From Limnohabitans sp. 103DPR2 (lineage in GTDB: Bacteria; Pseudomonadota; Gammaproteobacteria; Burkholderiales; Burkholderiaceae_C), in contig NZ_CP011834.1 in the NCBI RefSeq assembly GCF_001412575.1, forward strand, positions 186,001-250,000: 64,000 bases of DNA, read 5' to 3'. The position numbers were made by a program, and so were the translations under genes. Shown here one piece after another: positions 1 to 64,000 of the stretch. Under the pieces are notes generated by a model, which saw only the letters and a list, made by a program, of their open reading frames with translations, was not told where the DNA came from and did no database searches. Each line of letters opens with the position of its first letter. Within the stretch, counting starts at the first letter, position 1.

Positions 1-13
1 TGTGGTCGGTCAT
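1..13 (-). CDS. Start of an unidentified gene running off the left edge
   Basis: An ATG on the minus strand overlaps the rimI stop codon in the ATGA arrangement seen elsewhere in this operon, and the frame opens as M-T-D-H before the window ends. Only four codons are visible, so no function can be read. In related bacteria a uracil-DNA glycosylase-type gene often follows tsaB-rimI, but nothing here tests that. Confidence 0.3.
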
Positions 14-510
14 TGGGTAGAGTTTAGTGCCATGCGCATCACCACGGCAGCTTCGCGGCTGCTTCTGCCCACAGGGTAGTAGTCTTTTCGCAATCCCACT
101 TGTTCAAAGCCAAAGGATTGATAGAGCTTGAGCGCGCGCACATTGCTTTCGCGAACCTCCAACCACAAACTGCTGGCCTGATGCGCTTGCGACCACAAAC
201 TCAAAGATTGCAGCAAACAACGCGCCCAACCTTGGCGCTGAAACGTGGGCGCCACGGTGATGTTCAGCAAGTGCACTTCATCGAGCACTTGCATGGCCAC
301 GAAGTAGCCCACCCATTGATCGCCGGCCTTCAAGCCCTGTGCCAAATTGCCGGCTTTGAAGGCGTCTCTGAAATTGCCCAATGACCAAGGATGAGAATAA
401 GCCAACTTCTCCACAGCCACCAAGGCCTCCACATCGGCCTCTGTCAAGGTGGTCAACGCCACCGTGAGTTGCTCGGTTTCAAGTATTTGACCCAGGGTCA
501 GCGCCGTCAT
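10..510 (-). CDS. rimI: Ribosomal-protein-alanine N-acetyltransferase RimI (GNAT family)
   Basis: This 166-residue cytoplasmic GNAT acetyltransferase is expected to acetylate the N-terminal alanine of ribosomal protein S18 using acetyl-CoA. The acetyl-CoA-binding motif is visible as QRQGWA near residues 92-97 within VAPTFQRQGWARCLL. The typical RimI tail LEVRESNVRALKLYQSFGF follows, with the conserved N-x-x-A-x-x-x-Y. The start ATG overlaps the tsaB stop by 4 nt (ATGA) and a GGAGGGG Shine-Dalgarno lies just upstream inside tsaB, so the two are translationally coupled. The tsaB-rimI pair is common in proteobacteria. The alternative, a GNAT of other specificity, is less likely because of this neighbour. 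Confidence 0.93.
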   Translation of the reverse strand: MTALTLGQILETEQLTVALTTLTEADVEALVAVEKLAYSHPWSLGNFRDAFKAGNLAQGLKAGDQWVGYFVAMQVLDEVHLLNITVAPTFQRQGWARCLLQSLSLWSQAHQASSLWLEVRESNVRALKLYQSFGFEQVGLRKDYYPVGRSSREAAVVMRMALNSTQ

Positions 511-1283
511 GACCCCTCCGGTGCCAGCCCTGCCAATTTGGCCGCCTTGATGGCTTCACGCTCGGCGGTGGTTTGGGCGACTTTGTCACGGATGTAAAGC
601 GGCTGCACACCTTCAGGGTCAACCGCTTTGCCTGCAGCCCAAAGTGCAGGCGCCAAACGCAGCAAAGCCAAAGCATGGGGCACGGCGGGCACGCACAACA
701 CAGGTGTATCGCTGCACTTTGCCAAGGCTTCAGAAAAAGCGTCTGGGTAAACTTCAAAACCATTGCCTGCCAAGACACCCGACACCTCATGCGCGGTGAT
801 CAGGGCTTGCGCTACTTGCGCCGGCGGTCCTACTTGCAAAGGGACTGTGGCGTGCCACTGCGTACTGTCGGCGTGCCACGCATAGGCACCGCCATAGACC
901 TCGCCCATGCGGGCATCCATCACCACACTGACTTGCGATGTGAGCGCTGTTGACAAACTGGCGCGGGCATCTTCGGCCACCGCCATCAAGGTATCGACGG
1001 GTATCACTTTCAGTTTGGCCCCCATGGCCAAACCTTGCGCCACTGAACAGGCGGTTCGAAGGCCTGTGAACGACCCAGGCCCATGACCGATGACCAACGC
1101 ACTGAGGTCAGACAGGCGAAGTTGCGCTTGCGCCAGCAAGTTGTGAATGCTGGGAATCAATTGTGCTGACGCGTTGGCGCCGCCTTGCGTGTGCAGGTGC
1201 CACGTTTGATCGCCCACCCCTAGCGCCACCGACATCATGTCAGTGCTGGTTTCAAACGCTAAAAATTTCAAAGGATGCGGCAT
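507..1283 (-). CDS. tsaB: tRNA threonylcarbamoyladenosine biosynthesis protein TsaB
   Basis: TsaB is the ASKHA-fold partner of TsaD in the complex that installs N6-threonylcarbamoyladenosine (t6A) at position 37 of ANN-decoding tRNAs. The protein opens with the phosphate-1-like FETSTDMMSVALG, followed by HGPGSFTGLRTACSVAQGLA around residues 65-85, which is the family signature. At 258 residues it is slightly longer than the E. coli protein (231). It sits 6 nt after the EamA gene and overlaps rimI by 4 nt. The threonylcarbamoyl-AMP synthase for the same pathway is encoded about 5 kb away at 5898-6890. Confidence 0.94.
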   Translation of the reverse strand: MPHPLKFLAFETSTDMMSVALGVGDQTWHLHTQGGANASAQLIPSIHNLLAQAQLRLSDLSALVIGHGPGSFTGLRTACSVAQGLAMGAKLKVIPVDTLMAVAEDARASLSTALTSQVSVVMDARMGEVYGGAYAWHADSTQWHATVPLQVGPPAQVAQALITAHEVSGVLAGNGFEVYPDAFSEALAKCSDTPVLCVPAVPHALALLRLAPALWAAGKAVDPEGVQPLYIRDKVAQTTAEREAIKAAKLAGLAPEGS

Positions 1284-1289
1284 GAAAGT

Positions 1290-2243
1290 TCAGGTCGATT
1301 GTTTCACCAAAGCTTGGCGTACACCAAACAAAATGCCACCAGTGACCAAGGCCAAACCAGCCCACAAATTCCAAGACAAGGGCTCACCCAAAAACACCAC
1401 GGCGCCCAGAGCCGACAAACCCGGGACCAAGGCTGTGATCATGGTGGATTTAACCGGCCCATAAGCGCGAATCATTTGTGTGAAGGTGATGCCCGAAATC
1501 ACCACCGAGCCCACGCCTTGAAAGACCGCTTGAAACACGATCTCCGACCAAGAGGCTTGCGCCATGTGGCTTGGCAACACATCCAAACTCACCAACACCG
1601 CGTAGCCTGGCACAAAGCAGACCAAGGCAAACGCCGTGATGGCCATGGTGGCACGCACGGCATCTAAACCATAGCGGCGCACCGTGACGCTGTAGGCCGA
1701 CCAACAAAACGCGGCCGTCATGAACAGCACGTCGCCAATCCACACTTCGCCTCCCTCAAAGGCCTTGAGCAAGCTCATGCCACCCACCAACACATCACCG
1801 CACACAATCATGAGCAAACCGATGGCGCGGTTCAAGCCAATTTGCTCGCGCAAAAAGAGCCACATCAACAGCGTGGTCCACAGAGGCAAGCTGCCAGGCA
1901 TCAACACCGAGGCGTGCCCTGCAGGCGCGTAAAAGAAACCGATGTACGCCAACACGGCATACAAAAATCCGCCAAAAAATCCGGCTTGAACGGTGATGCG
2001 CAAGGGCAAAGGTGACAAGCCCAACAAAGAGCCCACCTTATGACCGCTTTGACGTTCAGCGCGCATCAACCACCAAGCCCAAGGCAACAAGATGCTGCTG
2101 GCGCCGATGATGCGCGCACAGGCAATGTCCAGGGGCAACAAAACATGCGATGCCGAGGCGCGCGCCACAATGATGAAAGACGTCCAAATCAGGACCGTGA
2201 TGACAGCAGCCAGACGGCCAACAGTTTGGGAAGAAAAAGCCAT
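1290..2243 (-). CDS. EamA/DMT-family inner-membrane transporter
   Basis: This is a 317-residue protein of the drug/metabolite transporter superfamily with about ten hydrophobic segments and an internal EamA duplication. The first half ends in a stretch such as LPLWTTLLMWLFLREQIG and the second repeats it as LSALGAVVFLGEPLSWNLW; the short acidic FL-x-E-x-(I/L) motif in each repeat is typical. I chose the ATG at 2243 (MAFSSQTVG) because the longer frame begins with a TTG that adds a hydrophilic extension. The substrate cannot be read from sequence; family members export amino acids or other small metabolites. It lies 6 nt upstream of tsaB and may be co-transcribed. Confidence 0.82.
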   Translation of the reverse strand: MAFSSQTVGRLAAVITVLIWTSFIIVARASASHVLLPLDIACARIIGASSILLPWAWWLMRAERQSGHKVGSLLGLSPLPLRITVQAGFFGGFLYAVLAYIGFFYAPAGHASVLMPGSLPLWTTLLMWLFLREQIGLNRAIGLLMIVCGDVLVGGMSLLKAFEGGEVWIGDVLFMTAAFCWSAYSVTVRRYGLDAVRATMAITAFALVCFVPGYAVLVSLDVLPSHMAQASWSEIVFQAVFQGVGSVVISGITFTQMIRAYGPVKSTMITALVPGLSALGAVVFLGEPLSWNLWAGLALVTGGILFGVRQALVKQST

Positions 2244-2321
2244 GTCCCAATGATACGTCCTGCTTGGACCTTTCAATTTGAATGCATGCCTGCCTTTGAC
2301 AGAGCCGGCTAGACTTCAGGG

Positions 2322-3824
2322 ATGCGCAAGTTCTTTTCTTTCTGGGTTGACCCATCGACGAGTGGCCGCTCCATGGGGTGTGTTTTGGCCTGTGTCTGCC
2401 TGTGCCTAACGGCTGCCGCCAAACCCAACAGCCCACCCACTGCCAAAGACAGCTTGCCACCCAGTGTCAGTGTTGCTTTGAAGCAAGCCAACATTCCCCG
2501 CGAAGCCATCAGCATCTTGGTCAGGCCCGTTCAGGCCACACCCGATGCACCCTTGCCCATGGCCCGTCTCAGCCATCGCGCCAGCGCAGAGATGAACCCC
2601 GCGTCCGTCATGAAGTTGATCACCACCTCAGCGGCTTTGTCGATGCTGGGCCCCGACTTCACTTGGCGCAACCGTGTCTTCATCGACGGCCCGGTCAAAG
2701 ACAATGTGCTGCAAGGCAACCTCTACCTCAAGGGCAGCGGCGATCCCAAACTGGTGGTCGAGCGCTTGCAAGCTTTGATCGAAGCCATCCAACAAAAAGG
2801 GTTGCGCGAGATTCGAGGGGACATCATTTTGGATGGCAGCGTGTTTGACTTGCCTGCACGCAACCCGGCCAGTTTCGATGACGAACCTTTGCGGCCTTAC
2901 AACGTGGCCCCTCAAGGCTTGTTGCTGAACTTCAATGCGTTGCTGTTCAAATTCACACCGAACCCTGCGCGCGGTGAAGTTCAGATCGACAGCGAGCCAC
3001 CCCTGCGCAACTTGCAATGGTCGACAACGGTGCCCTTGTCGCAAGCGCCCTGTCAAGATTGGCGCACGCAACTCAAGGCTGACTTCTCCAACCCCGACTT
3101 CGTTCGTTTTAACGGCACCTACCCCGTCGCTTGTGGCGAACAAAAATGGCCCGTGGCTTATGTTCAACCCCAAAGTTTTGCGCCGCGCATGGTCCACGCC
3201 TTGTGGCAACAAGCAGGTGGCAAACTGGTGGGCCAAGTGCGCGATGGCATCACACCTGCCCGCGCCAGCCTTTGGCTTGAGGCGCCCTCCTTGCCCTTGT
3301 CCGACATCGTGGCCGACATCAACAAGTTTTCTAACAACGTGATGGCGCAGCAGCTTTTCTTAAGTTTGTCGAGCCAACAAAGGCCTGGTCAATTTGAATC
3401 TTCGCGCGCCATGGTCTTGCAGTGGTGGCGACAGAACTTGAAAGATCATGCACTGCCTGTGCTGGAAAATGGTTCTGGCTTGTCTCGCGAGGAACGCAGC
3501 AACGCACAAGCGCTCGGTGCCTTGCTGCAGTCGGGTCTGCACAGTTCATACGCCAGTGCGCTGCAAAACTCATTGGCCATTGCAGGTGTGGATGGCACCG
3601 TGGCGCGCTTGAAAGATCGCTTGCCCCAGTCTGTTGCGATTGGCAGAGCCCAGCTCAAATCTGGCAGCCTGCGCGATGTGGCGTCATTGGCAGGCTATGT
3701 GGAGGGTCTCAGTGGCCAACGCTATGTGTTGGTGGTGATCGTGAACCACCCCAATGCGAATGCGGCGCGCCCCGCTTTGGACAAACTTCTGGAGTGGGTG
3801 GTCAAGGATGACAAAAAGTCATAG
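2322..3824 (+). CDS. dacB: D-alanyl-D-alanine carboxypeptidase/endopeptidase, PBP4 (DacB)
   Basis: This periplasmic low-molecular-weight penicillin-binding protein of the S13 peptidase family trims peptidoglycan by carboxypeptidase and endopeptidase action. The three active-site motifs are all present: S95-V-M-K98 (catalytic serine and lysine), S337-N338-N339, and K446-S-G448. The roughly 240 residues between the first two motifs contain the extra domains characteristic of PBP4. The N-terminus has a Sec-type hydrophobic stretch (residues 18-33, rich in V, L and C). The 500-residue length is normal. It is transcribed alone, divergent from the EamA gene, and ends at a hairpin terminator. Confidence 0.93.
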   Translation: MRKFFSFWVDPSTSGRSMGCVLACVCLCLTAAAKPNSPPTAKDSLPPSVSVALKQANIPREAISILVRPVQATPDAPLPMARLSHRASAEMNPASVMKLITTSAALSMLGPDFTWRNRVFIDGPVKDNVLQGNLYLKGSGDPKLVVERLQALIEAIQQKGLREIRGDIILDGSVFDLPARNPASFDDEPLRPYNVAPQGLLLNFNALLFKFTPNPARGEVQIDSEPPLRNLQWSTTVPLSQAPCQDWRTQLKADFSNPDFVRFNGTYPVACGEQKWPVAYVQPQSFAPRMVHALWQQAGGKLVGQVRDGITPARASLWLEAPSLPLSDIVADINKFSNNVMAQQLFLSLSSQQRPGQFESSRAMVLQWWRQNLKDHALPVLENGSGLSREERSNAQALGALLQSGLHSSYASALQNSLAIAGVDGTVARLKDRLPQSVAIGRAQLKSGSLRDVASLAGYVEGLSGQRYVLVVIVNHPNANAARPALDKLLEWVVKDDKKS

Positions 3825-3878
3825 CCCACTGGTACTTACCCCATCACCTCCTCCTGCACCTCTGCTTAAGATCATCTG

Positions 3879-3902
3879 AAAAGAACGGGCGTTCTTTTTT
3901 TT
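3879..3902 (+). terminator. Rho-independent terminator after dacB
   Basis: An AAAAGAAC/GTTCTTTT stem with a four-base GGGC loop is followed by a run of T residues. It lies 55 nt after the dacB stop and before the lipase gene. Its arms look like the GAAC/GTTC half-sites of the island operator, but the spacing is 4 and the flanking repeats are missing. Confidence 0.75.
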
Positions 3903-3935
3903 AATACGTCTCAGAGACAAGCAAAGAGGTGAACG

Positions 3936-5135
3936 ATGACATCCAAGAAATGGAAAATAGCACTGCTCAGCACGGCAGTGGTTGCCTTGCTGGCCGCATG
4001 CGGCGGCGGGGGCGGTGACCAAACCAGCCGGCTGGCGGGCATTTCATCTGTCAAAGTCATGGGCGACAGCCTGGCAGACAGTGGAGTGTTCAAAGGCATT
4101 CCCACCAATGGCCGTATTTTCTCGGTACAAGACAGCCCCAGCGAACCCAATACCGTCTGGACCGAGCGCATTGCAGCGCTCTTGGGCACACCCCAGTTGT
4201 GTAACTTCTTCAAGTACACCGGCGCTGCAGCATCACCTTTTGCTGTGGTGCCTGGTTGCACCAGCTATGCAGTGGGCGGCGGACGCATCAACAACATCAA
4301 CCCCCAAACTGGCGCGGGTGCATCACCTTTCTCCATCACTTACCAATTGCAAGTGGCCAGTTCTGCCGGCAATTACAGCAGCTCTGATTTGTTGCTGATT
4401 GATGGCGGCGGCAATGACGCTGCCGATTTGGTGGGTGCTTATCTGGGTGCCGCCAAAGATGGTGGCGCTAGCTTTGCAGCCATGGCCGGCACGCTCATTC
4501 CTGCCACCACACTCGGCCCCATGTTGGCTGGTGGTCAAGCTGGCATGGCCCAAGTGGGCGGCACCTACATGGTGGCCTTGGCCGATAAGTTTTACAACAG
4601 CATCAAAGCCAACGCATTGGACAAGGGCGCTCAACGCGTTGCTGTGCTTAACATGCCCGGCATCACCAACACGCCTCGCTTCCAAATGGTGCTGAGTGGC
4701 ATTGCTGCCGCCTATGGTGGTGGTGCCACTGGTGCTGGTGCACGTGCTCAGTCAGAAGCCCTGTTCAAGTCTTGGATCGAAGCCTTCAACTCACGCTTGG
4801 CAACTTTGGTGGCCAACGACAAACGCGTGGTGTTGGTTGATTTCTACACAGCCTTCAATGACCAAGTGGCCAACCCTGCGCAGTACGGTCTGACCAATGT
4901 CACCACGCCCGCGTGTCCTATCACTGGTGTAGGCGCAGATGGCTTGCCCACTTACAACTTCCAAACTTGTACAGCGGCGAATTTGTCGGCCATGACACCG
5001 CCTGCAGGCGCCACAGGCGGCGCCAACTGGTGGCAAACCTACGCCTTCTCAGATGGCTTCCACCCCACACCCTTGGGCTATCAGTTGCTAAGCCAATTGG
5101 TTGCCAAATCATTGGCCACTGCTGGTTGGCTGTAA
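3936..5135 (+). CDS. SGNH/GDSL-family lipoprotein esterase
   Basis: This is a 399-residue secreted lipoprotein with a serine-esterase fold. A type II signal peptide ends in the lipobox L19-A-A-C22, and the cysteine is followed by a glycine linker. Block I is G43-D-S-L46 with S45 as the expected nucleophile. GGGN at residues 157-160 with D161 corresponds to the G-x-N-D block. D373-x-x-H376 (SDGFHP) gives the remaining dyad, so the catalytic set is complete. The RBS AGAGGTGA precedes the ATG. The OmpW-like gene follows 22 nt after the stop and is probably co-transcribed. The substrate (lipid, ester or acetylated sugar) is not evident. Confidence 0.85.
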   Translation: MTSKKWKIALLSTAVVALLAACGGGGGDQTSRLAGISSVKVMGDSLADSGVFKGIPTNGRIFSVQDSPSEPNTVWTERIAALLGTPQLCNFFKYTGAAASPFAVVPGCTSYAVGGGRINNINPQTGAGASPFSITYQLQVASSAGNYSSSDLLLIDGGGNDAADLVGAYLGAAKDGGASFAAMAGTLIPATTLGPMLAGGQAGMAQVGGTYMVALADKFYNSIKANALDKGAQRVAVLNMPGITNTPRFQMVLSGIAAAYGGGATGAGARAQSEALFKSWIEAFNSRLATLVANDKRVVLVDFYTAFNDQVANPAQYGLTNVTTPACPITGVGADGLPTYNFQTCTAANLSAMTPPAGATGGANWWQTYAFSDGFHPTPLGYQLLSQLVAKSLATAGWL

Positions 5136-5157
5136 CACGTTGCAAAGGAGAACCCTC

Positions 5158-5841
5158 ATGACTTCAAAATTCTGCTTTGCTCTGTCTGCCTTGGCAGCAG
5201 TCGCCTCACTCACGATGTCAAGCAATGCGCTCGCCCAATCGCAGGGCAGCTGGTTGGTTCGCGGTGGCATCATGCAACTGGCGCCCCAAGTCACCAGCGG
5301 CAACTTGTCAGCACCTTCTTTGCCAGGCGCGCAATCTGGCGTGAGCAACAGCACACAAATTGCCGGCGGCATCACCTACATGCTCAGCAACAGTGTGGCC
5401 ATTGACTTGCCTTTGGCATTGCCCTTCAAGCACAACTTGTATGGCGCTGGCACCATCGCTGGCGTAGGCAAAATTGGTGACACCAAAGCCATTCCCGCCA
5501 CCGTCATGGTGCAGTACCGTTTTGGAGAAGCCAATGGCATGTTCCGCCCCTATTTGGGCTTAGGCGTCACCTATGCCAAGTTTGATGGCGAGCACACCAC
5601 TGCAGCCTTGTCAGGCCTGACGGGCGGCACGCCCTTAACGCCCACCACCTTGTCGATTCAATCGAAGTTGGCCGCCACCATGCAAGTGGGTGCGTCATAC
5701 AAAATTGACGAGCGTTGGTTTGTGGATGGGTCCATCACCAAGACGCCCCTCAAGACACGCAACACCTTGTCAACAGGCCAAACTTTGGACATCACTCTCA
5801 ACCCCATTGGTGTGAGCTTGGGTGTCGGCATGAAGTTTTAA
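5158..5841 (+). CDS. OmpW-family outer-membrane beta-barrel protein
   Basis: The protein has 227 residues and a cleavable Sec signal ending ALAQ near residue 27. The mature part consists of alternating amphipathic strands, with segments matching OmpW such as FRPYLGLGVTYAKF, YKIDERWFVDGSI and the C-terminal LNPIGVSLGVGMKF. OmpW proteins form eight-stranded barrels with a hydrophobic channel for small hydrophobic molecules. I chose the ATG at 5158 because AAAGGAG lies 7 nt upstream; an earlier in-frame ATG falls inside the preceding gene. The gene pairs with the GDSL lipoprotein and ends at a strong terminator. Confidence 0.88.
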   Translation: MTSKFCFALSALAAVASLTMSSNALAQSQGSWLVRGGIMQLAPQVTSGNLSAPSLPGAQSGVSNSTQIAGGITYMLSNSVAIDLPLALPFKHNLYGAGTIAGVGKIGDTKAIPATVMVQYRFGEANGMFRPYLGLGVTYAKFDGEHTTAALSGLTGGTPLTPTTLSIQSKLAATMQVGASYKIDERWFVDGSITKTPLKTRNTLSTGQTLDITLNPIGVSLGVGMKF

Positions 5842-5860
5842 TCGCACTCAATGCGCCACA

Positions 5861-5888
5861 AAAAAACACCCTTCGGGGTGTTTTTTTT
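5861..5888. terminator. Bidirectional terminator between ompW-like gene and tsaC
   Basis: CACCC-TTCG-GGGTG forms a short stem closed by a stable UUCG-type loop. It is flanked by an A-run on the left and eight T residues on the right, so it can stop transcription from both convergent genes. Confidence 0.9.
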
Positions 5889-5897
5889 GGAAGGTAC

Positions 5898-6890
5898 TCA
5901 AGCCGCAGCGCGTTGAATCCGATCGCGCACACCTTCCCACTCGGGTGTGTCTGGCGGCATTTCAATCCATATGGTGCGCACGCCTCGGGCGTCAAAGTCT
6001 CTGAGCACACTGAACAGATCATGCGCAGCTTGGTTTGCATCAGCAGGCAGAGCACGCCAAACCAAGCCAGCACCCATCAGTTCATTGGCAGGTTTCTCAA
6101 CAGACCACAAGGCCAGGTTTTGAGTGTGCGGGCCTAAGGCTGCCAATGCTTTTTGCCAATCGGCTGTCTGCATCAAACGCACCTTGGCCGATGGCGCGTA
6201 ATGCGACGCCAATGTGCCGGATGCACGCGGCGCCGCAGTAGGCAATGCGTCTGGGTTGTGTAATTTCAAACCGCAAGCTTGTTCGATTTGCGTGCGGCTG
6301 ATTTGTCCAGGGCGCAACAACACGGGCACACCGCGGGTGCAGTCAACGATGGTGGACTCAATGCCCACATCACATTCACCGCCATCCAAAATCAAAAGTG
6401 CATCGCCAAATTCTGCTTGCACATGCGCCGCCGAAGTAGGGCTGACGCGGCCAAACAAGTTGGCACTGGGTGCGGCCACACCCCACACACCTTGGTCTGC
6501 ACAAGCCTTGAGCACTGCAAGCGCTAAAGGATGGGAGGGGCAACGCAAGCCCACCGAGTTTTGCCCGCCTGCCGCTGCTGCAGCGGTGTCTTGCAGTCGG
6601 GGCAAGATGAGGGTGAGAGGGCCTGGCCAAAATTGTGTCATCAGTGCTTGTGCAAACGCAGGCACTTCGCTGACGAAGTTGTTGACAGATGCTGAAGAGG
6701 CCACATGAACAATCAAGGGGTGATTGGCGGGCCGGCCTTTGGCTTTGAAAATTTTGGCAACAGCCGTTTCGTTGTTGGCGTCTGCTGCCAAACCATAGAC
6801 TGTTTCGGTGGGCAAACCCAAGAGCTCACCTGCACACAAAGCGTCAGCCGCTTGTTGCACATGGGCGGGGTTGTTGCCTGAAATGATCAT
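5898..6890 (-). CDS. tsaC: L-threonylcarbamoyladenylate synthase, two-domain Sua5 type
   Basis: This enzyme makes threonylcarbamoyl-AMP from threonine, bicarbonate and ATP, the first step of t6A tRNA modification. The N-terminal YrdC domain shows LPTETVYGLAADA near residues 25-37 and K-A-K-G-R-P (KxR substrate-binding motif) near residues 49-54. At 330 residues it carries the extra C-terminal Sua5 domain after about residue 210, so it is the long Sua5-type form rather than the short E. coli TsaC. It lies 33 nt downstream of purK and probably belongs to the purE-purK transcript. It complements tsaB elsewhere in the window. Confidence 0.93.
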   Translation of the reverse strand: MIISGNNPAHVQQAADALCAGELLGLPTETVYGLAADANNETAVAKIFKAKGRPANHPLIVHVASSASVNNFVSEVPAFAQALMTQFWPGPLTLILPRLQDTAAAAAGGQNSVGLRCPSHPLALAVLKACADQGVWGVAAPSANLFGRVSPTSAAHVQAEFGDALLILDGGECDVGIESTIVDCTRGVPVLLRPGQISRTQIEQACGLKLHNPDALPTAAPRASGTLASHYAPSAKVRLMQTADWQKALAALGPHTQNLALWSVEKPANELMGAGLVWRALPADANQAAHDLFSVLRDFDARGVRTIWIEMPPDTPEWEGVRDRIQRAAA

Positions 6891-6923
6891 GGGAACGTTG
6901 ATGAGAAACAGGGATCAAGCAAC

Positions 6924-8141
6924 TTAAAAAGCGTCGATGCCCAAGATGGCCGCCGCCTTCAAGGCCACGTCGCGAACTTGCGCAGGCGAATTGCCTGTAA
7001 CGTTGAGGTGCCCCATCTTGCGTGCTTTGCGTGCTTCGGTTTTGCCATACAAATGCAAGTGGGTGCCAGGTAAGGCCAGCACGGCAGCCCAATCGGGCAA
7101 ACGCAGGGTGTTGTTGGCATCAAACCACACATCCCCCAACAAGTTGAGCATGATGGCGGCGCTGTGTTGACGCGGCTGTGTCAAAGGCAAGCCCGCCAAA
7201 GTTCGCACTTGCAAATCAAATTGCGATTGATCGCAAGCGTCCAAGGTGTAGTGACCGCTGTTGTGGGGACGGGGCGCCATTTCATTGACCACCATGCTGC
7301 CATCTTGCAGCACAAAAAACTCGACGCACAACACGCCAACATAGTTCACGCCTTCAGCAATCGAGCGCGCAGCAGCCACGGCTTGCTGTTGCAAATCTGC
7401 GGGCAAATGACCTTCGTAAACTTCCGTGACGGCCAAGATGCCCTCGCGGTGTAAATTGCGTTGCACCGGAAAATTCACCATTTGGCCATCACGGCCACGC
7501 GCCACAATGACCGAGCATTCCAATTGCAAGGGCAACATTTTTTCAAGCACGCAGGGCACTTGCTTCAAGTCTTGCCAAGCTGCACGCAAGGCCTCAGCGT
7601 CTTTCACACGCACTTGACCTTTGCCGTCGTAGCCCAAGCGCGCAGTTTTCAAAATACCCGGCAGCAAGTTGTGCAGCACAGCGTCTTCCAACTGGGCGGT
7701 CGTTTCAATCACGGCATAAGGTGCACAAGGCACGCCACATGAATCGAAGTGCGCCTTTTCGGCAGCGCGGTCTTGCGCAATGGCCACGGCATCCGCACCT
7801 GGTGACACGGGTCGCAACTGGGCCAATGCCTGCAGAGCTGGCGCCGGTACGTTTTCAAATTCGGTGGTGATGGCGGCACTGCACGCAGCCAACTGCTGTA
7901 GGCCTACGGGGTCGGTGTAGTCGGTTTGAATGTGGCGATGGCTCACACGGCCGGCAGGGCTGTTGGCATCGGGGTCGAGCACAGCCGTGAAATAGCCCAT
8001 GGTTTGGGCGGCATGCACAAACATGCGGCCCAATTGACCGCCGCCCATCACGCCCAATGTGAGCGGTTCAGCCGCGGCAGAATCCCCCTGGGCAGCACTG
8101 CCGCCGGGCAACAAAGAGCCTGAATTTGTCATGCTGTTCAC
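6924..8141 (-). CDS. purK: N5-carboxyaminoimidazole ribonucleotide synthase PurK
   Basis: PurK is an ATP-grasp enzyme of purine biosynthesis that converts AIR, ATP and bicarbonate to N5-CAIR. The N-terminal [21 protein letters not shown] (nucleotide-binding) and the central ATP-grasp sequence [12 protein letters not shown] are clear, as is the later [13 protein letters not shown] signature. The upstream-most start is a GTG at 8141 that overlaps the purE stop (GTGA); an ATG three codons later (8132) is an equally plausible start. The 405-residue length is slightly long because of a low-complexity N-terminus. Confidence 0.94.
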
Positions 8142-8656
8142 GCAGTGCCCACTGGCGGCAGTGTCATCGCTTGCGCCACGGCGGTCTGATCTTTTCTGAA
8201 CTGCGCCAGCTTGGCTTGCAAGGCAGCGTCGTGTTGCGCCAGCATGGCTACCGCAAACAAAGCGGCATTGGCCGCGCCTGCTGCGCCAATGGCAAAGGTG
8301 GCCACAGGAATGCCTTTGGGCATTTGCACAATGCTGTGCAAAGAATCAACGCCCTGCAAATGCTTGCTAGCCACTGGCACACCCAAGACGGGCACCACGG
8401 TCTTTGCCGCCAACATGCCTGGCAAGTGCGCCGCGCCACCCGCCCCAGCAATGATGGCCATCAAGCCGCGTTCCAGCGCAGTTTCGGCATAAGTGAACAT
8501 TTCATCGGGCATTCTGTGCGCCGAGACCACTTTGGCTTCGTGATCGATGCCAAACTGTTGGAGAATCTGGACTGCGTGCTGCATCGTGTCCCAGTCGGAA
8601 CTGGAACCCATGACCACGCCGATGCGTGTTTTGGCTTTGGATGCGGTAGATGTCAT
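8138..8656 (-). CDS. purE: N5-carboxyaminoimidazole ribonucleotide mutase PurE
   Basis: PurE (class I) rearranges N5-CAIR to CAIR. The signature [16 protein letters not shown] is near the N-terminus, followed by [10 protein letters not shown] and [12 protein letters not shown], which form the substrate-binding pocket with the catalytic His in SAHR. I placed the start at the ATG at 8656 ([13 protein letters not shown]), giving 172 residues; the longer open frame adds 23 residues without homology. It overlaps purK by 4 nt and is the promoter-proximal gene of purE-purK-tsaC. Confidence 0.94.
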
Positions 8657-8775
8657 GTTTGGCTTTGCTGAAGCGTCAAGACGCAGTCGTTGAAAATTGA
8701 ACAATTGTCTCAGCTGAGCCTTCAATCCCAGCTGAATCCTTGAATTTTAAGGTTTAGCCCCAAGGTCTGGTAAAT

Positions 8776-9732
8776 ATGATCGATGTCACCGTAGAAACTT
8801 TTGAAGCCGAGGTCATTGCCGCCTCTATGACCACCCCTGTTTTGGTGGACTTTTGGGCCCCTTGGTGCGGTCCTTGCAAAACCTTGGGCCCACTCTTGGA
8901 AAAAATGGAAGAAGCCTATGGCGGCCGCTTCAAACTGGTCAAAATCGACTCCGACCAAGAACAACAACTGGCCGCCGCCTTTGGCATTCGCAGCATCCCC
9001 ACCTGCGTGATGCTGAAAAACGGCCAACCCGTGGATGGCTTCATGGGCGCCGTGCCCGAGGGCAAGCTGCGTGAATTCCTCGACAAGCACGTCCCCGGCG
9101 AGAACGAAATCTTGGCCGAAGCCGAAGTGCAAGAAGCGGAAGCCTTGTTGGAATCGGGCGACTTGGAAACTGCCCAAAGCAAGTTGCTCGAAGCCTTGGA
9201 AGCCAACCCCGAAAACGACGACGCCAGATTTGACCTCGTTAAGCTGCTGATCAGCATGGGCCAACTCGACACGGCAGGTACGGTGCTCCAACCCTGCTTG
9301 TCGCAAATACCTCTCAAAATGCGCTTTGAAGCATTGAAGCAATGGCTCGACGCATTGAACTTCGTCACCACCGACCCCATGGGCCAATGGCCCCTGGAAA
9401 AGTTTGACGAATTGATCGCCGCCAACAAGCGCGACTTCGACGCACGCTTTGCCAAAGCACGCTTGTTGTTGGCCAGCGACGACTGGACGGGCGCCATGGA
9501 CGAGCTCTTAGAGATCATCATGCGCGACAAAAAATGGAACGACGAAGCACCGCGCAAAACCATGGTGGGCTTGCTGGAGTTGCTCACCCCAGTGATCCCC
9601 AAAGGCGGTGCCGATCACACGGGCAAATCGGCTGGCGGCATTGAACTGATGGGCAAGAGTGCGGTGCAAGAAGACCCTCAAGCGGCCATGGTGTCGAGCT
9701 ATCGCCGCAAGCTCAGCATGATGCTGAACTGA
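8776..9732 (+). CDS. Thioredoxin-TPR protein, CnoX/YbbN-like, with intact CGPC
   Basis: An N-terminal thioredoxin domain (residues 1-105) with WAPWC31-G-P-C34 is fused to a tetratricopeptide-type helical domain (about residues 115-290) with repeats such as ALLESGDLETAQSKLLEALEANPEND. This is the layout of CnoX (YbbN), a chaperedoxin that protects clients from overoxidation and hands them to GroEL. E. coli YbbN has lost the CxxC, whereas this protein keeps the canonical CGPC and may be redox active. It is monocistronic, and no strong RBS is visible before the ATG. Confidence 0.87.
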   Translation: MIDVTVETFEAEVIAASMTTPVLVDFWAPWCGPCKTLGPLLEKMEEAYGGRFKLVKIDSDQEQQLAAAFGIRSIPTCVMLKNGQPVDGFMGAVPEGKLREFLDKHVPGENEILAEAEVQEAEALLESGDLETAQSKLLEALEANPENDDARFDLVKLLISMGQLDTAGTVLQPCLSQIPLKMRFEALKQWLDALNFVTTDPMGQWPLEKFDELIAANKRDFDARFAKARLLLASDDWTGAMDELLEIIMRDKKWNDEAPRKTMVGLLELLTPVIPKGGADHTGKSAGGIELMGKSAVQEDPQAAMVSSYRRKLSMMLN

Positions 9733-9744
9733 TTCCGTGCAAGC

Positions 9745-10281
9745 TCAGCGGGTTGCGCCCGCTTGAGACTCTATCAAGCCGTGCATGCTGCGCAGCATGC
9801 CGGCCATCATCAAGACCTCACCGACCACGAACATTGGGCCCACCAACAGGCCCACCACATCGTCGACAAACGCGGGTTTGCGACCTTCAAAAATGTGGCC
9901 CACAAACTGAATGATCCAACCGATCACAAACACGGCTAAACCTGGAAACCAGGCGGCATCCCAAAGCGCACCGAGGCCCCAACCTGTGGCGGCCTCGGGG
10001 GTGTGGGCCAAGGCAATCAAAGCACCGTTGACGGCGCTGGTGGCCAAGCCCAACAACAAGTTGCCGCGGGTGAGATACCACGCTGTTGAAAGCACCCACA
10101 GCACCGCCGCCAAGCTGATGATGTTGCCGCCCATGTCGAAGGACACCAGTGACAGCAACATGCCAATCGACAACACGATCAAAGGAATGCCCACCAGATG
10201 CGTGACGATGTTACGACGATCGCGGTGATAGTGCGCGTACTGCACCATGAGTTCGGGGGCCGAGCGAAACAAACTGATCAT
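9745..10281 (-). CDS. Mpo1-like (DUF962/YGL010w) membrane protein
   Basis: This is a 178-residue protein with four or five hydrophobic segments. The motif HYHRDRRNIVTHLVGIP near residues 17-33 is the histidine-containing signature of the Mpo1/YGL010w family. The yeast member is an Fe(II)-dependent dioxygenase acting on 2-hydroxy fatty acids; the bacterial role is not established. I use the ATG at 10281 because TTGGAG lies 8 nt upstream, while the earlier GTG has no room for an RBS. It follows purC by 33 nt in the same direction. Confidence 0.75.
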   Translation of the reverse strand: MISLFRSAPELMVQYAHYHRDRRNIVTHLVGIPLIVLSIGMLLSLVSFDMGGNIISLAAVLWVLSTAWYLTRGNLLLGLATSAVNGALIALAHTPEAATGWGLGALWDAAWFPGLAVFVIGWIIQFVGHIFEGRKPAFVDDVVGLLVGPMFVVGEVLMMAGMLRSMHGLIESQAGATR

Positions 10282-10314
10282 GAAAGACACTCCAACATTG
10301 AGTGCGCTGGCGAA

Positions 10315-11241
10315 TTAACGCGTCAATCGCTGCAGCGCTTCCTCGTATTTTGCCGAGGTCTTTTCAATCACATCACGGGGTAAACGAGGAGCTGGCGGGG
10401 TTTTGTCCCAAGGCTTGCCGTTGACCAAGGTGCTCTCCAGCCAATCGCGCAAAAACTGCTTGTCGTAGCTGGGCGGGTTCACGCCCTCCATGTAACTTTC
10501 AGCAGGCCAGTAGCGTGATGAATCGGGTGTGAGCACCTCGTCCATCAAGACCAAAGTGCCATCGGCGTCCAAACCAAATTCAAATTTGGTGTCGGCAATG
10601 ATGATGCCCTTTTGGGCCGCAATGTCGCTGGCCGCTTTGTAGATGGCAATGCTGATGTCTTTGATGCGGGTGGCCAAATCAAGGCCAATCATCTCGACGG
10701 TTTTTTCGAACGTGATGTTTTCGTCGTGATCGCCCACAGCGGCTTTGGCAGCCGGCGTGTAAATGGGCTCGGGCAACTTGCTGGCATTTTTCAAACCAGC
10801 AGGCAACTTCACGCCGCAAACTTGCTGGCCCTCTTGGTATTCTTTCCAGCCACTGCCCGCCAAATAACCGCGCACCACGGCTTCAACCGGAATGGGTTTC
10901 AGGCGCTTGACCAGCATGGAGCGGCCTTTGACTTGAGGCACTTCAGCTGCACTGACCACGCTTTCGGGGGCATCCCCTGTGAGGTGAATGGGACACAAGT
11001 TCAAGCCATTGGGGCCCAACTTGTCAAACCAATACAAAGCCATTTGCGTCAGCAAGACGCCTTTGCCTGGAATGGGCTCACCCATGATGACGTCGAAGGC
11101 GCTGATGCGGTCGGAGGCCACCATCAGGATGCGGTCGGTGCCTACAGCATAGTTGTCACGCACCTTGCCGCGAGCGAGCAAGGTGAGGGATGTCAAAGCG
11201 GAGGTGTGCAAAGCGGAATTGTGGATGGCAGCAGTGTTCAT
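10315..11241 (-). CDS. purC: Phosphoribosylaminoimidazole-succinocarboxamide synthase PurC
   Basis: PurC (SAICAR synthetase) couples CAIR and aspartate using ATP in purine synthesis. The nucleotide-binding ARGKVRDNY, the SDRISAFD motif, the [17 protein letters not shown] stretch and the metal-site D-x-K-x-E of [10 protein letters not shown] are all present. At 308 residues it is the longer form also found in yeast and many betaproteobacteria. It lies 24 nt downstream of fba and may share its transcript. Confidence 0.95.
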
Positions 11242-11265
11242 GTTGCTGCGATTATCCCGCCAATT

Positions 11266-12330
11266 TCAGTGAACGACTTGCGCCAACTCACCTTTTGCGT
11301 ACTGCGCCGCCACCACTTGCAAGCTGTGGCCTTTGATTTTGGACGCCTGGCCTTCACAGCCAAACTCGATGTAGCGCTGCTTGCAAATTTGTTTGGCCGC
11401 TTCACGGGCTGGCTTGAGCCATTCGCGGGGGTCAAACTTCTCGGGGTTTTGCACCATGAACTTGCGGACCGCTGCGGTCATGGCCAAACGGATGTCGGTG
11501 TCGATGTTGACCTTGCGAACGCCAAACTTGATGGCCTTTTGAATTTCTTCCACGGGCACGCCGTAGGTTTCTTTCATGTTGCCGCCAAATTCACGAATGA
11601 TGGCCAACAAGTCTTGGGGCACGCTAGACGAGCCGTGCATCACCAAATGGGTGTTGGGGATGCGCTTGTGAATGGCTTGGATGCGGTCAATGGCCAAGAT
11701 GTCGCCCGTGGGCTTGCGGGTGAACTTGTAGGCGCCGTGGCTGGTGCCGATGGCAATGGCCAAGGCATCGAGCTGGGTGCGCTTCACAAAGTCAGCCGCC
11801 TGCTCAGGATCGGTCAGGAGCTGTTCACGGGTCATCACGGCGTCAGTACCGTGGCCGTCTTCTTTGTCGCCTTGCATGGTTTCCAAAGAACCCAAGCAGC
11901 CCAATTCACCTTCCACGGTGATGCCCAACTTGTGGGCCATGGCCACCACTTTTTGGGTCACTTCCAGGTTGTATTCGTAACTGGCAATGGTTTTGCCATC
12001 GGCTTCCAAGCTGCCATCCATCATGACGGAGCTGAAACCCAAGTTGATGGCGCCTTGGCACACATCGGGGCTTTGGCCGTGGTCTTGGTGCATCACCACG
12101 GGAATTTCTGGATAGGTCTCGACGGCGGCTTGAATCAACAACTTCAAGAAACCTTCACCGGCATATTTGCGGGCACCGGCAGAGGCTTGCATGATGACGG
12201 GGGCGCCAGTCTCTTTGGCCGCCTCCATGATGGCCTGAACTTGTTCCAGGTTGTTGACGTTGAAAGCTGGAATGCCGTAGCCGTTGGCGGCCGCATGGTC
12301 CAGCAGCTCGCGCATTGAAACGAGTGCCAT
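11266..12330 (-). CDS. fba: Class II fructose-bisphosphate aldolase
   Basis: This zinc-dependent aldolase interconverts fructose 1,6-bisphosphate with dihydroxyacetone phosphate and glyceraldehyde 3-phosphate. The zinc-binding [10 protein letters not shown], the phosphate-binding GTSHGAYKF and HGSSSVP, and the [19 protein letters not shown] stretch are intact. At 354 residues it resembles the CbbA-type subgroup used in both glycolysis and the Calvin cycle. With pgk and pyk in this same window it supplies core glycolytic or gluconeogenic flux. It starts at the ATG at 12330. Confidence 0.95.
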
Positions 12331-12485
12331 GGTGAAATCCCAAAGTTAAAAAATCTTTTGCAAGCAACCAGGTTGCGACGCCGCCAAGATGATGAACTTC
12401 ATTTGGCGACATGTAACCGGCTTGTAACTGGCAAGGATTTTAGCAACTGGAAGCCTTGTTGACCGTTTTTTTAGCAAGTCAGACT

Positions 12486-13202
12486 ATGATTTCGGCCATG
12501 TTCAAAGACCGCCCCCTTTTTTCTAGCCTTCACTCGCAAGCGTCCTGGCGGCCCGATGCGGTGATCAGCTTGATCGGCCTTTTGATCTTGTTGGCGTGGG
12601 ACTTCTCGGGCGGGGACATGCAAATGGCGCAGTGGTGGGGTGAGTCCAGCGGTTTTGCGCTAAGAGACAACTGGTGGATGGTCAAGGTGATGCACGAAGG
12701 CATGCGCAATGCCGGCTGGGTGCTGTTGCTGGCCTTGGTGGTCGGAATTTGGCGGCCCTGGGGCAGCTTGCGCCATTTGGCCACCGGCGATCGAGCTGGC
12801 CTGTTTTTATCGGTGGTGTGCGCCCTTTTGGCAGTGACGCTGATCAAAGGCATCAGCAAAACCAGCTGCCCATGGGACCTGCAAGTGTTTGGCGGCACGG
12901 CCAGTTACATCTCCCACTGGAATGTGTTTGAAATGGATGGCGGCGGCGGGCATTGTTTTCCAGCAGGCCATGCCTCCACCGGATTCGCCTTCATGGCCGC
13001 CTACTTCGGCCTGCGTCAAAGTGGCGCTCCCAGCGCTCGCATTTGGTTGGTTTGCGCCTTGTTGGCGGGCTTGGTCTTGGGCGTGTCTCAGCAAATGCGC
13101 GGCGCCCACTTCATGAGCCACACCCTCTGGACCGCTTGGCTAAGCTGGTCCGTGGGCTGGCTGAGCCATGGGTTGTTCAGTCGCTTGCGCGGCAAATCTT
13201 GA
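12486..13202 (+). CDS. PAP2-superfamily membrane phosphatase
   Basis: This is an integral membrane phosphatase with about six hydrophobic segments. The three PAP2 active-site regions are recognisable: KGISKTSCPWDL (a variant of motif 1), CFPAGHAS (motif 2 with the catalytic P-x-G-H) and the H of MRGAHFMSHTLWTAW (motif 3). The W-D and C-F-P-A-G-H pattern resembles lipid A or undecaprenyl pyrophosphate phosphatases, but the substrate is not resolved. ATG codons at 12486 and 12498 are both possible starts and neither has a good RBS. The 3' end overlaps the convergent pyk gene by 26 bp. Confidence 0.82.
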   Translation: MISAMFKDRPLFSSLHSQASWRPDAVISLIGLLILLAWDFSGGDMQMAQWWGESSGFALRDNWWMVKVMHEGMRNAGWVLLLALVVGIWRPWGSLRHLATGDRAGLFLSVVCALLAVTLIKGISKTSCPWDLQVFGGTASYISHWNVFEMDGGGGHCFPAGHASTGFAFMAAYFGLRQSGAPSARIWLVCALLAGLVLGVSQQMRGAHFMSHTLWTAWLSWSVGWLSHGLFSRLRGKS

Positions 13203-14613
13203 GCATGTTGGTGCCGCCTGGCGCGCCCATGGGCTCGCCGCAGGTGATGGCATAAATGTCACCGCCCGACACAATGCCGCGACTCTTCAAGTGACTTTCA
13301 GCTTGCGCCAATGCGGTATCGCGGACTGCACTGGTGTCCATCAACAAGGGGCGCACATTGCGGTACAGCGCCATCTTGCGCTGCGATGACAGCTTGGTGG
13401 TCAGCGCGTAAATTGGAATTTTCACGCGGTGACGGCTCATCCACAAAGCGGTAGAGCCTGAATCGGTGAGCGCCACAATGGCTTTGGCATTGAGGTGGTG
13501 CGCCGTGAACAAAGCGCCCATGGCAATAGACTGGTCAATGCGGCTGAAGGTTTGGCCACTGAAGTCACCATCGAGTTCAAACTCTTCAGCATTTTCTGCC
13601 GCCAAACAGATCTTGGCCATTTCTTCCACAGTTTCGAGCGGGTACTTGCCGGCGGCTGTTTCTGCGCTCAGCATGACGGCATCGGTGCCATCCAGCACCG
13701 CATTGGCCACGTCACTCACCTCGGCGCGTGTGGGCACGGGGTTGGTGATCATGCTCTCCATCATTTGCGTGGCCGTGATCACGACTTTGTCGTGCTGACG
13801 CGCCAACTTGATCATGCGTTTTTGCAAAGCCGGCACCACTGCGTTGCCGACCTCAACGGCCAAGTCGCCACGGGCCACCATGATGCCGTCGCTGGCCAGC
13901 AAAATTTCTTCCAAACGGGGGATGGCTTCTGCGCGTTCAATCTTGGCAATCAAGCCAGGCTTGTGGTTGTATTGGGCAGCCGCAACATTGGCCAACTGAC
14001 GGGCCATTTCCATGTCGGTGGCGTTTTTGGGGAAACTCACCGCCACGTAGTCGGCTTGGAAGCTCATCGCTGTTTTGATGTCTTCCATGTCTTTGCCGGT
14101 GAGGGCAGGCGCCGTTAAGCCGCCACCTTGTTTGTTGATGCCTTTGTTGTTGGACAACTCACCGCCCAACTTGACGGTGGTGTGCACTTGCTCGCCCTTC
14201 ACCGAATCGACGGTGAGCACAATCAAGCCATCGTTGAGCAACAACACATCGCCAGCCTTCACATCGCGGGGCAGTTCTTTGTAGTCCAAGCCGACACCTG
14301 ACAAATCACCAAGTTCGGTGCGCGATGCGTCCAGCACAAACTTGGCGCCGGGCTCGAGCATCACTTTGCCTTCTTCAAACTTGCCAACGCGAATTTTGGG
14401 GCCTTGCAAATCGGCCATGATGGCCACTTCGCGACCTGCGCGTGCAGCAGCTTCGCGAACCAAACGCGCACGGTCAATGTGGTCTTGCGCTTTGCCGTGG
14501 CTGAAGTTCAAACGAACCACATTCACACCCGCCCGAATCATGGCTTCGAGCAATGCGGGCTCGCTGGATGCAGGGCCTAAGGTGGCAACAATTTTAGTAG
14601 CGCGACTGGGCAT
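13177..14613 (-). CDS. pyk: Pyruvate kinase
   Basis: Pyruvate kinase converts phosphoenolpyruvate and ADP to pyruvate and ATP. The N-terminus TKIVATLGPASSEP, the metal-site IAKIERAEAI with the catalytic-region MVARGDLAVEVG, and ATQMMESMITNPVPTRAEVSDVANAVLDGTD are diagnostic. The ATG at 14613 is preceded by GGAGACAAG; upstream in-frame codons would add 34 unrelated residues. The predicted length of 478 residues fits the family. It is the last housekeeping gene before the catabolic island, and its 3' end overlaps the convergent phosphatase gene. Confidence 0.95.
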   Translation of the reverse strand: MPSRATKIVATLGPASSEPALLEAMIRAGVNVVRLNFSHGKAQDHIDRARLVREAAARAGREVAIMADLQGPKIRVGKFEEGKVMLEPGAKFVLDASRTELGDLSGVGLDYKELPRDVKAGDVLLLNDGLIVLTVDSVKGEQVHTTVKLGGELSNNKGINKQGGGLTAPALTGKDMEDIKTAMSFQADYVAVSFPKNATDMEMARQLANVAAAQYNHKPGLIAKIERAEAIPRLEEILLASDGIMVARGDLAVEVGNAVVPALQKRMIKLARQHDKVVITATQMMESMITNPVPTRAEVSDVANAVLDGTDAVMLSAETAAGKYPLETVEEMAKICLAAENAEEFELDGDFSGQTFSRIDQSIAMGALFTAHHLNAKAIVALTDSGSTALWMSRHRVKIPIYALTTKLSSQRKMALYRNVRPLLMDTSAVRDTALAQAESHLKSRGIVSGGDIYAITCGEPMGAPGGTNMLKICRASD

Positions 14614-14683
14614 GAGGACTTGTCTCCGGTGTAATTTAATTTCAATTTTCCCACGAAATTGGTTACATGCGGAGAACAAATGA

Positions 14684-15703
14684 TCAGTTCTCGGCCTTGA
14701 TGCCCGCTTTTTCAACCACCCGCGCCCAACGACTCAGTTCGTTCTTGGCCAAGTCACCCATGCGCTCGGGCTTGCCGCCCACAACGACCATGCCTTGCTT
14801 GTTCATGGTTTCTTTCACATCGGGCAATTGCAACAAGCTGTTGAAATCGGCGTTGAGTTTGGCCACCACGTCTGCGGGTGTGGCTGCGGGGACGAACACC
14901 CCGTACCAAGTTTCAACCACACCATTGGCCACGCCCAATTCTTTCAAGGTGGGCACGTTGGGAAATGCGGGTGAACGTTCAGCACTCATCAAAGCCAGCA
15001 TGCGCAGAGCGCCGTTTTGCAAATGCGGGGCTGCGGTCTGCAGCGCCACAATGCTGGCGTCTACGTGACCCCCCATCAAGTCGGTCAAAGCACCTGCTGT
15101 CCCTTTGTAGGGCACGTGAAGCAGTTTGATGTTGGTTTCTTGGGCCATCAACTCCATGGCCAAGTGTTGCGGCGAACCTGTTCCAGGTGATGAGTAATTC
15201 AACACACCAGGTTGTTTCTTTGCGCTGTCTTGAAATTCTTTGAAATCTTTGAAGGGCGATTTGGCAGACGTTGCCACACCCAACGCACTGGTGCCCAACA
15301 AAATCACGGGTGTGAATGCTTGTTGTGGATTGAAGGGAAGTTTGGGCATCAAGGCTGGGAAGGTTCCGTGAGCCGTGGCCGTCACCAGCACCGTCAACCC
15401 ATTGGGCGCAGCCTTGGCGGCCACACCTGTGCCAATCGAGCCACTGGCACCGGCTTTGTTGTCGGTGACCACCGATACTTTCCACTTGTCAGCCAACTTG
15501 GGACCGAGCAGTCGCGCCAACAGGTCGGCACCTGTGCCAGTTGTGAAGGGCACCAACAAGGTGACGGGACCTGAAGGATACGCATTGCTTGCGTTTTGCG
15601 CGCTGACTTGGGTGCTCCACAAAGTGCTGCACAAAGCCAGGGCCGCGCAACACAAAGTCCCTCGGCGAGTGAAGGCAGAAGCTTGGGCGATGAGGTGAGA
15701 CAT
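14684..15703 (-). CDS. Bug/TctC-family periplasmic solute-binding protein
   Basis: This is a 339-residue tripartite tricarboxylate transporter-type binding protein with a Sec signal (LCCAALALCSTLWSTQVSAQ). The family pattern YPSGPVTLLVPFTTGTGADLLAR, then KAGASGSIGTGVAAKAAPNGLTVLV, is clear. Such proteins bind carboxylates and are hugely amplified in Burkholderiales, often next to catabolic genes without their own membrane partners. It is the last gene of the long minus operon that begins at 24238; no TctA/TctB genes are adjacent, so it may work with the set at 52.4-54.4 kb or with distant ones. Confidence 0.9.
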   Translation of the reverse strand: MSHLIAQASAFTRRGTLCCAALALCSTLWSTQVSAQNASNAYPSGPVTLLVPFTTGTGADLLARLLGPKLADKWKVSVVTDNKAGASGSIGTGVAAKAAPNGLTVLVTATAHGTFPALMPKLPFNPQQAFTPVILLGTSALGVATSAKSPFKDFKEFQDSAKKQPGVLNYSSPGTGSPQHLAMELMAQETNIKLLHVPYKGTAGALTDLMGGHVDASIVALQTAAPHLQNGALRMLALMSAERSPAFPNVPTLKELGVANGVVETWYGVFVPAATPADVVAKLNADFNSLLQLPDVKETMNKQGMVVVGGKPERMGDLAKNELSRWARVVEKAGIKAEN

Positions 15704-15725
15704 GCTGAATTTCTTTCAATGAGGT

Positions 15726-16451
15726 TTACTTGGGCAGTTTGCTTTTCCAAACATTCCAAGGACGCTCAACTTGACCCGCATTGGTCTCTGCAGAGTTGCG
15801 CGCTTCGTCGTCCGACAAATACACAGGCTCGCCCAATCCCATGCCAAAACTCATGCGCATGGCTTCGGCTTGCAGTTTGGCATTGCCTTCTGTGTAATAG
15901 GCTCGGAACACGGCCAGTTGAATGGAGTTGGCCACCACCACGTTGCCATGTCCGCGCAACAAGGCCACGGTGTTGTTGCCCAAGGTATCGGCCAAGGACT
16001 CACCAATGCTTTGGTTGCGAATCAACATGTCCGATGTTTCGCCCAACGTGTTGCGAATTTCAAAGGTCGGCACATTGCTGCCCAAGAAGCCACTCATGTG
16101 GCAAATGGGTCGCAGTCGCGCACCAGTAACGCCAAAGGGAATGATGGCAGGCGAATGGCTGTGCACCACCGAATTGACATCCGGACGTTTTTTGAAAATA
16201 GCGCTGTGAATGAAGCGCTCCAAATACGACTTGCGTCCCTGTGCATCGTGCACTTCGCCGTTCAAGTCGCACTCCACAATGTCTTGCGCAGTCACAGAGG
16301 CGGGCGCCATGCTTCGGGCAATGAAGAAGCGCTCAGGGTTGTCAGGATGGCGCACGCTGATGTGACCAAAGCCATCGAAAACGCCTTCGTTGGCCAATAT
16401 TTGGTTGGCAATGGCCAAGTCTTCTTTCAGTTGGGAGATAGATGTGCTCAT
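15726..16451 (-). CDS. Class II aldolase/adducin-family protein, possible decarboxylase
   Basis: This is a 241-residue protein of the class II aldolase fold (fuculose-phosphate aldolase type). The metal site is visible as H-S-H in NSVVHSHSPAII and the distal H in LLRGHGNVVV. NEGVFDGFGHISVRHPDN near the N-terminus is typical of the subgroup that includes 3,4-dihydroxyphthalate decarboxylase-like enzymes. That subgroup, together with the Rieske oxygenases and cupins nearby, makes a decarboxylase or aldolase on an aromatic or ring-opened intermediate plausible. The exact reaction is inference. It lies between the Bug protein and an ABC binding protein in the same operon. Confidence 0.85.
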   Translation of the reverse strand: MSTSISQLKEDLAIANQILANEGVFDGFGHISVRHPDNPERFFIARSMAPASVTAQDIVECDLNGEVHDAQGRKSYLERFIHSAIFKKRPDVNSVVHSHSPAIIPFGVTGARLRPICHMSGFLGSNVPTFEIRNTLGETSDMLIRNQSIGESLADTLGNNTVALLRGHGNVVVANSIQLAVFRAYYTEGNAKLQAEAMRMSFGMGLGEPVYLSDDEARNSAETNAGQVERPWNVWKSKLPK

Positions 16452-16475
16452 GTCGATTTTCTCAGGCAGGTGAAT

Positions 16476-17570
16476 TTATTTGGTTAAAAAAAGCCGTGTC
16501 CAATGTTGGTTCCACTTTTCAGCCTCGTCCACCACAATGCCAGGATCGGTGAGGACGTAATTGAAATTGTTCAAATTGGATTTCACTTTTTGATTGGCAG
16601 GCGGGCGGCCCATGCTGTTCAGCAAAGCCTGGGCCTCTGGCGAAATAATAAAGTCGGCAAACAAAGCGGCTGCGTGGGGATGCGGTGCTTGACGCACAAC
16701 GCCAACACCTTGCGGCCTTGCCAAAGTTGGCTCCATCGGCACCCAGTCGATGGGCGCGCCGCGCTGTTTCAAAGACTGCGCATTGGCGTTGTAGATGGTC
16801 AGGCCTACATCGGTTTCGCCTGCTGCCACCATTTGAGCCAACAAAATGTGACCCTTGCGCACATCTGGTTTTTGATCAGACAGTTTTTTGAAAAATGTCA
16901 TGCCGCGTTGCTCACCCAACGAATTCACCAGGCCACCCATCCACTCGGCATCGGTGGCTTCAATGGCAATTCGGCCCTTCCACTTGGCTTCTGTAAAGCC
17001 TTCATAGTGTTTGGGCAGGTCTTCCAGTTTCAGTTTTTGGGTATTGAAGGCCACCACAAAGAAATTCACACGATCGGGCATCCAAAGCCGGTGTTTGGGA
17101 ATCATGCCCTGCGGCAAATCGACGAGGTGAGGACTGTAGAACTCACTCAACATTTTTTCGCGGGCCAAAATTTCCATTTCTGGGCCGTTGGTTTCCACCA
17201 CATCCACCACATGGCGCTTGGCACGGCTTTCATTCACCACGCGTTGCACCACGCCGTCACTCAGTCCGCGCCAAATCGTCAACTTGATGCCGTATTTTTT
17301 CTCAAACATCGCTGACAACGGGCCTGACTCTGTGGGCGACAAAGAGGTGTAAAGCGTCAGCCCCCCCTCTTTTTTGGCGCGCTCCAACAGCCAAGCTTCT
17401 CGATCGGCTGATTTGTACATGTAGATGGCTTCATGGGGATTGGCCAATGCAGCAGCGGCCGGCTGTGCACGCAATGGCGTGACAGCACAAAGCCCCCAAA
17501 CCACGGCCGCCATCAAAGGCGCCCATTTGGTTTTCAAAGACATTTCAAAGCGTTTCACAAGCTTTTGCAT
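16476..17570 (-). CDS. ABC transporter periplasmic solute-binding protein (AfuA/PotD type), copy 1
   Basis: This is a 364-residue extracellular binding protein with a signal region ending PLRAQPA near residue 36. The sequence GGLTLYTSLSPTESGPLSAMFEKKYGIKLTIWRG and VDVVETNGPEMEILAREKML aligns with the two other binding proteins at 29512 and 30608. The family is named for Fe3+ or polyamines but often binds organic acids. The first ATG is supported by AAAGGAG 7 nt upstream. No permease is adjacent; the only ABC membrane components in the window are at 34.1-37.0 kb. It is 11 nt downstream of the molybdenum hydroxylase large-subunit gene. Confidence 0.88.
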   Translation of the reverse strand: MQKLVKRFEMSLKTKWAPLMAAVVWGLCAVTPLRAQPAAAALANPHEAIYMYKSADREAWLLERAKKEGGLTLYTSLSPTESGPLSAMFEKKYGIKLTIWRGLSDGVVQRVVNESRAKRHVVDVVETNGPEMEILAREKMLSEFYSPHLVDLPQGMIPKHRLWMPDRVNFFVVAFNTQKLKLEDLPKHYEGFTEAKWKGRIAIEATDAEWMGGLVNSLGEQRGMTFFKKLSDQKPDVRKGHILLAQMVAAGETDVGLTIYNANAQSLKQRGAPIDWVPMEPTLARPQGVGVVRQAPHPHAAALFADFIISPEAQALLNSMGRPPANQKVKSNLNNFNYVLTDPGIVVDEAEKWNQHWTRLFLTK

Positions 17571-17581
17571 GAGCGGCTCCT

Positions 17582-19972
17582 TTAGGTTTTGCTCAACAAT
17601 TTTTTGATGCGCGCTGGGTTCAGCGGTGCTTCACGCATGCGAACGCCTGTCGCATCAAAGAAGGCATTGGCAATGGCTGCAGGCACCACACGGCATGTGG
17701 CTTCGCCAGCCCCTGTCGGCGCCGCCTCGGGGCGATTGATCAGCACAATGTCGATGGTCTCAGGCGTGTCTTTGATTTCCAAAATGGGGTAGCTGTTCCA
17801 ATCGACACTCTTGACTTTGTCGGGAGAGAACTGAACCTCTTCATAGAGTGTTCGCGACAGTGCTTGAACCAAACCGCCTTCAATGGTGTAACGCAAACCT
17901 TGTGGGTTGACGATCAATCCGCAGTCGTGCGCCACCGTGAATTTGCGGCCCCAAATGCGGCCTGTTTTGCGGTCCACTTCAATTTCGGCTACCACCGCCA
18001 CGATGGTGCCCGCGCGTTGCGCATACGCGATGCCACGACCTGTCAGCACAGCGCCCGAGCGATCGCGCTTGGCCTTGCCGCGTGGCTCCCAGCCCGCTTT
18101 TTCGGCTGCGGCTTTGAGCACGGCAATGTCGCGCGGCGCCTTGGCGTATTTCACACGGAAGGCAATGGGGTCTTCGCCCGTGGCATAGGCCAATTCGTCA
18201 ATGAACTGCTCGCTGGCAAATTGAATTTGCAAACCCACTGGATCGCGCATGTGCGATGTGCGCATAGGGGATGCGCTGTCGATCAAATCAGGAATGACTT
18301 CCCAGGCCAACAACTTGTTGTCAAAGGCGTAACTTTCTTCGGGGATGCCGAAGGTGATACCGCCCTTGGGCGGCAGACCCAACTCCATGCCCACCAAGCT
18401 GTCGCGGGGATCAGACTCGTTGCTGTCAATGGTGGCCCTGGAGAATGCGCGCGTGGTGAAGTCATAAGCCACCACTTTGCCATCGGCATCGATCGCAGCG
18501 CGCGCACGGTGCACCGATGCAGGCGCTTTGGGATCCCATGCCGTACCGTCGTGGCGCATGCCTTGCACACGCACAGGCTGACCCACTTTGGAGGAAATGA
18601 AAGCCGCGTCCATGACGGCATCACCGGCGTCATTGCGCCCGTAAGAACCTGGACCTTGCACCCAAATGGCTTCCACTTTGTCGACCGGCACTTTGAGCAA
18701 AGCGGCAACGCCGTCACGGGCATAGTGTGGTTTTTGTGAACCTGTCCAAATGGTGATTTTGTCAGCCTTCACATCGGCCACAGCACTGGCAGGACCCATG
18801 CTGGCATGCGATTGGAAAGGCCACAAGTACTCAGCCTCCACCACTTTCACGCCAGACTTGAGGGCTGCTGTGACATCGCCTGTTTTCTGTTCTTCTGTGC
18901 GCTTGCGTGTCGGTGCCTGACGAATGTGTGCGTGCAGTTTTTCAAACTCCGGAAAGGGTTTGGGTGAGGCACTCCAAGTCACCTTCAGTTCTTTGGCTGC
19001 GCGCACAGCATCCCACTCACGCTCGGCCACCACAGCCAAAAAGTTTTTCTCGCGGACCACGCGGGCGCCGGCAATGTGCTTGATCGATGCTTCGTCGACT
19101 TTCTCTGCCAAGCCGCCAGCAACGGGCGTGCGAATGACACGCGCATGCAGCATGCCAGGTACTTTGACGTCAGCAATGTTGCCGCTGGTGCCAAACACTT
19201 TCCAAGCTACATCGTTGCGTGGAATAGACAAACCCACCACTTTGTACTCTGAAGGTGATTTAGGCTTGGCCAGGCCTTTCACATCCAGTGGATTGCCAAT
19301 CCGTTTGTTCCATTCCACTTTGGAATTGAAGTATTTGCCGCCGATCAATTCAGCATACGTGACCTTCTGCGCACTGTTGCCTTTGACCGAGATTTCACCA
19401 TCGTCCACCACCAAGTTGGCGACTGGCACACCCAGTTTTTCGCTGGCCAAGTTCAGCAAGATGCGACGCGCTTCTGCGGCCGCATTGCGCAGTGGTTTGG
19501 CGCCGGCTTGGATGCCCAGTGCACTGGAGGCGCCACCTTGGTTCAAAGAACTGGCGGTGTTGCCCATCACAATTTTGACTTTGCGATACGACACGTCCAA
19601 TTCTTCGGCCACGATTTGCCCAATGGCCACTTCCAAGCTTTGGCCCAAGTCGACTTTGCCGTAATAAGCGACCACCGAGCCATCAGGCTGAATGGCCACC
19701 CATGAATCGAGTTCATCGGCTTTGAGTGCAGGCTTGATGGCACTGATGGTGGCCAAGGTCGTGCCCATCGCAGTGGCAGAAGCAGAACCCGCCATCGTTG
19801 CACTTGCGGATTGTGCGAAGGCCTGCGTTGACACACCGCCACTGGCCACTGACACCACCAGGGCGCCCGCAGCACTGAGAAAATCTCGGCGCGATGTGCC
19901 GCTGAGCTTGTCACTGTGGTTTGTTGTCGTCACCTCGGAGGTGTTCACGTCTGAATTTGAAGAATTGTGCAT
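17582..19972 (-). CDS. Molybdopterin-binding large subunit of a xanthine dehydrogenase-family hydroxylase (IorB type), Tat-exported
   Basis: This is a 796-residue molybdenum-cofactor subunit resembling isoquinoline 1-oxidoreductase beta and aldehyde dehydrogenase large subunits. A twin-arginine signal SRRDFLSAAGALVVSVASGG is present near residues 27-47. Cofactor-contacting stretches include GSYGRNDAGDAVMDAA and, near the C-terminus, GAGEATCRVVPAAIANA with the glutamate expected to be catalytic. Such enzymes hydroxylate N-heterocycles or oxidise aldehydes with water. GAGGAG precedes the ATG by 6 nt. The 2Fe-2S subunit is immediately upstream. No FAD subunit is encoded, so electrons probably pass to a cytochrome, for which the small cytochrome c at 25921 is a candidate. 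Confidence 0.9.
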   Translation of the reverse strand: MHNSSNSDVNTSEVTTTNHSDKLSGTSRRDFLSAAGALVVSVASGGVSTQAFAQSASATMAGSASATAMGTTLATISAIKPALKADELDSWVAIQPDGSVVAYYGKVDLGQSLEVAIGQIVAEELDVSYRKVKIVMGNTASSLNQGGASSALGIQAGAKPLRNAAAEARRILLNLASEKLGVPVANLVVDDGEISVKGNSAQKVTYAELIGGKYFNSKVEWNKRIGNPLDVKGLAKPKSPSEYKVVGLSIPRNDVAWKVFGTSGNIADVKVPGMLHARVIRTPVAGGLAEKVDEASIKHIAGARVVREKNFLAVVAEREWDAVRAAKELKVTWSASPKPFPEFEKLHAHIRQAPTRKRTEEQKTGDVTAALKSGVKVVEAEYLWPFQSHASMGPASAVADVKADKITIWTGSQKPHYARDGVAALLKVPVDKVEAIWVQGPGSYGRNDAGDAVMDAAFISSKVGQPVRVQGMRHDGTAWDPKAPASVHRARAAIDADGKVVAYDFTTRAFSRATIDSNESDPRDSLVGMELGLPPKGGITFGIPEESYAFDNKLLAWEVIPDLIDSASPMRTSHMRDPVGLQIQFASEQFIDELAYATGEDPIAFRVKYAKAPRDIAVLKAAAEKAGWEPRGKAKRDRSGAVLTGRGIAYAQRAGTIVAVVAEIEVDRKTGRIWGRKFTVAHDCGLIVNPQGLRYTIEGGLVQALSRTLYEEVQFSPDKVKSVDWNSYPILEIKDTPETIDIVLINRPEAAPTGAGEATCRVVPAAIANAFFDATGVRMREAPLNPARIKKLLSKT

Positions 19973-19982
19973 GGTGTGCTCC

Positions 19983-20447
19983 TCAAGCCATCAAAGTTTG
20001 TGCGCGCTTGATGGCGCGCAAAATGGACACATGCGTACCGCAACGGCACTTCAAACCTTCCAAGGCCGTTTTGATTTCGGCGTCGGTGGCTTTGGGGTTG
20101 CGTTTTAAAAATGCGGCCGAGGTCATGGCCCAGCCATTGATGCAGTGACCACATTGCGGCACTTGCTCTTCTAAAAATGCCACCTGAATGGGGTGTGGAT
20201 TTTCGGGTGTTCCCAAACCCGCCAAGGTGGTCACTTTTTTGCCCTTCACGGCCGACACAGGCAACACGCAAGAGCGCACCGCTTGCCCATCCAGATGCAC
20301 GGTGCAAGCGCCGCATTGCGCCAAACCACAGCCGAATTTCGGATTGTTCAATTTCAAATCATCGCGCAATGCATAAAGCAAAGGCATCTGTGGATCGCTG
20401 TCAATTTGGACGGACTTGCCGTCCACCATGAAAGGGGTCAAAGCCAT
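19983..20447 (-). CDS. 2Fe-2S small subunit of the molybdenum hydroxylase (IorA type)
   Basis: This 154-residue protein holds two [2Fe-2S] clusters and carries electrons from the molybdenum centre. The plant-type cluster cysteines are C40, C45, C48 and C60 (FGCGLAQCGAC...SC). The second, helical-domain cluster is formed by Q-C-G-H-C near residues 99-103 and K-C-R-C near residues 136-139. There is no Tat signal, so the folded small subunit would ride across the membrane with the large one. AACAGGAG lies just upstream of the ATG. It is 10 nt ahead of the large-subunit gene. Confidence 0.93.
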   Translation of the reverse strand: MALTPFMVDGKSVQIDSDPQMPLLYALRDDLKLNNPKFGCGLAQCGACTVHLDGQAVRSCVLPVSAVKGKKVTTLAGLGTPENPHPIQVAFLEEQVPQCGHCINGWAMTSAAFLKRNPKATDAEIKTALEGLKCRCGTHVSILRAIKRAQTLMA

Positions 20448-20466
20448 GTTGTCTCCTGTTGATTGT

Positions 20467-21474
20467 TCAAACTTCTGTCAGCATGTCGTCCAGTGCCGTC
20501 ACCAGCGCACTTTGCAATTCTGGATCTTGACTGGAATGACCTGCCGTATGCACCACACGCAACTGCGCCAAAGGCCACACTTGCTTTAACTGCCAAGCCG
20601 TCTCTGCCGGCGTGACCATGTCAAACTGACCCTGCACGATGATGCCGGGTATGTTTTTTAAGAAATCATTGGCCGTGGCCGGCACGATGTGGCCCCGACT
20701 GCCCAGCTCGGGATCGTGTGCAAACATGTGCGCTGAAATTCGGGCCATGGCCAAACACTTCAAATCTTCTTCAGGGCCTGCATGCGCAGCATGCACCGGG
20801 TCGCTGGGGTACACGCTGCTGAGCGCATCCTCCCAAGTGCACCACGCACGCGCCATGGCCAAAACTTGTGCCGATGTCCCCTCTTGCAAGACCTTGTCAT
20901 AAGCATTCAAAAGCACGCTGTGTTGGCCACTGCGCACGGTCAAATCATCTGCATCGAGGTGTGCATGATTTTGAATGGCCGACACATAGTCTTGCCACTC
21001 AGCTCGAAAAACGCGACTGGCGCCACCGGGTTTGTAAAGCCAGTCCAGCTCATGGTCTTGCGCCGCAAACACGCCGCGCAGCACCATGCCAGACACATGC
21101 TGTGTGTATTGCTTGGCATACGCCAAGGCCAAGGTACAGCCCCAAGAACCTCCACACAACAGCCACTTGTCCACGTTCATGAGCAGGCGCAATTGCTCAA
21201 GGTCGGACACCAAATTGGCCAAGAAGTTATGCGCTGTTTCGGCATGCGGGGTGGAGCGACCACAACCACGCTGGTCCATCAAAATGATGCGATAGCGATG
21301 CGGGTCAAACAATCGCCTGGCCGTGGGCGAACAAGCACCACCCGGCCCGCCATGCAAAAACACAACGGGACGGCCCATTGGATTGCCGCATTCTTCCCAG
21401 TAAACCGAATGCCCATGCCCCACAGCCATGTGGCCTGAGCGATGCGGTGTAAGAGGCGGATACAAATGGCTCAT
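20467..21474 (-). CDS. Alpha/beta hydrolase, prolyl iminopeptidase (S33) family
   Basis: This is a 335-residue alpha/beta hydrolase closely resembling proline iminopeptidase. It has the oxyanion-hole H-G-G-P-G-G near residues 41-46, the nucleophile elbow G-G-S110-W-G, the DQRGCGRS motif near residues 67-74, and the catalytic His in HTAGHSSQDPE. The start codon overlaps the eutA-like stop by 4 nt (ATGA), so it is translationally coupled to that gene. In this setting it may hydrolyse an amide or ester of the pathway substrate rather than peptides, but that is inference. A pure housekeeping aminopeptidase role remains possible. Confidence 0.87.
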   Translation of the reverse strand: MSHLYPPLTPHRSGHMAVGHGHSVYWEECGNPMGRPVVFLHGGPGGACSPTARRLFDPHRYRIILMDQRGCGRSTPHAETAHNFLANLVSDLEQLRLLMNVDKWLLCGGSWGCTLALAYAKQYTQHVSGMVLRGVFAAQDHELDWLYKPGGASRVFRAEWQDYVSAIQNHAHLDADDLTVRSGQHSVLLNAYDKVLQEGTSAQVLAMARAWCTWEDALSSVYPSDPVHAAHAGPEEDLKCLAMARISAHMFAHDPELGSRGHIVPATANDFLKNIPGIIVQGQFDMVTPAETAWQLKQVWPLAQLRVVHTAGHSSQDPELQSALVTALDDMLTEV

Positions 21475-23012
21475 ACTTTTAACGCCGTTCGGCCTAGTCC
21501 AGCCGAGCCCGGAAACACCAAACTCTTGATCACCACGGGCACGGCGCCTGAGGTTTCCAGCATGGCGCCAATGTCAATGAAATCCAATTCCTTCAGCGTG
21601 ATGCCATCGATCGACAACACGGGACTTTTCAAATGCAATTCTTCATGGCAATGAATGCCAATCAAGCCGCCACAATCGGCTTCGCCCACCAACAACAAAG
21701 GATGCCCCTGCGCTAGGACCGCCGACATGCCCTCGGCTACTGCACGACAAAACGCGTCCAAGCGGTGAAACGTGGCTGAACCTTGCCAGCGATAGCACAC
21801 CGCCACAGCTTGATGGCCTTCGTGCAAATCCAATCGACGCATTGCGCGGCGAATGTTGTCGGCAATCTCAGCGACGTTCAAATCTTCTGCGGCCAAATCC
21901 AATTGCGGTGCAATCACCGGCACGTTGCGCACCGGCAAAATATTGGCGGGCTCAACGTAAATGGTGCTGCCACTCACCTGCACGGTGTATTGCGAAGCAC
22001 CAATCACAGTGGCACGTATGCCCTGATCGGGCACTTCTAAACGAGGCCCCCAAGCTTGCGCTTTGCGCCTCACAGCTGCAGCCAACAGTGGGCCCAAATC
22101 GCCATAGGCCTGTGCTTCGCGGCCATACACATACTCCGACACACCGCCCGAAAAGGTCAGCACGTCGGGCAACTGGCTGGCGCGCAAGGGCTCTAAACGC
22201 AGCAAAGATTGGCTGATGGCATCGGGCGCTGCGTTGCCCGCCACATCAAAAATTCGCTCGGCCATGCGATCGACCATGCGCGCCAAATCTTCGGGTGCGA
22301 CAGGCTGGCCCAAGGTCAGTGTCACGCCCACTTCTTCGGCAAATTTGCGACCCGCTTCTTCCAAACGCACCAAGCGGCCTTCGGTGTCCAAGGCCACGAT
22401 GCGAGCGCCAATGTCAACCGCTGTTAAATCGACCAACTCGCCGTTTTCGCACACTGCAATTTTGGTGGTGCCACCGCCAATGTCGATGTTCATAACGCGC
22501 GCCGTTTCACGCACAGAACGTGCGGCGGCGCCAGAACCAAATGCGGCCAAGGTGGTCTCAAGCGCATCGCCCGCACTCACCGACACAAACTTACCCGCTT
22601 GGGCAGCAAACAAATCGGCAATGGCGCGCGAGTTGGTGCGGCGCACGGCCACACCCGTGAGGATCAAAGCACCGGTGTCAATTTTGTCGGGCGCAATGCC
22701 TGCCTGCGCGTATTGCGCTTCGATGAAGGCGCCCAATGCCGCCGCATCAATGCTTTGATCGGCTGCATAAGGCGTGAGCAAGACATCCGACTCGTGCAAC
22801 ACGGTGCGCTCACTGACGATGTAGCGGTTGTCCAAGCGCTCCAACACCAAGCGTGAAAACACCAAGTGCGAGGTGGACGAACCAATGTCAACGCCCACGC
22901 TGACCAAAATGATTTCGTCTTCACCCTCTAGGCTGCGACGCACGTTGCTGAAAAAAACGCGGCCCCCTACGGGCGCTTCTTGCGCCGTTGCGGAGGTCGT
23001 GGTTTCGTTCAT
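21471..23012 (-). CDS. EutA-family ASKHA ATPase, copy 1
   Basis: This 513-residue protein matches the EutA family, which in enteric bacteria reactivates adenosylcobalamin-dependent ethanolamine ammonia-lyase by ATP-driven exchange of damaged cofactor. The ASKHA nucleotide site is visible: phosphate-1 V-D42-I-G-S-S-T-S, phosphate-2 MNIDIGGGTTKIAV, and the adenosine motif TFSGGVSEYVYGREAQAYGDLG. EutA of E. coli is about 467 residues, so the length is close. No eutB or eutC occurs in this window, so the client here is probably different. Its ATG overlaps the bicupin stop (TAATG) and its stop overlaps the hydrolase start, which ties all three together. It is clearly related to the larger protein at 39256, with less than half identity by eye. 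Confidence 0.87.
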   Translation of the reverse strand: MNETTTSATAQEAPVGGRVFFSNVRRSLEGEDEIILVSVGVDIGSSTSHLVFSRLVLERLDNRYIVSERTVLHESDVLLTPYAADQSIDAAALGAFIEAQYAQAGIAPDKIDTGALILTGVAVRRTNSRAIADLFAAQAGKFVSVSAGDALETTLAAFGSGAAARSVRETARVMNIDIGGGTTKIAVCENGELVDLTAVDIGARIVALDTEGRLVRLEEAGRKFAEEVGVTLTLGQPVAPEDLARMVDRMAERIFDVAGNAAPDAISQSLLRLEPLRASQLPDVLTFSGGVSEYVYGREAQAYGDLGPLLAAAVRRKAQAWGPRLEVPDQGIRATVIGASQYTVQVSGSTIYVEPANILPVRNVPVIAPQLDLAAEDLNVAEIADNIRRAMRRLDLHEGHQAVAVCYRWQGSATFHRLDAFCRAVAEGMSAVLAQGHPLLLVGEADCGGLIGIHCHEELHLKSPVLSIDGITLKELDFIDIGAMLETSGAVPVVIKSLVFPGSAGLGRTALKV

Positions 23013-24238
23013 TATTTCTTCGGTCCAAACTTCTCCATGAACTCAGCCGGAATGTTGTACCAATCTGGGTCCATGCGATCGGGCACGCTGTTTTTCTTCA
23101 AGAGGGCTTGATACTCTTTGCGAATGTGCGGATCTTCCAACCAATAAGGAATGGTGGTGCCGCCTTCAGTGACATCTTGTGCGGTGTAGTCAGTGTGCTT
23201 GGAGCCAGGCGCACCAGGATCACGGCCTGGGTTGTGCGGGCCAAACCAAGCCGTCAATCGCAAGGCTTCTTCACCGGCACTGAAGTGCTGGTGATACCAG
23301 CGTGCACCGCCGGGGGCTGCAGAGACCAATCCGACTGGTTCGTAATCGATGCGTCGCACCAAATGTTCTTTGCCATCTTTCCAAGGTGTTTCACCTTCAT
23401 CTTCGGGCCAGGTGTAGGTGTAGCCTTTGCCATTCAAGCAAATGAGCACCGCAGCAGAAGTGTGGGCGTGTGCGCGGGAGTAACGACCATTCTCGTGTTG
23501 ACCAATCCAAAAGTAGAAACAGTTGTTGGTCATGAAAGGCTCAATGCGGCGATAGCCAGGTGAGCGGCGGTTGTCCAATGGCAATTCACACTTCATCACG
23601 TCGGGAATGAAGTTGGTTTTGCGCATGGCCAAGCCGCGCACGGGATCGGCTTCTACTTCGTCGCGGGCTTGGTAAAAATCGTCTGCGCCATTGAAGCGGT
23701 CACGGAACACGAAGGGGTTGTTGAACACCGCCTCTGTGCTTTGCAACATGTTCAGCACATTCGGTGCTGTGGTACCCGCCAACAACAGTGCGCCACTGGA
23801 GGTGGCATTCACAATGCGGTGCCATGCATTGATAGGGATCGAGAACATCGAACCTGCTTGCCACTCAAACACGTGCTTCTTGGTGTCGCCTTCTTGCCAA
23901 ACTTCCGTGGTGCCGCGTCCCTCTACAACCAAGTAGATTTCTTCGTACATGTGCTTTTCGGGGTGCAATGCACCCGCGCCAGGCACCTCCACCACATAAC
24001 AACCCCACTTGGTTTCGGTACCGTAGAGTTGAATGAAGTGACCTTTGCCGCCAGTGCGCTTCCAGGGCACCAAGGGCAAGTTTTGCACCTTGTTGATGCC
24101 CACATCGCGAAACACGGGCAGACCCTCTGCTTCCATGTAGGCGTCGTAAGGCGTTGGCTGTTTTTTGAACACGCCGTAACCGGCCTTTTTGTTGCCTGCT
24201 GGCTCATGCCAGTGGCTGGTGTCTTTATCGTGTGGCAT
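23012..24238 (-). CDS. Bicupin protein, possible gentisate dioxygenase-like or sensor enzyme (cupin 1)
   Basis: This 408-residue protein has two cupin domains. The first (about residues 100-160) shows HPEKHMYEEIYLVVEGRG and a second box IPINAWHRIVNA. The second (about residues 245-340) has the complete metal pattern with SRAHAHTSAAVL and RWYHQHFSAG. Gentisate and salicylate 1,2-dioxygenases are bicupins of similar size, so a ring-cleavage role is possible but unproved. It shares the H-Q-H-F box with three other cupins in the island. It is the first gene of the operon extending to 14684 and is preceded by an operator at 24283-24319. Confidence 0.8.
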   Translation of the reverse strand: MPHDKDTSHWHEPAGNKKAGYGVFKKQPTPYDAYMEAEGLPVFRDVGINKVQNLPLVPWKRTGGKGHFIQLYGTETKWGCYVVEVPGAGALHPEKHMYEEIYLVVEGRGTTEVWQEGDTKKHVFEWQAGSMFSIPINAWHRIVNATSSGALLLAGTTAPNVLNMLQSTEAVFNNPFVFRDRFNGADDFYQARDEVEADPVRGLAMRKTNFIPDVMKCELPLDNRRSPGYRRIEPFMTNNCFYFWIGQHENGRYSRAHAHTSAAVLICLNGKGYTYTWPEDEGETPWKDGKEHLVRRIDYEPVGLVSAAPGGARWYHQHFSAGEEALRLTAWFGPHNPGRDPGAPGSKHTDYTAQDVTEGGTTIPYWLEDPHIRKEYQALLKKNSVPDRMDPDWYNIPAEFMEKFGPKK

Positions 24239-24282
24239 TCAAGGGGTCCATCTAAAAAGCAATTGGAGGGGCTGTTCAGTGC

Positions 24283-24319
24283 GTTCTTCTATAGTGAACA
24301 GCGTTCTACTATGCTAAAC
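24283..24319. promoter_or_regulatory. Proposed IclR-type operator, site A (bicupin-eutA-Mo hydroxylase operon)
   Basis: The four half-sites are GTTC at 24283, GAAC at 24296, GTTC at 24303 and AAAC at 24316, with spacers of 9, 3 and 9 nt. Fifteen of 16 bases match GTTC-N9-GAAC-N3-GTTC-N9-GAAC. It begins 45 nt upstream of the bicupin ATG. Confidence 0.72.
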
Positions 24320-24488
24320 CACCCCCTCAGGAGCGTCAACAGGGTTCACCTTGTGAAGGCCCCTCAAGGCTGTGGCTTTTTCTCACAAGTCGCTCGACTA
24401 AAAAGTGTTGTTCTGACGCAAATCCAAAAGGTGGCTAGGGTATTCACGAATGTGGGTTTTCACCGATTTTTCGCTTAATAACATCACT

Positions 24489-24525
24489 GTCTTTCAAAAG
24501 AGAACAGTGTTCTTCATGCCGGAAC
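24489..24525. promoter_or_regulatory. Proposed IclR-type operator, site B (porin)
   Basis: The core AGAACAGTGTTCT (24501-24513) is a perfect palindrome around one base. The right-hand repeat GTTC-TTCATGCCG-GAAC is exact, and the left outer half-site is degenerate (GTCT). The site ends 64 nt before the porin ATG. Confidence 0.68.
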
Positions 24526-24589
24526 AGGCGGCTGAACCACCCAGACCACTGGGCTCAACGATTTCACTTTTTATCACTTGGAGATACAC

Positions 24590-25840
24590 ATGACTTTCAA
24601 ATACCGTGCACTGACATTGGGTTGCTTCGCAGCCATGGGCTTGGTGGGCAATGCCCACGCTGTTAAATTGGCTGGCGACCTGCTCGAGGTTTATGGCAAC
24701 CTTTACCCACAGTACCAAACTGTGACATTTGGTGACTCATCTGCAACTGGCGCCGAAGTCAGCACGATGACAAAAGGCAAGACTGGCGCACAAACCAACA
24801 CATTCACAGCGGGTGCAGTTAGCGCCACCAAGTTCACACCCGTCAACTCTTACATTGGCTTCAAAGGTCAAAAAACTGTTGGCGACTTGACATTGGGTTA
24901 TGACGTGCAAGGCGTGGTCAACATTGACAGCTCCAATGGTTCTTCTTTCTTGTCCGAGCCACGCGATGCTTTCGTATTTGTTGAACACAAATCTTTCGGC
25001 TCTTTGACAGCTGGTCAACAAGACACTTATTACAAGCAAAACGGCGACAAGGTTCGCATGTTGGGCGTCTCTTCTAGCAACTTCGTGTCCAGCGCCAACG
25101 TTGCCTCCAATCCAACATGGGGTAACAAAGGTGTTTCTACATCATTCAACACACGCATCAATGGTCAGCTGTTGTGGGCAAGCCCACGCATCAATGGCTT
25201 CGAAGTGGGTTACTCTTTGCGCCAAGACCCTTCTAAAACAGCGACAAAGAACGCAAGCTTGTCGTCCGTAGGTATCAACTGGACTGACAAAAAATACTAC
25301 GTTGGTTTGGCTCAAGAGACTCACAATGATTACTTTGCAGTTTCCGGCACAGCTTCCACAGCAACCGCTGGCTCAATTTACAACGCAGCTGCAGGCTTGC
25401 GCTCCAAAGACACTGCTACACGCTTGTCTTTTGGATACCGCGTCTCCGGCATGCGCATCGGCGCTGACACCTCCACTTTGAAGTACACAGAAACTTCTGC
25501 GCAAGTCAACGGCTTCCAAAGCTACAAAACCACCACTTACCAAGTGACTGGCGAGTACGATTTGAACAGCCAAATCACAGTGGCCGCACAATACGCCAAC
25601 AATGCTGCAGGCAATTGCACATTGAACGGCACCATCGCTTGCTCCACAGCAGGCTTGGGTGGCAACTTGGTAGGCTTTGGCGCCAAGTACAACTTGGACA
25701 AGAACTTCGCCATCTTCGCATTGGCTGCTAAAGGTTCTGCCAACTCTGGCGCTGTGATTTCTTTGGGCAGTGGCGCTGGCAAAACAGCAGTTGGTGGCAC
25801 CATCAACGCTGCAGCAGTTGGTATCCAAGCTCGCTTCTAA
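24590..25840 (+). CDS. Gram-negative trimeric porin (Omp32-like)
   Basis: This is a 416-residue outer-membrane porin with a signal peptide ending GNAHA before VKLAGDLLEVYGNLYPQYQ. The mature sequence has the alternating strand pattern of 16-stranded porins, including DLTLGYDVQG, RDAFVFVEHKSFGSLTAGQQDT (the constriction-loop region) and the terminal AAAVGIQARF with a C-terminal phenylalanine. GGAGATACAC precedes the ATG at 24590. Codon use favours those of highly expressed genes. Its own operator and terminator suggest it is strongly and specifically induced for uptake of the island's substrate. Confidence 0.92.
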   Translation: MTFKYRALTLGCFAAMGLVGNAHAVKLAGDLLEVYGNLYPQYQTVTFGDSSATGAEVSTMTKGKTGAQTNTFTAGAVSATKFTPVNSYIGFKGQKTVGDLTLGYDVQGVVNIDSSNGSSFLSEPRDAFVFVEHKSFGSLTAGQQDTYYKQNGDKVRMLGVSSSNFVSSANVASNPTWGNKGVSTSFNTRINGQLLWASPRINGFEVGYSLRQDPSKTATKNASLSSVGINWTDKKYYVGLAQETHNDYFAVSGTASTATAGSIYNAAAGLRSKDTATRLSFGYRVSGMRIGADTSTLKYTETSAQVNGFQSYKTTTYQVTGEYDLNSQITVAAQYANNAAGNCTLNGTIACSTAGLGGNLVGFGAKYNLDKNFAIFALAAKGSANSGAVISLGSGAGKTAVGGTINAAAVGIQARF

Positions 25841-25866
25841 TCAAAGCACTTTGGTGCAATGACCCG

Positions 25867-25900
25867 GCAGGTGTTCTGAAAAGAGCACCTGCTTTTTTTT
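25867..25900 (+). terminator. Rho-independent terminator after the porin gene
   Basis: The arms GCAGGTGTTC (25867-25876) and GAGCACCTGC (25883-25892) pair with one mismatch around a six-base loop and are followed by eight T residues. Read-through could still serve the cytochrome gene 20 nt downstream. Confidence 0.9.
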
Positions 25901-25920
25901 GGGGACTAGAGGAATCTGAA

Positions 25921-26271
25921 ATGAAGTCAATGATTGCAGGTGTGCTCTCGCTGTTCAGCTTGTGCGCCCATTCCGCCGATGCAGATGCCATTCAAAGGGG
26001 CAAAGGCCTTTTCATGCAGCACCAATGCTACAGCTGCCATGGCACTGAAGGCCAAGGCGGGGAGCGCAACGCAGGCCCTAAAATTTTCCCCAACCCAACG
26101 CCCTTCGTTGCGTTTGAATTGCAACTGCGAACACCACGCAACCTCATGCCCCGCTACGCAGTGCAGAGCATCAACGATGTGCAGTTGAAAGATTTGTATG
26201 CGTATGTTGAGAACATGCGCACCAGCCCTGCTGTGGCGCAGATTCCCTTGATCAACAACGCAATGCGCTGA
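25921..26271 (+). CDS. Small periplasmic c-type cytochrome
   Basis: This 116-residue protein has a Sec signal (about residues 1-18) and a single haem-binding motif C36-Y-S-C39-H40. A methionine in RNLMPRY near residue 78 is the likely distal ligand. AGAGGAATCTGAA precedes the ATG. It sits between the porin and the thiamine-diphosphate enzyme. Because the molybdenum hydroxylase in the adjacent operon lacks an FAD subunit, this cytochrome is a reasonable electron acceptor for it, although nothing in the sequence proves the pairing. Confidence 0.88.
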   Translation: MKSMIAGVLSLFSLCAHSADADAIQRGKGLFMQHQCYSCHGTEGQGGERNAGPKIFPNPTPFVAFELQLRTPRNLMPRYAVQSINDVQLKDLYAYVENMRTSPAVAQIPLINNAMR

Positions 26272-26306
26272 TGCGCTGAAGCTTCAGTGCGCTGTTGCCA
26301 CTTGGC

Positions 26307-28247
26307 TCAACGCGCTTGGCAAACCACGTCCAACAAAGCTGGACGTCCTTGTTTCACCTCGGCCAGTGCGCGTTGCAACGCACCTTTGAGTTGCGAAGGG
26401 TCTTTGATCGGGCCTTCAGCCCACACGCCCATGCCTTGGGCAATCTTGGCAAAGTCAATGTCGGGGTTGCGCAAACTGTTGCCAATCCAAGCTTGGTCGG
26501 TGCGTCTGTTGTGCAATGAGGCCATGCGCTGCAAATGCATTACCTCTTGGTAATAGCCTCCGTTGTTGTGCATCACCATCAACAACGGAATTTTGTGGTG
26601 CGCAGCGGTCCACAAGGCGCCGGGCGCGTAAAGCAAATCGCCATCGGGCTGAAACGTCACCGTCATTCGGCCCAATGATTTGTTGGCCAAGGCTGCACCC
26701 ACGGATGCAGGCAAGCCATAGCCCACACCTTGTCCGCCCGAGCCCCCTAACATTTGGTGATATTGCGTGGTGGGCCAGAGTTTGCGCGCCCACGCAATGC
26801 GATCGCTGACCGCCAAGCACCAGGGTTCGTTTCTGATCACTTCAAAAGTTTCCATGGCCAAGCGCGCCGTGCTGATGGGCGCGGCGTCCCAGCCTAAGGC
26901 TGCGCCTTCTTTGGCATCTTGAAGTTGCTTTTCCCAGCGCTTCTTCATCAACTCGCGACGGGCTTCGAAACTTGTCTTTTGTGCAGACGTGGTATTTTTC
27001 AAGATGTAGTCGGTGAGCACAGGCATCGAGGCTTGTGCTTCACCGGGTATGGCCATCTCCACTGACAAGAAGCGTTGGAAGTCTTGGTAGTTGGAACGGA
27101 TGGACACATCGTTCATGCCAATGGTGATGATCTTCACATCGGCTTTGGCTTCTGGGCGAACTGTTTTGAAAGGATCGCTGAGACCATTGACCTGACCCCA
27201 GGGGTCGTACACCTCCAACATCAAGATCACATCGGCATCACGCACCAGCGCACGCTTTTGATCGCTTAGGCACAAGTGATGAGTATTGGGAAAATTCATG
27301 CGCCCACCCAAATCAATGACAGGCGCTTGCAAACTTTCAGCCAACTTCACCAAGGCTTTGACGCCGTCTTGGTTGCGCGCAGCTCGGTCGGCCATGATGA
27401 CGGGGTTCTTGGCATTCAAGAGAAGTTTGGCTGCCTCTTGCAAGGCACCGGTGTCACCTTGCAGCGGCAGTGTAGGCCTGAGCTTTGGAATGCTAGGGGG
27501 TTTGCCGTGAATGGCATCTTCTTGCAAATCGATGTCGGCCATGATCACCACAGGCCCCATCTGACCGGTGGTGGCCACACGATAGGCACGTACAGTGGAC
27601 TCTGCAAAATGTTGCAAAGAGCCAGGCGCATCATCCCACTTCACATAATCGCGCAGCAAGAGTGCAGGGTCCTGCACAGAGTGTGACCACTCGGTACCAG
27701 GTCGGCGTTTGTCGGCATCAATGCCATTGCCGCCAAACATGATGACTGGCACGCGGTCACACCAAGCGTTGTAAACCGCCATGGCCGCATGCTGAAAGCC
27801 CACGCTGCCATGCGCCATCACGGCCATGGGTTTGCCTGCTGCTTTGGCATAGCCATGGGCAATGGCCACTGACGATTCTTCGTGCAAACAGGTGATCAAT
27901 TCTGGCGCTTTGTTGCCGCCATAGTTCACGACAGACTCATGCAAACTTCTAAAACTGGAGCCCGGGTTGGCAGCAACATATTCCAAATTCAAACTCTTGA
28001 TCACATCGACCATGAAGTCTGAGCCTGGCCGCGGGATGAGTCGGCCACTTTCGACGGCCTTGGCATCCACATCACTCAACTTGCTGTTGGCAGGACCTGC
28101 TGGCGTTGCTGCCTGGGCTTGTTGAACCAAAGCCACACCGGCAGCCGATGCACTGGCCACACCTTTTAAAAAATCTCTGCGCCTCGTCGTGGGCGCTGCT
28201 TGATTTGAATCCAGATCTGCAGGTGTTTGCTTGTTGTGATCAGTCAT
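26307..28247 (-). CDS. Thiamine-diphosphate-dependent enzyme with a Tat signal (acetolactate synthase/benzoylformate decarboxylase fold)
   Basis: This 646-residue protein has the three-domain layout of the ThDP decarboxylase/ligase family. The catalytic glutamate lies in ITCLHEESSVAIAHGYAKAAGKP. The Mg-ThDP motif starts as PDGDLLYAPGALWTAA and ends in MVMHNNGGYYQE. An N-terminal RRRDFLKGVASASAAGVALV stretch is a clear twin-arginine signal, which is unusual in this normally cytoplasmic family. I chose the ATG at 28247 (MTDHNKQTPADL), which overlaps the MFS stop by 8 nt; a longer frame adds 48 residues of shadow sequence. The substrate may be a 2-oxo acid. It is the last gene of the operon starting at 36994. 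Confidence 0.88.
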   Translation of the reverse strand: MTDHNKQTPADLDSNQAAPTTRRRDFLKGVASASAAGVALVQQAQAATPAGPANSKLSDVDAKAVESGRLIPRPGSDFMVDVIKSLNLEYVAANPGSSFRSLHESVVNYGGNKAPELITCLHEESSVAIAHGYAKAAGKPMAVMAHGSVGFQHAAMAVYNAWCDRVPVIMFGGNGIDADKRRPGTEWSHSVQDPALLLRDYVKWDDAPGSLQHFAESTVRAYRVATTGQMGPVVIMADIDLQEDAIHGKPPSIPKLRPTLPLQGDTGALQEAAKLLLNAKNPVIMADRAARNQDGVKALVKLAESLQAPVIDLGGRMNFPNTHHLCLSDQKRALVRDADVILMLEVYDPWGQVNGLSDPFKTVRPEAKADVKIITIGMNDVSIRSNYQDFQRFLSVEMAIPGEAQASMPVLTDYILKNTTSAQKTSFEARRELMKKRWEKQLQDAKEGAALGWDAAPISTARLAMETFEVIRNEPWCLAVSDRIAWARKLWPTTQYHQMLGGSGGQGVGYGLPASVGAALANKSLGRMTVTFQPDGDLLYAPGALWTAAHHKIPLLMVMHNNGGYYQEVMHLQRMASLHNRRTDQAWIGNSLRNPDIDFAKIAQGMGVWAEGPIKDPSQLKGALQRALAEVKQGRPALLDVVCQAR

Positions 28248-29511
28248 GTGATGCGTCCTTTGAATGGGCCGGAATCCAATAAACCATGAGGTTGGCAATG
28301 ATGATGGTGGCCGCGAGCAAATAGAACGCAGCCAAAAGGCCGTAATGGTCGGCCACAATGCCGCCCAAGATGGGCGCCACAGCCTGCGCACCCGACTGCA
28401 TGCCGAACATCAAACCAATGGCCGTACCGCCCATATTTTTAGGCGTGGCTTCCAACATCCAGGCCTGCATGATGGGCCGCGCGGCGTACAAGAAGAAGCC
28501 CAAGACAGCAATCAAAAATACAAACCACGGTGAACCACCGGCAAAGGTCATGAGCAACAAGACCACACCACTCATGCCAAAGGACGACATCAAAATGGTT
28601 TTGCGACCCATGGTGTCCGACAAGTGGCCCGCGATCGGCGCCGCAATGAAACCCGCCAATTGCAACAAGGCCATGCCAGCACCGACCCAGAAGACGTCGT
28701 AGTGCATTTCTTTGGCCAAGTACAAAGGCAAGAAGGTGAGCAAGGTGCCTTGGGTCATGGAGCGAAAGCCAGAGCTGAGTGTGAGCAAGAACAGTCCGGG
28801 TGTGCGCATCAAATCTTTCACACCTTGCAAATAACTGTGCATGCTCTGGCCCTTTGCATCAGCGGCTGCAACTGGCGCATCTGACGAAGGCGCAGTTTTC
28901 TTTTTGGGTGCAAAGGTCATGGTGCCCAAGAAGAACAAAATGAGCATCGACATGGCCGCACCAGGCACCACGTTGAGCACCACAATTTCACGCCATGACA
29001 AAGTGGTGAGCAAGGCACCGACGGCCAAAGGTGCGAGGGCATCACCCACGTTGCCACCCATGCCGTGCAATGACAAAGCCAGGCCTTTGCGCTTGGGAAA
29101 CATGCTGCCCAACAATGGAATGGCGGTGGGATGCCACAAGTTGTTGCCAATGCCCACCAGCATCACGCAAATGAGCAGCATCCAATATTGCGATGAAAAG
29201 CCCATCATCAAATAGGGAAAGCCCACCCAAAAAAGCGAAAGGGCCATCAACTGACCCTTTTTTCCCCACACATCGACCAACATGCCACCTGGAACATTGG
29301 AGATGGCACCTGCCGCATATTGGCACGTCATGATGAAACCAATTTGACTGTAGGAGAGTCCCATCTCATTGCCAATCAGTGGCAACAACATGAAGAAGGT
29401 GGCCGGATACCAATGGGTGAGTGAGTGGCCCAAGGTGATCAGGCCCATGTTGCGAATGTCCAGCTTGGAAAGTTGCGTGGCGTCTGCCACGGCTGCGTTG
29501 CTGGCACTCAT
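28240..29511 (-). CDS. Major facilitator superfamily transporter
   Basis: This is a 423-residue inner-membrane transporter with twelve predicted hydrophobic segments and the MFS motif-A region GGMLVDVWGKKGQLMAL between segments 2 and 3. The second half repeats it as GHLSDTMGRKTILM. The central hydrophilic loop (about residues 195-215, PKKKTAPSSD) separates the halves. The start codon directly abuts the stop of the upstream binding-protein gene (TAAATG), so translation is coupled. The substrate is unknown; the location suggests uptake or export of a pathway compound. Confidence 0.88.
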   Translation of the reverse strand: MSASNAAVADATQLSKLDIRNMGLITLGHSLTHWYPATFFMLLPLIGNEMGLSYSQIGFIMTCQYAAGAISNVPGGMLVDVWGKKGQLMALSLFWVGFPYLMMGFSSQYWMLLICVMLVGIGNNLWHPTAIPLLGSMFPKRKGLALSLHGMGGNVGDALAPLAVGALLTTLSWREIVVLNVVPGAAMSMLILFFLGTMTFAPKKKTAPSSDAPVAAADAKGQSMHSYLQGVKDLMRTPGLFLLTLSSGFRSMTQGTLLTFLPLYLAKEMHYDVFWVGAGMALLQLAGFIAAPIAGHLSDTMGRKTILMSSFGMSGVVLLLMTFAGGSPWFVFLIAVLGFFLYAARPIMQAWMLEATPKNMGGTAIGLMFGMQSGAQAVAPILGGIVADHYGLLAAFYLLAATIIIANLMVYWIPAHSKDASHD

Positions 29512-30552
29512 TTATTTGGCTCCACGCATGATGATTTCGTCGTACAACTTGCGCCATTTGTCACGGCGGTCTAGGCTCTCTTCAGGGTCGACCACCAACA
29601 TTTTGTAATTGCGCAAAGTGCTTGGAATCTTGCTATTGGCTGGCAGGTACTCAAGGTCTGCGTAGGCCTGCTGACCCTCGCCCAACAGATAGTCCATGAA
29701 GAGCGCTGCGGCCGCTGGATTTTTGGCATTTTTCATCACGCCCACAGCGTTGCCACGCACCACCGCAGGTTGCAGCACGGTCCAATCGATCGGCGCACCT
29801 TTTTTCTTCAGCTGCTCAGGCATGTAGTTGTAGACGGTGAGGGCCACGGGTACTTCGCCAGCTGCCACCATGTTGGTGAGGTTGGTATGGCCCTTGCGAA
29901 CTGAGATGCCATTGGTGGTGGCCAGTTCTCGAAAATATTGCAGTCCTTTGGCTTCGCCCATGGACTGCACCACGGTCACAAACCAATCGATGTTTTCCAC
30001 CTCATAGCCCAAGCGGCCTTTCCACTTAGGGTCCAACAGGTCTTGGTAGGTTTTGGGCAAATCAGTTTTTTTCACAGCGCCCGTGTTGTAAGCCTGCACC
30101 CACATAGAGTAGATGGTGGTGGCATATTCTTTGTGCGCAGGCACGCTGCCTGGCATCAAGTCTGCAAAGTGCGGCGAGGCCACAGCTTGCAGCATTTTCT
30201 CCCGGTGCAGTACTTCAAGCTCCACAGCACCAGCATGCACCACATCCACGTTGTAGCGCTTGGCTTTGGTTTCGTTCAAGGTGCGGTTCATAACACTGTC
30301 GCCACTGGCGCGCCAAGTCGACACCTTGACACCGTACTTCTTCTCGAACGGCTCAATCAAAGGCTTCAGATCTTTTTCGGCAATGGAGGTGTACAGCGTG
30401 ATGGCGCCTTCTGCTTTGGCTGCAGCGGCCAATTTGGCTGCGCGATCGGGCGCGATACTGCGCAACAAATTCGGATCTGTTTGAGCCAGGGCACTGAAGC
30501 TCAGCCCCCAAATGCTCAGACATGCGACAACACCTAATGTTTTGCGAATCAT
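29512..30552 (-). CDS. ABC transporter periplasmic solute-binding protein (AfuA/PotD type), copy 2
   Basis: This is a 346-residue binding protein with a Sec signal ending FSALAQT near residue 25. It shares the pattern ITLYTSIAEKDLKPLIEPFEKKYGVKVSTWR and VDVVHAGAVELEVLHREKML with the copies at 16476 and 30608. It lies in the same operon as the ABC ATPase and permease, so it is a likely cognate receptor. The stop codon is adjacent to the MFS start. The ligand is probably an organic anion rather than iron, judged from the catabolic setting. Confidence 0.89.
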   Translation of the reverse strand: MIRKTLGVVACLSIWGLSFSALAQTDPNLLRSIAPDRAAKLAAAAKAEGAITLYTSIAEKDLKPLIEPFEKKYGVKVSTWRASGDSVMNRTLNETKAKRYNVDVVHAGAVELEVLHREKMLQAVASPHFADLMPGSVPAHKEYATTIYSMWVQAYNTGAVKKTDLPKTYQDLLDPKWKGRLGYEVENIDWFVTVVQSMGEAKGLQYFRELATTNGISVRKGHTNLTNMVAAGEVPVALTVYNYMPEQLKKKGAPIDWTVLQPAVVRGNAVGVMKNAKNPAAAALFMDYLLGEGQQAYADLEYLPANSKIPSTLRNYKMLVVDPEESLDRRDKWRKLYDEIIMRGAK

Positions 30553-30607
30553 TCGATTCTCCTTTGTTGTTCACGCCTACCGCGCACGCAGTCACCTGCC
30601 TAGGCAA

Positions 30608-31675
30608 TCAACCTTTGCGGCTGAAAATTTCGTCGTAAATTTTGTTCCACTTATGGCCATCGTCCAAAGTTGTTTTGGGGTTGGCAAAAGTCAGTGGCAT
30701 TTTGTTCAAGGTCGAAGGCACCTTGGTACTGGTCGGGATGAAATCCCGCTTGCCCAAAATGACCTGGCCTTCACTGAGTTCAAAGTCTTGGAACAAAAGC
30801 GCAGCATGGGGGTGCGGCGCACTGCGGGCCACACCATTGGAATTGGGGCGTGCAATGGTGGGTTCCAAGGCGAACCAATCCACAGGCGCGCCCGAGTTTT
30901 TCATTTGTTCAATTTTGTAGTTGTACAAAGTGAGGGCCATGGGCACTTCGCCAGAAGCTACCAAATTGGCCAACAAAGTGTGGCCTTTGCGGACAGAGAC
31001 GGCATTCTTGCGGGCAATTTCTTTGAACAAGGCGATGCCTTTTTCTTCACCCATCTTCATCACCGTTTCGGCCAGCCAATCGCTGTCATCGGCCTCAACC
31101 GCCAACTTGCCTTTCCATTTGGGGTCGAGCAAATCTTGGTAGGATTTGGGCAAATCTTCTTTGCGCACCAGTTTCGTGTTGTAAGCACAGGTGAAAATGT
31201 TCAAGCGCGTGGCAATCCACTCTTTGTGCGCAGGGATGGCTTGAGGAATCAACTCGCTTAAGAAAGGTGAATTGCCCGCGATCAACACCTTCTCGCGCGA
31301 CAAGACTTCCATCTCAGGGCTGTTGGTTTCAAACACGTCTACTTCAAAGCGGTTGGCTTTGGCTTCTAGCAAACCACGTTGCAAGATTTTTTCAGAGCCA
31401 CTGCGCCAGACCTTGGCCTTGACACCGTATTTGGCTTCAAAAGCAGAGGTCAGGGCGGCCATGTCGTCTTGTGGCATGGACGTGTAAATGCTGACCACGC
31501 CTTCTTTTTTGGCGCCTTCCACCAAACGTTTCAAGCGCTCAGGACCCGATAAAGCAGCCAAAGCGGCGGTGGTGGCGGCTGAAGGTTGCGCCATCAAAGG
31601 ACCCATTGCGGCCACGCCCAAAGAGGCGGCACCGGCTTGTATCATTTGGCGGCGAGAAAAACGAGAAACGCTCAT
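30608..31675 (-). CDS. ABC transporter periplasmic solute-binding protein (AfuA/PotD type), copy 3, Tat signal
   Basis: This 355-residue binding protein carries a twin-arginine-like signal, SRFSRRQMIQAGAASLGVAA, whereas its paralogues use Sec-type signals. The body shows VVSIYTSMPQDDMAALTSAFEAKYGVKAKVWRSG and VDVFETNSPEMEVLSREKVL. The ATG at 31675 is supported by TTGGAG 7 nt upstream; the longer frame starts with TTG in the RBS itself. It lies in the ABC-cupin operon, just after a bicupin gene. Tat export could mean it folds with a metal or cofactor in the cytoplasm. Confidence 0.88.
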   Translation of the reverse strand: MSVSRFSRRQMIQAGAASLGVAAMGPLMAQPSAATTAALAALSGPERLKRLVEGAKKEGVVSIYTSMPQDDMAALTSAFEAKYGVKAKVWRSGSEKILQRGLLEAKANRFEVDVFETNSPEMEVLSREKVLIAGNSPFLSELIPQAIPAHKEWIATRLNIFTCAYNTKLVRKEDLPKSYQDLLDPKWKGKLAVEADDSDWLAETVMKMGEEKGIALFKEIARKNAVSVRKGHTLLANLVASGEVPMALTLYNYKIEQMKNSGAPVDWFALEPTIARPNSNGVARSAPHPHAALLFQDFELSEGQVILGKRDFIPTSTKVPSTLNKMPLTFANPKTTLDDGHKWNKIYDEIFSRKG

Positions 31676-31687
31676 GGAAATCTCCAA

Positions 31688-32803
31688 TTAAGACTTGGGT
31701 GGCAATGTCGGCAGTTCGGCTTCGTAGGCTTCTTCCATGCGAGGCTTCATGCCATGCTTGGCCAATGAGTCTGCAAAACGTGTGCGAACCGCTTGGCTCT
31801 CGTCAGCATAATCAATTTGGTCGCCACCGACACGGCGGCTGATCCAAGCCTTAGGCACACCCTGGGCATTGCGAATCGATACCACCTCGTGTTTAAAAGC
31901 AAGGTAACGTGCTGGCGTATTGCCTGTATTAAAGTGTTGGTGGAACCACATGTTGGGTGGCACCACCATGGCGCCCACTTCCCAATCGTATTGGCGTGGC
32001 TCTTCACCTTCAGGCCACATCAAGCTGTAACCTTCACCGCTCAAGATGATCACGTGTGCGCCTGGGCCATGGCAATGGGCCTTTTTGTAGGTGCCCACTG
32101 GGAATTGGGAAATGTGGCTGTTCATGGAGCCACGTGCCATGTTGAAGCGAATGTGGCCACCACCAGCACCACGCTCTTTGGCACTGATCAAAGGTAAGTT
32201 CACAGCATCGGCCACGAAATTGGTTTCAAGCAGCAAACCTTTTTGCTCACCCTTGCCACTGAAGTAATCAGGCTCACCGTTGAAACGGTTGGCAAAGTCG
32301 TGCTGTGTGTTGAACACAAAGTTCAGGTCTTCGTACAAGTTGATGACGGGTGGGCCATTGGTCACAGCCACAAAGCGAGCCGCATCCTTGCCTGAACCAT
32401 TGAAGTGCTGGTGCATGCAGTTCAAAGGAATGGCGAACAAAGCGCCCGCTTGCCATTCAAAAGTGATGCGATGGCCTTGGTCGTTCCAAACCGTGGTGGA
32501 CCCACGACCAGACAACACATAGATCATCTCTTCAAAAATTTGACGCTGGGGTTCGAGCTGTTTGCCAGGGGCAATTTCGCACACATAGCAGTCATTGGAA
32601 GTGCGTGAAGCTTCGTGGTTGATGTAAACACCCTTGCCACCGCGGCGTGCCCAAGGCTTCAGGTCAACTGTGTTCAAGCTGCGAATGTAATGGGCACTGA
32701 TGATGTCCAAACCTTCGTTCTTTACCCAACGTGTGTAGGGTGTTTCTTTTTCGGTCGCGAATTTGGAAGCAAGGTCTTCCGATACGAGTGCGTCTTTTGC
32801 CAT
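31688..32803 (-). CDS. Bicupin protein (cupin 2)
   Basis: This is a 371-residue protein with two cupin domains. In the first domain the usual histidines of box 1 are replaced (LEPQRQIFEEMIYVLSGRG), but box 2 keeps MHQHFNGSG. The second domain has a full metal site: KKAHCHGPGAHVIILSGEG and WFHQHFNTG. Length and domain order fit gentisate 1,2-dioxygenase-like bicupins, yet the altered N-terminal site means activity, if any, should sit in the C-terminal cupin. It is 59 nt downstream of a single-domain cupin gene. Confidence 0.8.
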   Translation of the reverse strand: MAKDALVSEDLASKFATEKETPYTRWVKNEGLDIISAHYIRSLNTVDLKPWARRGGKGVYINHEASRTSNDCYVCEIAPGKQLEPQRQIFEEMIYVLSGRGSTTVWNDQGHRITFEWQAGALFAIPLNCMHQHFNGSGKDAARFVAVTNGPPVINLYEDLNFVFNTQHDFANRFNGEPDYFSGKGEQKGLLLETNFVADAVNLPLISAKERGAGGGHIRFNMARGSMNSHISQFPVGTYKKAHCHGPGAHVIILSGEGYSLMWPEGEEPRQYDWEVGAMVVPPNMWFHQHFNTGNTPARYLAFKHEVVSIRNAQGVPKAWISRRVGGDQIDYADESQAVRTRFADSLAKHGMKPRMEEAYEAELPTLPPKS

Positions 32804-32862
32804 GTGCTGCTCTTTTGTATTTTTTGAGAATCGATGCAGGCGCTGTGCGCGCCCGCAAGGTT

Positions 32863-33459
32863 TTATTTGCGCAAATATTTCAGGATGGTTTCACCATCCA
32901 AAGTGACTGAAGGATCAAACTCCGGTGCATTTTCAATTTGCTCCAAGTCATTCAAGCCGCAGTATTTAAAAATGCGGTTGATAGAGGAGATCAAACGCAC
33001 TGGGCGATCGGGATCTGCATTGAAGTGCTGGTGAATGGTATTTGGTGGAATGTAGATCACATCGCCAGCTTCCCACTCGTAGCGCTTCACTTCAGCTTGC
33101 GGTTTCCAGTGGTAAGTGTCTGTAATTTCCACGTCGCAGTCTTGGTGCAAATCGTAGCCGCGGCCTTCGAGCACGTAAACGCACTCTTCTGCCAAGTGAC
33201 GGTGCTTGCCCGACTTACTGCCTGGTGGAATGACTTGCATGTACGCATCAACGGTTTCGATGCGTGTGTTCATGGATTCATTCAACAAGTGCTTGAGCAA
33301 ACCTTGACGCGCCATTTCCCAGGGCATGTTTTCGGGATGCACCACTTTGTGACGCTTCGAATTGCGCGCAGGCATTTGCTCTGCGTCGTCCAACAAGCCT
33401 TGGTAGTACTTGCCTTGTTGGTTGCCTTGCAACCATGATTTTGATTCGTCCCAAGCCAT
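32863..33459 (-). CDS. Single-domain cupin protein (cupin 3)
   Basis: This 198-residue cupin has complete box 1 (GKHRHLAEECVYVLEGRG: H-x-H, then E) and box 2 (IPPNTIHQHFNADPD), so a 3-His-1-carboxylate metal site is expected. The start ATG at 33459 is one base after the TGA of the upstream cupin gene, with GGGAGG about 9 nt before it. Family members include Fe, Mn and Ni dioxygenases as well as isomerases and non-catalytic sensors. No specific reaction can be assigned. Confidence 0.82.
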   Translation of the reverse strand: MAWDESKSWLQGNQQGKYYQGLLDDAEQMPARNSKRHKVVHPENMPWEMARQGLLKHLLNESMNTRIETVDAYMQVIPPGSKSGKHRHLAEECVYVLEGRGYDLHQDCDVEITDTYHWKPQAEVKRYEWEAGDVIYIPPNTIHQHFNADPDRPVRLISSINRIFKYCGLNDLEQIENAPEFDPSVTLDGETILKYLRK

Positions 33460-33460
33460 C

Positions 33461-34063
33461 TCAGTAGCCTCCCTTTGGATGGTTAAAGTCTTCTTCGTCA
33501 TTGCGGGCCACAAAGCCTTCGCCGCCTGGAGCGGGTTCGCTTGGGCGGGGTTCCACTTGGTGTTGGAACAACATGTTCATGAACATGTACATGGGTTTGG
33601 TTTTGATCACCAAGGCACGGGCAGGTCGCTCGTTGCTGGCGTTAAAGTGTTGGTGCACGCAGTTGTTGTGGACCACTGCAATGTCGCCGGCTTTCCAGTC
33701 GTAGCGGATGCCGTCGTGAATTTCATAGCCTGTGCCATCCAAAATGTAGAAAGCAGCTTCATTCACGTGACCATGCTTCTGTGAGTTGCCACCAGGGCCG
33801 TACTCTTCCAAGTGCATGTGGAATGTTTGTGTGATGCCATCTTTAGGCTCTACATAGTGGCGGCTAAAAGCTTGAGGGCCATCGTTGAATTTGATGTCTT
33901 TGCCTTTGCGCACGCGAGGCATGGCACGCAGGCGCTTGAGTTCATCGCCTAAGTTGTAGGGGCCGGCAATCGCACGCACAAAGGTGCGATCTTTTTTGCT
34001 GTGGTAGTGCGACTCGTTGGGAACGAATTCCGTCGAGGGCGCTTTTTTGTCATCAGCACTCAT
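33461..34063 (-). CDS. Single-domain cupin protein (cupin 4)
   Basis: This 200-residue cupin has metal motifs KHGHVNEAAFYILDGTG and NNCVHQHFNASNE, again with H-x-H plus E and the H-Q-H-F-N box. It is closely linked to cupin 3 (1 nt apart) and follows the ABC ATPase gene by 24 nt. AAAGGA precedes the ATG. The two small cupins could form a heteromer equivalent to a bicupin; this is an inference from their coupling. Confidence 0.82.
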   Translation of the reverse strand: MSADDKKAPSTEFVPNESHYHSKKDRTFVRAIAGPYNLGDELKRLRAMPRVRKGKDIKFNDGPQAFSRHYVEPKDGITQTFHMHLEEYGPGGNSQKHGHVNEAAFYILDGTGYEIHDGIRYDWKAGDIAVVHNNCVHQHFNASNERPARALVIKTKPMYMFMNMLFQHQVEPRPSEPAPGGEGFVARNDEEDFNHPKGGY

Positions 34064-34087
34064 GGTTTTCCTTTGAAGTTTTAAAGA

Positions 34088-35197
34088 TTAATTTTGATTT
34101 TTCAAGACAATGCAGTCGGACGGGTCCAACACGATGTGAATCGGTGCATCCACTGGCGTTTTCTGGCTTGGGTGAACACGCGCCAGCATCACTTTGTCTT
34201 TCACTTGGACTTGGAAGTCGAGCACTTCGCCCAAGAAGATCTTGGCGTACACAGTGCCCAAGTAATGGTTGGTGTGATTCACGGGCGGCGTGGAGTCACT
34301 CAGATGAATGTCTTCTGGACGGATACACACCTGCACCTCTTCACCGACACGGAAATCATTGATCATGGGAACTTGAACGATGCCAATTTCTGAATCCACC
34401 ACCATGGCCTTCGCCGCAGCATCGATCGAACGGACGGTGGCTTTGATGAAGTTGATGGTGCCCACAAAGTCGGCCACAAACTCACTGTTGGGCGTTTCAT
34501 AGATTTGGCGAGGTGAGCCAATTTGCATGATTCGGCCGTTGCGCATCACGGCAATTTCGTGCGACAAGGCCAAGGCCTCCGACTGATCGTGCGTGACATA
34601 AATGGTGGTGATGCCCAATTCGCGTTGGATTTTCTTCAACTCAAAGCGCATCTTCTCGCGCAGCTTGGCATCCAAGTTAGACAGCGGCTCGTCCAGCAAC
34701 AAAAGCTTAGGCTCCATCACCAGCGCACGCGCCAAAGCCAAACGTTGTTGCTGACCGCCAGACAAACGCGTGGCATCGCGGTCGTGGTACTGCGCCAACT
34801 CAACCGACTCCAAAACGCGCATCACCTTGGTTTCGATTTCTTTGCGACTGTAATTTTTTTGTCCCACTTCCAAGGGGAAGCTGGCGTTCTGAAACACGGT
34901 CATGTGGGGCCAGATGGCGTAGGACTGAAACACCATGCCAAAGCCACGCTTGTTAGGCGGTACAAAAATGTTCTCTGAAGAGCTGTAAACATTCGTGCCA
35001 CTGACACTGATCACACCCTCTGTGGGCTTCTCGAGACCGGCAATTGAGCGCAGCGTTGTGGTTTTTCCACAGCCACTGGGACCCAACAATGTAAAGAGTT
35101 GACCCTCGGGCACTTCAAAGCTGACATCTTGCGCGGCCTTGACGACAACGCCTTTGTCACTCACATATTCGGTATGCAATCCACTGACATTTAACAC
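34088..35197 (-). CDS. ABC transporter ATP-binding protein (FbpC/PotA type)
   Basis: This 369-residue ATPase energises import. The Walker A is G39-P-S-G-C-G-K-T46, the Q-loop FQSYAIWPHMTV, the signature LSGGQQQRLALARAL, the Walker B LLLLDEPLSN, and the H-loop YVTHDQSEAL. A C-terminal TOBE domain begins after about residue 250. The start is a GTG, supported by AAGGA 7 nt upstream. It lies 63 nt downstream of the fused permease gene. Together with that permease and one or more of the three binding proteins it makes a complete importer. Confidence 0.93.
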   Translation of the reverse strand: MLNVSGLHTEYVSDKGVVVKAAQDVSFEVPEGQLFTLLGPSGCGKTTTLRSIAGLEKPTEGVISVSGTNVYSSSENIFVPPNKRGFGMVFQSYAIWPHMTVFQNASFPLEVGQKNYSRKEIETKVMRVLESVELAQYHDRDATRLSGGQQQRLALARALVMEPKLLLLDEPLSNLDAKLREKMRFELKKIQRELGITTIYVTHDQSEALALSHEIAVMRNGRIMQIGSPRQIYETPNSEFVADFVGTINFIKATVRSIDAAAKAMVVDSEIGIVQVPMINDFRVGEEVQVCIRPEDIHLSDSTPPVNHTNHYLGTVYAKIFLGEVLDFQVQVKDKVMLARVHPSQKTPVDAPIHIVLDPSDCIVLKNQN

Positions 35198-35260
35198 GTT
35201 AATTCCTTGTTTTAAATGAAGTCAGGCAAAGTCGAATGAACTTGCCCACCTGCAAATTTT

Positions 35261-36994
35261 TTAACTCTCTTTGACCCCGAAGCGCTTGCCTGCCATTTGG
35301 GCGATGCCCACCAAAACCAGCAGCATCAAGATGAACAACACACTCAATGCTGAGAGCTCGACGTACTGGCCGTTTTCCCACAACTCCCAAATCACAATGG
35401 AGATCACTTCATTGCCTGGGCTGTACAACAGAATGGAGGTCGACAATTCACGGATCGAAACAATCATCACGTAGATCCAGCCAGCCACCAGACCAGGCTT
35501 TAGCAGCGGCAAGATGATGCGGCGGAACACAGTGAGCCAGCTTGCACCGCTCATGCCCGCAGACTCTTCCAAATCTTTGTGAATTTGCAACATGGACGTG
35601 GTGCTGTAGCGCAAACCATAGGGCAAAAAGCGCGTGATGTAGGCCAGCAAAATAATCCAGAAAGTGCCGTAAATGCCGATGTCAAATGTGAGATAGAAAA
35701 TCATGATCGACACGCCGAGCACCAAGCCTGGGAAGACCATTGGCAATGAAGCCAAGTTGTCCAACAGCCAGCGGCCACGAATTTTTGTTTTCACCACAAT
35801 CCAGCAAACCACTGAGGCCAACAGCATCACCACGGTTGCAGTGGTGAGAGACATCCACAAACTGTTGAAGGCGGCCGCACGAATGGTGTCTGAACCCAAG
35901 ATGTAGCGGTAGCCGTCTAAAGTGATGCGTGACAAAGCTTCGATGGAAGGCGGCGCATAAAACTTTTGCAGCGAGGACCACAACAATACCAAGAAGGGCA
36001 AGATCACAATCAGCAAAAAGTAGACGATGAAAATTGCCAAAGTGAAATAGCGCCAAACGCCCAAGTCAATGGTGCGAGGACGGAAACCCTTGCCCGTCAC
36101 GGTGGCGTATTTGTTACCAGAAGCCGAGATTCGCGCCTGGACATAAATGCCGCCTGTGGTCAGCAACAGCAAAATGACCGAGTAACTGGCGGCAAGACCA
36201 ATCTGACTGGGGTATTGGTGAATGGCTTGATAAATGGCCGAAGTGAACACCTGAATGCCGCCGGGCAAACCAAGTAGTGCTGGCACTTCAAAGGACTCAA
36301 TGGCACGCACAAACAGGGTGAGCACGGTTGCCACGATGGCCGGAAAAGCCAGTTTCAGCGTAATTCGCCACAAGGTATTGAGAATGCTAGAACCACTCAT
36401 CACAGCAGACTCTTCGAGTGAGGGGTCCATGGCCCTGAAGGCCGAAGACATCAACAAGAATGCCATGGGTGAGTAATGCAAACCATCGACCCAAATCATG
36501 CCCCACATGGAATAGATGTTGAAGGGCGGCGCACTCAAACCAAATGCGGCCATGGCCCATGTGTTGAGCAAACCAATCTTGGGACTGGCCAGCATGATCC
36601 ATGAAATGGTGAACAAAATGCTGGGAATGATCAGCGGCACGATGGACAAAGCAAAGAACAAGCGCCGCATGGGCGTGTTGGTTCTTTCGTTCATCCAGGC
36701 CAGTGCGGTACCAATGACAAAAGCCAAAAATGAACCGCCCAAAGCAAACTGCACGGAGTTCCAAAAAATGGCCACCGTTTCTGGGTTGGTGTACGCGGTG
36801 ACGTAATTCTCAAGCGTGAATGTGGAGGGTGACGTTGCAGTTTCAGGCGTGTGGAAACTTTGCCAAATCATGAAACAGAAGGGCACCAGAGCGAGCACGG
36901 CGACCACAGCCAAGCTGATGCCAATGACCACCCATTTGGCGTCGAACGCCGCCCCAAATTTGGGACTTGCAGTTTCTGCGACTGAACTTCTCAC
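35261..36994 (-). CDS. Fused ABC transporter permease (FbpB type, two permease domains)
   Basis: This 577-residue protein contains two tandem BPD_transp_1 domains, each with about six membrane segments. The EAA loops read EESAVMSGSSILNTLWRITLKLAFP in the first half and EESAGMSGASWLTVFRRIILPLLKP in the second. Duplication in a single chain is typical of FbpB and related importers. The start is a GTG with CTGGAG upstream. It is the first gene of the operon running to 26307, and an operator-like site lies at 37039-37075. Confidence 0.92.
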   Translation of the reverse strand: MRSSVAETASPKFGAAFDAKWVVIGISLAVVAVLALVPFCFMIWQSFHTPETATSPSTFTLENYVTAYTNPETVAIFWNSVQFALGGSFLAFVIGTALAWMNERTNTPMRRLFFALSIVPLIIPSILFTISWIMLASPKIGLLNTWAMAAFGLSAPPFNIYSMWGMIWVDGLHYSPMAFLLMSSAFRAMDPSLEESAVMSGSSILNTLWRITLKLAFPAIVATVLTLFVRAIESFEVPALLGLPGGIQVFTSAIYQAIHQYPSQIGLAASYSVILLLLTTGGIYVQARISASGNKYATVTGKGFRPRTIDLGVWRYFTLAIFIVYFLLIVILPFLVLLWSSLQKFYAPPSIEALSRITLDGYRYILGSDTIRAAAFNSLWMSLTTATVVMLLASVVCWIVVKTKIRGRWLLDNLASLPMVFPGLVLGVSIMIFYLTFDIGIYGTFWIILLAYITRFLPYGLRYSTTSMLQIHKDLEESAGMSGASWLTVFRRIILPLLKPGLVAGWIYVMIVSIRELSTSILLYSPGNEVISIVIWELWENGQYVELSALSVLFILMLLVLVGIAQMAGKRFGVKES

Positions 36995-37038
36995 GAATTA
37001 ATTCTCCAGATTGGCTCTGACGTACTCAGATATTTTTC

Positions 37039-37075
37039 GTTCTTTCATGTGGAACTACAGTCCACATATAGGCAC
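37039..37075. promoter_or_regulatory. Proposed IclR-type operator, site C (ABC-cupin operon), one repeat strong
   Basis: The 17-bp repeat GTTC-TTTCATGTG-GAAC (37039-37055) is exact. The second repeat at the expected 3-bp distance is degenerate (AGTC-N9-GCAC). In total 13 of 16 half-site bases match. The site begins 45 nt upstream of the permease GTG. Confidence 0.55.
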
Positions 37076-37211
37076 AAATGCCATTAGGCGGGAATGCTTG
37101 CTTCGTGTCAATAGTCGAGCCGCATGGTTTTCCCTGTCGAGAGTTTTATTCTCATCAGTCGAGAAAGAGTTTCTCGCCAAGCTCTTTTCAGAAAGCTTGA
37201 TTTACCTCATC

Positions 37212-37248
37212 ATTCTTTTATAAGGAACGATGTTCTTTTGAGCGGGAA
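37212..37248. promoter_or_regulatory. Proposed IclR-type operator, site D (iclR promoter)
   Basis: Half-sites are ATTC at 37212, GAAC at 37225, GTTC at 37232 and a degenerate GGAA at 37245, with 9-3-9 spacing (13 of 16 bases). It ends 134 nt before the iclR ATG, which suggests autoregulation. Confidence 0.55.
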
Positions 37249-37382
37249 ATAGATATGATGTCGCGGAATGCTCTGAAATGCCAAAAAACAAGGCTTGAAT
37301 CGCAGTCGCAGCCTAGCAATCACATTTCAGTCATGGCCCACTGTAAAAATTTCAATCAGCACTGATTCTTCACAACACATCC

Positions 37383-38165
37383 ATGACCACAGATTCCACA
37401 TCATCCAAAAGCTCACGCCTGTCGTCAGTCGCGGCCGCTGTGCGCGTCCTTAAATGTTTCTCCGAAGTGGAGCCCGAAATTGGCATCAGCAGCTTGGCCA
37501 AGCGTTTGTCTTTGGCCAAAAGCACGGTCCACCGTTTGGCGGTTACCCTGACCAGTGAGGGACTTTTAGAGCAAAGCCCAGAAACCGGTCGCTACCGCTT
37601 AGGCATCAATTTGTTCGTGATGGGCGCCTTGGTGCGCCGTCGCCTGGATGTGTCCAACATGGCCCAGCCCTTCCTGAATGTGCTGCGCGAGAAGACGGGC
37701 GAAACCATTCACTTGGCCGTGATGAATGAAACCAACATTTTGTACCTTTACAACTTGGAGAGCAGCCAAGCCATTCGCATGAAAAGCTACATCGGCACCA
37801 TCAAGCCCGCTTTTTGCACTTGCGAAGGACGTGCCATCGTGGCCTTTGGCGGTACCGAACTCATGAACAAAGTGCTCAGCAGCCCGTTGGCAGCCCGTAC
37901 GCCCGAAACGCAAACCGACCCCGCCAAATTGATGAAGATGTTTGCCGAAATTCGCGCCCACGGCTACGCCATCGATGACGAAGAGTCAGAGCAAGGCATG
38001 CGTGGCATTGGCGCGCCACTGCGTGACATCACAGGTCAAGTGGTGGCAGCCATCGGCATTGGCGGTCCCAGCCAACGCCTGACCTTGAAAAAATTACGCG
38101 GCTTGGCACCCGTGCTGTTAAACACGGCCGAGTCCATTTCGACACAACTCGGCTACCGGGCTTAA
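37383..38165 (+). CDS. IclR-family transcriptional regulator
   Basis: This 260-residue regulator has an N-terminal winged helix-turn-helix (about residues 15-75: GISSLAKRLSLAKSTVHRLAVTLTSEGLLEQ, then the wing GRYRLGINLF). A C-terminal effector-binding domain follows, containing FCTCEGRAIVAFGG near residues 140-153. IclR proteins respond to small aromatic or organic acids and usually act as dimers or tetramers on paired palindromes. It is the only catabolic-type regulator in the island. It is followed by the reductase gene after 37 nt and is probably co-transcribed with it and the second eutA-like gene. Confidence 0.93.
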   Translation: MTTDSTSSKSSRLSSVAAAVRVLKCFSEVEPEIGISSLAKRLSLAKSTVHRLAVTLTSEGLLEQSPETGRYRLGINLFVMGALVRRRLDVSNMAQPFLNVLREKTGETIHLAVMNETNILYLYNLESSQAIRMKSYIGTIKPAFCTCEGRAIVAFGGTELMNKVLSSPLAARTPETQTDPAKLMKMFAEIRAHGYAIDDEESEQGMRGIGAPLRDITGQVVAAIGIGGPSQRLTLKKLRGLAPVLLNTAESISTQLGYRA

Positions 38166-38202
38166 ACGCGCCATCTTTCCTTTCAAAAGGCGCTTCGAAA
38201 CC

Positions 38203-39246
38203 ATGTCTCAAGCAGTACACACCATTCAACTGGCGGGCACCGACCAGTCATTCCCATGCGCAGAAAACGACACCTTGCTGCGCGCCGCACTTCGAAATGG
38301 CATTGCCTTTCCATATGAGTGCAACGTCGGCTCCTGCGGCAATTGCAAATTTGAATTGCTAGAAGGCGTCATGGCCTCTTGCTGGCCCGAAGCCCCCGGT
38401 CTTTCCGACAAAGACCGTGCGCGCAACAGAGGACTGGGTTGCCAAAGTCGTCCCACAGGCCCCTTGCAAATCAAGCTGAGAACCAGCGACAAATACGCGC
38501 CACAGTTTCCGCCTGTGCGCACACCTGCCAAGCTCATCGCCTCGCGCGTCATCACGCATGACTTGTCTGAATTCACCTTTCAAACCGACGCGCCCATGCC
38601 CTTTTTAAGTGGCCAATACGCACTGATACAAATGGACGGCATTGCAGGACCGCGTGCCTACTCCATGAGCAATGTGGGTCTGTTCAGCGGCGAGAGCCAA
38701 GGCGGCAATTTGATCGAAGTGCAAGTGCGACGCGTGCCAGGCGGTCAAGGCAGCGCCCATTTGTTTGACCATTTGAAGCCAGGCGACCGCGTTGAAATCG
38801 ATGGCCCTTATGGCATGGCCTATTTGCGAGAAAACATTGAGCGTGACATTTTGTGCATCGCAGGTGGTTCCGGCTTGGCGCCCATGGTCTCCATTGCGCG
38901 CGGCACTTTCAGCAGCCCTCGCATGGCAGGCAGAAAACTCAGCTTCTTCTATGGCGCCCGCGCCATCCAAGATGTGTGTGGTCTAGACATGCTGACCACT
39001 TTGCCTCAGTGGCAAGAGCGCGGCACCTATCAAGCTGTGGTGTCGGGTGCCAACGAGGAAGAACACTTGCCTGAAGGCTACCTTCGCGGTTTTGTCCATG
39101 ATGCGGTCGCCCAAACTTATGGTGACCGCTTACAGCAAATGGAAATCTATTTTGCGGGTCCGGCCATGATGGGCCAGTCTCTTTTGAAAACCTTGATTGA
39201 TCTCAAAGTGCCCATGGACCAAGTGCACTTTGACCAGTTTTATTGA
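38203..39246 (+). CDS. 2Fe-2S/FAD/NAD(P)H reductase (oxygenase reductase type)
   Basis: This 347-residue electron-transfer flavoprotein has an N-terminal plant-type ferredoxin domain with C40, C45, C48 and C80 as cluster ligands. A ferredoxin-NADP reductase module follows: RAYSMSN binds FAD near residue 150 and CIAGGSGLAPMVSIA binds NAD(P) near residues 223-237. This order matches reductases of class III ring-hydroxylating dioxygenases and CDP-4-dehydro-6-deoxyglucose reductase-like proteins. It can plausibly feed the Rieske ferredoxin at 46128 and the two oxygenases. Its stop is only 9 nt from the second eutA-like gene, so it might also serve that ATPase. Confidence 0.92.
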   Translation: MSQAVHTIQLAGTDQSFPCAENDTLLRAALRNGIAFPYECNVGSCGNCKFELLEGVMASCWPEAPGLSDKDRARNRGLGCQSRPTGPLQIKLRTSDKYAPQFPPVRTPAKLIASRVITHDLSEFTFQTDAPMPFLSGQYALIQMDGIAGPRAYSMSNVGLFSGESQGGNLIEVQVRRVPGGQGSAHLFDHLKPGDRVEIDGPYGMAYLRENIERDILCIAGGSGLAPMVSIARGTFSSPRMAGRKLSFFYGARAIQDVCGLDMLTTLPQWQERGTYQAVVSGANEEEHLPEGYLRGFVHDAVAQTYGDRLQQMEIYFAGPAMMGQSLLKTLIDLKVPMDQVHFDQFY

Positions 39247-39255
39247 ACGGCGCGT

Positions 39256-41073
39256 ATGAGCAGCGAAGACATCAAAAACAAACACAGCGTCCAAGACCAC
39301 CAGTACGGCGCCGACACCTATCACACGCACGACGGTGAAGCCGATCACGACCATGATCATGATTTCGCCGGCGATGACCCTTCTCAAGAATCCCTCTGGC
39401 GCCAAGACAATGTGATCTTGCACAGCGTGGGCATTGATGTGGGCTCTTCTGGCACACAAGTGGTTTTTTCACGCATTCACTTGCGCCGCATTGCCGAGGA
39501 TTTGTCCAGCCGCTACACCGTGGTCGAACGCACGGCCTTGTACCAATCCCCCATCTCCCTCACGCCGTATTTGAACGACAGTTTGATGGACGCCAAAGCC
39601 TTGGGCACCATCATCGACAAGGCCTACCAAGACTCTGGCTTGCATCCCGATGAGATCGATGCCGGTGCCGTGATCTTGACCGGTGAAGCCTTGCGCCGTG
39701 AGAACAGCGAGTCGATTGCTGCGGTGTTGGCAGAGCAAGGCGGCGAATTTGTGTGCGCAACGGCGGGCCACCACATGGAAGCCATGCTGGCCGTTTACGG
39801 CTCGGGCGCTGCCAAACGCTCCTACGATGAAAAACATCGGATTTTGAACATCGACATTGGCGGAGGCACCACCAAATTGGGCCTGGTGCAAAACGGCGAG
39901 CTGATTGCCACGGCTGCCGTGCACTTGGGTGGCCGCCTCATGGTGGTGAACGAAACAAATGTGCTCACCCGACTTGACCCCGCAGGTGCTTACCTTGCTC
40001 AACAAGCGGGCTTCGATTGGAAATTGGGCGATCAAGTTTCGCGCCAAGATCTGGCCAAGGTGGCGCAGTGGATGGCCGATGCATTGGTGCGTGTTTTGAC
40101 GCAAAAATTCACACGCGAAGACCTGTCCAACCTGTACCTCACAGACCCCGTAGACGATTGGGGCCAACTCGATGGCATCATGTTCTCTGGTGGCGTAGGC
40201 GAGTATGTGTACCGCCGCGAAATGCGGGACTTCGGTGATTTGGGCAAACTGTTTGGTGAAGCTGTGCGTCAGCGCCTTGATCAAAACGCCGTTCCCGTTC
40301 CACTTTTGCCTGCAGGTGAATGCATTCGCGCCACCGTGCTGGGCGCATCCGAGTACAGCGTTCAGCTCAGTGGCAACACCACCTTCATTTCTGAACCTGC
40401 AGCCCTGCTGCCGCGAAAAAATCTGCAGGTGATTCCTTTGAACCTTGAGCTCAAAGAAACCATCGATCCCGTTGAGATTGCAGAAGCACTGGGCAAATCG
40501 TTCCGCAGACACGACTTGGTGGAAGGGGCGCAAGATGTGGCCATTTCACTGCGTTGGTTGGGCGCGCCCTCTTTCACACGACTGCATGCCTTGTCGCAAG
40601 GCATCTTGCAGGGACTGCCCGAAACCTTGAAACAACAGCGGCACTTGTACATCGTGACCGACGGCGACATCGCACACAACTTGGGGCATTTGTTCAAAGA
40701 AGACGAGCGCGTCAAGTGCGAAGTCTTGGTCATCGATGGTGTCACCCTGTGGGGCTTTGACTTTGTTGATTTGGGCCGCATTCGCATGCCCTCATGGACC
40801 GTGCCTGTCACCGTCAAGTCGCTGGTCTTCAATGAAGATCCCCGTGCGCATGGCAAATCAGATCCTGGCGAATGGCATGCCCACGAAGACGGCAAGATGC
40901 ACCGCCACGACCACAAGAAACCCCATTCACATGGCCATGGGCATTCACACGATCATGGCCACGACCATGGACACGGTCACTCACATGACCACGACCATCA
41001 TCATGACCATGGTCACGATCACGCACACGGCACACAACACGCACTGAACTTGGTCCACAAGGCCAAGCCATGA
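39256..41073 (+). CDS. EutA-family ASKHA ATPase with His-rich N- and C-terminal tails, copy 2
   Basis: This is a 605-residue EutA homologue, about 140 residues longer than the enteric protein. The ASKHA core runs from about residue 57 (V-G-I-D61-V-G-S-S) through LNIDIGGGTTKLGL and MFSGGVGEYVYRREMRDFGDLG. The N-terminus (residues 13-36) is rich in H and D. The C-terminal tail from residue 541 to about 595 contains some 26 histidines in HxH, HGH and HDH patterns, like the metal-storage tails of HypB, UreE and CobW proteins. It lies 9 nt behind the 2Fe-2S reductase and just upstream of nickel transport and sensing genes. A metal-delivery or metal-centre reactivation role is the best inference; no ethanolamine ammonia-lyase is present in the window. 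Confidence 0.87.
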   Translation: MSSEDIKNKHSVQDHQYGADTYHTHDGEADHDHDHDFAGDDPSQESLWRQDNVILHSVGIDVGSSGTQVVFSRIHLRRIAEDLSSRYTVVERTALYQSPISLTPYLNDSLMDAKALGTIIDKAYQDSGLHPDEIDAGAVILTGEALRRENSESIAAVLAEQGGEFVCATAGHHMEAMLAVYGSGAAKRSYDEKHRILNIDIGGGTTKLGLVQNGELIATAAVHLGGRLMVVNETNVLTRLDPAGAYLAQQAGFDWKLGDQVSRQDLAKVAQWMADALVRVLTQKFTREDLSNLYLTDPVDDWGQLDGIMFSGGVGEYVYRREMRDFGDLGKLFGEAVRQRLDQNAVPVPLLPAGECIRATVLGASEYSVQLSGNTTFISEPAALLPRKNLQVIPLNLELKETIDPVEIAEALGKSFRRHDLVEGAQDVAISLRWLGAPSFTRLHALSQGILQGLPETLKQQRHLYIVTDGDIAHNLGHLFKEDERVKCEVLVIDGVTLWGFDFVDLGRIRMPSWTVPVTVKSLVFNEDPRAHGKSDPGEWHAHEDGKMHRHDHKKPHSHGHGHSHDHGHDHGHGHSHDHDHHHDHGHDHAHGTQHALNLVHKAKP

Positions 41074-41088
41074 GCGGCGTTTGCCACT

Positions 41089-41117
41089 AAAAAGCGCAGC
41101 CCCTGTGCTTTTTTTTC
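41089..41117 (+). terminator. Rho-independent terminator after the His-rich eutA-like gene
   Basis: GCGCAG and CTGTGC pair (one G-U) around a three-base loop, preceded by five A and followed by nine T residues. It separates the iclR-reductase-eutA transcript from the transporter gene. Confidence 0.8.
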
Positions 41118-41125
41118 GCACCCAA

Positions 41126-41152
41126 GTATGACGAATTAGAAGAAAATCACAC
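41126..41152 (+). promoter_or_regulatory. Possible NikR operator before the nickel/cobalt transporter gene
   Basis: GTATGA at 41126-41131 and TCACAC at 41147-41152 are separated by 15 nt. The enterobacterial NikR box is GTATGA-N16-TCATAC, so one arm is exact, the other matches 5 of 6, and the spacing is one short. It abuts the transporter start codon. A nikR gene lies at the other end of the transporter gene, which makes the site plausible. Confidence 0.4.
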
Positions 41153-41153
41153 C

Positions 41154-42020
41154 ATGGATTTGAACACAACATCACTGCTCGCGACGTCAGGTTTGTTGCT
41201 CGCTTTGGGCTTCAGACACGGCCTCGACCCCGATCACATTGCGGCGGTCGATGGCATGACACGATTGCGCCACAAAGGTCGTGCTTATTGGAAAGCGCGC
41301 CTCACAGGCTTTCAATTTGCCTGCGGCCACAGCCTCACCATTTTGCTGGCCACCTTTGTGTTTTACATGTACGGCATTCAATTGCCCGAATGGCTGGACG
41401 CAGTGGGGCTTTGGATTTCGACATTCTTCCTGGTGTGGTTGGCTTACCGCAATTTGAAGTTTTGCTATTCGGGCAACGACGATCACCACCATGCAGGCAG
41501 CCCTGTGCAACGCAAAATTTTGCAAGCCATGGGTCCTTTTGCACATCCCATGGGCGTTGGCTTTGGTTTTGCCATTTCGTTCGACTCTTTGGCACAAGCC
41601 GGTCTGATGGCGGCCAAGGGTCACGAGTTGGGTGGCTTGTTTGCCATCATCGCCATGGCCCTTAGCTTTGGCATCGGCATGACGCTGGCCGACACCAGCA
41701 ATGGGTTGCTGATGCATTGGCTGGTCCATCGCAGCCATGCACTGGCGCACAACGCAGGTCGCATCATGAGTGGTGTGATTGCAACGCTGTCACTGATGGT
41801 GGTGGCCGTCGGTCACGCCAGCCAACACTTTGAAAACCTTGAAGCCATTTGGGACGCCTGGGGTGCCTACATCGGCCTCAGTGTCACTGGCATGGCGATC
41901 TTGGTCTACTTGGTCAGCATGCGCCTGTATCGCAGCGCCAATGCTAACTGGCAGGTTGTAAGTGCACATGGTGGACACCGTCCCCATGGTCGTGCCCCTT
42001 CGCTGCTTTTTCCAAAGTAA
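41154..42020 (+). CDS. NiCoT-family nickel/cobalt transporter (HoxN/NixA-like)
   Basis: This is a 288-residue inner-membrane permease with about eight hydrophobic segments. The NiCoT signature in the second segment is present as R-H22-G-L-D-P-D27-H28-I-A-A-V-D, the H-x4-D-H metal motif. Other family stretches are GFGFAISFDSLAQ and GIGMTLADTSNGLLMHW. Members import Ni2+ and/or Co2+ with high affinity. It is shorter than typical members (about 330-350). The last 77 bp overlap the convergent nikR gene, and the extreme C-terminus is encoded antisense to nikR, so its exact end is unusual but the frame is open. Confidence 0.9.
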   Translation: MDLNTTSLLATSGLLLALGFRHGLDPDHIAAVDGMTRLRHKGRAYWKARLTGFQFACGHSLTILLATFVFYMYGIQLPEWLDAVGLWISTFFLVWLAYRNLKFCYSGNDDHHHAGSPVQRKILQAMGPFAHPMGVGFGFAISFDSLAQAGLMAAKGHELGGLFAIIAMALSFGIGMTLADTSNGLLMHWLVHRSHALAHNAGRIMSGVIATLSLMVVAVGHASQHFENLEAIWDAWGAYIGLSVTGMAILVYLVSMRLYRSANANWQVVSAHGGHRPHGRAPSLLFPK

Positions 42021-42414
42021 CCGGCACAATTTGAACAGAGCCGTGGCGCACACCTGTTTGGGCCACGATGCGATGCGCAAATTGCCTCACATCTTTGGTT
42101 TTGCCGCGCAAAAATGCCACCTCTAAACAGTTGTCATGGTCCAAGTGCAAATGCATGCTGGACACCGTCAGGTCATGGTGGTCGTGCTGCAAATTGGCAA
42201 TGCGCTCGGCCATGGTGCGATCATGGTGGTTGTACACATAACCCAAATGCGCAATGCAGTGCTCGCTCTCGTTTTGACGCAAGGTTTCTTGCGAATGCCA
42301 ACCGCGAATCAGATCTCGAATCGCTTCCGAGCGGGAGGCATAGCCATTTTTTTCGGCCAATTGGTCCAAAATGGCAGCCAATTCGGTTTCAAGTGAAATG
42401 GTGATGCGTTCCAT
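41944..42414 (-). CDS. nikR: Nickel-responsive regulator NikR
   Basis: This 156-residue ribbon-helix-helix repressor has an N-terminal DNA-binding domain MERITISLETELAAILDQLAEKNGYASRSEAIRDLIRG. Its ACT-like nickel domain carries the high-affinity ligands as H-L-H-x5-C in SSMHLHLDHDNCLEV, plus the partner histidine in LQHDHHDL. These correspond to H87, H89, C95 and H76 of E. coli NikR. I chose the ATG at 42414, since the upstream extension has no homology. The tail is histidine-rich. It is convergent with and overlaps the transporter gene. Its presence points to nickel rather than cobalt as the sensed metal. Confidence 0.93.
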   Translation of the reverse strand: MERITISLETELAAILDQLAEKNGYASRSEAIRDLIRGWHSQETLRQNESEHCIAHLGYVYNHHDRTMAERIANLQHDHHDLTVSSMHLHLDHDNCLEVAFLRGKTKDVRQFAHRIVAQTGVRHGSVQIVPVTLEKAAKGHDHGDGVHHVHLQPAS

Positions 42415-42479
42415 GAAAGTGCCTTGCAAAAATAGTCAGCGAATGTCAGCATGATACGCAGAAGCACGCCCTCCAGTCC

Positions 42480-43556
42480 ATGAACCCCCTCGACAAACGC
42501 ATTCCCGTTTATTTGCTCACAGGCTATTTGGGCAGCGGCAAGACCAGCCTCCTCAAAGCTTGGCTGGGTCAAGACGCGTTCAAAGATGCCGCCTTGGTGA
42601 TCAATGAGTTAGGCGAAGTGGGATTGGACAACCAGCTGCTCAGTGGCGCCACCGAAAGCGCCGCACTGGTGGCCAGTGCGTGTGTGTGCTGCACTGGCTT
42701 GCCAGGTTTGGCCGAAGCGCTCGAAGACTTGTTCTGGGCTCGCCTTGAAAGGCGCATGCCGCGCTTTCCCAACTTGGTCATTGAAACCACAGGCTTGGCA
42801 GAACCCGGTCCTGTGGCCGAGGCCTTGCGCAGCAGCGATTTGCTCAAAGAGCGCTATCGCTTGGCTGGTGTGATCACATGCCTCAGCGCCAGCACTGCAG
42901 ATGCGGTGCTCAAACAACACGCTGAAGCCCGTGCCCAATTGGCCGATGCAGATGTGTTGGTCATCACCAAAACAGACTTGGTCAGTGACGATCATTTGGC
43001 GGCACTGACATTGCGTGTGCAACATCAGTTGGCCCATTTGGAACTTGAACATGCGCCGCACTTGCTCACATCCGCGCAAGCCCGCTTATCGGCAGATGAT
43101 GTGTTAGCGAGCCTGGCACTTCGCGCTGCTTCGCAGGCACCTGGCCCGTTTCGCGAATTCAAAGCAGTGACAACACTTGCGCACGGATTGCACTTGCACC
43201 GACCTGGCGAGCACTGTGACATTTGCGAAGGCACGCGTGCGTCAGCGCATGCTGCGCAAGCCTTGTGGTGGCCGCTCGTGGCACTTCCAAGCCTTGCTGA
43301 AGTCTGTGAACAGGTGCAAGCGCTTCAAAGCACTTTGGGGTCAGAGCTGCTGCGCTTAAAAGGCCGCGTCCAAACACCAGAGGGCGCGCATGTGATTCAA
43401 CTGGCGCCTTTTGAAACACATGCTGAGGTTTGTCAAGACGAACTGCCTTGGTCAGACACCACACGCAGTGGCTTCACAGTGATTGTAAGCAGCCACTTGT
43501 CGGCTGCTTCAGCGCAATGGCTGACCCAACACGGCATGTCAAGCCTGGCGGCTTAA
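42480..43556 (+). CDS. CobW/COG0523-family GTPase metallochaperone
   Basis: This 358-residue P-loop GTPase has Walker A G15-Y-L-G-S-G-K-T22, the metal-binding C68-V-C-C71, the ETTGLAEPGP switch region and the guanine-specificity motif T-K-T-D. The C-terminal CobW_C domain contains HLHRPGEHCDIC, another metal-binding candidate. COG0523 proteins deliver Zn, Co or other metals in a GTP-dependent way; CobW itself supports cobalamin synthesis. Its place next to nikR and the NiCoT gene suggests Ni or Co handling. It is divergent from nikR and convergent with the alcohol dehydrogenase gene. Confidence 0.9.
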   Translation: MNPLDKRIPVYLLTGYLGSGKTSLLKAWLGQDAFKDAALVINELGEVGLDNQLLSGATESAALVASACVCCTGLPGLAEALEDLFWARLERRMPRFPNLVIETTGLAEPGPVAEALRSSDLLKERYRLAGVITCLSASTADAVLKQHAEARAQLADADVLVITKTDLVSDDHLAALTLRVQHQLAHLELEHAPHLLTSAQARLSADDVLASLALRAASQAPGPFREFKAVTTLAHGLHLHRPGEHCDICEGTRASAHAAQALWWPLVALPSLAEVCEQVQALQSTLGSELLRLKGRVQTPEGAHVIQLAPFETHAEVCQDELPWSDTTRSGFTVIVSSHLSAASAQWLTQHGMSSLAA

Positions 43557-43561
43557 ACCAT

Positions 43562-44671
43562 TCACTTCCAAGGATCGATGGCCATGTGAATGGCGTCTTC
43601 TGCGCCTTCACCCACCAATGAACGAATGGCGTATTCGGTTTGATCCAAACCAAACATGTGGGTGCTCATTGATCGCACATTGTGGCGATTGCCCGCGATC
43701 AACTGAAGTGCGAGCTCGACAGATTCATAACTGTGGCCGCGCATGCCTTTGACCGTCAGGAATTTGGCAATGATCATGTCGCTGTCAAACTGCGGCACTT
43801 TCTGGCGCTTGATGCCGCCCAAAATCACACGGCCTTTTTTGCGCGCCAATTGAATGGCACTGATCACTGAGGCTGGACCACCCGAGGCACAGTCAATCAC
43901 CAAGTCGGCCATTTGACCGCCGGTGATGTCGGCCACAGATTCAAGCAAGTCTTCATCGCCAATGGCCACCGTGTGGCTGGCACCCAGGTGCTTGGCCATG
44001 GCCAAACGTTTTTTGTCGGAGGGTGTGTTCAAACCCGTCACAATGATTTTGTCGACGCCCGCTTCACGCGCAGCCACCACACAGGACAAGCCTTGTTGGC
44101 CAGGGCCTTGAATCAACACCGTTTGGCCTGGGCCCGCACCGCCGTGCAGGTAAGTCCACTCAATGCCATTGGACATGGGCAAAGCCAAAGCCGCATACTT
44201 GGGCTCAAGACCTGCAGGCACTTTGTGAAACACGGTATTCATGTGCAGCTCTTGGTACTGGGCAAAACCACCCCACAAACCCGAGCCACGGTTCAATCCC
44301 GTCGCGCCATAGCGAGGACCGCCCAAGCGCCAATCGGTGGCATTGCACAAACGAAAATCACCGCTGCGGCAAAAATCACAATGGCCACAGGGCAGGTACT
44401 CTTCCAAGGCCACCAAGTCACCTTCTTTCACACCCCATTTGGGGCCTGCAATGGCACCGACTTCTTGCACATAGCCCACCGTCTCGTGACCCAAAATGGC
44501 GGGGCCTTGCAGCTTGGGAAAGTCTTGGAAAAACATCCAATCGCTACCGCAGACACCGGTGACCGCCACTTTCAACAAGCCCGCATCCGGTTTGGGATCG
44601 GGTGTTTGAAAGTTTTGAATCTCGATGGTGCCGTTGGGCATGGCCACGGCGGCCTTGAATGTTTGTCCCAT
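43562..44671 (-). CDS. Zinc-containing alcohol dehydrogenase (MDR family)
   Basis: This 369-residue medium-chain dehydrogenase has a catalytic-zinc region (CGSDWMFFQDFP and GPAILGHETVGYV) and the four-cysteine structural-zinc loop LPCGHCDFCRSGDFRLC. The NAD(P)-binding domain has VLIQGPGQQGLSCVVAAREAG. It would oxidise an alcohol or diol to a carbonyl. The ATG is preceded by AAGG and lies 12 nt downstream of Rieske oxygenase I, so the two are co-transcribed and the dehydrogenase probably acts on the oxygenase product or a nearby intermediate. Confidence 0.92.
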   Translation of the reverse strand: MGQTFKAAVAMPNGTIEIQNFQTPDPKPDAGLLKVAVTGVCGSDWMFFQDFPKLQGPAILGHETVGYVQEVGAIAGPKWGVKEGDLVALEEYLPCGHCDFCRSGDFRLCNATDWRLGGPRYGATGLNRGSGLWGGFAQYQELHMNTVFHKVPAGLEPKYAALALPMSNGIEWTYLHGGAGPGQTVLIQGPGQQGLSCVVAAREAGVDKIIVTGLNTPSDKKRLAMAKHLGASHTVAIGDEDLLESVADITGGQMADLVIDCASGGPASVISAIQLARKKGRVILGGIKRQKVPQFDSDMIIAKFLTVKGMRGHSYESVELALQLIAGNRHNVRSMSTHMFGLDQTEYAIRSLVGEGAEDAIHMAIDPWK

Positions 44672-44683
44672 GAGTAACCTTTT

Positions 44684-45967
44684 TTAGACGCTAGAGTGTG
44701 GCTTGCCAGGTGCAGACTTGAAGTGCTCTTTGGCACCTTCTTTGTAATGCACATCGCGCTTCAACAAAACGGCCACTGAGCGAACTTTTTGATGCTCAGG
44801 GTTCAATCCGGGCAATTCAAAATCTGGGTTCTCAGCCAAAGCACGTGCCGCTTTGATCAAACGCTGACGCGCCATGATGATGCCGTTGTCGGTGGACACC
44901 AAGTTCTCTTTGGTGCGGTCTTGAATGCTGCCCATGCTTTCTTGCAATGACGCGTCTTGCATGCCAATGCCTTCAATGCCGCTGTACAACAAACCTTCTT
45001 TTTGAGCCTTGCGGTCCATCAAGTAGTCGTTGTCCATGCGCTGCAAAGGCACATAGTTTTTGTCGACCTTCACGTGAATGCTGGCACCGCCCTTCATGGC
45101 GTCCACTTCTTCCTTGGTCAATGCGCGTGTGGGATGGTAGTCAAAGCTCCATGTCCAGCACGCATGGTCATTGATGGGCACCCAGAAGTGACCGTGCACA
45201 GGGTGATCACCGCGGGGTGGCACCATGGTGAAGCAAGGCATGATCCAGGGTGTGATGCGCCAGTAGTACTGGTCGTCTTCTGCATTGCGACGTGCACCCA
45301 CCAACAAACCTCCATCGGCTTCCACCACTTCAAAGACAGGGCTCAAGTCGTTTAAGTTGTATTGGTTGCCTTTGGCGCCTTTGAACAAGGGGTCTCGGCT
45401 GAGTGACGCGCTGTGCAAGAAAGACACGTGGCTGGAATCAATGCCGCCTTCCAATGCTTGCAACCAGTTGCTGGCTTGCAAACGCTTGGACATGTAAGAG
45501 TGCTCGCGTGGCAAGGTGGCAAATTCCCACTCTGGCAGCGGCGGTTGTTTGTCTGCAGGGCCCATGTACACCCATATCACGCCACCGCGCTCTACCATGG
45601 GGTAAGACTTCAATTTAATGCGCTCACAGTAGCCAGATGTCGGCTCAGAAGGCACCTCCGTGCAATTGCCGTTCACGTCGTATTTCCAACCGTGGTAAGG
45701 GCAACGAATGCCGTTATCTTCATTGCGACCAAACCACAGCGACACGCCACGGTGTGCGCAAAACTCATCGATCAAGCCCAACTTGCCTTCGGTGTCGCGG
45801 AAGGCGAGCATTTTTTCTGACAGCAATTCCAAACGCACGGGTTCGCAATCAGGGCCGGGCAATTGCTCGGACAACAAGGCAGGCAACCAGTAACGACGGA
45901 ACAAATTGCCCATGGGGGTGCCAGGACCAGTTTGGGTTACCAGGTCATTGAGTTCTTTTTTCAACAT
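44684..45967 (-). CDS. Rieske non-haem iron oxygenase, phthalate 4,5-dioxygenase-like, copy I
   Basis: This is a 427-residue oxygenase alpha subunit. The Rieske cluster ligands are C70-x-H72 and C89-x-x-H92 (CAHRGVSLWFG and CPYHGW). The catalytic iron site shows the bridging D177 with H180 and H185 in GGIDSSHVSFLH. The length and lack of a beta subunit place it with the homotrimeric phthalate dioxygenase/O-demethylase group. Substrates of that group are aromatic acids or ethers; the actual one is unknown. GAGGAG precedes the ATG. An operator at 46047-46083 lies between this gene and the divergent Rieske ferredoxin. It is roughly four-fifths identical to copy II by eye. Confidence 0.92.
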   Translation of the reverse strand: MLKKELNDLVTQTGPGTPMGNLFRRYWLPALLSEQLPGPDCEPVRLELLSEKMLAFRDTEGKLGLIDEFCAHRGVSLWFGRNEDNGIRCPYHGWKYDVNGNCTEVPSEPTSGYCERIKLKSYPMVERGGVIWVYMGPADKQPPLPEWEFATLPREHSYMSKRLQASNWLQALEGGIDSSHVSFLHSASLSRDPLFKGAKGNQYNLNDLSPVFEVVEADGGLLVGARRNAEDDQYYWRITPWIMPCFTMVPPRGDHPVHGHFWVPINDHACWTWSFDYHPTRALTKEEVDAMKGGASIHVKVDKNYVPLQRMDNDYLMDRKAQKEGLLYSGIEGIGMQDASLQESMGSIQDRTKENLVSTDNGIIMARQRLIKAARALAENPDFELPGLNPEHQKVRSVAVLLKRDVHYKEGAKEHFKSAPGKPHSSV

Positions 45968-46046
45968 GAACGTCTCTCCTCAAGTGCTCTCGCACGGGGT
46001 CATAAAATGGTGCTTATTTCTGTGTGAAATTTTCGCCGATGGGATC

Positions 46047-46083
46047 GTTCCACATAAAAGAACAATGTTCTTTCATTGGAAAC
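46047..46083. promoter_or_regulatory. Proposed IclR-type operator, site E (Rieske oxygenase I and Rieske ferredoxin)
   Basis: Half-sites GTTC (46047), GAAC (46060), GTTC (46067) and AAAC (46080) have exact 9-3-9 spacing, 15 of 16 bases. The centre AAAGAACAATGTTCTTT (46057-46073) is a perfect palindrome. It lies 80 nt from the oxygenase ATG and 45 nt from the ferredoxin ATG. Confidence 0.75.
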
Positions 46084-46127
46084 GAGGTTATCATCTGCGG
46101 CTTGTCATTGTCAACTGGAGATTCTTT

Positions 46128-46445
46128 ATGTCGGGTGCGTGCCGTTTTCTCTCTTTGTGCAAAGCAGCTGAGGTTGCTGAAGGCAAAGCCATCAAGGTCG
46201 AAAAAGACGGCCTGACCTTGGCTGTGTTCAATATTGACGGTGAATACTTCGTCACCGACGACACCTGCACACACGGCCCTGGCTCTCTGTCAGAGGGCCC
46301 CATCGATGGCGAGGTGGTCGAGTGCGACTTTCACAATGGCGCCTTCAACATCAAAACCGGTGCGGTGGTGGCAGCGCCCTGCATGATCCCTTTGAAAACC
46401 TACAAAGCCCGTCTGCAAGGTGATGAGATCGAAATCGAAACCTGA
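46128..46445 (+). CDS. Rieske [2Fe-2S] ferredoxin of a multicomponent oxygenase
   Basis: This 105-residue soluble Rieske protein has cluster ligands C47-T-H49 and C66-D-F-H69 (CTHGPGSLSEG and CDFHNGAF), resembling naphthalene and biphenyl dioxygenase ferredoxins. The ATG at 46128 follows CTGGAG by 7 nt; longer in-frame extensions run through the promoter region. It would carry electrons from the reductase at 38203 to the Rieske oxygenases. It is transcribed divergently from oxygenase I under the shared operator and ends at a strong terminator. Confidence 0.93.
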   Translation: MSGACRFLSLCKAAEVAEGKAIKVEKDGLTLAVFNIDGEYFVTDDTCTHGPGSLSEGPIDGEVVECDFHNGAFNIKTGAVVAAPCMIPLKTYKARLQGDEIEIET

Positions 46446-46486
46446 GAAAGCAGCCTCGCGGCAATCGTTTTTCTCACACTACCGTG

Positions 46487-46516
46487 AAAAAAAAGGCCCT
46501 TTTCAGGGCCTTTTTT
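46487..46516. terminator. Bidirectional terminator after the Rieske ferredoxin gene
   Basis: AAAAGGCCCT and AGGGCCTTTT form a 10-bp stem with a TTTC loop, flanked by A and T runs. It serves both the ferredoxin gene and the convergent Bug-family gene. Confidence 0.92.
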
Positions 46517-46543
46517 GTGGGCGAATTCTGACACCTCCCAAGA

Positions 46544-47593
46544 TCAATTCTCAGGCTTCACCGTTTTGATCATGGGCGCCCATTGCTTCAACTCTTCACC
46601 CACAAATTGGGTAAAACGAGCTGAATCCCAGTCGAATGTTTCCATCGAACTTTTGGCCAACATGTCCTTGGCTGCCTGACTTTGCATGATCTTGCGAACC
46701 TCCTTGTTCAGCTTGTCGACCACGGGGGCAGGCATGCCGGGGGGGCCGGACAAAGAGAACCATGTCAGTGCCACCAACTTGGGATAGCCCTGCTCTGCAA
46801 ATGTGGGGACATTTGGAAATTCTGGCATGCGCTTGGACGATGTGATGGCCAAGGCTCGCAACTTGCCAGCCTGAATTTGCGCACTGGCCGTCGACAAGGT
46901 GGTGAACAAGGCGGGGATGTGACCCGCAATGGTGTCGGCCACCGCAGGGCTGCCGCCTTTGTAAGCCACGTGCTGCATGGGCGTCTTGGACATCACCTCA
47001 AAGGCTTCACCAATCAGATAGCCATGTGTCCCTTTGCCAGGGGAGCCCCAACTGACGGGATTGGCTTTGGCATAGGCCATGAAACTTTTCAGATCTGTGA
47101 TGGGCAATTGGGCATTGACGGCCAGCACGATGGGTGGGCCGCCCAACATGGCAATGTGCGTAAAGTCCTTGATGGGATCGTAGGTTTTGGGATTTTCAGA
47201 GGGGCCAATGACGTGAGATGCTACGCCCGAGATCACCAAGTTGTAGCCGTCCGGCGCAGACTTGGACACCTGTTGGGAGCCAATCATGCCGCCGGCGCCG
47301 CCTTTGTTTTCAATCACAAAGGGTTGCTTGAGTGATTCGGTCAAGCCCACAGAAATGAGGCGACCCAGGCTGTCAGAGCTGCCGCCTGCTGCGTAGGGCA
47401 CGACAATTTTGACGGGGCGTTGTGGCCAGGCAGCGTCTTGCGCCGATGCCGTCAGCGCACCCAGCGCCGCCAGCAGGCACACCCCTGTGCGCCATGCGCC
47501 AACGGCTGACGACAGGGCCGTCTGTTGTACAAATTCGAGACTAAGGGAAAAGCGTTTCACGTTCAAATCCTTCAAGCAAACCCAGCTGGGCAT
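46544..47593 (-). CDS. Bug/TctC-family periplasmic solute-binding protein
   Basis: This 349-residue binding protein has a signal region ending ALTASAQDA near residue 52. The family pattern WPQRPVKIVVPYAAGGSSDSLGRLIS, then KGGAGGMIGSQQVSKSAPDGYNLVIS, is present. It is transcribed alone between the two Rieske oxygenase genes, with a degenerate operator upstream. It probably scavenges an aromatic or organic carboxylate for a TctAB-type permease encoded elsewhere, possibly that at 52.4-54.4 kb. The first ATG has no strong RBS, so the start may lie slightly downstream. Confidence 0.88.
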   Translation of the reverse strand: MPSWVCLKDLNVKRFSLSLEFVQQTALSSAVGAWRTGVCLLAALGALTASAQDAAWPQRPVKIVVPYAAGGSSDSLGRLISVGLTESLKQPFVIENKGGAGGMIGSQQVSKSAPDGYNLVISGVASHVIGPSENPKTYDPIKDFTHIAMLGGPPIVLAVNAQLPITDLKSFMAYAKANPVSWGSPGKGTHGYLIGEAFEVMSKTPMQHVAYKGGSPAVADTIAGHIPALFTTLSTASAQIQAGKLRALAITSSKRMPEFPNVPTFAEQGYPKLVALTWFSLSGPPGMPAPVVDKLNKEVRKIMQSQAAKDMLAKSSMETFDWDSARFTQFVGEELKQWAPMIKTVKPEN

Positions 47594-47623
47594 GCTCTGA
47601 ACTGTCGGTGAAACGCCTCATGC

Positions 47624-47661
47624 TGTCAAGCATAGAGAACCGTCGTTCCTCATATGGGAAC
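47624..47661. promoter_or_regulatory. Possible IclR-type operator, site F (Bug-family gene), degenerate
   Basis: The right-hand repeat GTTC-CTCATATGG-GAAC (47645-47661) is exact. A GAAC at 47637 stands 4 rather than 3 nt before it, and the outer left half-site is TGTC. It lies 31 nt upstream of the Bug gene ATG. Confidence 0.5.
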
Positions 47662-47687
47662 GAGCAATTCTCACAGCTTGGCGTGTC

Positions 47688-48971
47688 TCAAACGGAACTG
47701 TGTGGTTTGCCCGGCGTCGCGCGCAATGCCTCTTGGGCCGCATCCTTGAAGGCCAAATCTCGCTTCAACAAAATCGCTGCCGAACGAACCTTTTGCGCCT
47801 CAGGATCGATGCCAGGCAATTTGTAATTGGGATCTTCCGCCAAAGCTTTGGCCGCTTTCATCAAACGCTGTCGCGTCATGATGATGCCGTTGTCGGTCGA
47901 CACCAAATTCTCTTTGGTGCGGTCTTGAATGGTGCCCATGCTTTCTTGCAAGGACGCATCCTGAATGCCGATGCCTTCAATGCCACTGTAGAAAATGCGC
48001 TTGCGTTGCGCATCGCGGTCCATGCCGTAGTTGTTTTCTTTGCGCTGCAGCGGTTTGTAATCGGCATCAACCTTCACGTGGACGCTGGCGCCACCTTCCA
48101 TGGCGGAGCGCTCTGCATGCGTCAATGCGCGCGTAGGATGGTAGTCAAAGCTCCATGCCCAGCAGGCATGGTCATTGATCGGCACCCAGAAGTGGCCATG
48201 CACCGGGTGATCACCGCGCGGCGGCACCACGGTGTAATTTGGCATCACCCACGGTGTGATGCGCCAGTAGTATTGGTCGTCCTCCGCATTGCGGCGCGCC
48301 CCAATGTACAAGCCACCGGTTGCCTCGACCACTTCAAACACGGGGCTCAAATCATTCAAGTTGTACTGATTGCCCTTGGCCCCTTTGAACAAGGGATCGG
48401 TGTTCAAACTGCCACTGTGCAAGAAAGACACATGGCTTGAGTCAATGCCCCCCTCCAAAGCTTGGAGCCAATTGCACTCTTGGTAGCGCTTGGACATGTA
48501 CGACTGCTCGGCCGGTACGGTGGCAAATTCATATTCAGGGAAGGGCGGCTGCTTGTCGGCTGGGCCCATGTACACCCAGATCACACCACCGCGTTCAATC
48601 ATGGGATAAGACTTTAGCTTGATGCGGTCACAGTAGCCGGAAGTGGGCTCGGAAGGAACTTCAATGCACTGACCCTTGATGTCAAATTTCCAACCGTGAT
48701 AAGGGCAACGCAACCCATTCTCTTCATTGCGACCAAACCACAAGGACACGCCTCGGTGCGCACAAAACTCATCAATCAAACCCAAGCGGCCTTGCGTGTC
48801 GCGAAAGGCCACCATCTTTTCGGAAAACAGCTCTAAGCGCACGGGATCGCAATCAGGGCCTGGCAACTGCTGCGACAACAAGGCAGGCATCCAATAGCGC
48901 CGAAACAGATTGCCCATGGCCGTGCCGGGGCCAGTTTGTGTGACGAGGTCGTTTTGCTCTTTTTTCAACAT
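47688..48971 (-). CDS. Rieske non-haem iron oxygenase, phthalate 4,5-dioxygenase-like, copy II
   Basis: This 427-residue paralogue has the same length as copy I. Cluster ligands C70, H72, C89 and H92 and the iron site GGIDSSHVSFLH are all conserved. Differences concentrate in residues 160-200 and in the C-terminal third (for example SLNTDPLF versus SLSRDPLF, and the ADYKPLQRKENN segment), which may change substrate or regiospecificity. The gene has its own operator 26 nt upstream of the start and is not followed by a dehydrogenase. CGGAGACC precedes the ATG. It probably arose by duplication within this island. Confidence 0.92.
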   Translation of the reverse strand: MLKKEQNDLVTQTGPGTAMGNLFRRYWMPALLSQQLPGPDCDPVRLELFSEKMVAFRDTQGRLGLIDEFCAHRGVSLWFGRNEENGLRCPYHGWKFDIKGQCIEVPSEPTSGYCDRIKLKSYPMIERGGVIWVYMGPADKQPPFPEYEFATVPAEQSYMSKRYQECNWLQALEGGIDSSHVSFLHSGSLNTDPLFKGAKGNQYNLNDLSPVFEVVEATGGLYIGARRNAEDDQYYWRITPWVMPNYTVVPPRGDHPVHGHFWVPINDHACWAWSFDYHPTRALTHAERSAMEGGASVHVKVDADYKPLQRKENNYGMDRDAQRKRIFYSGIEGIGIQDASLQESMGTIQDRTKENLVSTDNGIIMTRQRLMKAAKALAEDPNYKLPGIDPEAQKVRSAAILLKRDLAFKDAAQEALRATPGKPHSSV

Positions 48972-48996
48972 GTGCGGTCTCCGATGTGGAATGATT

Positions 48997-49033
48997 GTTC
49001 TGCATGAAAGAACAATGTTCCCTCATGAGAAAC
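48997..49033. promoter_or_regulatory. Proposed IclR-type operator, site G (Rieske oxygenase II)
   Basis: GTTC (48997), GAAC (49010), GTTC (49017) and AAAC (49030) have exact 9-3-9 spacing, 15 of 16 bases. The core is AGAACAATGTTCC. Its edge is only 25 nt before the start codon, so it must overlap the core promoter or transcription start. Confidence 0.75.
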
Positions 49034-49137
49034 AATCTTAAAACCGCCGTGTTGTCGCTGTTTTGATCTACATCAGGAAACAGTGCTGCAAAAACAAGCA
49101 CTGTGAATGGGCCGAAAGCGGCACTTGAGAAATTCTC

Positions 49138-50184
49138 TCAAGGCTTGACCCAGCCGGTGGACATCATCTTTTCGGAGACCGGTTTGGTCAAAAAGATGGT
49201 CGTCAAGATGCGCGTCAAATGAAATGCCGTCACGATGGGTGCGCCCAAACCAAAGGCCTTCGACAAGATGCCCATCTCGGTCATGCCGCCAGGCGCCATC
49301 GACAAGAAGGCCGTCATGATGGCAATGCCAGCACCTTGAGAAATGAACCATGCCGCCACCATGCACACACTCAAGATGCCCAAAGTGACCACCGCAACCG
49401 ATGCCAAGGTGCGCGGGGCATGCGTGAAAAAAGCACGGTTGATGTGTTGACCCAAGCCCCAGCCAATCACGATTTGTGCGGCAATCAATCCCAAATCGGG
49501 CAAGCGTCCTGTCACTTCATGGTTGGCGCAAATGGCGGCAATCAACAAGGCGCCCAAGACCCATGGATTGGGCGTGCGAATTTTTTGAAAACCCCAACCG
49601 ACCGCCGTCGCGGTGATCAGCAAGCCCAATGTCACAGGCCAACTCAGCACGCCAATGCCTGGCGTGGGCATGATGGGTGTGGCGCCGCTGGCCCATGCAA
49701 TGTAAGAGGCTGTGGAGGTGACCATCATGATGCGCACCGCATGCGCAGAAGCAACCACAGCACCATCGGCACCGGCACGTTGCGCCTGCACCGACATCTC
49801 GGCCGAAGCACCCAAGGCCACTGAATAAATGGCGGTGGGCCCATCAACCTTCGCCAACTTTTGCAAAGCCCGCGCCGACATCACCGACATGAAGATGCCC
49901 ACAAACGCACCGAGCACCATCCAAGGCGCCAGTCCACCAATCAAGGCCAACACCGCTGGTGTGAAATACAAACCGATGGAAGCACCAATGTAGATTTGCG
50001 CCGACTTGCGCGCCAGCACCGGTTGTTTGTGAACGCGATTGGCCATGCTGACGCAGGCCACCGCCACCATGGGACCTAAGACCCAAGGCAATGGCACATG
50101 CAGATGAAATGCGCACCAACCACCCGCGACTGCAAAGCCGATGGTCAAGACCAAGCGGAACCAGCGATCAAGGTCCCACATCAT
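49138..50184 (-). CDS. AbrB-type membrane protein (AbrB duplication family)
   Basis: This is a 348-residue integral membrane protein with about ten hydrophobic segments. Repeated glycine- and proline-rich stretches such as PLPWVLGPMVAVA and TPNPWVLGALLIAA are typical of the family named for a membrane 'ammonia monooxygenase/AbrB' duplication. Despite the name it is not the AbrB DNA-binding protein. Its function is not established; members often occur with tripartite tricarboxylate transporter genes, as here. Its ATG overlaps the stop of the SDR gene (TGATG). It is the last gene of the 56.8-49.1 kb operon. Confidence 0.82.
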   Translation of the reverse strand: MMWDLDRWFRLVLTIGFAVAGGWCAFHLHVPLPWVLGPMVAVACVSMANRVHKQPVLARKSAQIYIGASIGLYFTPAVLALIGGLAPWMVLGAFVGIFMSVMSARALQKLAKVDGPTAIYSVALGASAEMSVQAQRAGADGAVVASAHAVRIMMVTSTASYIAWASGATPIMPTPGIGVLSWPVTLGLLITATAVGWGFQKIRTPNPWVLGALLIAAICANHEVTGRLPDLGLIAAQIVIGWGLGQHINRAFFTHAPRTLASVAVVTLGILSVCMVAAWFISQGAGIAIMTAFLSMAPGGMTEMGILSKAFGLGAPIVTAFHLTRILTTIFLTKPVSEKMMSTGWVKP

Positions 50185-50942
50185 CAGGAACCCAAATAGG
50201 TGCCGCCATTCACATGCATCACTTGACCCGTTACAAAGCGTGCTTGATCGCTTGCCAAGAATGCCACCATGGCAGCCACTTCCTCGGCTGTGCCGCGGCG
50301 GTCCATCAAGGGATGGTGCTTGGCATGGTGGTTGGGCTCTGCCGAAGCAGTACCGCTGTTGCGCTTGGTAGAGATCATGCCGGGTGAGACACAGTTGACC
50401 GTGATGCTCGGCGCCAAGTCATGTGCCAAGGCACGCGTCAAACCCACCAAACCTGATTTGGCTGTGACCACATGCGGGCGGTTCATGGCGCCGGTGTGCG
50501 CAGTGAGACCGCCAATGTTGATCACTGCACCCATGGGGGATTGACGTAGCATTGGCAGCGCGGCTTGACTGCAATAAAACGCACCATCCAACACCACGGC
50601 CAAGGTGTTGCGCCAATCTTCGACCGATACTTGATCAATCGGCGCTTCGCGGCGAATGGCGGCATTGTTCACCACCACATCCAAGCGGCCCCACGTGGTT
50701 TGAATCAAATCCATCATGCCTTGCACGCTCTGCCTGTCGGTGACATCGGCCACGCACAACAAGGCGGGTGTACCCAAAGCCAACAATTCATCGACCACCG
50801 CTTGGCCTTCGCTGACAGATGCCCGCACATTGATGGCCAATGCAAAACCTTGTTTCGCCAAAGTGTGCGCAATGGCGCGACCAATGTTGCGACCTGCGCC
50901 CGTGACCAAGGCCACTTTCTGATCTGGCTTCAGTGTTGTCAT
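50184..50942 (-). CDS. Short-chain dehydrogenase/reductase-fold protein lacking the usual catalytic Tyr
   Basis: This 252-residue Rossmann protein has the nucleotide motif VTGAGRNIGRAIA (residues 14-26), NNAA near residue 91 and the C-terminal GQVMHVNGGTYLGS. In the active-site segment the lysine is present (V-V-T-A-K), but the position normally occupied by tyrosine four residues earlier is valine, and the serine 13 residues before that is glycine. So the classical S-Y-K triad is incomplete. It may be an unusual SDR subfamily using the neighbouring histidine, or a non-catalytic protein. It is coupled to the AbrB-type gene and follows a MmgE/PrpD gene by 37 nt. Confidence 0.83.
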   Translation of the reverse strand: MTTLKPDQKVALVTGAGRNIGRAIAHTLAKQGFALAINVRASVSEGQAVVDELLALGTPALLCVADVTDRQSVQGMMDLIQTTWGRLDVVVNNAAIRREAPIDQVSVEDWRNTLAVVLDGAFYCSQAALPMLRQSPMGAVINIGGLTAHTGAMNRPHVVTAKSGLVGLTRALAHDLAPSITVNCVSPGMISTKRNSGTASAEPNHHAKHHPLMDRRGTAEEVAAMVAFLASDQARFVTGQVMHVNGGTYLGS

Positions 50943-50979
50943 GTTTGTTTCCGATACTGCTCAATTCAAGGACATGGGC

Positions 50980-52368
50980 TTACTTCACCGCCAAGCTGCT
51001 CAAGGACACGGTGCTGGCTTTGAACATGCCCTGTACTTGCGACAAAATACTTTGCGTTTGCTCGGCATCCAAGCCACCAAATTTGCAATTGGCTTTGAAC
51101 TTTTGCAACAGGTCTGCATCGGACATGGGATGGTCCACGCCGCCTTTGAAGAAGCCTTGTCGCTGCTCCAGCACTTGGCCGTTTTTCAAATGCACACGCA
51201 CATGGCCCGTGAACTGTTTGGGATAGGGGTTCTGAGGATCAACGATGTAACTCACCTTGGCGGCCAGTGCGCGAATGTCTGCACCTTGTACCACCTCTTC
51301 TGTATAAGCCTCAAGGCCCGCATCATCCAACATCAAACCCGCTGCAATGGCATAAGGAATGCTGAACTTGGCTGCATACGCATTGGGCGGTGAATGCTTA
51401 AGCGACAAGGGTTCCCACAAGCGATGCACGATGCCTTCAGCGGTATCGCATTCAATGCGATCAATTTCGCTCAAGGGCACGTTTTGCTTTGCCAAATCCT
51501 GACGAATCAAACGTGCGCAATCAATGAAAGGGTGTGCCATGGTGCCGCATGCGTACGGCTTGAAAGCAATGGTGGTCCAAATCCAAGACTGGCCAAAATC
51601 TTTCATCATGGCGTCAAAATTGCCATCTGTGGTGTTGGCAAAACCATGGAACAAACCATGGTGGCCTTCAAACACAGTGGCAGGGCCTTTGAAGCCGGCT
51701 TGTGCCATGCGCACCGCGCGGTATGCCGATTGCGCAGCCCATCCGGGGTGCATGCGCTTGGTCCAAGAACCATCGGCCAAGTACTCAATGATGCCGCCCG
51801 CCATGCTGCCTGCAATGCCAAAGGCATTGACCAACTGTTCTTCTGTCAAATTGAGTGCAGCGCCCAAACCAGCGACGCCGCCCATCACACCAAAAATAGC
51901 CGTGGGGTGGAAACCGGCTTTGTGAACACGCGTGGGTGCCACTGCACACAAACGGCACATCACCTCAACACCGATGGCCACACCGCGCAGCAATTGTTCG
52001 CCCGACAAACCATGACGCTCTGCAGCAGCCAACAAAGCCGGCACGATGACCACGCCCGCATGCACAGGGCCGCCTTCATAAGTGTCGTCAAAGTCTTCGC
52101 CGTGCGCTGCGATGCCGTTCACAAAGGCGGCGCCTTCTACGCCGCACTTTTGCGAGAAACCAAACACCGTGCAATTGCCGTCTTGCTCAAAAGAGCTGAG
52201 CGCTGCTTTGACATACGTTTCGTGGCGCGCAGCAATGCATATGCCTGCCACGTCCAAGATCAAACGCTGGCCCACTTGCTGGCCCAATGTTTCTTTTTCT
52301 GGGTGTGCGCGAACGATGCCCGCCGCTAACTGTGCCGCAATCGTGGCTTTGTTTGTGTCAACTGTCAT
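50980..52368 (-). CDS. MmgE/PrpD-family protein, copy 1
   Basis: This is a 462-residue member of the MmgE/PrpD family, which includes 2-methylcitrate dehydratase and cis-aconitate decarboxylase. Typical segments are GICIAARHETYVKAALSSFEQ, FVNGIAAHGEDFDDTYEGGPVHAGVVIVPALLAAAE and SWTKRMHPGWAAQSAYRAV. The FDDT-x4-5-(H/P) stretch is part of the active-site region. The reaction could be a dehydration, decarboxylation or isomerisation of a tricarboxylate-like acid. It lies 4 nt downstream of tctA, consistent with the tripartite transporter supplying its substrate. Confidence 0.88.
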   Translation of the reverse strand: MTVDTNKATIAAQLAAGIVRAHPEKETLGQQVGQRLILDVAGICIAARHETYVKAALSSFEQDGNCTVFGFSQKCGVEGAAFVNGIAAHGEDFDDTYEGGPVHAGVVIVPALLAAAERHGLSGEQLLRGVAIGVEVMCRLCAVAPTRVHKAGFHPTAIFGVMGGVAGLGAALNLTEEQLVNAFGIAGSMAGGIIEYLADGSWTKRMHPGWAAQSAYRAVRMAQAGFKGPATVFEGHHGLFHGFANTTDGNFDAMMKDFGQSWIWTTIAFKPYACGTMAHPFIDCARLIRQDLAKQNVPLSEIDRIECDTAEGIVHRLWEPLSLKHSPPNAYAAKFSIPYAIAAGLMLDDAGLEAYTEEVVQGADIRALAAKVSYIVDPQNPYPKQFTGHVRVHLKNGQVLEQRQGFFKGGVDHPMSDADLLQKFKANCKFGGLDAEQTQSILSQVQGMFKASTVSLSSLAVK

Positions 52369-52372
52369 GTGA

Positions 52373-53857
52373 TTAGCCTTTGGCCTCTTGTCTGTCTGTG
52401 AATTCTTTCCATGCGGTGTACAAGGTCAGCACCAAGGCCAAACCCAGCAAGCCAGCCGACACGGGATCGGTGATGAAGATGCTGTGCTCACCGCCAGAAA
52501 TGAGCAGGCTGCGGCGGTAGTTGGACTCCACCAAATAACCCAACACCAAACCCAACACCAAAGGCAACACAGGCAAGCGCAACAAGCGCAGCACATAGCC
52601 CAACACACCAACACCCAACACCAGGCCGCATTCAAAAATACTTTGGTGAATGGCAAACACGCCGGACATCACCAAGGCCAAAATGAATGCAATCAAATAA
52701 GGCTTAGGTCGGTTCACCAGCCACATGCAAGGCGACAGAATCACCAAGCCGATCAAGAGCATGGCGATGTTGGCGATGAACAAACCACCATACAAACCGT
52801 AAACCACTTCGGGTGCTTTTTGAAACAGCATCGGACCCGGTTGCAAACCGTGAATCAAAAAACCACCCAACAAAATGGCTGCCGAGTTAGAACCCGGAAT
52901 GCCCAAGCTGAGCAATGGCACCAAGGCTGTGGCGGTCACCACATTGTTGGCTGATTCGGGCGCGGCCACACCTTCCGGTGAGCCTTTGCCAAATTCTTCA
53001 GGGTGTTTGGACCAACGTTTGGCTTCCGAATACGCCATGAAAGCGGCAATGGTGCCACCTGCGCCAGGCGTCACGCCCTCCACGGTGCCGATGGCTGCGC
53101 CAATCGCTTGCGGTTTGAAAAGACGTTTGGTCAAGGCCCAGTTGGGCAGCTTGAGTTTGGTCGATGCATTGCCACCACTGGCCCAAGCAGGCTCGCCAAT
53201 TTGCACGAGCATTTCTGTCACGGCAAACAAGCCCACCATGATCAGGATGGGCTTCACACCATCTAACAAATCTTCAGAACCGAACGTGAAGCGTTGCACA
53301 CCCGAGACCGGATCACTGCCGATGAAGGCAATCATTAAGCCGATGCATGCTGCGATCAAACCGCGCATCAACGAGCCGCCAGACAATCCAGCGATGACAG
53401 AGAGCCCCAAAATGCCCAAAGAAAAATAAGCCGCAGGTGTAAATGCCAAGGCCACTTTGGCCAAACTCTCGGTGCACAAAACCAGCACCAGCAAACCAAA
53501 CAAGCCACCCACCAAACCCGACATCAAAGAGATGCCCAGGGCTTCTCCTGCGCGACCTTGTTTGGCCATTTCGTAACCATCAATCACCGTGGCTGAAGCC
53601 GAATTGGTACCCGGCGTGCGAATCAAAATGGCAGGGATCGACCCCCCGTATTCAGCGCCTACATAAACGCTGGCCAACAGCACCAAGGCATTGGTCGCTT
53701 CCATGCCGACGGTAAACGGCAACAACAAGGCCATGGCAATCGAGGGCGAAATACCTGGCAATGCACCGCCAAAAATGCCCCACAACACGCCTGCAAACGC
53801 AGACAAAATGATCCAACCGGAAGCCAGGTTGGACATCGCTGTCATAAAACTGTCCAT
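52373..53857 (-). CDS. Tripartite tricarboxylate transporter large membrane subunit TctA
   Basis: This 494-residue membrane protein has about twelve segments. TctA hallmarks are GALPGISPSIAMALLLPFT near the N-terminus, GAEYGGSIPAILIRTPGTNSASATVIDGYEMAKQG, and the second-half repeat GVTPGAGGTIAAFMAYSEAKRWSK with LSLGIPGSNSAAILLGGF. It forms the channel that imports carboxylates using the ion gradient. I use the ATG at 53857, two bases after the tctB stop; a longer frame overlaps tctB. Confidence 0.93.
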   Translation of the reverse strand: MDSFMTAMSNLASGWIILSAFAGVLWGIFGGALPGISPSIAMALLLPFTVGMEATNALVLLASVYVGAEYGGSIPAILIRTPGTNSASATVIDGYEMAKQGRAGEALGISLMSGLVGGLFGLLVLVLCTESLAKVALAFTPAAYFSLGILGLSVIAGLSGGSLMRGLIAACIGLMIAFIGSDPVSGVQRFTFGSEDLLDGVKPILIMVGLFAVTEMLVQIGEPAWASGGNASTKLKLPNWALTKRLFKPQAIGAAIGTVEGVTPGAGGTIAAFMAYSEAKRWSKHPEEFGKGSPEGVAAPESANNVVTATALVPLLSLGIPGSNSAAILLGGFLIHGLQPGPMLFQKAPEVVYGLYGGLFIANIAMLLIGLVILSPCMWLVNRPKPYLIAFILALVMSGVFAIHQSIFECGLVLGVGVLGYVLRLLRLPVLPLVLGLVLGYLVESNYRRSLLISGGEHSIFITDPVSAGLLGLALVLTLYTAWKEFTDRQEAKG

Positions 53858-53859
53858 GC

Positions 53860-54351
53860 TTATTTCCCCAACCACATAGGCCACAAGCCGACGGGCAATC
53901 TAATTTCCAGCGTCCAATCGAAGACAAACCACAGAACGGGTCCTGCCAAAACTGCGCACAACACCAAGGAGGTGTATCGCCTTGCGCCCGCAAACCATGC
54001 GGCGGCACCAACCAACAGGCCGACCGACAAGACGTAACCCAAAATGGGCAACAAGAAAACATAGGCCGCCAAAATCAGCAGCAAGCCCAGCGCCATCGCA
54101 TGCGGATGTTGGCTGCCACCTTCAATTGGTTCTTCTGCTTCATTCAACATGCTTGCTTTGGATTTGAAAGACTTCACAAACAGAAAAAGTGAAGCAATCA
54201 ACAGCACCACACCCACGCCGGTGGGCACACCAGAGGCACCGACTGCATCGGCCAACAAACTGTCTTCAATCGATTGCGCATTGGCGATGTAACAGGCCGC
54301 CAGCAGCATGCCAAGGCCACCCGAGATCCGATCAACCAAGGCATCGTTCAT
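53860..54351 (-). CDS. Tripartite tricarboxylate transporter small membrane subunit TctB
   Basis: This is a 163-residue protein with four hydrophobic segments and a polar loop (about residues 65-85, SKASMLNEAEEPIEGGSQ), the usual layout of TctB. It shows little sequence signature, but its position between tctC and tctA, with a 4-nt overlap with tctC (ATGA) and 2 nt to tctA, makes the call secure. It assists TctA in the membrane. Confidence 0.9.
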   Translation of the reverse strand: MNDALVDRISGGLGMLLAACYIANAQSIEDSLLADAVGASGVPTGVGVVLLIASLFLFVKSFKSKASMLNEAEEPIEGGSQHPHAMALGLLLILAAYVFLLPILGYVLSVGLLVGAAAWFAGARRYTSLVLCAVLAGPVLWFVFDWTLEIRLPVGLWPMWLGK

Positions 54352-55337
54352 TTGAGCAATCCCATTTCTTTGAACGAGGCCGCAGTTTCAGCCGCCACAT
54401 CGGCAGTGAACTTGCGCGCGGCTTCGCGGCCCAGCAACATCGGCGTCAAGTTGTCTTTGGTGTACTCGGCTTTGTAGGCAGGTGACTCCAACACTTTGCG
54501 AACACCATCTTCCCAAGCTTTGGCCACACTGTCGGGCAAACCTTTGGGGCTGGCGATACCGCGGAATTTGCGAATCACCACGTCATAACCTTGTTCTTTG
54601 GCCGTTGGCAACTGTGGCAATCCAGCCAAACGTTTTTCTGACAAGGTTGCCAGCAGACGCACTTTGCCGGCTTCCAATTGCCCTTGCAATTCTTGAATTT
54701 CACCAATGCCAATGTCGTACGTGCCATTGAGCACGCCGATCATCATGTCACCACCGCCCTCGTGACTCACGATGGGTACTTTGACATTGGCCGCACGCGC
54801 CAACTTCTCCATGCCAATGCGTTCCAAGGAAGCGGGATTGGCTGCGCCCCAACGTGACTTGCCAGGATTGGCTTTGGCAAAAGCCATCACATCTTGCAAT
54901 GATTTAAAAGGTGAGTCGGCACGGGTGAACACCACTTCTGGATCGATGAAGACGATCAACATGGGGTCCAAGCCCTCATAACCCACACTGGGTTTCGACA
55001 GCAAGGTGGTTTGAATGTAGGTCGGTGTGGTGCCATAAAAGGTTGCGCCATCAGGTGCCGCCTTGGCCACATGCGCCAACGCTTTGGCACCACTGCCACC
55101 GCGAATGTTTTCCACCGCAAAATTGGTTTTCATCACGCCGCTTAAATGTTTGCTCAAGTCGCGCAAAAATACGTCGGTGCCGCCACCTGGACTGGAGTGC
55201 GTGACCAAGGTCACGCGGCTCACGGGGTAGGGCGCAGCTGCTGCACCGGCCGCAGCGTTTTGTGCCATCGCAGGGGACAGGCTCCAGCATGCCATCGACA
55301 ATGCCAAAACCGCTTTCAAACCAACAATGCGTTTCAT
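54348..55337 (-). CDS. Tripartite tricarboxylate transporter substrate-binding protein TctC
   Basis: This is a 329-residue periplasmic binding protein with a Sec signal (about residues 1-25, ending SPAMAQNA). The pattern PVSRVTLVTHSSPGGGTDVFLRDLSKHL and AVENIRGGSGAKALAHVAKAAPDGATFY is a TctC variant. Unlike the two isolated Bug proteins it is encoded together with its membrane subunits and is therefore the cognate receptor. It lies 65 nt downstream of the second MmgE/PrpD gene. Confidence 0.92.
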   Translation of the reverse strand: MKRIVGLKAVLALSMACWSLSPAMAQNAAAGAAAAPYPVSRVTLVTHSSPGGGTDVFLRDLSKHLSGVMKTNFAVENIRGGSGAKALAHVAKAAPDGATFYGTTPTYIQTTLLSKPSVGYEGLDPMLIVFIDPEVVFTRADSPFKSLQDVMAFAKANPGKSRWGAANPASLERIGMEKLARAANVKVPIVSHEGGGDMMIGVLNGTYDIGIGEIQELQGQLEAGKVRLLATLSEKRLAGLPQLPTAKEQGYDVVIRKFRGIASPKGLPDSVAKAWEDGVRKVLESPAYKAEYTKDNLTPMLLGREAARKFTADVAAETAASFKEMGLLK

Positions 55338-55402
55338 GTGTGTCTCCGTTTTACGAAAAAAAATCCCGAGGCAGGTGCCATCGGGATCGGGGTTTTGCCA
55401 GC

Positions 55403-56779
55403 TTACTGGGTCAAGCTCTTGAGCAAGGCTTTCAAATCATTTTGCGCAGCCAAGCTCATGCACAAGTTCCAAGCTTCTTCCGTTTTGGCGGCGCCCAAAA
55501 TAGGCGTGCTTTGATCGACAAACTTGGCCTTGAGTTGCTCGTTGCTCATGGGCTTTTCCAAACTGCCAATGGCGCGCTCAATGTAGATGTGGTGCTTTTG
55601 GCCGTCGGTGGTTTCCAAGGTCACATCGACAGAAGCTTCGTGGATGCTGCGGTCCACAATCAATTCGACTTTGTCGCGCACGCCAATCACCAGCGGTGAG
55701 CGCACCACGTCGTCGGCGTACTCGTGTTCGCCGGCGCGGCCGTAGATCAATGCCACGGCGCATGAATGAAAGACACTGAACTTGGCCAACAAGCCATCGG
55801 TCGGTGTTTTCTTTCCCGTGAGTTCTTGCACCAAGGGGTGCGCCTTCAAAGTCACTTTGGCCACTTGTTCGGGCTTCAAGTTGTGCTTCTCACGCAATTG
55901 CACGCACGCGTCGATGGCGGGGTGAATCACGATGCCGCAAGCAAATGGCTTGTACGTGTTGAGTTCAATTTCCCAAGACTTGCCCAGGTTCTCCGTGACT
56001 TCTTTCCAATCGGTTTTGTCAGAGAACACTTGCATCAAACCGCGCGGTGCTTCCAAAGCGCGGGGTGATGCGGTGTAACCGTGCTTGGCCATCAAAGCAG
56101 ACATCAGGCCCACTTTGGCTGCACCACCGGGGTGGAAAGGCTTGGTCATGGTGCCAAACTGTTCACGCAGGCCCACAGGTTGTGACGCGGCAATGCCCAA
56201 AGCCATTTGCGTTTGTTTGGCATTCAGGCCGAGCAAACGAGAGCAGGCAGCCGCACTGCCCAACATGCCGGTCGAACCCGTGATGTGCCAACCGCGGTCG
56301 TAGTGGTTGGGGTACACCGCATTGCCCACTCGGCAAGACACTTCCACACCAATCACCAAGGCGTCGATCAATTGACGGCCGGTAGAGCCCAAATGCTCAC
56401 CCAAAGCCAAGATGGCAGAAGCCACAGGACCAGCGGGGTGAATGATGGTTTTCAGGTGCGTGTCATCAAAGTCAAACGTGTGCGAGCTGATGCCATTGAG
56501 CAAAGCGGCATTGGCCATGTCAACGCGATCGCTGCGGCCCAAGACGGAGGCTTGCGCAGAAGGGGCCAACTCTTTCACGGCGCCCAAGGCGGCTTCAATG
56601 GTTTCATGGGTGCTTGGACCCACAGTACAGCCCGCCCAGTTGGCAAAGGTGCGGTGGGCTTGGGCTTCAACAGCATCCGACCAGCCCTTGGAAGGGTGGT
56701 TGGCCACAAATTCGGCCAGCAGTTGGGTAATGGCGGGGGCGTTGGCGTCGGCAACGACGGTCGTATTGCGTGCAGTCAT
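55403..56779 (-). CDS. MmgE/PrpD-family protein, copy 2
   Basis: This 458-residue protein is the promoter-proximal gene of the transporter operon. Family segments include TFANWAGCTVGPSTHETIEAALGAVKE, LLNGISSHTFDFDDTHLKTIIHPAGPVASAILALGEHLGS and TMTKPFHPGGAAKVGLMSALMAKHG. The DFDDTH motif fits the active-site loop of the family more closely than in copy 1. The two copies are distant paralogues and may act on successive intermediates or form a heteromer. No island operator is visible upstream, so it may be controlled separately. Confidence 0.88.
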   Translation of the reverse strand: MTARNTTVVADANAPAITQLLAEFVANHPSKGWSDAVEAQAHRTFANWAGCTVGPSTHETIEAALGAVKELAPSAQASVLGRSDRVDMANAALLNGISSHTFDFDDTHLKTIIHPAGPVASAILALGEHLGSTGRQLIDALVIGVEVSCRVGNAVYPNHYDRGWHITGSTGMLGSAAACSRLLGLNAKQTQMALGIAASQPVGLREQFGTMTKPFHPGGAAKVGLMSALMAKHGYTASPRALEAPRGLMQVFSDKTDWKEVTENLGKSWEIELNTYKPFACGIVIHPAIDACVQLREKHNLKPEQVAKVTLKAHPLVQELTGKKTPTDGLLAKFSVFHSCAVALIYGRAGEHEYADDVVRSPLVIGVRDKVELIVDRSIHEASVDVTLETTDGQKHHIYIERAIGSLEKPMSNEQLKAKFVDQSTPILGAAKTEEAWNLCMSLAAQNDLKALLKSLTQ

Positions 56780-56968
56780 GTCAAAAAAGGGCTTATCGCC
56801 TCAAATTAGGGAAATCAAATGGAGGGCTGATCATAGGTGAATCGAGAATTTTTCGCAGACTTGCTCACAGAGTACATAGCGAAAAGCGCCTAATGCGCAC
56901 ATTCTTGCTAGAGATTTCCTCACATTATTTGGCGCCTGAGCCTGGGTGTGGCTTGGGCCCGACGTTCA

Positions 56969-56994
56969 GTGACTCATTGACCCATGTCAGTCAC
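56969..56994. repeat. Short inverted repeat upstream of the desaturase gene
   Basis: GTGACT and AGTCAC are separated by 14 nt. It could be an operator of the desaturase gene, but six-base arms are weak evidence. Confidence 0.25.
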
Positions 56995-57067
56995 AGGAAA
57001 AGTCTCTCGGTTTAGACTCGGGGTATTCGATTTGATGGCCAACCAGCTCTGCTGCTGCGCCCTGTTT

Positions 57068-58174
57068 ATGACTACACAAACCTCACCTGAAAACGCCCCG
57101 ATCCCTCTGGATCAAGAAATGCCGCACCGCAAAGTCATCCGCCAATGGCTGTTGCCTTTGTCTGAGCGCTCTACCTTGCGCGCGTTCGTCCTGTTGTTGA
57201 TTGACACGGCTCTGTTTGTTGGGCTCATCGCAGGCACCGTTGCGCTTGAATCTGTCTGGCTCAAGTTGCTGTGCGGATTGGCCGCTGGTTTTGTCATTGG
57301 TCGCTTGTTCATCTTGGGCCATGACGCTTGCCACCAAAGCCTCACGCCCCACCGCGAGTTGAACAAATGGATTGGCCGTTACGCATTCTTGTACTCGCTC
57401 ACGCCTTACAGCTTGTGGGACACCGGCCACAACGTGGTGCACCACGGTTACACCAACTTGAAGGGCGTTGACTTTGTCTGGACGCCGCTCACAGCCGAAG
57501 AGTTTGCAGCACTCGGCCCCATAGATCGTTTGCTGCAATACCTTTATCGCAGTGGTTGGGCGCCCGGTCTGTACTACCTGATTGAAATTTGGTGGAAGCG
57601 TGAATTCTTCCCTAACAAAACGCACATGCCTACACGTCGTCCTATCTTCTTCAAGGACAGCTTGTTGGTCACCGTGTTTGGTGTCTTGTGGGTCGGTGTG
57701 ATGGCCTATGCAGCAGGCGCCACAGGCCAGTCCGTCTGGCTCACCTTGCTGATGGGCGTGTTGGTGCCTTTCTTGTTCTGGAACACCATGATTGGTTTTG
57801 TGGTCTATGTTCACCACACCCATGTGCGTGTGTCTTGGCACAACGAAAAGTCGGCTTGGACCAAAGCACAACCCTTTGTGTCCACCACCGTGCACCTCAC
57901 CTTCCCCATGAAGATTGGTAACATGGTTCACCACATCATGGAGCACACCGCGCACCACGTGGACATGAGCATTCCGCTTTACCGCTTGAAGCAAGCGCAA
58001 GCTAAGCTGGAAGAAATGCTGCCAGGTCGCATCATTGTTCAGCCCTTCTCTTGGAGCTGGTATTTCAAAACAGCCAAGGCCTGCAAGCTTTACGACTTCA
58101 CACGTGAATGCTGGACTGACTTTCAAGGACAGATGACGAGCCCTGTTCGCGGCAATTTGCCCGCCAAAACTTAA
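57068..58174 (+). CDS. Membrane fatty acid desaturase
   Basis: This 368-residue di-iron desaturase has the three histidine boxes HDACH (about residue 86), HNVVHH (about residue 122) and EHTAHH (about residue 299, in HHIMEHTAHHVDM). Four hydrophobic segments form the membrane domain (for example VLLLIDTALFVGLIAGTVALES and LMGVLVPFLFWNTMIGFVVYV). It would introduce a double bond into an acyl chain or modify a related lipid. I use the ATG at 57068 (MTTQTSPENA) because the earlier in-frame ATG adds a cysteine-rich stretch unlike the family. It ends before a bidirectional terminator. Confidence 0.88.
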   Translation: MTTQTSPENAPIPLDQEMPHRKVIRQWLLPLSERSTLRAFVLLLIDTALFVGLIAGTVALESVWLKLLCGLAAGFVIGRLFILGHDACHQSLTPHRELNKWIGRYAFLYSLTPYSLWDTGHNVVHHGYTNLKGVDFVWTPLTAEEFAALGPIDRLLQYLYRSGWAPGLYYLIEIWWKREFFPNKTHMPTRRPIFFKDSLLVTVFGVLWVGVMAYAAGATGQSVWLTLLMGVLVPFLFWNTMIGFVVYVHHTHVRVSWHNEKSAWTKAQPFVSTTVHLTFPMKIGNMVHHIMEHTAHHVDMSIPLYRLKQAQAKLEEMLPGRIIVQPFSWSWYFKTAKACKLYDFTRECWTDFQGQMTSPVRGNLPAKT

Positions 58175-58207
58175 AGCTGTCCGAGCATCTGCTCCAACCG
58201 CGCAAGC

Positions 58208-58238
58208 AAAAAGGCCGCTGACATCAGCGGCCTTTTTT
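58208..58238. terminator. Bidirectional terminator between the desaturase gene and pgk
   Basis: GGCCGCTGA and TCAGCGGCC form a 9-bp perfect stem around a CA loop, flanked by A and T runs. It lies between two convergent genes. Confidence 0.93.
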
Positions 58239-58278
58239 GTGGTGCCGACCGCATTGCGCGGGCTTGGGCAAGCGGTGT

Positions 58279-59469
58279 TTACTGCGCGCGCTTCGTCAAA
58301 ATTTCCAACGCCGGTAAAGTCTTGCCTTCCAGCATTTCCAAGAAAGCGCCGCCACCGGTGGAGATGTAGCCCACTTGTTTCTCAATGCCGTACTTGGCAA
58401 TGGCAGCCAAGGTGTCACCACCGCCCGCAATGCTGAAAGCTTTCGATTCGGCAATGGCCTGTGCAATGACGCGTGTGCCGTTTGCAAACGCGTCAAACTC
58501 AAACACGCCAACGGGGCCATTCCACACAATGGTGCCCGCCGCTTTGAGTTGCGTGGCCAATTTGGCCGCCGTCTCCGGGCCAATGTCCAAAATCAAATCG
58601 TCATCGGCCACCTCCGTGGCTTTCTTCACGGTGGCAACGGCATCCGCTGAAAAAGTTTTGGCGGTGACAACATCGGTGGGGATCGGCACTTCGGCGCCGC
58701 GCGCTTTCATGATGTCGATCACGGCTTTGGCTTCTGCCAACAAATCGGGTTCAGCCAAGCTCTTGCCAATTTTCAAACCAGCGGCCAGCATGAAGGTGTT
58801 GGCAATGCCGCCGCCCACAATCAGTTGGTCCACCTTGTCGGCCAAGCTCTTCAAAATGGTGAGCTTGGTCGACACTTTGCTGCCCGCCACAATGGCGGCC
58901 AAGGGACGTGCAGGATGGGCCAAGGCTTTGGTAATGGCGTCAATTTCGGCTGCCAACAAAGGGCCTGCGCACGCCACTTTGGCGTATTCGGCAATGCCGT
59001 AGGTGGTGCCTTCTGCGCGGTGCGCCGTGCCAAACGCATCGTTCACAAAAATGTCGCAAAGTGCGGCCATTTTTTGGGCCAATTCGGAGTTGTTCTTTTT
59101 CTCGCCTTTGTTCACGCGGCAGTTTTCGAGCAGCACCACTTGGCCTGCCGCCACGTCCACACCGTCCACCCAATTGGCTTTGAGCACCACATCACGGTCC
59201 AGCAATTCAGCCAAGCGTTTGGCAACGGGCGCCAAAGAATCTTCGGCCTTGAATTCGCCTTCGGTGGGACGACCCAAATGACTGGTGACCATGACGGCAG
59301 CGCCAGCATCGAGTGCCATTTGAATGCAAGGCACAGAGGCACGGATGCGCGTGTCTTCGGTGATGTCGCCCGCATCGTTTTGCGGCACGTTCAAATCGGC
59401 ACGGATGAAAACACGTTGGCCTTTGACTTTGCCTTGTTGACACAAATCAGAAAAACGAATGACGTTCAT
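58279..59469 (-). CDS. pgk: Phosphoglycerate kinase
   Basis: Phosphoglycerate kinase transfers phosphate between 1,3-bisphosphoglycerate and ADP. The N-terminal [25 protein letters not shown], the [30 protein letters not shown] stretch and the C-terminal [30 protein letters not shown] are diagnostic. The ATG at 59469 (MNVIRFSDL) gives 396 residues; a longer frame adds seven unrelated residues. It stands alone, though fba and pyk lie elsewhere in the window. Confidence 0.96.
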
Positions 59470-59598
59470 GGAAATTCTCTTGAATAACAAAAATGAATGA
59501 GTCGTCTTCTGATCCCTCAGAGACTTTTCACAACAAACAGAATTTTAGTCGGGCAAGCTTGCGCAAACCTAACCACCGCTTTTGTAACAAGGCGTGAC

Positions 59599-59943
59599 TT
59601 ACCAACCTGCGAGCAAGTGCAAGGGCAAGAAAGTCAGCATGCCCACCACAATGGTCAAGAGCACGTTGCGGCGCCAAAAGTAAACGGCGGCGCCCACTGC
59701 GGCGCCCATCCACCGGGCGTCCATCCAGGTGTGCAAAAACTCGCCTTGTTGCATCAAAATTTCAGGCAAGACCACCGCCGCCATGGCCGCAATGGGCGCA
59801 TATTGCAAACCCCGCTGCGCCCAATCGGGCAAGGCCCATTCTTCACTTGAAAAGAAAAAGAAACTGCGCGTCAAAATGGTCACGCCCGTCAAACCCACAA
59901 TCACAGCCAAGGTCCACAGATCGGTGCCTTCAAAGAAATTCAT
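59599..59943 (-). CDS. AzlD-family branched-chain amino acid exporter subunit
   Basis: This is a 114-residue protein with four hydrophobic segments and the AzlD stretch GVTILTRSFFFFSSEEWALPDWAQRGLQYAPIAAMAAVVLPEIL. It pairs with AzlC to export branched-chain amino acids or analogues. Its ATG overlaps the azlC stop by 4 nt (ATGA). The substrate of this pair is not evident. Confidence 0.87.
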   Translation of the reverse strand: MNFFEGTDLWTLAVIVGLTGVTILTRSFFFFSSEEWALPDWAQRGLQYAPIAAMAAVVLPEILMQQGEFLHTWMDARWMGAAVGAAVYFWRRNVLLTIVVGMLTFLPLHLLAGW

Positions 59944-60674
59944 GCCGGCGCTCCTGCACGTTTTGATTGAAAGCTTTCAAGCGACATGCTCAACACCACG
60001 GCCACACCGATCGCCAACACAATGTTCAACTTCAACGGCAAGTGATAGGCCATGATGGCCGTTGCCGCAGCCACAGCTGCTGCAAAGATGCGCATCCGTG
60101 TGCTGGCCAAAGAGCACAAAATGCCCACCAAGCACAAGGTGCCAGCAAAGCCCAAGCCCCAAGACGTTGGAATGATCTTGGCCAAAAAGATGCCAAAGAA
60201 ACTGGCCACCATCCAACTCACCCATACGATGAAGGTGTTGCCCGCCAAGGATGCAGCTTGCGTCATTTGCTCTGCCGGCTCTTCGCTCGGTTTGGCAAAT
60301 CGGCGGGTGAACAACACATAACTGATGTCGGTGGTCAGATACCCGTGCACCATTCGTTCAAGACGTGGCAAATGCATCAAGTAAGGACGCAAGTGCAGAC
60401 TGAACACCATGAAGCGCAAGTTGACGCAAAAGCCGGTGGCCAAAATCACCCAGACCGGCGCACCCGCCACAATCAAAGGCAATGCCGCCAATTGCGAACT
60501 GCCGGCATACACAAAGAGTGTCATGGCAATGGCCTCGAACACACTCATGCCCGAGTTGACCATGGCCACGCCCGTCATCAAACCCCAAGCGGCAACACCC
60601 GGTGCTTGCGGTGCCAAATCGCGCAGGCCTTCCATGAAGGCGGGATGGCGGTAATTCTCAGCTTTGAAAAACAT
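59940..60674 (-). CDS. AzlC-family branched-chain amino acid exporter subunit
   Basis: This 244-residue membrane protein has AzlC features: [56 protein letters not shown] near the N-terminus and [15 protein letters not shown]. The true start is the ATG at 60674 ([13 protein letters not shown]), which lies inside the end of fmt (17-bp overlap). The longer open frame upstream is a shadow of fmt. It is coupled to azlD. Confidence 0.88.
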
Positions 60675-61620
60675 CGCCCACCGTGCCCTTGAAATGGCGA
60701 ACGAAATCGGCCACGGGTTGACGCTTACCGCCTGGTTTTTGCAATTGCGTGAGGCACAGCACACCTGCGCCACAAGCCACCTGCAAGCCAGACTCATCGA
60801 TGGCCAGCAAGGTTCCTGGCTTGGCAAGGCTTGCATGAACAGACACATCTGTAAGCACATGGGCTTGCCACACCTTGACCATTTCACCAGCCATCTGAGC
60901 GATCATGCCAGGAAAGGGATCGAAGGCTCGAATGCGTTGTGACAGCTGTTGCGCACTCAATGTCCAGTCGATGGCCGCTTCGGCTTTTTCAATTTTGTGT
61001 GCGTACGTCACGCCTTCAGTGGGCTGCGCCACAGGTTTGAACTGGCCCACTTGTGTGAGCGCTTTGACAATCAAAGCCGCGCCCATGGTGGCCAGCTTGT
61101 CGTGCAAGGAGGCTGTCGTGTCTTGCGTCAAGATGGGCAATGTTTCTTCGAGCAACATGTCGCCCGTGTCCAAGCCCGCATCCATCTGCATGATGGTGAC
61201 GCCTGTTTGTGCATCACCCGCCTCAATGGCGCGGTGAATGGGGGCTGCGCCGCGCCAGCGAGGCAACAAGGAGGCGTGAATGTTGAGGCAACCGTGCTTG
61301 GGTGCATCAAGCACCCATTGCGGCAAGATCAAACCATAAGCCGCCACCACCATCACATCGGCTTGCGCTTGCGCAATGAAGGCTTGTGCTGCAGCGGCTT
61401 CTTCGGGGTATTTGCCATCCAGCTTCAAACTGTGCGGCTGCACCACGGGCAAGTTGTGCGCGAGTGCAAATTGTTTGACAGCGGAGGCCTGCAACTTCAT
61501 GCCGCGGCCGGCTGGACGATCAGGCTGCGTGAAAACGCCCACGATCTCATGGCCCGCTGCATGCAAAGCAGCCAATGCGCTGCGGGCAAATTCGGGAGTG
61601 CCCGCAAAAATCACGCGCAT
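60658..61620 (-). CDS. fmt: Methionyl-tRNA formyltransferase
   Basis: Fmt formylates the initiator Met-tRNA using 10-formyltetrahydrofolate. The N-terminus [40 protein letters not shown] and the catalytic [44 protein letters not shown] are complete. The C-terminal OB-like domain binds tRNA. I use the ATG at 61620 (320 residues); 47 upstream in-frame codons have no homology. It follows def by 23 nt, the classical def-fmt pair. Confidence 0.96.
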
Positions 61621-61643
61621 GGAACTTCTTTCTGTTGGAACAA

Positions 61644-62150
61644 TTAAGCGTCGTCTCTTTGCGCTTTGAGCATTTTGGTTTTGATGCGGTTGCGTTTCAA
61701 GGGGGACAAATATTCCACAAACACTTTGCCCATCAAGTGGTCCAATTCGTGCTGAACGCAAACCGCCATCAAACCTTCTGCTTCCAACTCACGCACCTGA
61801 CCCTGCGCGTCTGCCGCTTTGACTTTCACAGCCACCGCACGCTCCACGCCATCGTAAATGCCGGGCACAGACAAGCAGCCTTCTTCGCCCTTCACGCGCT
61901 CTTCACTGAACCAGGTAATTTCAGGATTGATCAAGACCACAGGCTGGTTGCGTTCTTCTGACGTGTCCATCACCACCAAGCGTTGGTGCACATCCACTTG
62001 GGTGGCGGCCAGGCCCACACCCTGCGACTCGTACATGGTTTCGAGCATGTCTGCGATCAGTGCGCGCAACTTGTCATCAAACTCGGTGACGGGTTTGGCC
62101 ACCTTGTGCAGGCGGGGGTCGGGATAGCAAAGAATGTTTAAAAGTGCCAT
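61644..62150 (-). CDS. def: Peptide deformylase
   Basis: Peptide deformylase removes the N-formyl group from nascent proteins. The three motifs are G-V-G-L-A-A-T-Q51, E-G-C92-L-S, and H134-E-L-D-H138; C92, H134 and H138 bind the metal and E135 is catalytic. At 168 residues it is a type 1 enzyme. It precedes fmt in the same operon and is divergent from dprA. Confidence 0.96.
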
Positions 62151-62266
62151 GGTGATCTGTATTCAGCAATACCTCTATTTTCGCCAATTTAAAGAAGCCT
62201 TGCCGAAGTCAGCGGTAGGTTCTCAAAATCAAGCCATTGTCCAACCCTCTGCCTCAAGGATAAGCC

Positions 62267-63511
62267 ATGGTTTCTACGCGCGAAAGTTTGCAAGCTTGGC
62301 TGCGCCTCAGCCTCACGGCAGGGGTTGGCAACAAGACGGCACGCGCTCTGCTGCAGGGCTTTGGCTTGCCTGAACGTATTTTTCAGCAAAGCCCCGCCAA
62401 GCTGCAGACCCTGGTCAGCCCCGCCATCAGCCAACAATTGTGTACCTTGCCCGCTGAATTGGAAGCCTTGCTCGACGTCACATGGGAATGGCTGAACACA
62501 CCGGCACCTTTGCGCATGGCCTCTTACAAGCCCCGGCAAACCGAAGGCGTTGTCATCGGCAAAAGGCTGCTGACGCTGGCCGACCCAGACTACCCCCAAA
62601 GCCTCATGCTCACCCCCGATCCACCCTTGATGTTGTATGCCATGGGCCAAACGCAGCACCTGCATTGGCTCAGCCCACCACCCTTGCAAGCCCCGCGTGC
62701 TTTGGCCATTGTGGGCAGCCGCAACCCCACCCCCCAAGGCAGTTTGAACGCACAAGACTTTGCACACAGTCTGTCTCAAGCCGGCCTCACCGTCATCTCC
62801 GGCCTGGCGCTGGGCATTGACACAGCGGCCCACAAGGGCGCGTTGGCGGGTGGCACTTTGGCCAACCCTTTGCACACCGTGGCCGTGGTCGGCACGGGCC
62901 TTGACCGTGTGTACCCGCATCAAAACCATGCCTTGGCGCAGCACATTGCACAACAAGGCTTGTTGCTCAGCGAGTACCCCTTGAACACGCCGGCCGTGAT
63001 GGCCAACTTTCCAAAGCGCAATCGCCTCATTGCTGGTTTGTCCCAAGGGTGCTTGGTGGTCGAAGCAGCCCTGCGCTCTGGCTCACTCATCACCGCCAAG
63101 CAAGCCGTCGACATGGGCAAGGAGGTGTTTGCCATTCCAGGCTCCATTCACACCACGGTGGCCAAAGGATGCCATGACCTCATCAAACAAGGCGCCAAGT
63201 TGGTTGACAGTGCACACGACATCTTGGAAGAAATGAAAGACTTGCCCAGCCCAAGGATGGCTTTAAAAAAATCTAGCCCAAGTGATATCGCCACATCTGC
63301 CACAGACAACAAAGACCGCCGCCATTCAAGCCCATCCCATGCACAAGGCATTGCCGCGCACTTGGGCCATGTGCCCGTTGGCTTAGACGAGTTGCAACGT
63401 CGAAGTGGCTTGCCCACCTCGCAACTGCAAGCAGAATTGTTTCAAATGGAATTGGCGGGCACTTTGGGGCGATTGCCTGGCGGCCTCTACCAGCAACTGA
63501 CTAGGAAGTGA
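62267..63511 (+). CDS. dprA: DNA-processing protein DprA
   Basis: DprA binds incoming single-stranded DNA during natural transformation and loads RecA. The Rossmann-like core has ALAIVGSRNPTPQG, VISGLALGIDTAAHKGAL, GTGLDRVYPHQNHALAQHI and FPKRNRLIAGLSQGCLVVEAA. A C-terminal DprA winged helix follows at about residues 350-410 (GLDELQRRSGLPTSQLQAELFQMELAGTLGRLPGG). At 414 residues it is a normal betaproteobacterial length. AAGGATAAGCC precedes the ATG. Confidence 0.95.
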   Translation: MVSTRESLQAWLRLSLTAGVGNKTARALLQGFGLPERIFQQSPAKLQTLVSPAISQQLCTLPAELEALLDVTWEWLNTPAPLRMASYKPRQTEGVVIGKRLLTLADPDYPQSLMLTPDPPLMLYAMGQTQHLHWLSPPPLQAPRALAIVGSRNPTPQGSLNAQDFAHSLSQAGLTVISGLALGIDTAAHKGALAGGTLANPLHTVAVVGTGLDRVYPHQNHALAQHIAQQGLLLSEYPLNTPAVMANFPKRNRLIAGLSQGCLVVEAALRSGSLITAKQAVDMGKEVFAIPGSIHTTVAKGCHDLIKQGAKLVDSAHDILEEMKDLPSPRMALKKSSPSDIATSATDNKDRRHSSPSHAQGIAAHLGHVPVGLDELQRRSGLPTSQLQAELFQMELAGTLGRLPGGLYQQLTRK

Positions 63512-63558
63512 ACCGCAACTGAGCCACAACTAAGCCACAACTGATTAGCAACTGAGCA

Positions 63559-63597
63559 GGCAGGGCACGCGCAGCCAACGTAGCCAGCGTGCCTGCC
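63559..63597. terminator. Bulged hairpin between dprA and secF, possible terminator
   Basis: GGCAG-G-GCACGC and GCGTGC-CTGCC pair with one bulged G around a 16-nt loop. There is no T-run on either side, so intrinsic termination is doubtful. Confidence 0.35.
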
Positions 63598-63605
63598 ACT
63601 TTGCG

Positions 63606-64000
63606 TTAGACCACAGCGCCAGCGTTGGGGTCGTCTGGGTCTTCGTCTTTTTTGGGTGCGGCTTTGATCAGGTCTTCGCGCTGAATTCCCAACCACATGG
63701 CAATGGCGGCTGCCACAAACACCGACGAATAAATGCCAAACAAAATGCCGATGGTCAGGGCCATAGCAAAGTAGTGCAAGGTCTCGCCACCAAACAAGAG
63801 CATGGAGAGCACCATGATCTGCGTTGAACCGTGCGTGATGATGGTCCGGCTAATGGTGGACGTGATGGCGTTGTCGATGATTTCAACCGTGTTCATCTTG
63901 CGGTAGCGTCGGAAGTTCTCGCGAATTCGGTCAAAAATCACCACCGATTCGTTCACCGAATACCCCAACACGGCCAGCACAGCAGCCAACACCGCCAATG
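63606..64000 (-). CDS. secF: Protein translocase subunit SecF, C-terminal part (5' end beyond window)
   Basis: The visible C-terminal 131 or so residues match the SecF membrane core. LAAVLAVLGYSVNESVVIFDRIRENFRRY carries the family's SVNE and VIFDRIRE motif, and TISRTIITHGSTQIMVLSMLLFGGETLHYFAMALTIGILFGIYSSVFVAAAIAMWLG gives the last membrane segments. The frame is open to the window edge, so this is a 5'-truncated view, not a short gene. SecDF uses the proton gradient to assist Sec-dependent export. Confidence 0.93.
   Translation of the reverse strand, partial: LAVLAAVLAVLGYSVNESVVIFDRIRENFRRYRKMNTVEIIDNAITSTISRTIITHGSTQIMVLSMLLFGGETLHYFAMALTIGILFGIYSSVFVAAAIAMWLGIQREDLIKAAPKKDEDPDDPNAGAVV

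Follow-up and report, generated by a model that had tools for sequence, protein, structure and literature searches.

The window, that is, the whole stretch of 64,000 nucleotides analysed here from Limnohabitans sp. 103DPR2, contains a gene whose product is named after EutA, the reactivating factor of ethanolamine ammonia-lyase, and bears histidine-rich segments at both ends, which raises the question of what such a protein serves. A sequence-only reading had proposed a new kind of metal-delivery or metal-centre reactivation factor. The features that bear on the question are collected in Table 1.

Table 1. Features of the window around the two eutA genes, in order of position.
Feature	Position	Strand	Remarks
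EutA2, tail-less paralogue	21471..23012	-	43% identical to His-tailed EutA; distinct clade
biCup2, bicupin adjoining EutA2	23012..24238	-	
Solute-binding protein 2 (SBP2)	29512..30552	-	
Solute-binding protein 1 (SBP1)	30608..31687	-	
biCup1, bicupin	31688..32803	-	gentisate/salicylate-dioxygenase-like fold; candidate client
CupB, single cupin	32863..33513	-	His104, His106, Glu110, His161, His163 invariant in 37 members
CupC, single cupin	33461..34063	-	His97, His99, His137, His139 invariant in 37 members
ABC ATPase	34088..35197	-	same importer as the permease
ABC permease	35261..36994	-	best model PhnU2, below cut-off
IclR-type regulator	37383..38165	+	upstream of eutA, same strand; 58% identical to annotated Phyllobacterium IclR regulator
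BenC-like ferredoxin reductase	38203..39246	+	below every NCBIfam cut-off
His-tailed EutA-family ASKHA ATPase, 605 aa	39256..41073	+	PF06277, AF2 core
N-terminal H/D motif, residues 10-36	39283..39363	+	H10, H15, G18, H23, H25, D32, H33, D36 invariant
C-terminal His-rich tail, residues 531-605	40846..41070	+	orthologues differ in tail length
NikR-box-like palindrome, GTATGA-N15-TCACAC	41126..41152	+	immediately 5' of nicO
NicO-type Ni/Co transporter	41154..42020	+	PF03824, 34.6 bits (cut-off 27.7)
nikR, nickel-responsive regulator	41944..42429	-	PF08753 (E 1.4e-27), PF01402; PRK02967 over cut-off
CobW/COG0523-type G3E GTPase	42480..43556	+	PF02492, E 3.5e-36
LigXa/phthalate-dioxygenase-type Rieske oxygenase	44684..45967	-	closest PDB 9ina, E 7.6e-141
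Second Rieske oxygenase	47688..48971	-	same cluster as 44684-45967

The His-tailed EutA shows 26 histidines among its last 69 residues (537-605), 7 histidines and 11 aspartates in residues 1-55, and 13 histidines in the 481 residues of the middle part (56-536). On an assumed background histidine frequency of 2.5%, the binomial P is about 5e-24 for the C-terminal tail and about 1e-4 for the N-terminus (7 histidines in 45 residues). Between the two ends, PF06277 (EutA) covers residues 55-526 with E 7.5e-112 and 375.1 bits, against a gathering score of 27, over profile positions 3-475 of 475, which places the protein in the EutA family. Three motifs, GIDVGSSGTQ, NIDIGGGTTK and FSGGVGEYVY, which we take to be the nucleotide motifs of ASKHA proteins, are all present and largely invariant in the core alignment A1; with the AF2 model, the core is predicted to be an ASKHA (actin-like) fold with phosphate and adenosine motifs, and ATP hydrolysis is predicted. 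Pfam finds only EutA and BcrAD_BadFG in it, and no G3E P-loop GTPase domain. The EutA of E. coli K-12 consists of the core and has no tails, and the sequence-only reading was thus correct on the histidine-rich ends, the intact core and the plain enteric relative.

Relatives were sought with alignment A1, both tails being absent from the query, and the best 80 of 468 confirmed matches (loci L012-L091) were compared. The N-terminal motif is present in 78 of these best 80 of 468 (74 with a stricter pattern, loosened after the misses had been inspected): the exceptions are L073, which ends at a contig edge, and L087, which has no motif. In 75 of the same 80 the C-terminal tail includes 10 histidines or more; over the 77 unfused proteins of the 80, whatever their histidine count, it ranges from 1 to 81 residues in length. 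Close and distant orthologues alike therefore carry the segments, and the possibility, raised with the sequence-only reading, that the tails might be missing from close orthologues falls away. Alignment A2 contains the window protein and 56 loci out of the best 80 of 468, without near-duplicates, three fusion proteins, L087, L053, L081 and a few others. In these 57 proteins five histidines, two aspartates and G18 of the N-terminal motif are invariant, D14, D34 and H35 are nearly so, and both synonymous codons are used at the seven invariant His/Asp positions, which indicates that the protein is kept and not merely the DNA. H172, H223 and C356 of the core are also invariant in A2; their equivalents are Asp, Asp and Gly in EutA2, and Pro, Asn and Thr in E. 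coli EutA. Four relatives (L060, L072, L074 and L084) have fewer than 10 histidines in the tail and keep the N-terminal motif. Judged from these alignments the motif, rather than the C-terminal tail, is the constant part, a difference that the sequence-only reading, right that both exist, had not drawn; since it persists where the tail has few histidines, the motif is the likelier functional metal site, with the tail as a putative buffer. Locus L073 also contains a EutA paralogue (6956-8617) on a long branch, which keeps the N-terminal H/D motif and has no C-terminal His tail. A small protein with a histidine-rich C-terminus (cluster c31, five members) is found in at least two alphaproteobacterial islands, with copies at L083:19139-19534 and L086:15458-15913, the former without a Pfam match.

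The EutA of the literature takes damaged cobalamin off ethanolamine ammonia-lyase and requires ATP, as set out in part of PMC5821096. A canonical reactivase of that enzyme with a decorative tail, which is what both the Pfam and the NCBIfam names would imply, deserves hardly any credence here. EutB was searched, together with NikR and NicO, in 49 genomes carrying a His-tailed EutA, chosen for long flanks from the best 80 of 468: it is present in 10 of them and was not found in the other 39, nor in the genome of the window, where two EutA proteins exceed the cut-off, and the canonical role is rejected on this count. Of 229 genomes from the class, three have EutA, 12 have EutB and one has both. 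The best NCBIfam EutA score of the protein, 313.6 bits, is below the equivalog cut-off of 598, and the protein belongs to a separate clade. In a tree of 99 sequences, with L053 and L081 left out and rooted on a chosen outgroup of three EutA proteins (from Haladaptatus and G204, both beside EutB, and from E. coli), the His-tailed clade has a support of 0.871 and includes L087, the tail-less EutA2 clade has a support of 1.0, and both stand apart from the outgroup. The His-tailed EutA shares with the enteric proteins the Pfam family over the full core and the ASKHA motifs, but is 30% identical to E. coli EutA and differs from it in the N-terminal motif, the His tail, the cupin neighbourhood and the usual absence of EutB. 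It represents a widespread subfamily that most likely left ethanolamine metabolism, and the label 'ethanolamine ammonia-lyase reactivating factor' is probably a misnomer in these bacteria. EutA2 shows the N-terminal signature GGRVFFSNVRRSLE and has no tails. The EutA2-biCup2 pair recurs in other Betaproteobacteria, in Hyphomicrobiales and on rhizobial plasmids; biCup2 is 74-76% identical on four of these plasmids. On one of the four, from Phyllobacterium zundukense, biCup2-EutA2 is directly followed by nixA and nikR; the other three are Sinorhizobium plasmids, and their 41-kb stretches with the pair gave no match to NiCoT or NikR at E 1e-10.

Downstream of the His-tailed EutA gene lie the three genes that had been recognized there before: the Ni/Co transporter, nikR, on the opposite strand and convergent with nicO, and the CobW-type GTPase, which scores below the NCBIfam cut-offs of the named members. 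Ni/Co genes also accompany eutA in other genera, in varied gene orders and with two types of transporter, and the second possibility raised with the sequence-only reading, that EutA might have no association with metal genes in other genomes, falls away too. Of the 45 loci labelled betaproteobacterial by their record titles, 36 have a Ni/Co transporter, against none of the other 35 (best 80 of 468); in the fully flanked loci from this set the counts are 22 of 26 and 0 of 18, respectively. Among the best 80 of 468, 33 loci have a NicO-type transporter and three more have one of the HoxN/NixA type; these three are Paraburkholderia/Burkholderia loci, where it adjoins nikR. The placement of the transporter relative to eutA differs between groups. 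Of the 49 carriers, 22 have a NicO homologue with E<1e-25, and precisely these 22 show a NicO-type gene in the fetched locus; at E 0.001 a match is found in 32, the ten additional ones being weaker. NikR is present in 32 of the 49 carriers, by coordinates within the eutA locus in 12 and elsewhere in 20. The palindrome in front of nicO has a spacing of 15, where the NikR-box consensus usually has 16. It is found at nicO, with at most two mismatches, in 10 of 18 Limnohabitans-type loci including the window; the same scan matched many other places, such as 21449 of the window with one mismatch, and the site may give weak support to NikR control of nicO. In the family of the CobW-type GTPase beside nikR, 9 of the 16 cluster members show a histidine-rich stretch (at least 7 His in 20 residues).

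The gene belongs to an island of cupin, ABC importer and Rieske oxygenase genes, which goes beyond the sequence-only reading, as do EutA2 and the specific, conserved N-terminal motif. In the 44 fully flanked loci from the best 80 of 468, a cupin lies within 10 kb of eutA in 39 and ABC importer genes in 31, so that these neighbours, unmentioned before, are more constant than the Ni/Co genes. The second cupin of biCup1 shows invariant His243, His245, His288 and His290; alignment A4 contains 28 of the 31 non-redundant relatives of this protein. The ferredoxin reductase gene stops 9 bases ahead of the eutA start; among the best 80 of 468 loci, a homologue of it is present in 34 and one of the IclR-type regulator in 45, the cluster names IclR, TctC and glyoxalase-like being given partly by eye. 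A gene for a TctC-type binding protein, so named by eye, lies between the two Rieske oxygenase genes. In three metagenome-assembled genomes, a single open frame of about 1160-1200 residues joins EutA through a His-rich linker to the ABC permease (L048:4486-8025, L058:9839-13315, L089:9830-13426), and a Pfam scan, made of the L058 protein, finds both the EutA and the permease domain. The genomes of L048 and L058 are titled Bordetella parapertussis, a doubtful species label, and that of L089 is titled uncultured betaproteobacterium.

These fusions tie EutA to the importer and would suit a reading in which the ATPase is its metal-gated partner, placed on the cytosolic side of the ABC permease to sense or collect what is imported, with the cupins as mere pathway neighbours. 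We consider this unlikely. Over the stretches aligned, the fusion proteins share 81-88% identity and probably go back to one event, the importer already has an ATPase of its own, and in the 44 full loci (best 80 of 468) its genes are missing from 13 whereas cupins are missing from five. As to the substrate, the solute-binding proteins resemble ferric-iron binding proteins, which favours this reading, but the matches are weak (at best 58.7 bits for SBP1 and 53.6 bits for SBP2); the top match of SBP2 is a pyridoxal-5-phosphate binding protein (60.1 bits), and SBP2 has Asn-Tyr-Met where the ferric-iron protein 7li0 has Tyr-Tyr-Tyr. Paired tyrosines serve iron binding and SBP2 has no such pair there, so the substrate may be organic; ferric-iron import is rejected on the weak matches and this one alignment of SBP2, and the models for 2-aminoethylphosphonate and polyamine uptake stay below their cut-offs on the importer genes. 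The adjoining reductase could point to redox reactivation, in which ATPase and ferredoxin reductase together re-reduce an oxidised Fe(II) centre of a cupin or Rieske protein, much as the activators of 2-hydroxyacyl-CoA dehydratases do. Those activators, of the BcrAD/BadFG family, hold a [4Fe-4S] cluster between subunits through conserved cysteines, whereas C356 is the sole invariant cysteine of the His-tailed EutA in A2; moreover, outside the loci labelled betaproteobacterial the reductase is present in only two of 35 (L080 and L082; best 80 of 468) and may simply serve the Rieske oxygenase, which makes this account very unlikely.

A plain nickel store or sink, for urease and the like, with a core that separately attends to another B12 enzyme, is decidedly unlikely too, although the genome of the window encodes a urease and yields six B12-binding matches that exceed the cut-off, and the His tails of HypB have been proposed as nickel storage in part of PMC7055735. 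Urease (E<1e-30) is present in 31 of 36 genomes of the genus, whereas the His-tailed EutA together with NikR is present in four; none of the six B12-binding matches is inside the window, and so strong a conservation of the N-terminal motif would be surprising if the protein were no more than a sink. Within the 36 genomes, NikR goes exactly with the His-tailed EutA, but the four cases have a single linked island in common and cannot be counted as separate events; the urease match of G011 is partial, at a contig end (E 1.3e-17). Urease as the reason for NikR is rejected on the distribution just given (31 of 36 against 4 of 36), and [NiFe]-hydrogenase as the nickel user since no PF00374 match at E 0.001 was found in the genome of the window.

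The tails, the metal-dependent oxygenase-like and Ni/Co neighbours and the absence, for the most part, of ethanolamine ammonia-lyase suggest instead a probable role in loading or repairing a metal centre. We put at about an even chance the reading that the His-tailed EutA uses ATP to load metal into the cupin oxygenases of the catabolic island or to reactivate them. A stronger version, that it is the first ASKHA-ATPase metal insertase, a former B12 reactivase loading Ni/Co (or Fe) into ring-cleaving cupin dioxygenases, is tentative and on balance doubtful. The cargo would be a divalent metal (in betaproteobacteria nickel or cobalt, elsewhere perhaps iron or another one), which would be loaded into the cupin oxygenases or would replace metal that they have lost. 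Where present, NicO or NixA under NikR would supply it, as family, position and box-like site suggest; the C-terminal tail would buffer it, by analogy with the tails of HypB, SlyD and UreE; the N-terminal H/D motif, so well conserved, may be the specific transfer site; and ATP turnover in the ASKHA core would drive exchange on the client, comparable with EutA and damaged cobalamin. Synteny and conservation make a bicupin, with biCup1 as best candidate, the presumable client, and tail-less EutA2 would serve biCup2 likewise. On this view an ATP-driven exchange factor that once served a B12 enzyme would have acquired a conserved motif of metal-binding type, together with a tail as buffer, and would now serve a metal cupin; that it binds metal, which metal and which client these are, and that ATP turnover is coupled to the exchange are all inferred. 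Against metal loading count the lack of Ni/Co transporters outside the betaproteobacteria and the five full loci without cupins (both in the best 80 of 468), and L087, where biCup1 stands alongside a EutA without the N-terminal motif. The role proposed in the sequence-only reading stays the best one, but was too simple in its nickel/cobalt part, the transporters being limited by lineage; the metal may differ between lineages.

Known maturation proteins offer partial parallels. UreE and SlyD also show a C-terminal His-rich tail of variable length, but they have no ATPase domain and serve other clients. HypB, UreG and the COG0523 (CobW) proteins are NTPases with a His-rich stretch of their own, often near nickel transport genes, but they are P-loop GTPases and not ASKHA ATPases, so that the likeness is one of working only. 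As described in parts of PMC2770081, G3E proteins act as insertase or as combined insertase and metallochaperone, MeaB serving a B12 enzyme and HypB and UreG serving nickel enzymes, and a His stretch is taken there and in part of PMC7055735 as the mark of the combined function; the latter source also states, in the part concerned, that the UreE tail is dispensable for urease maturation. If the metal-loading reading is true, some cupin oxygenases are matured or repaired by an ATP-driven system dedicated to them, and metal insertion has a second chassis, the ASKHA fold, beside the P-loop GTPases; if the insertase version is true, it repeats in an actin/Hsp70 fold the step that MeaB, HypB and UreG represent among G3E GTPases, and a set of cupin dioxygenases requires its own NTP-driven maturation factor. 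Open-access full texts yielded nothing that joins EutA with histidine-rich, or a reactivating factor with Rieske or with ASKHA and nickel; such reports may exist in print elsewhere. Five loci (L049, L054, L055, L070 and L075) contain a His-tailed EutA and no cupin, ABC or NiCoT genes within about 10 kb, and several of them show CoA-ligase-like, glyoxalase-like and TctC-type genes, assigned by eye; in these loci the protein possibly has a different client.
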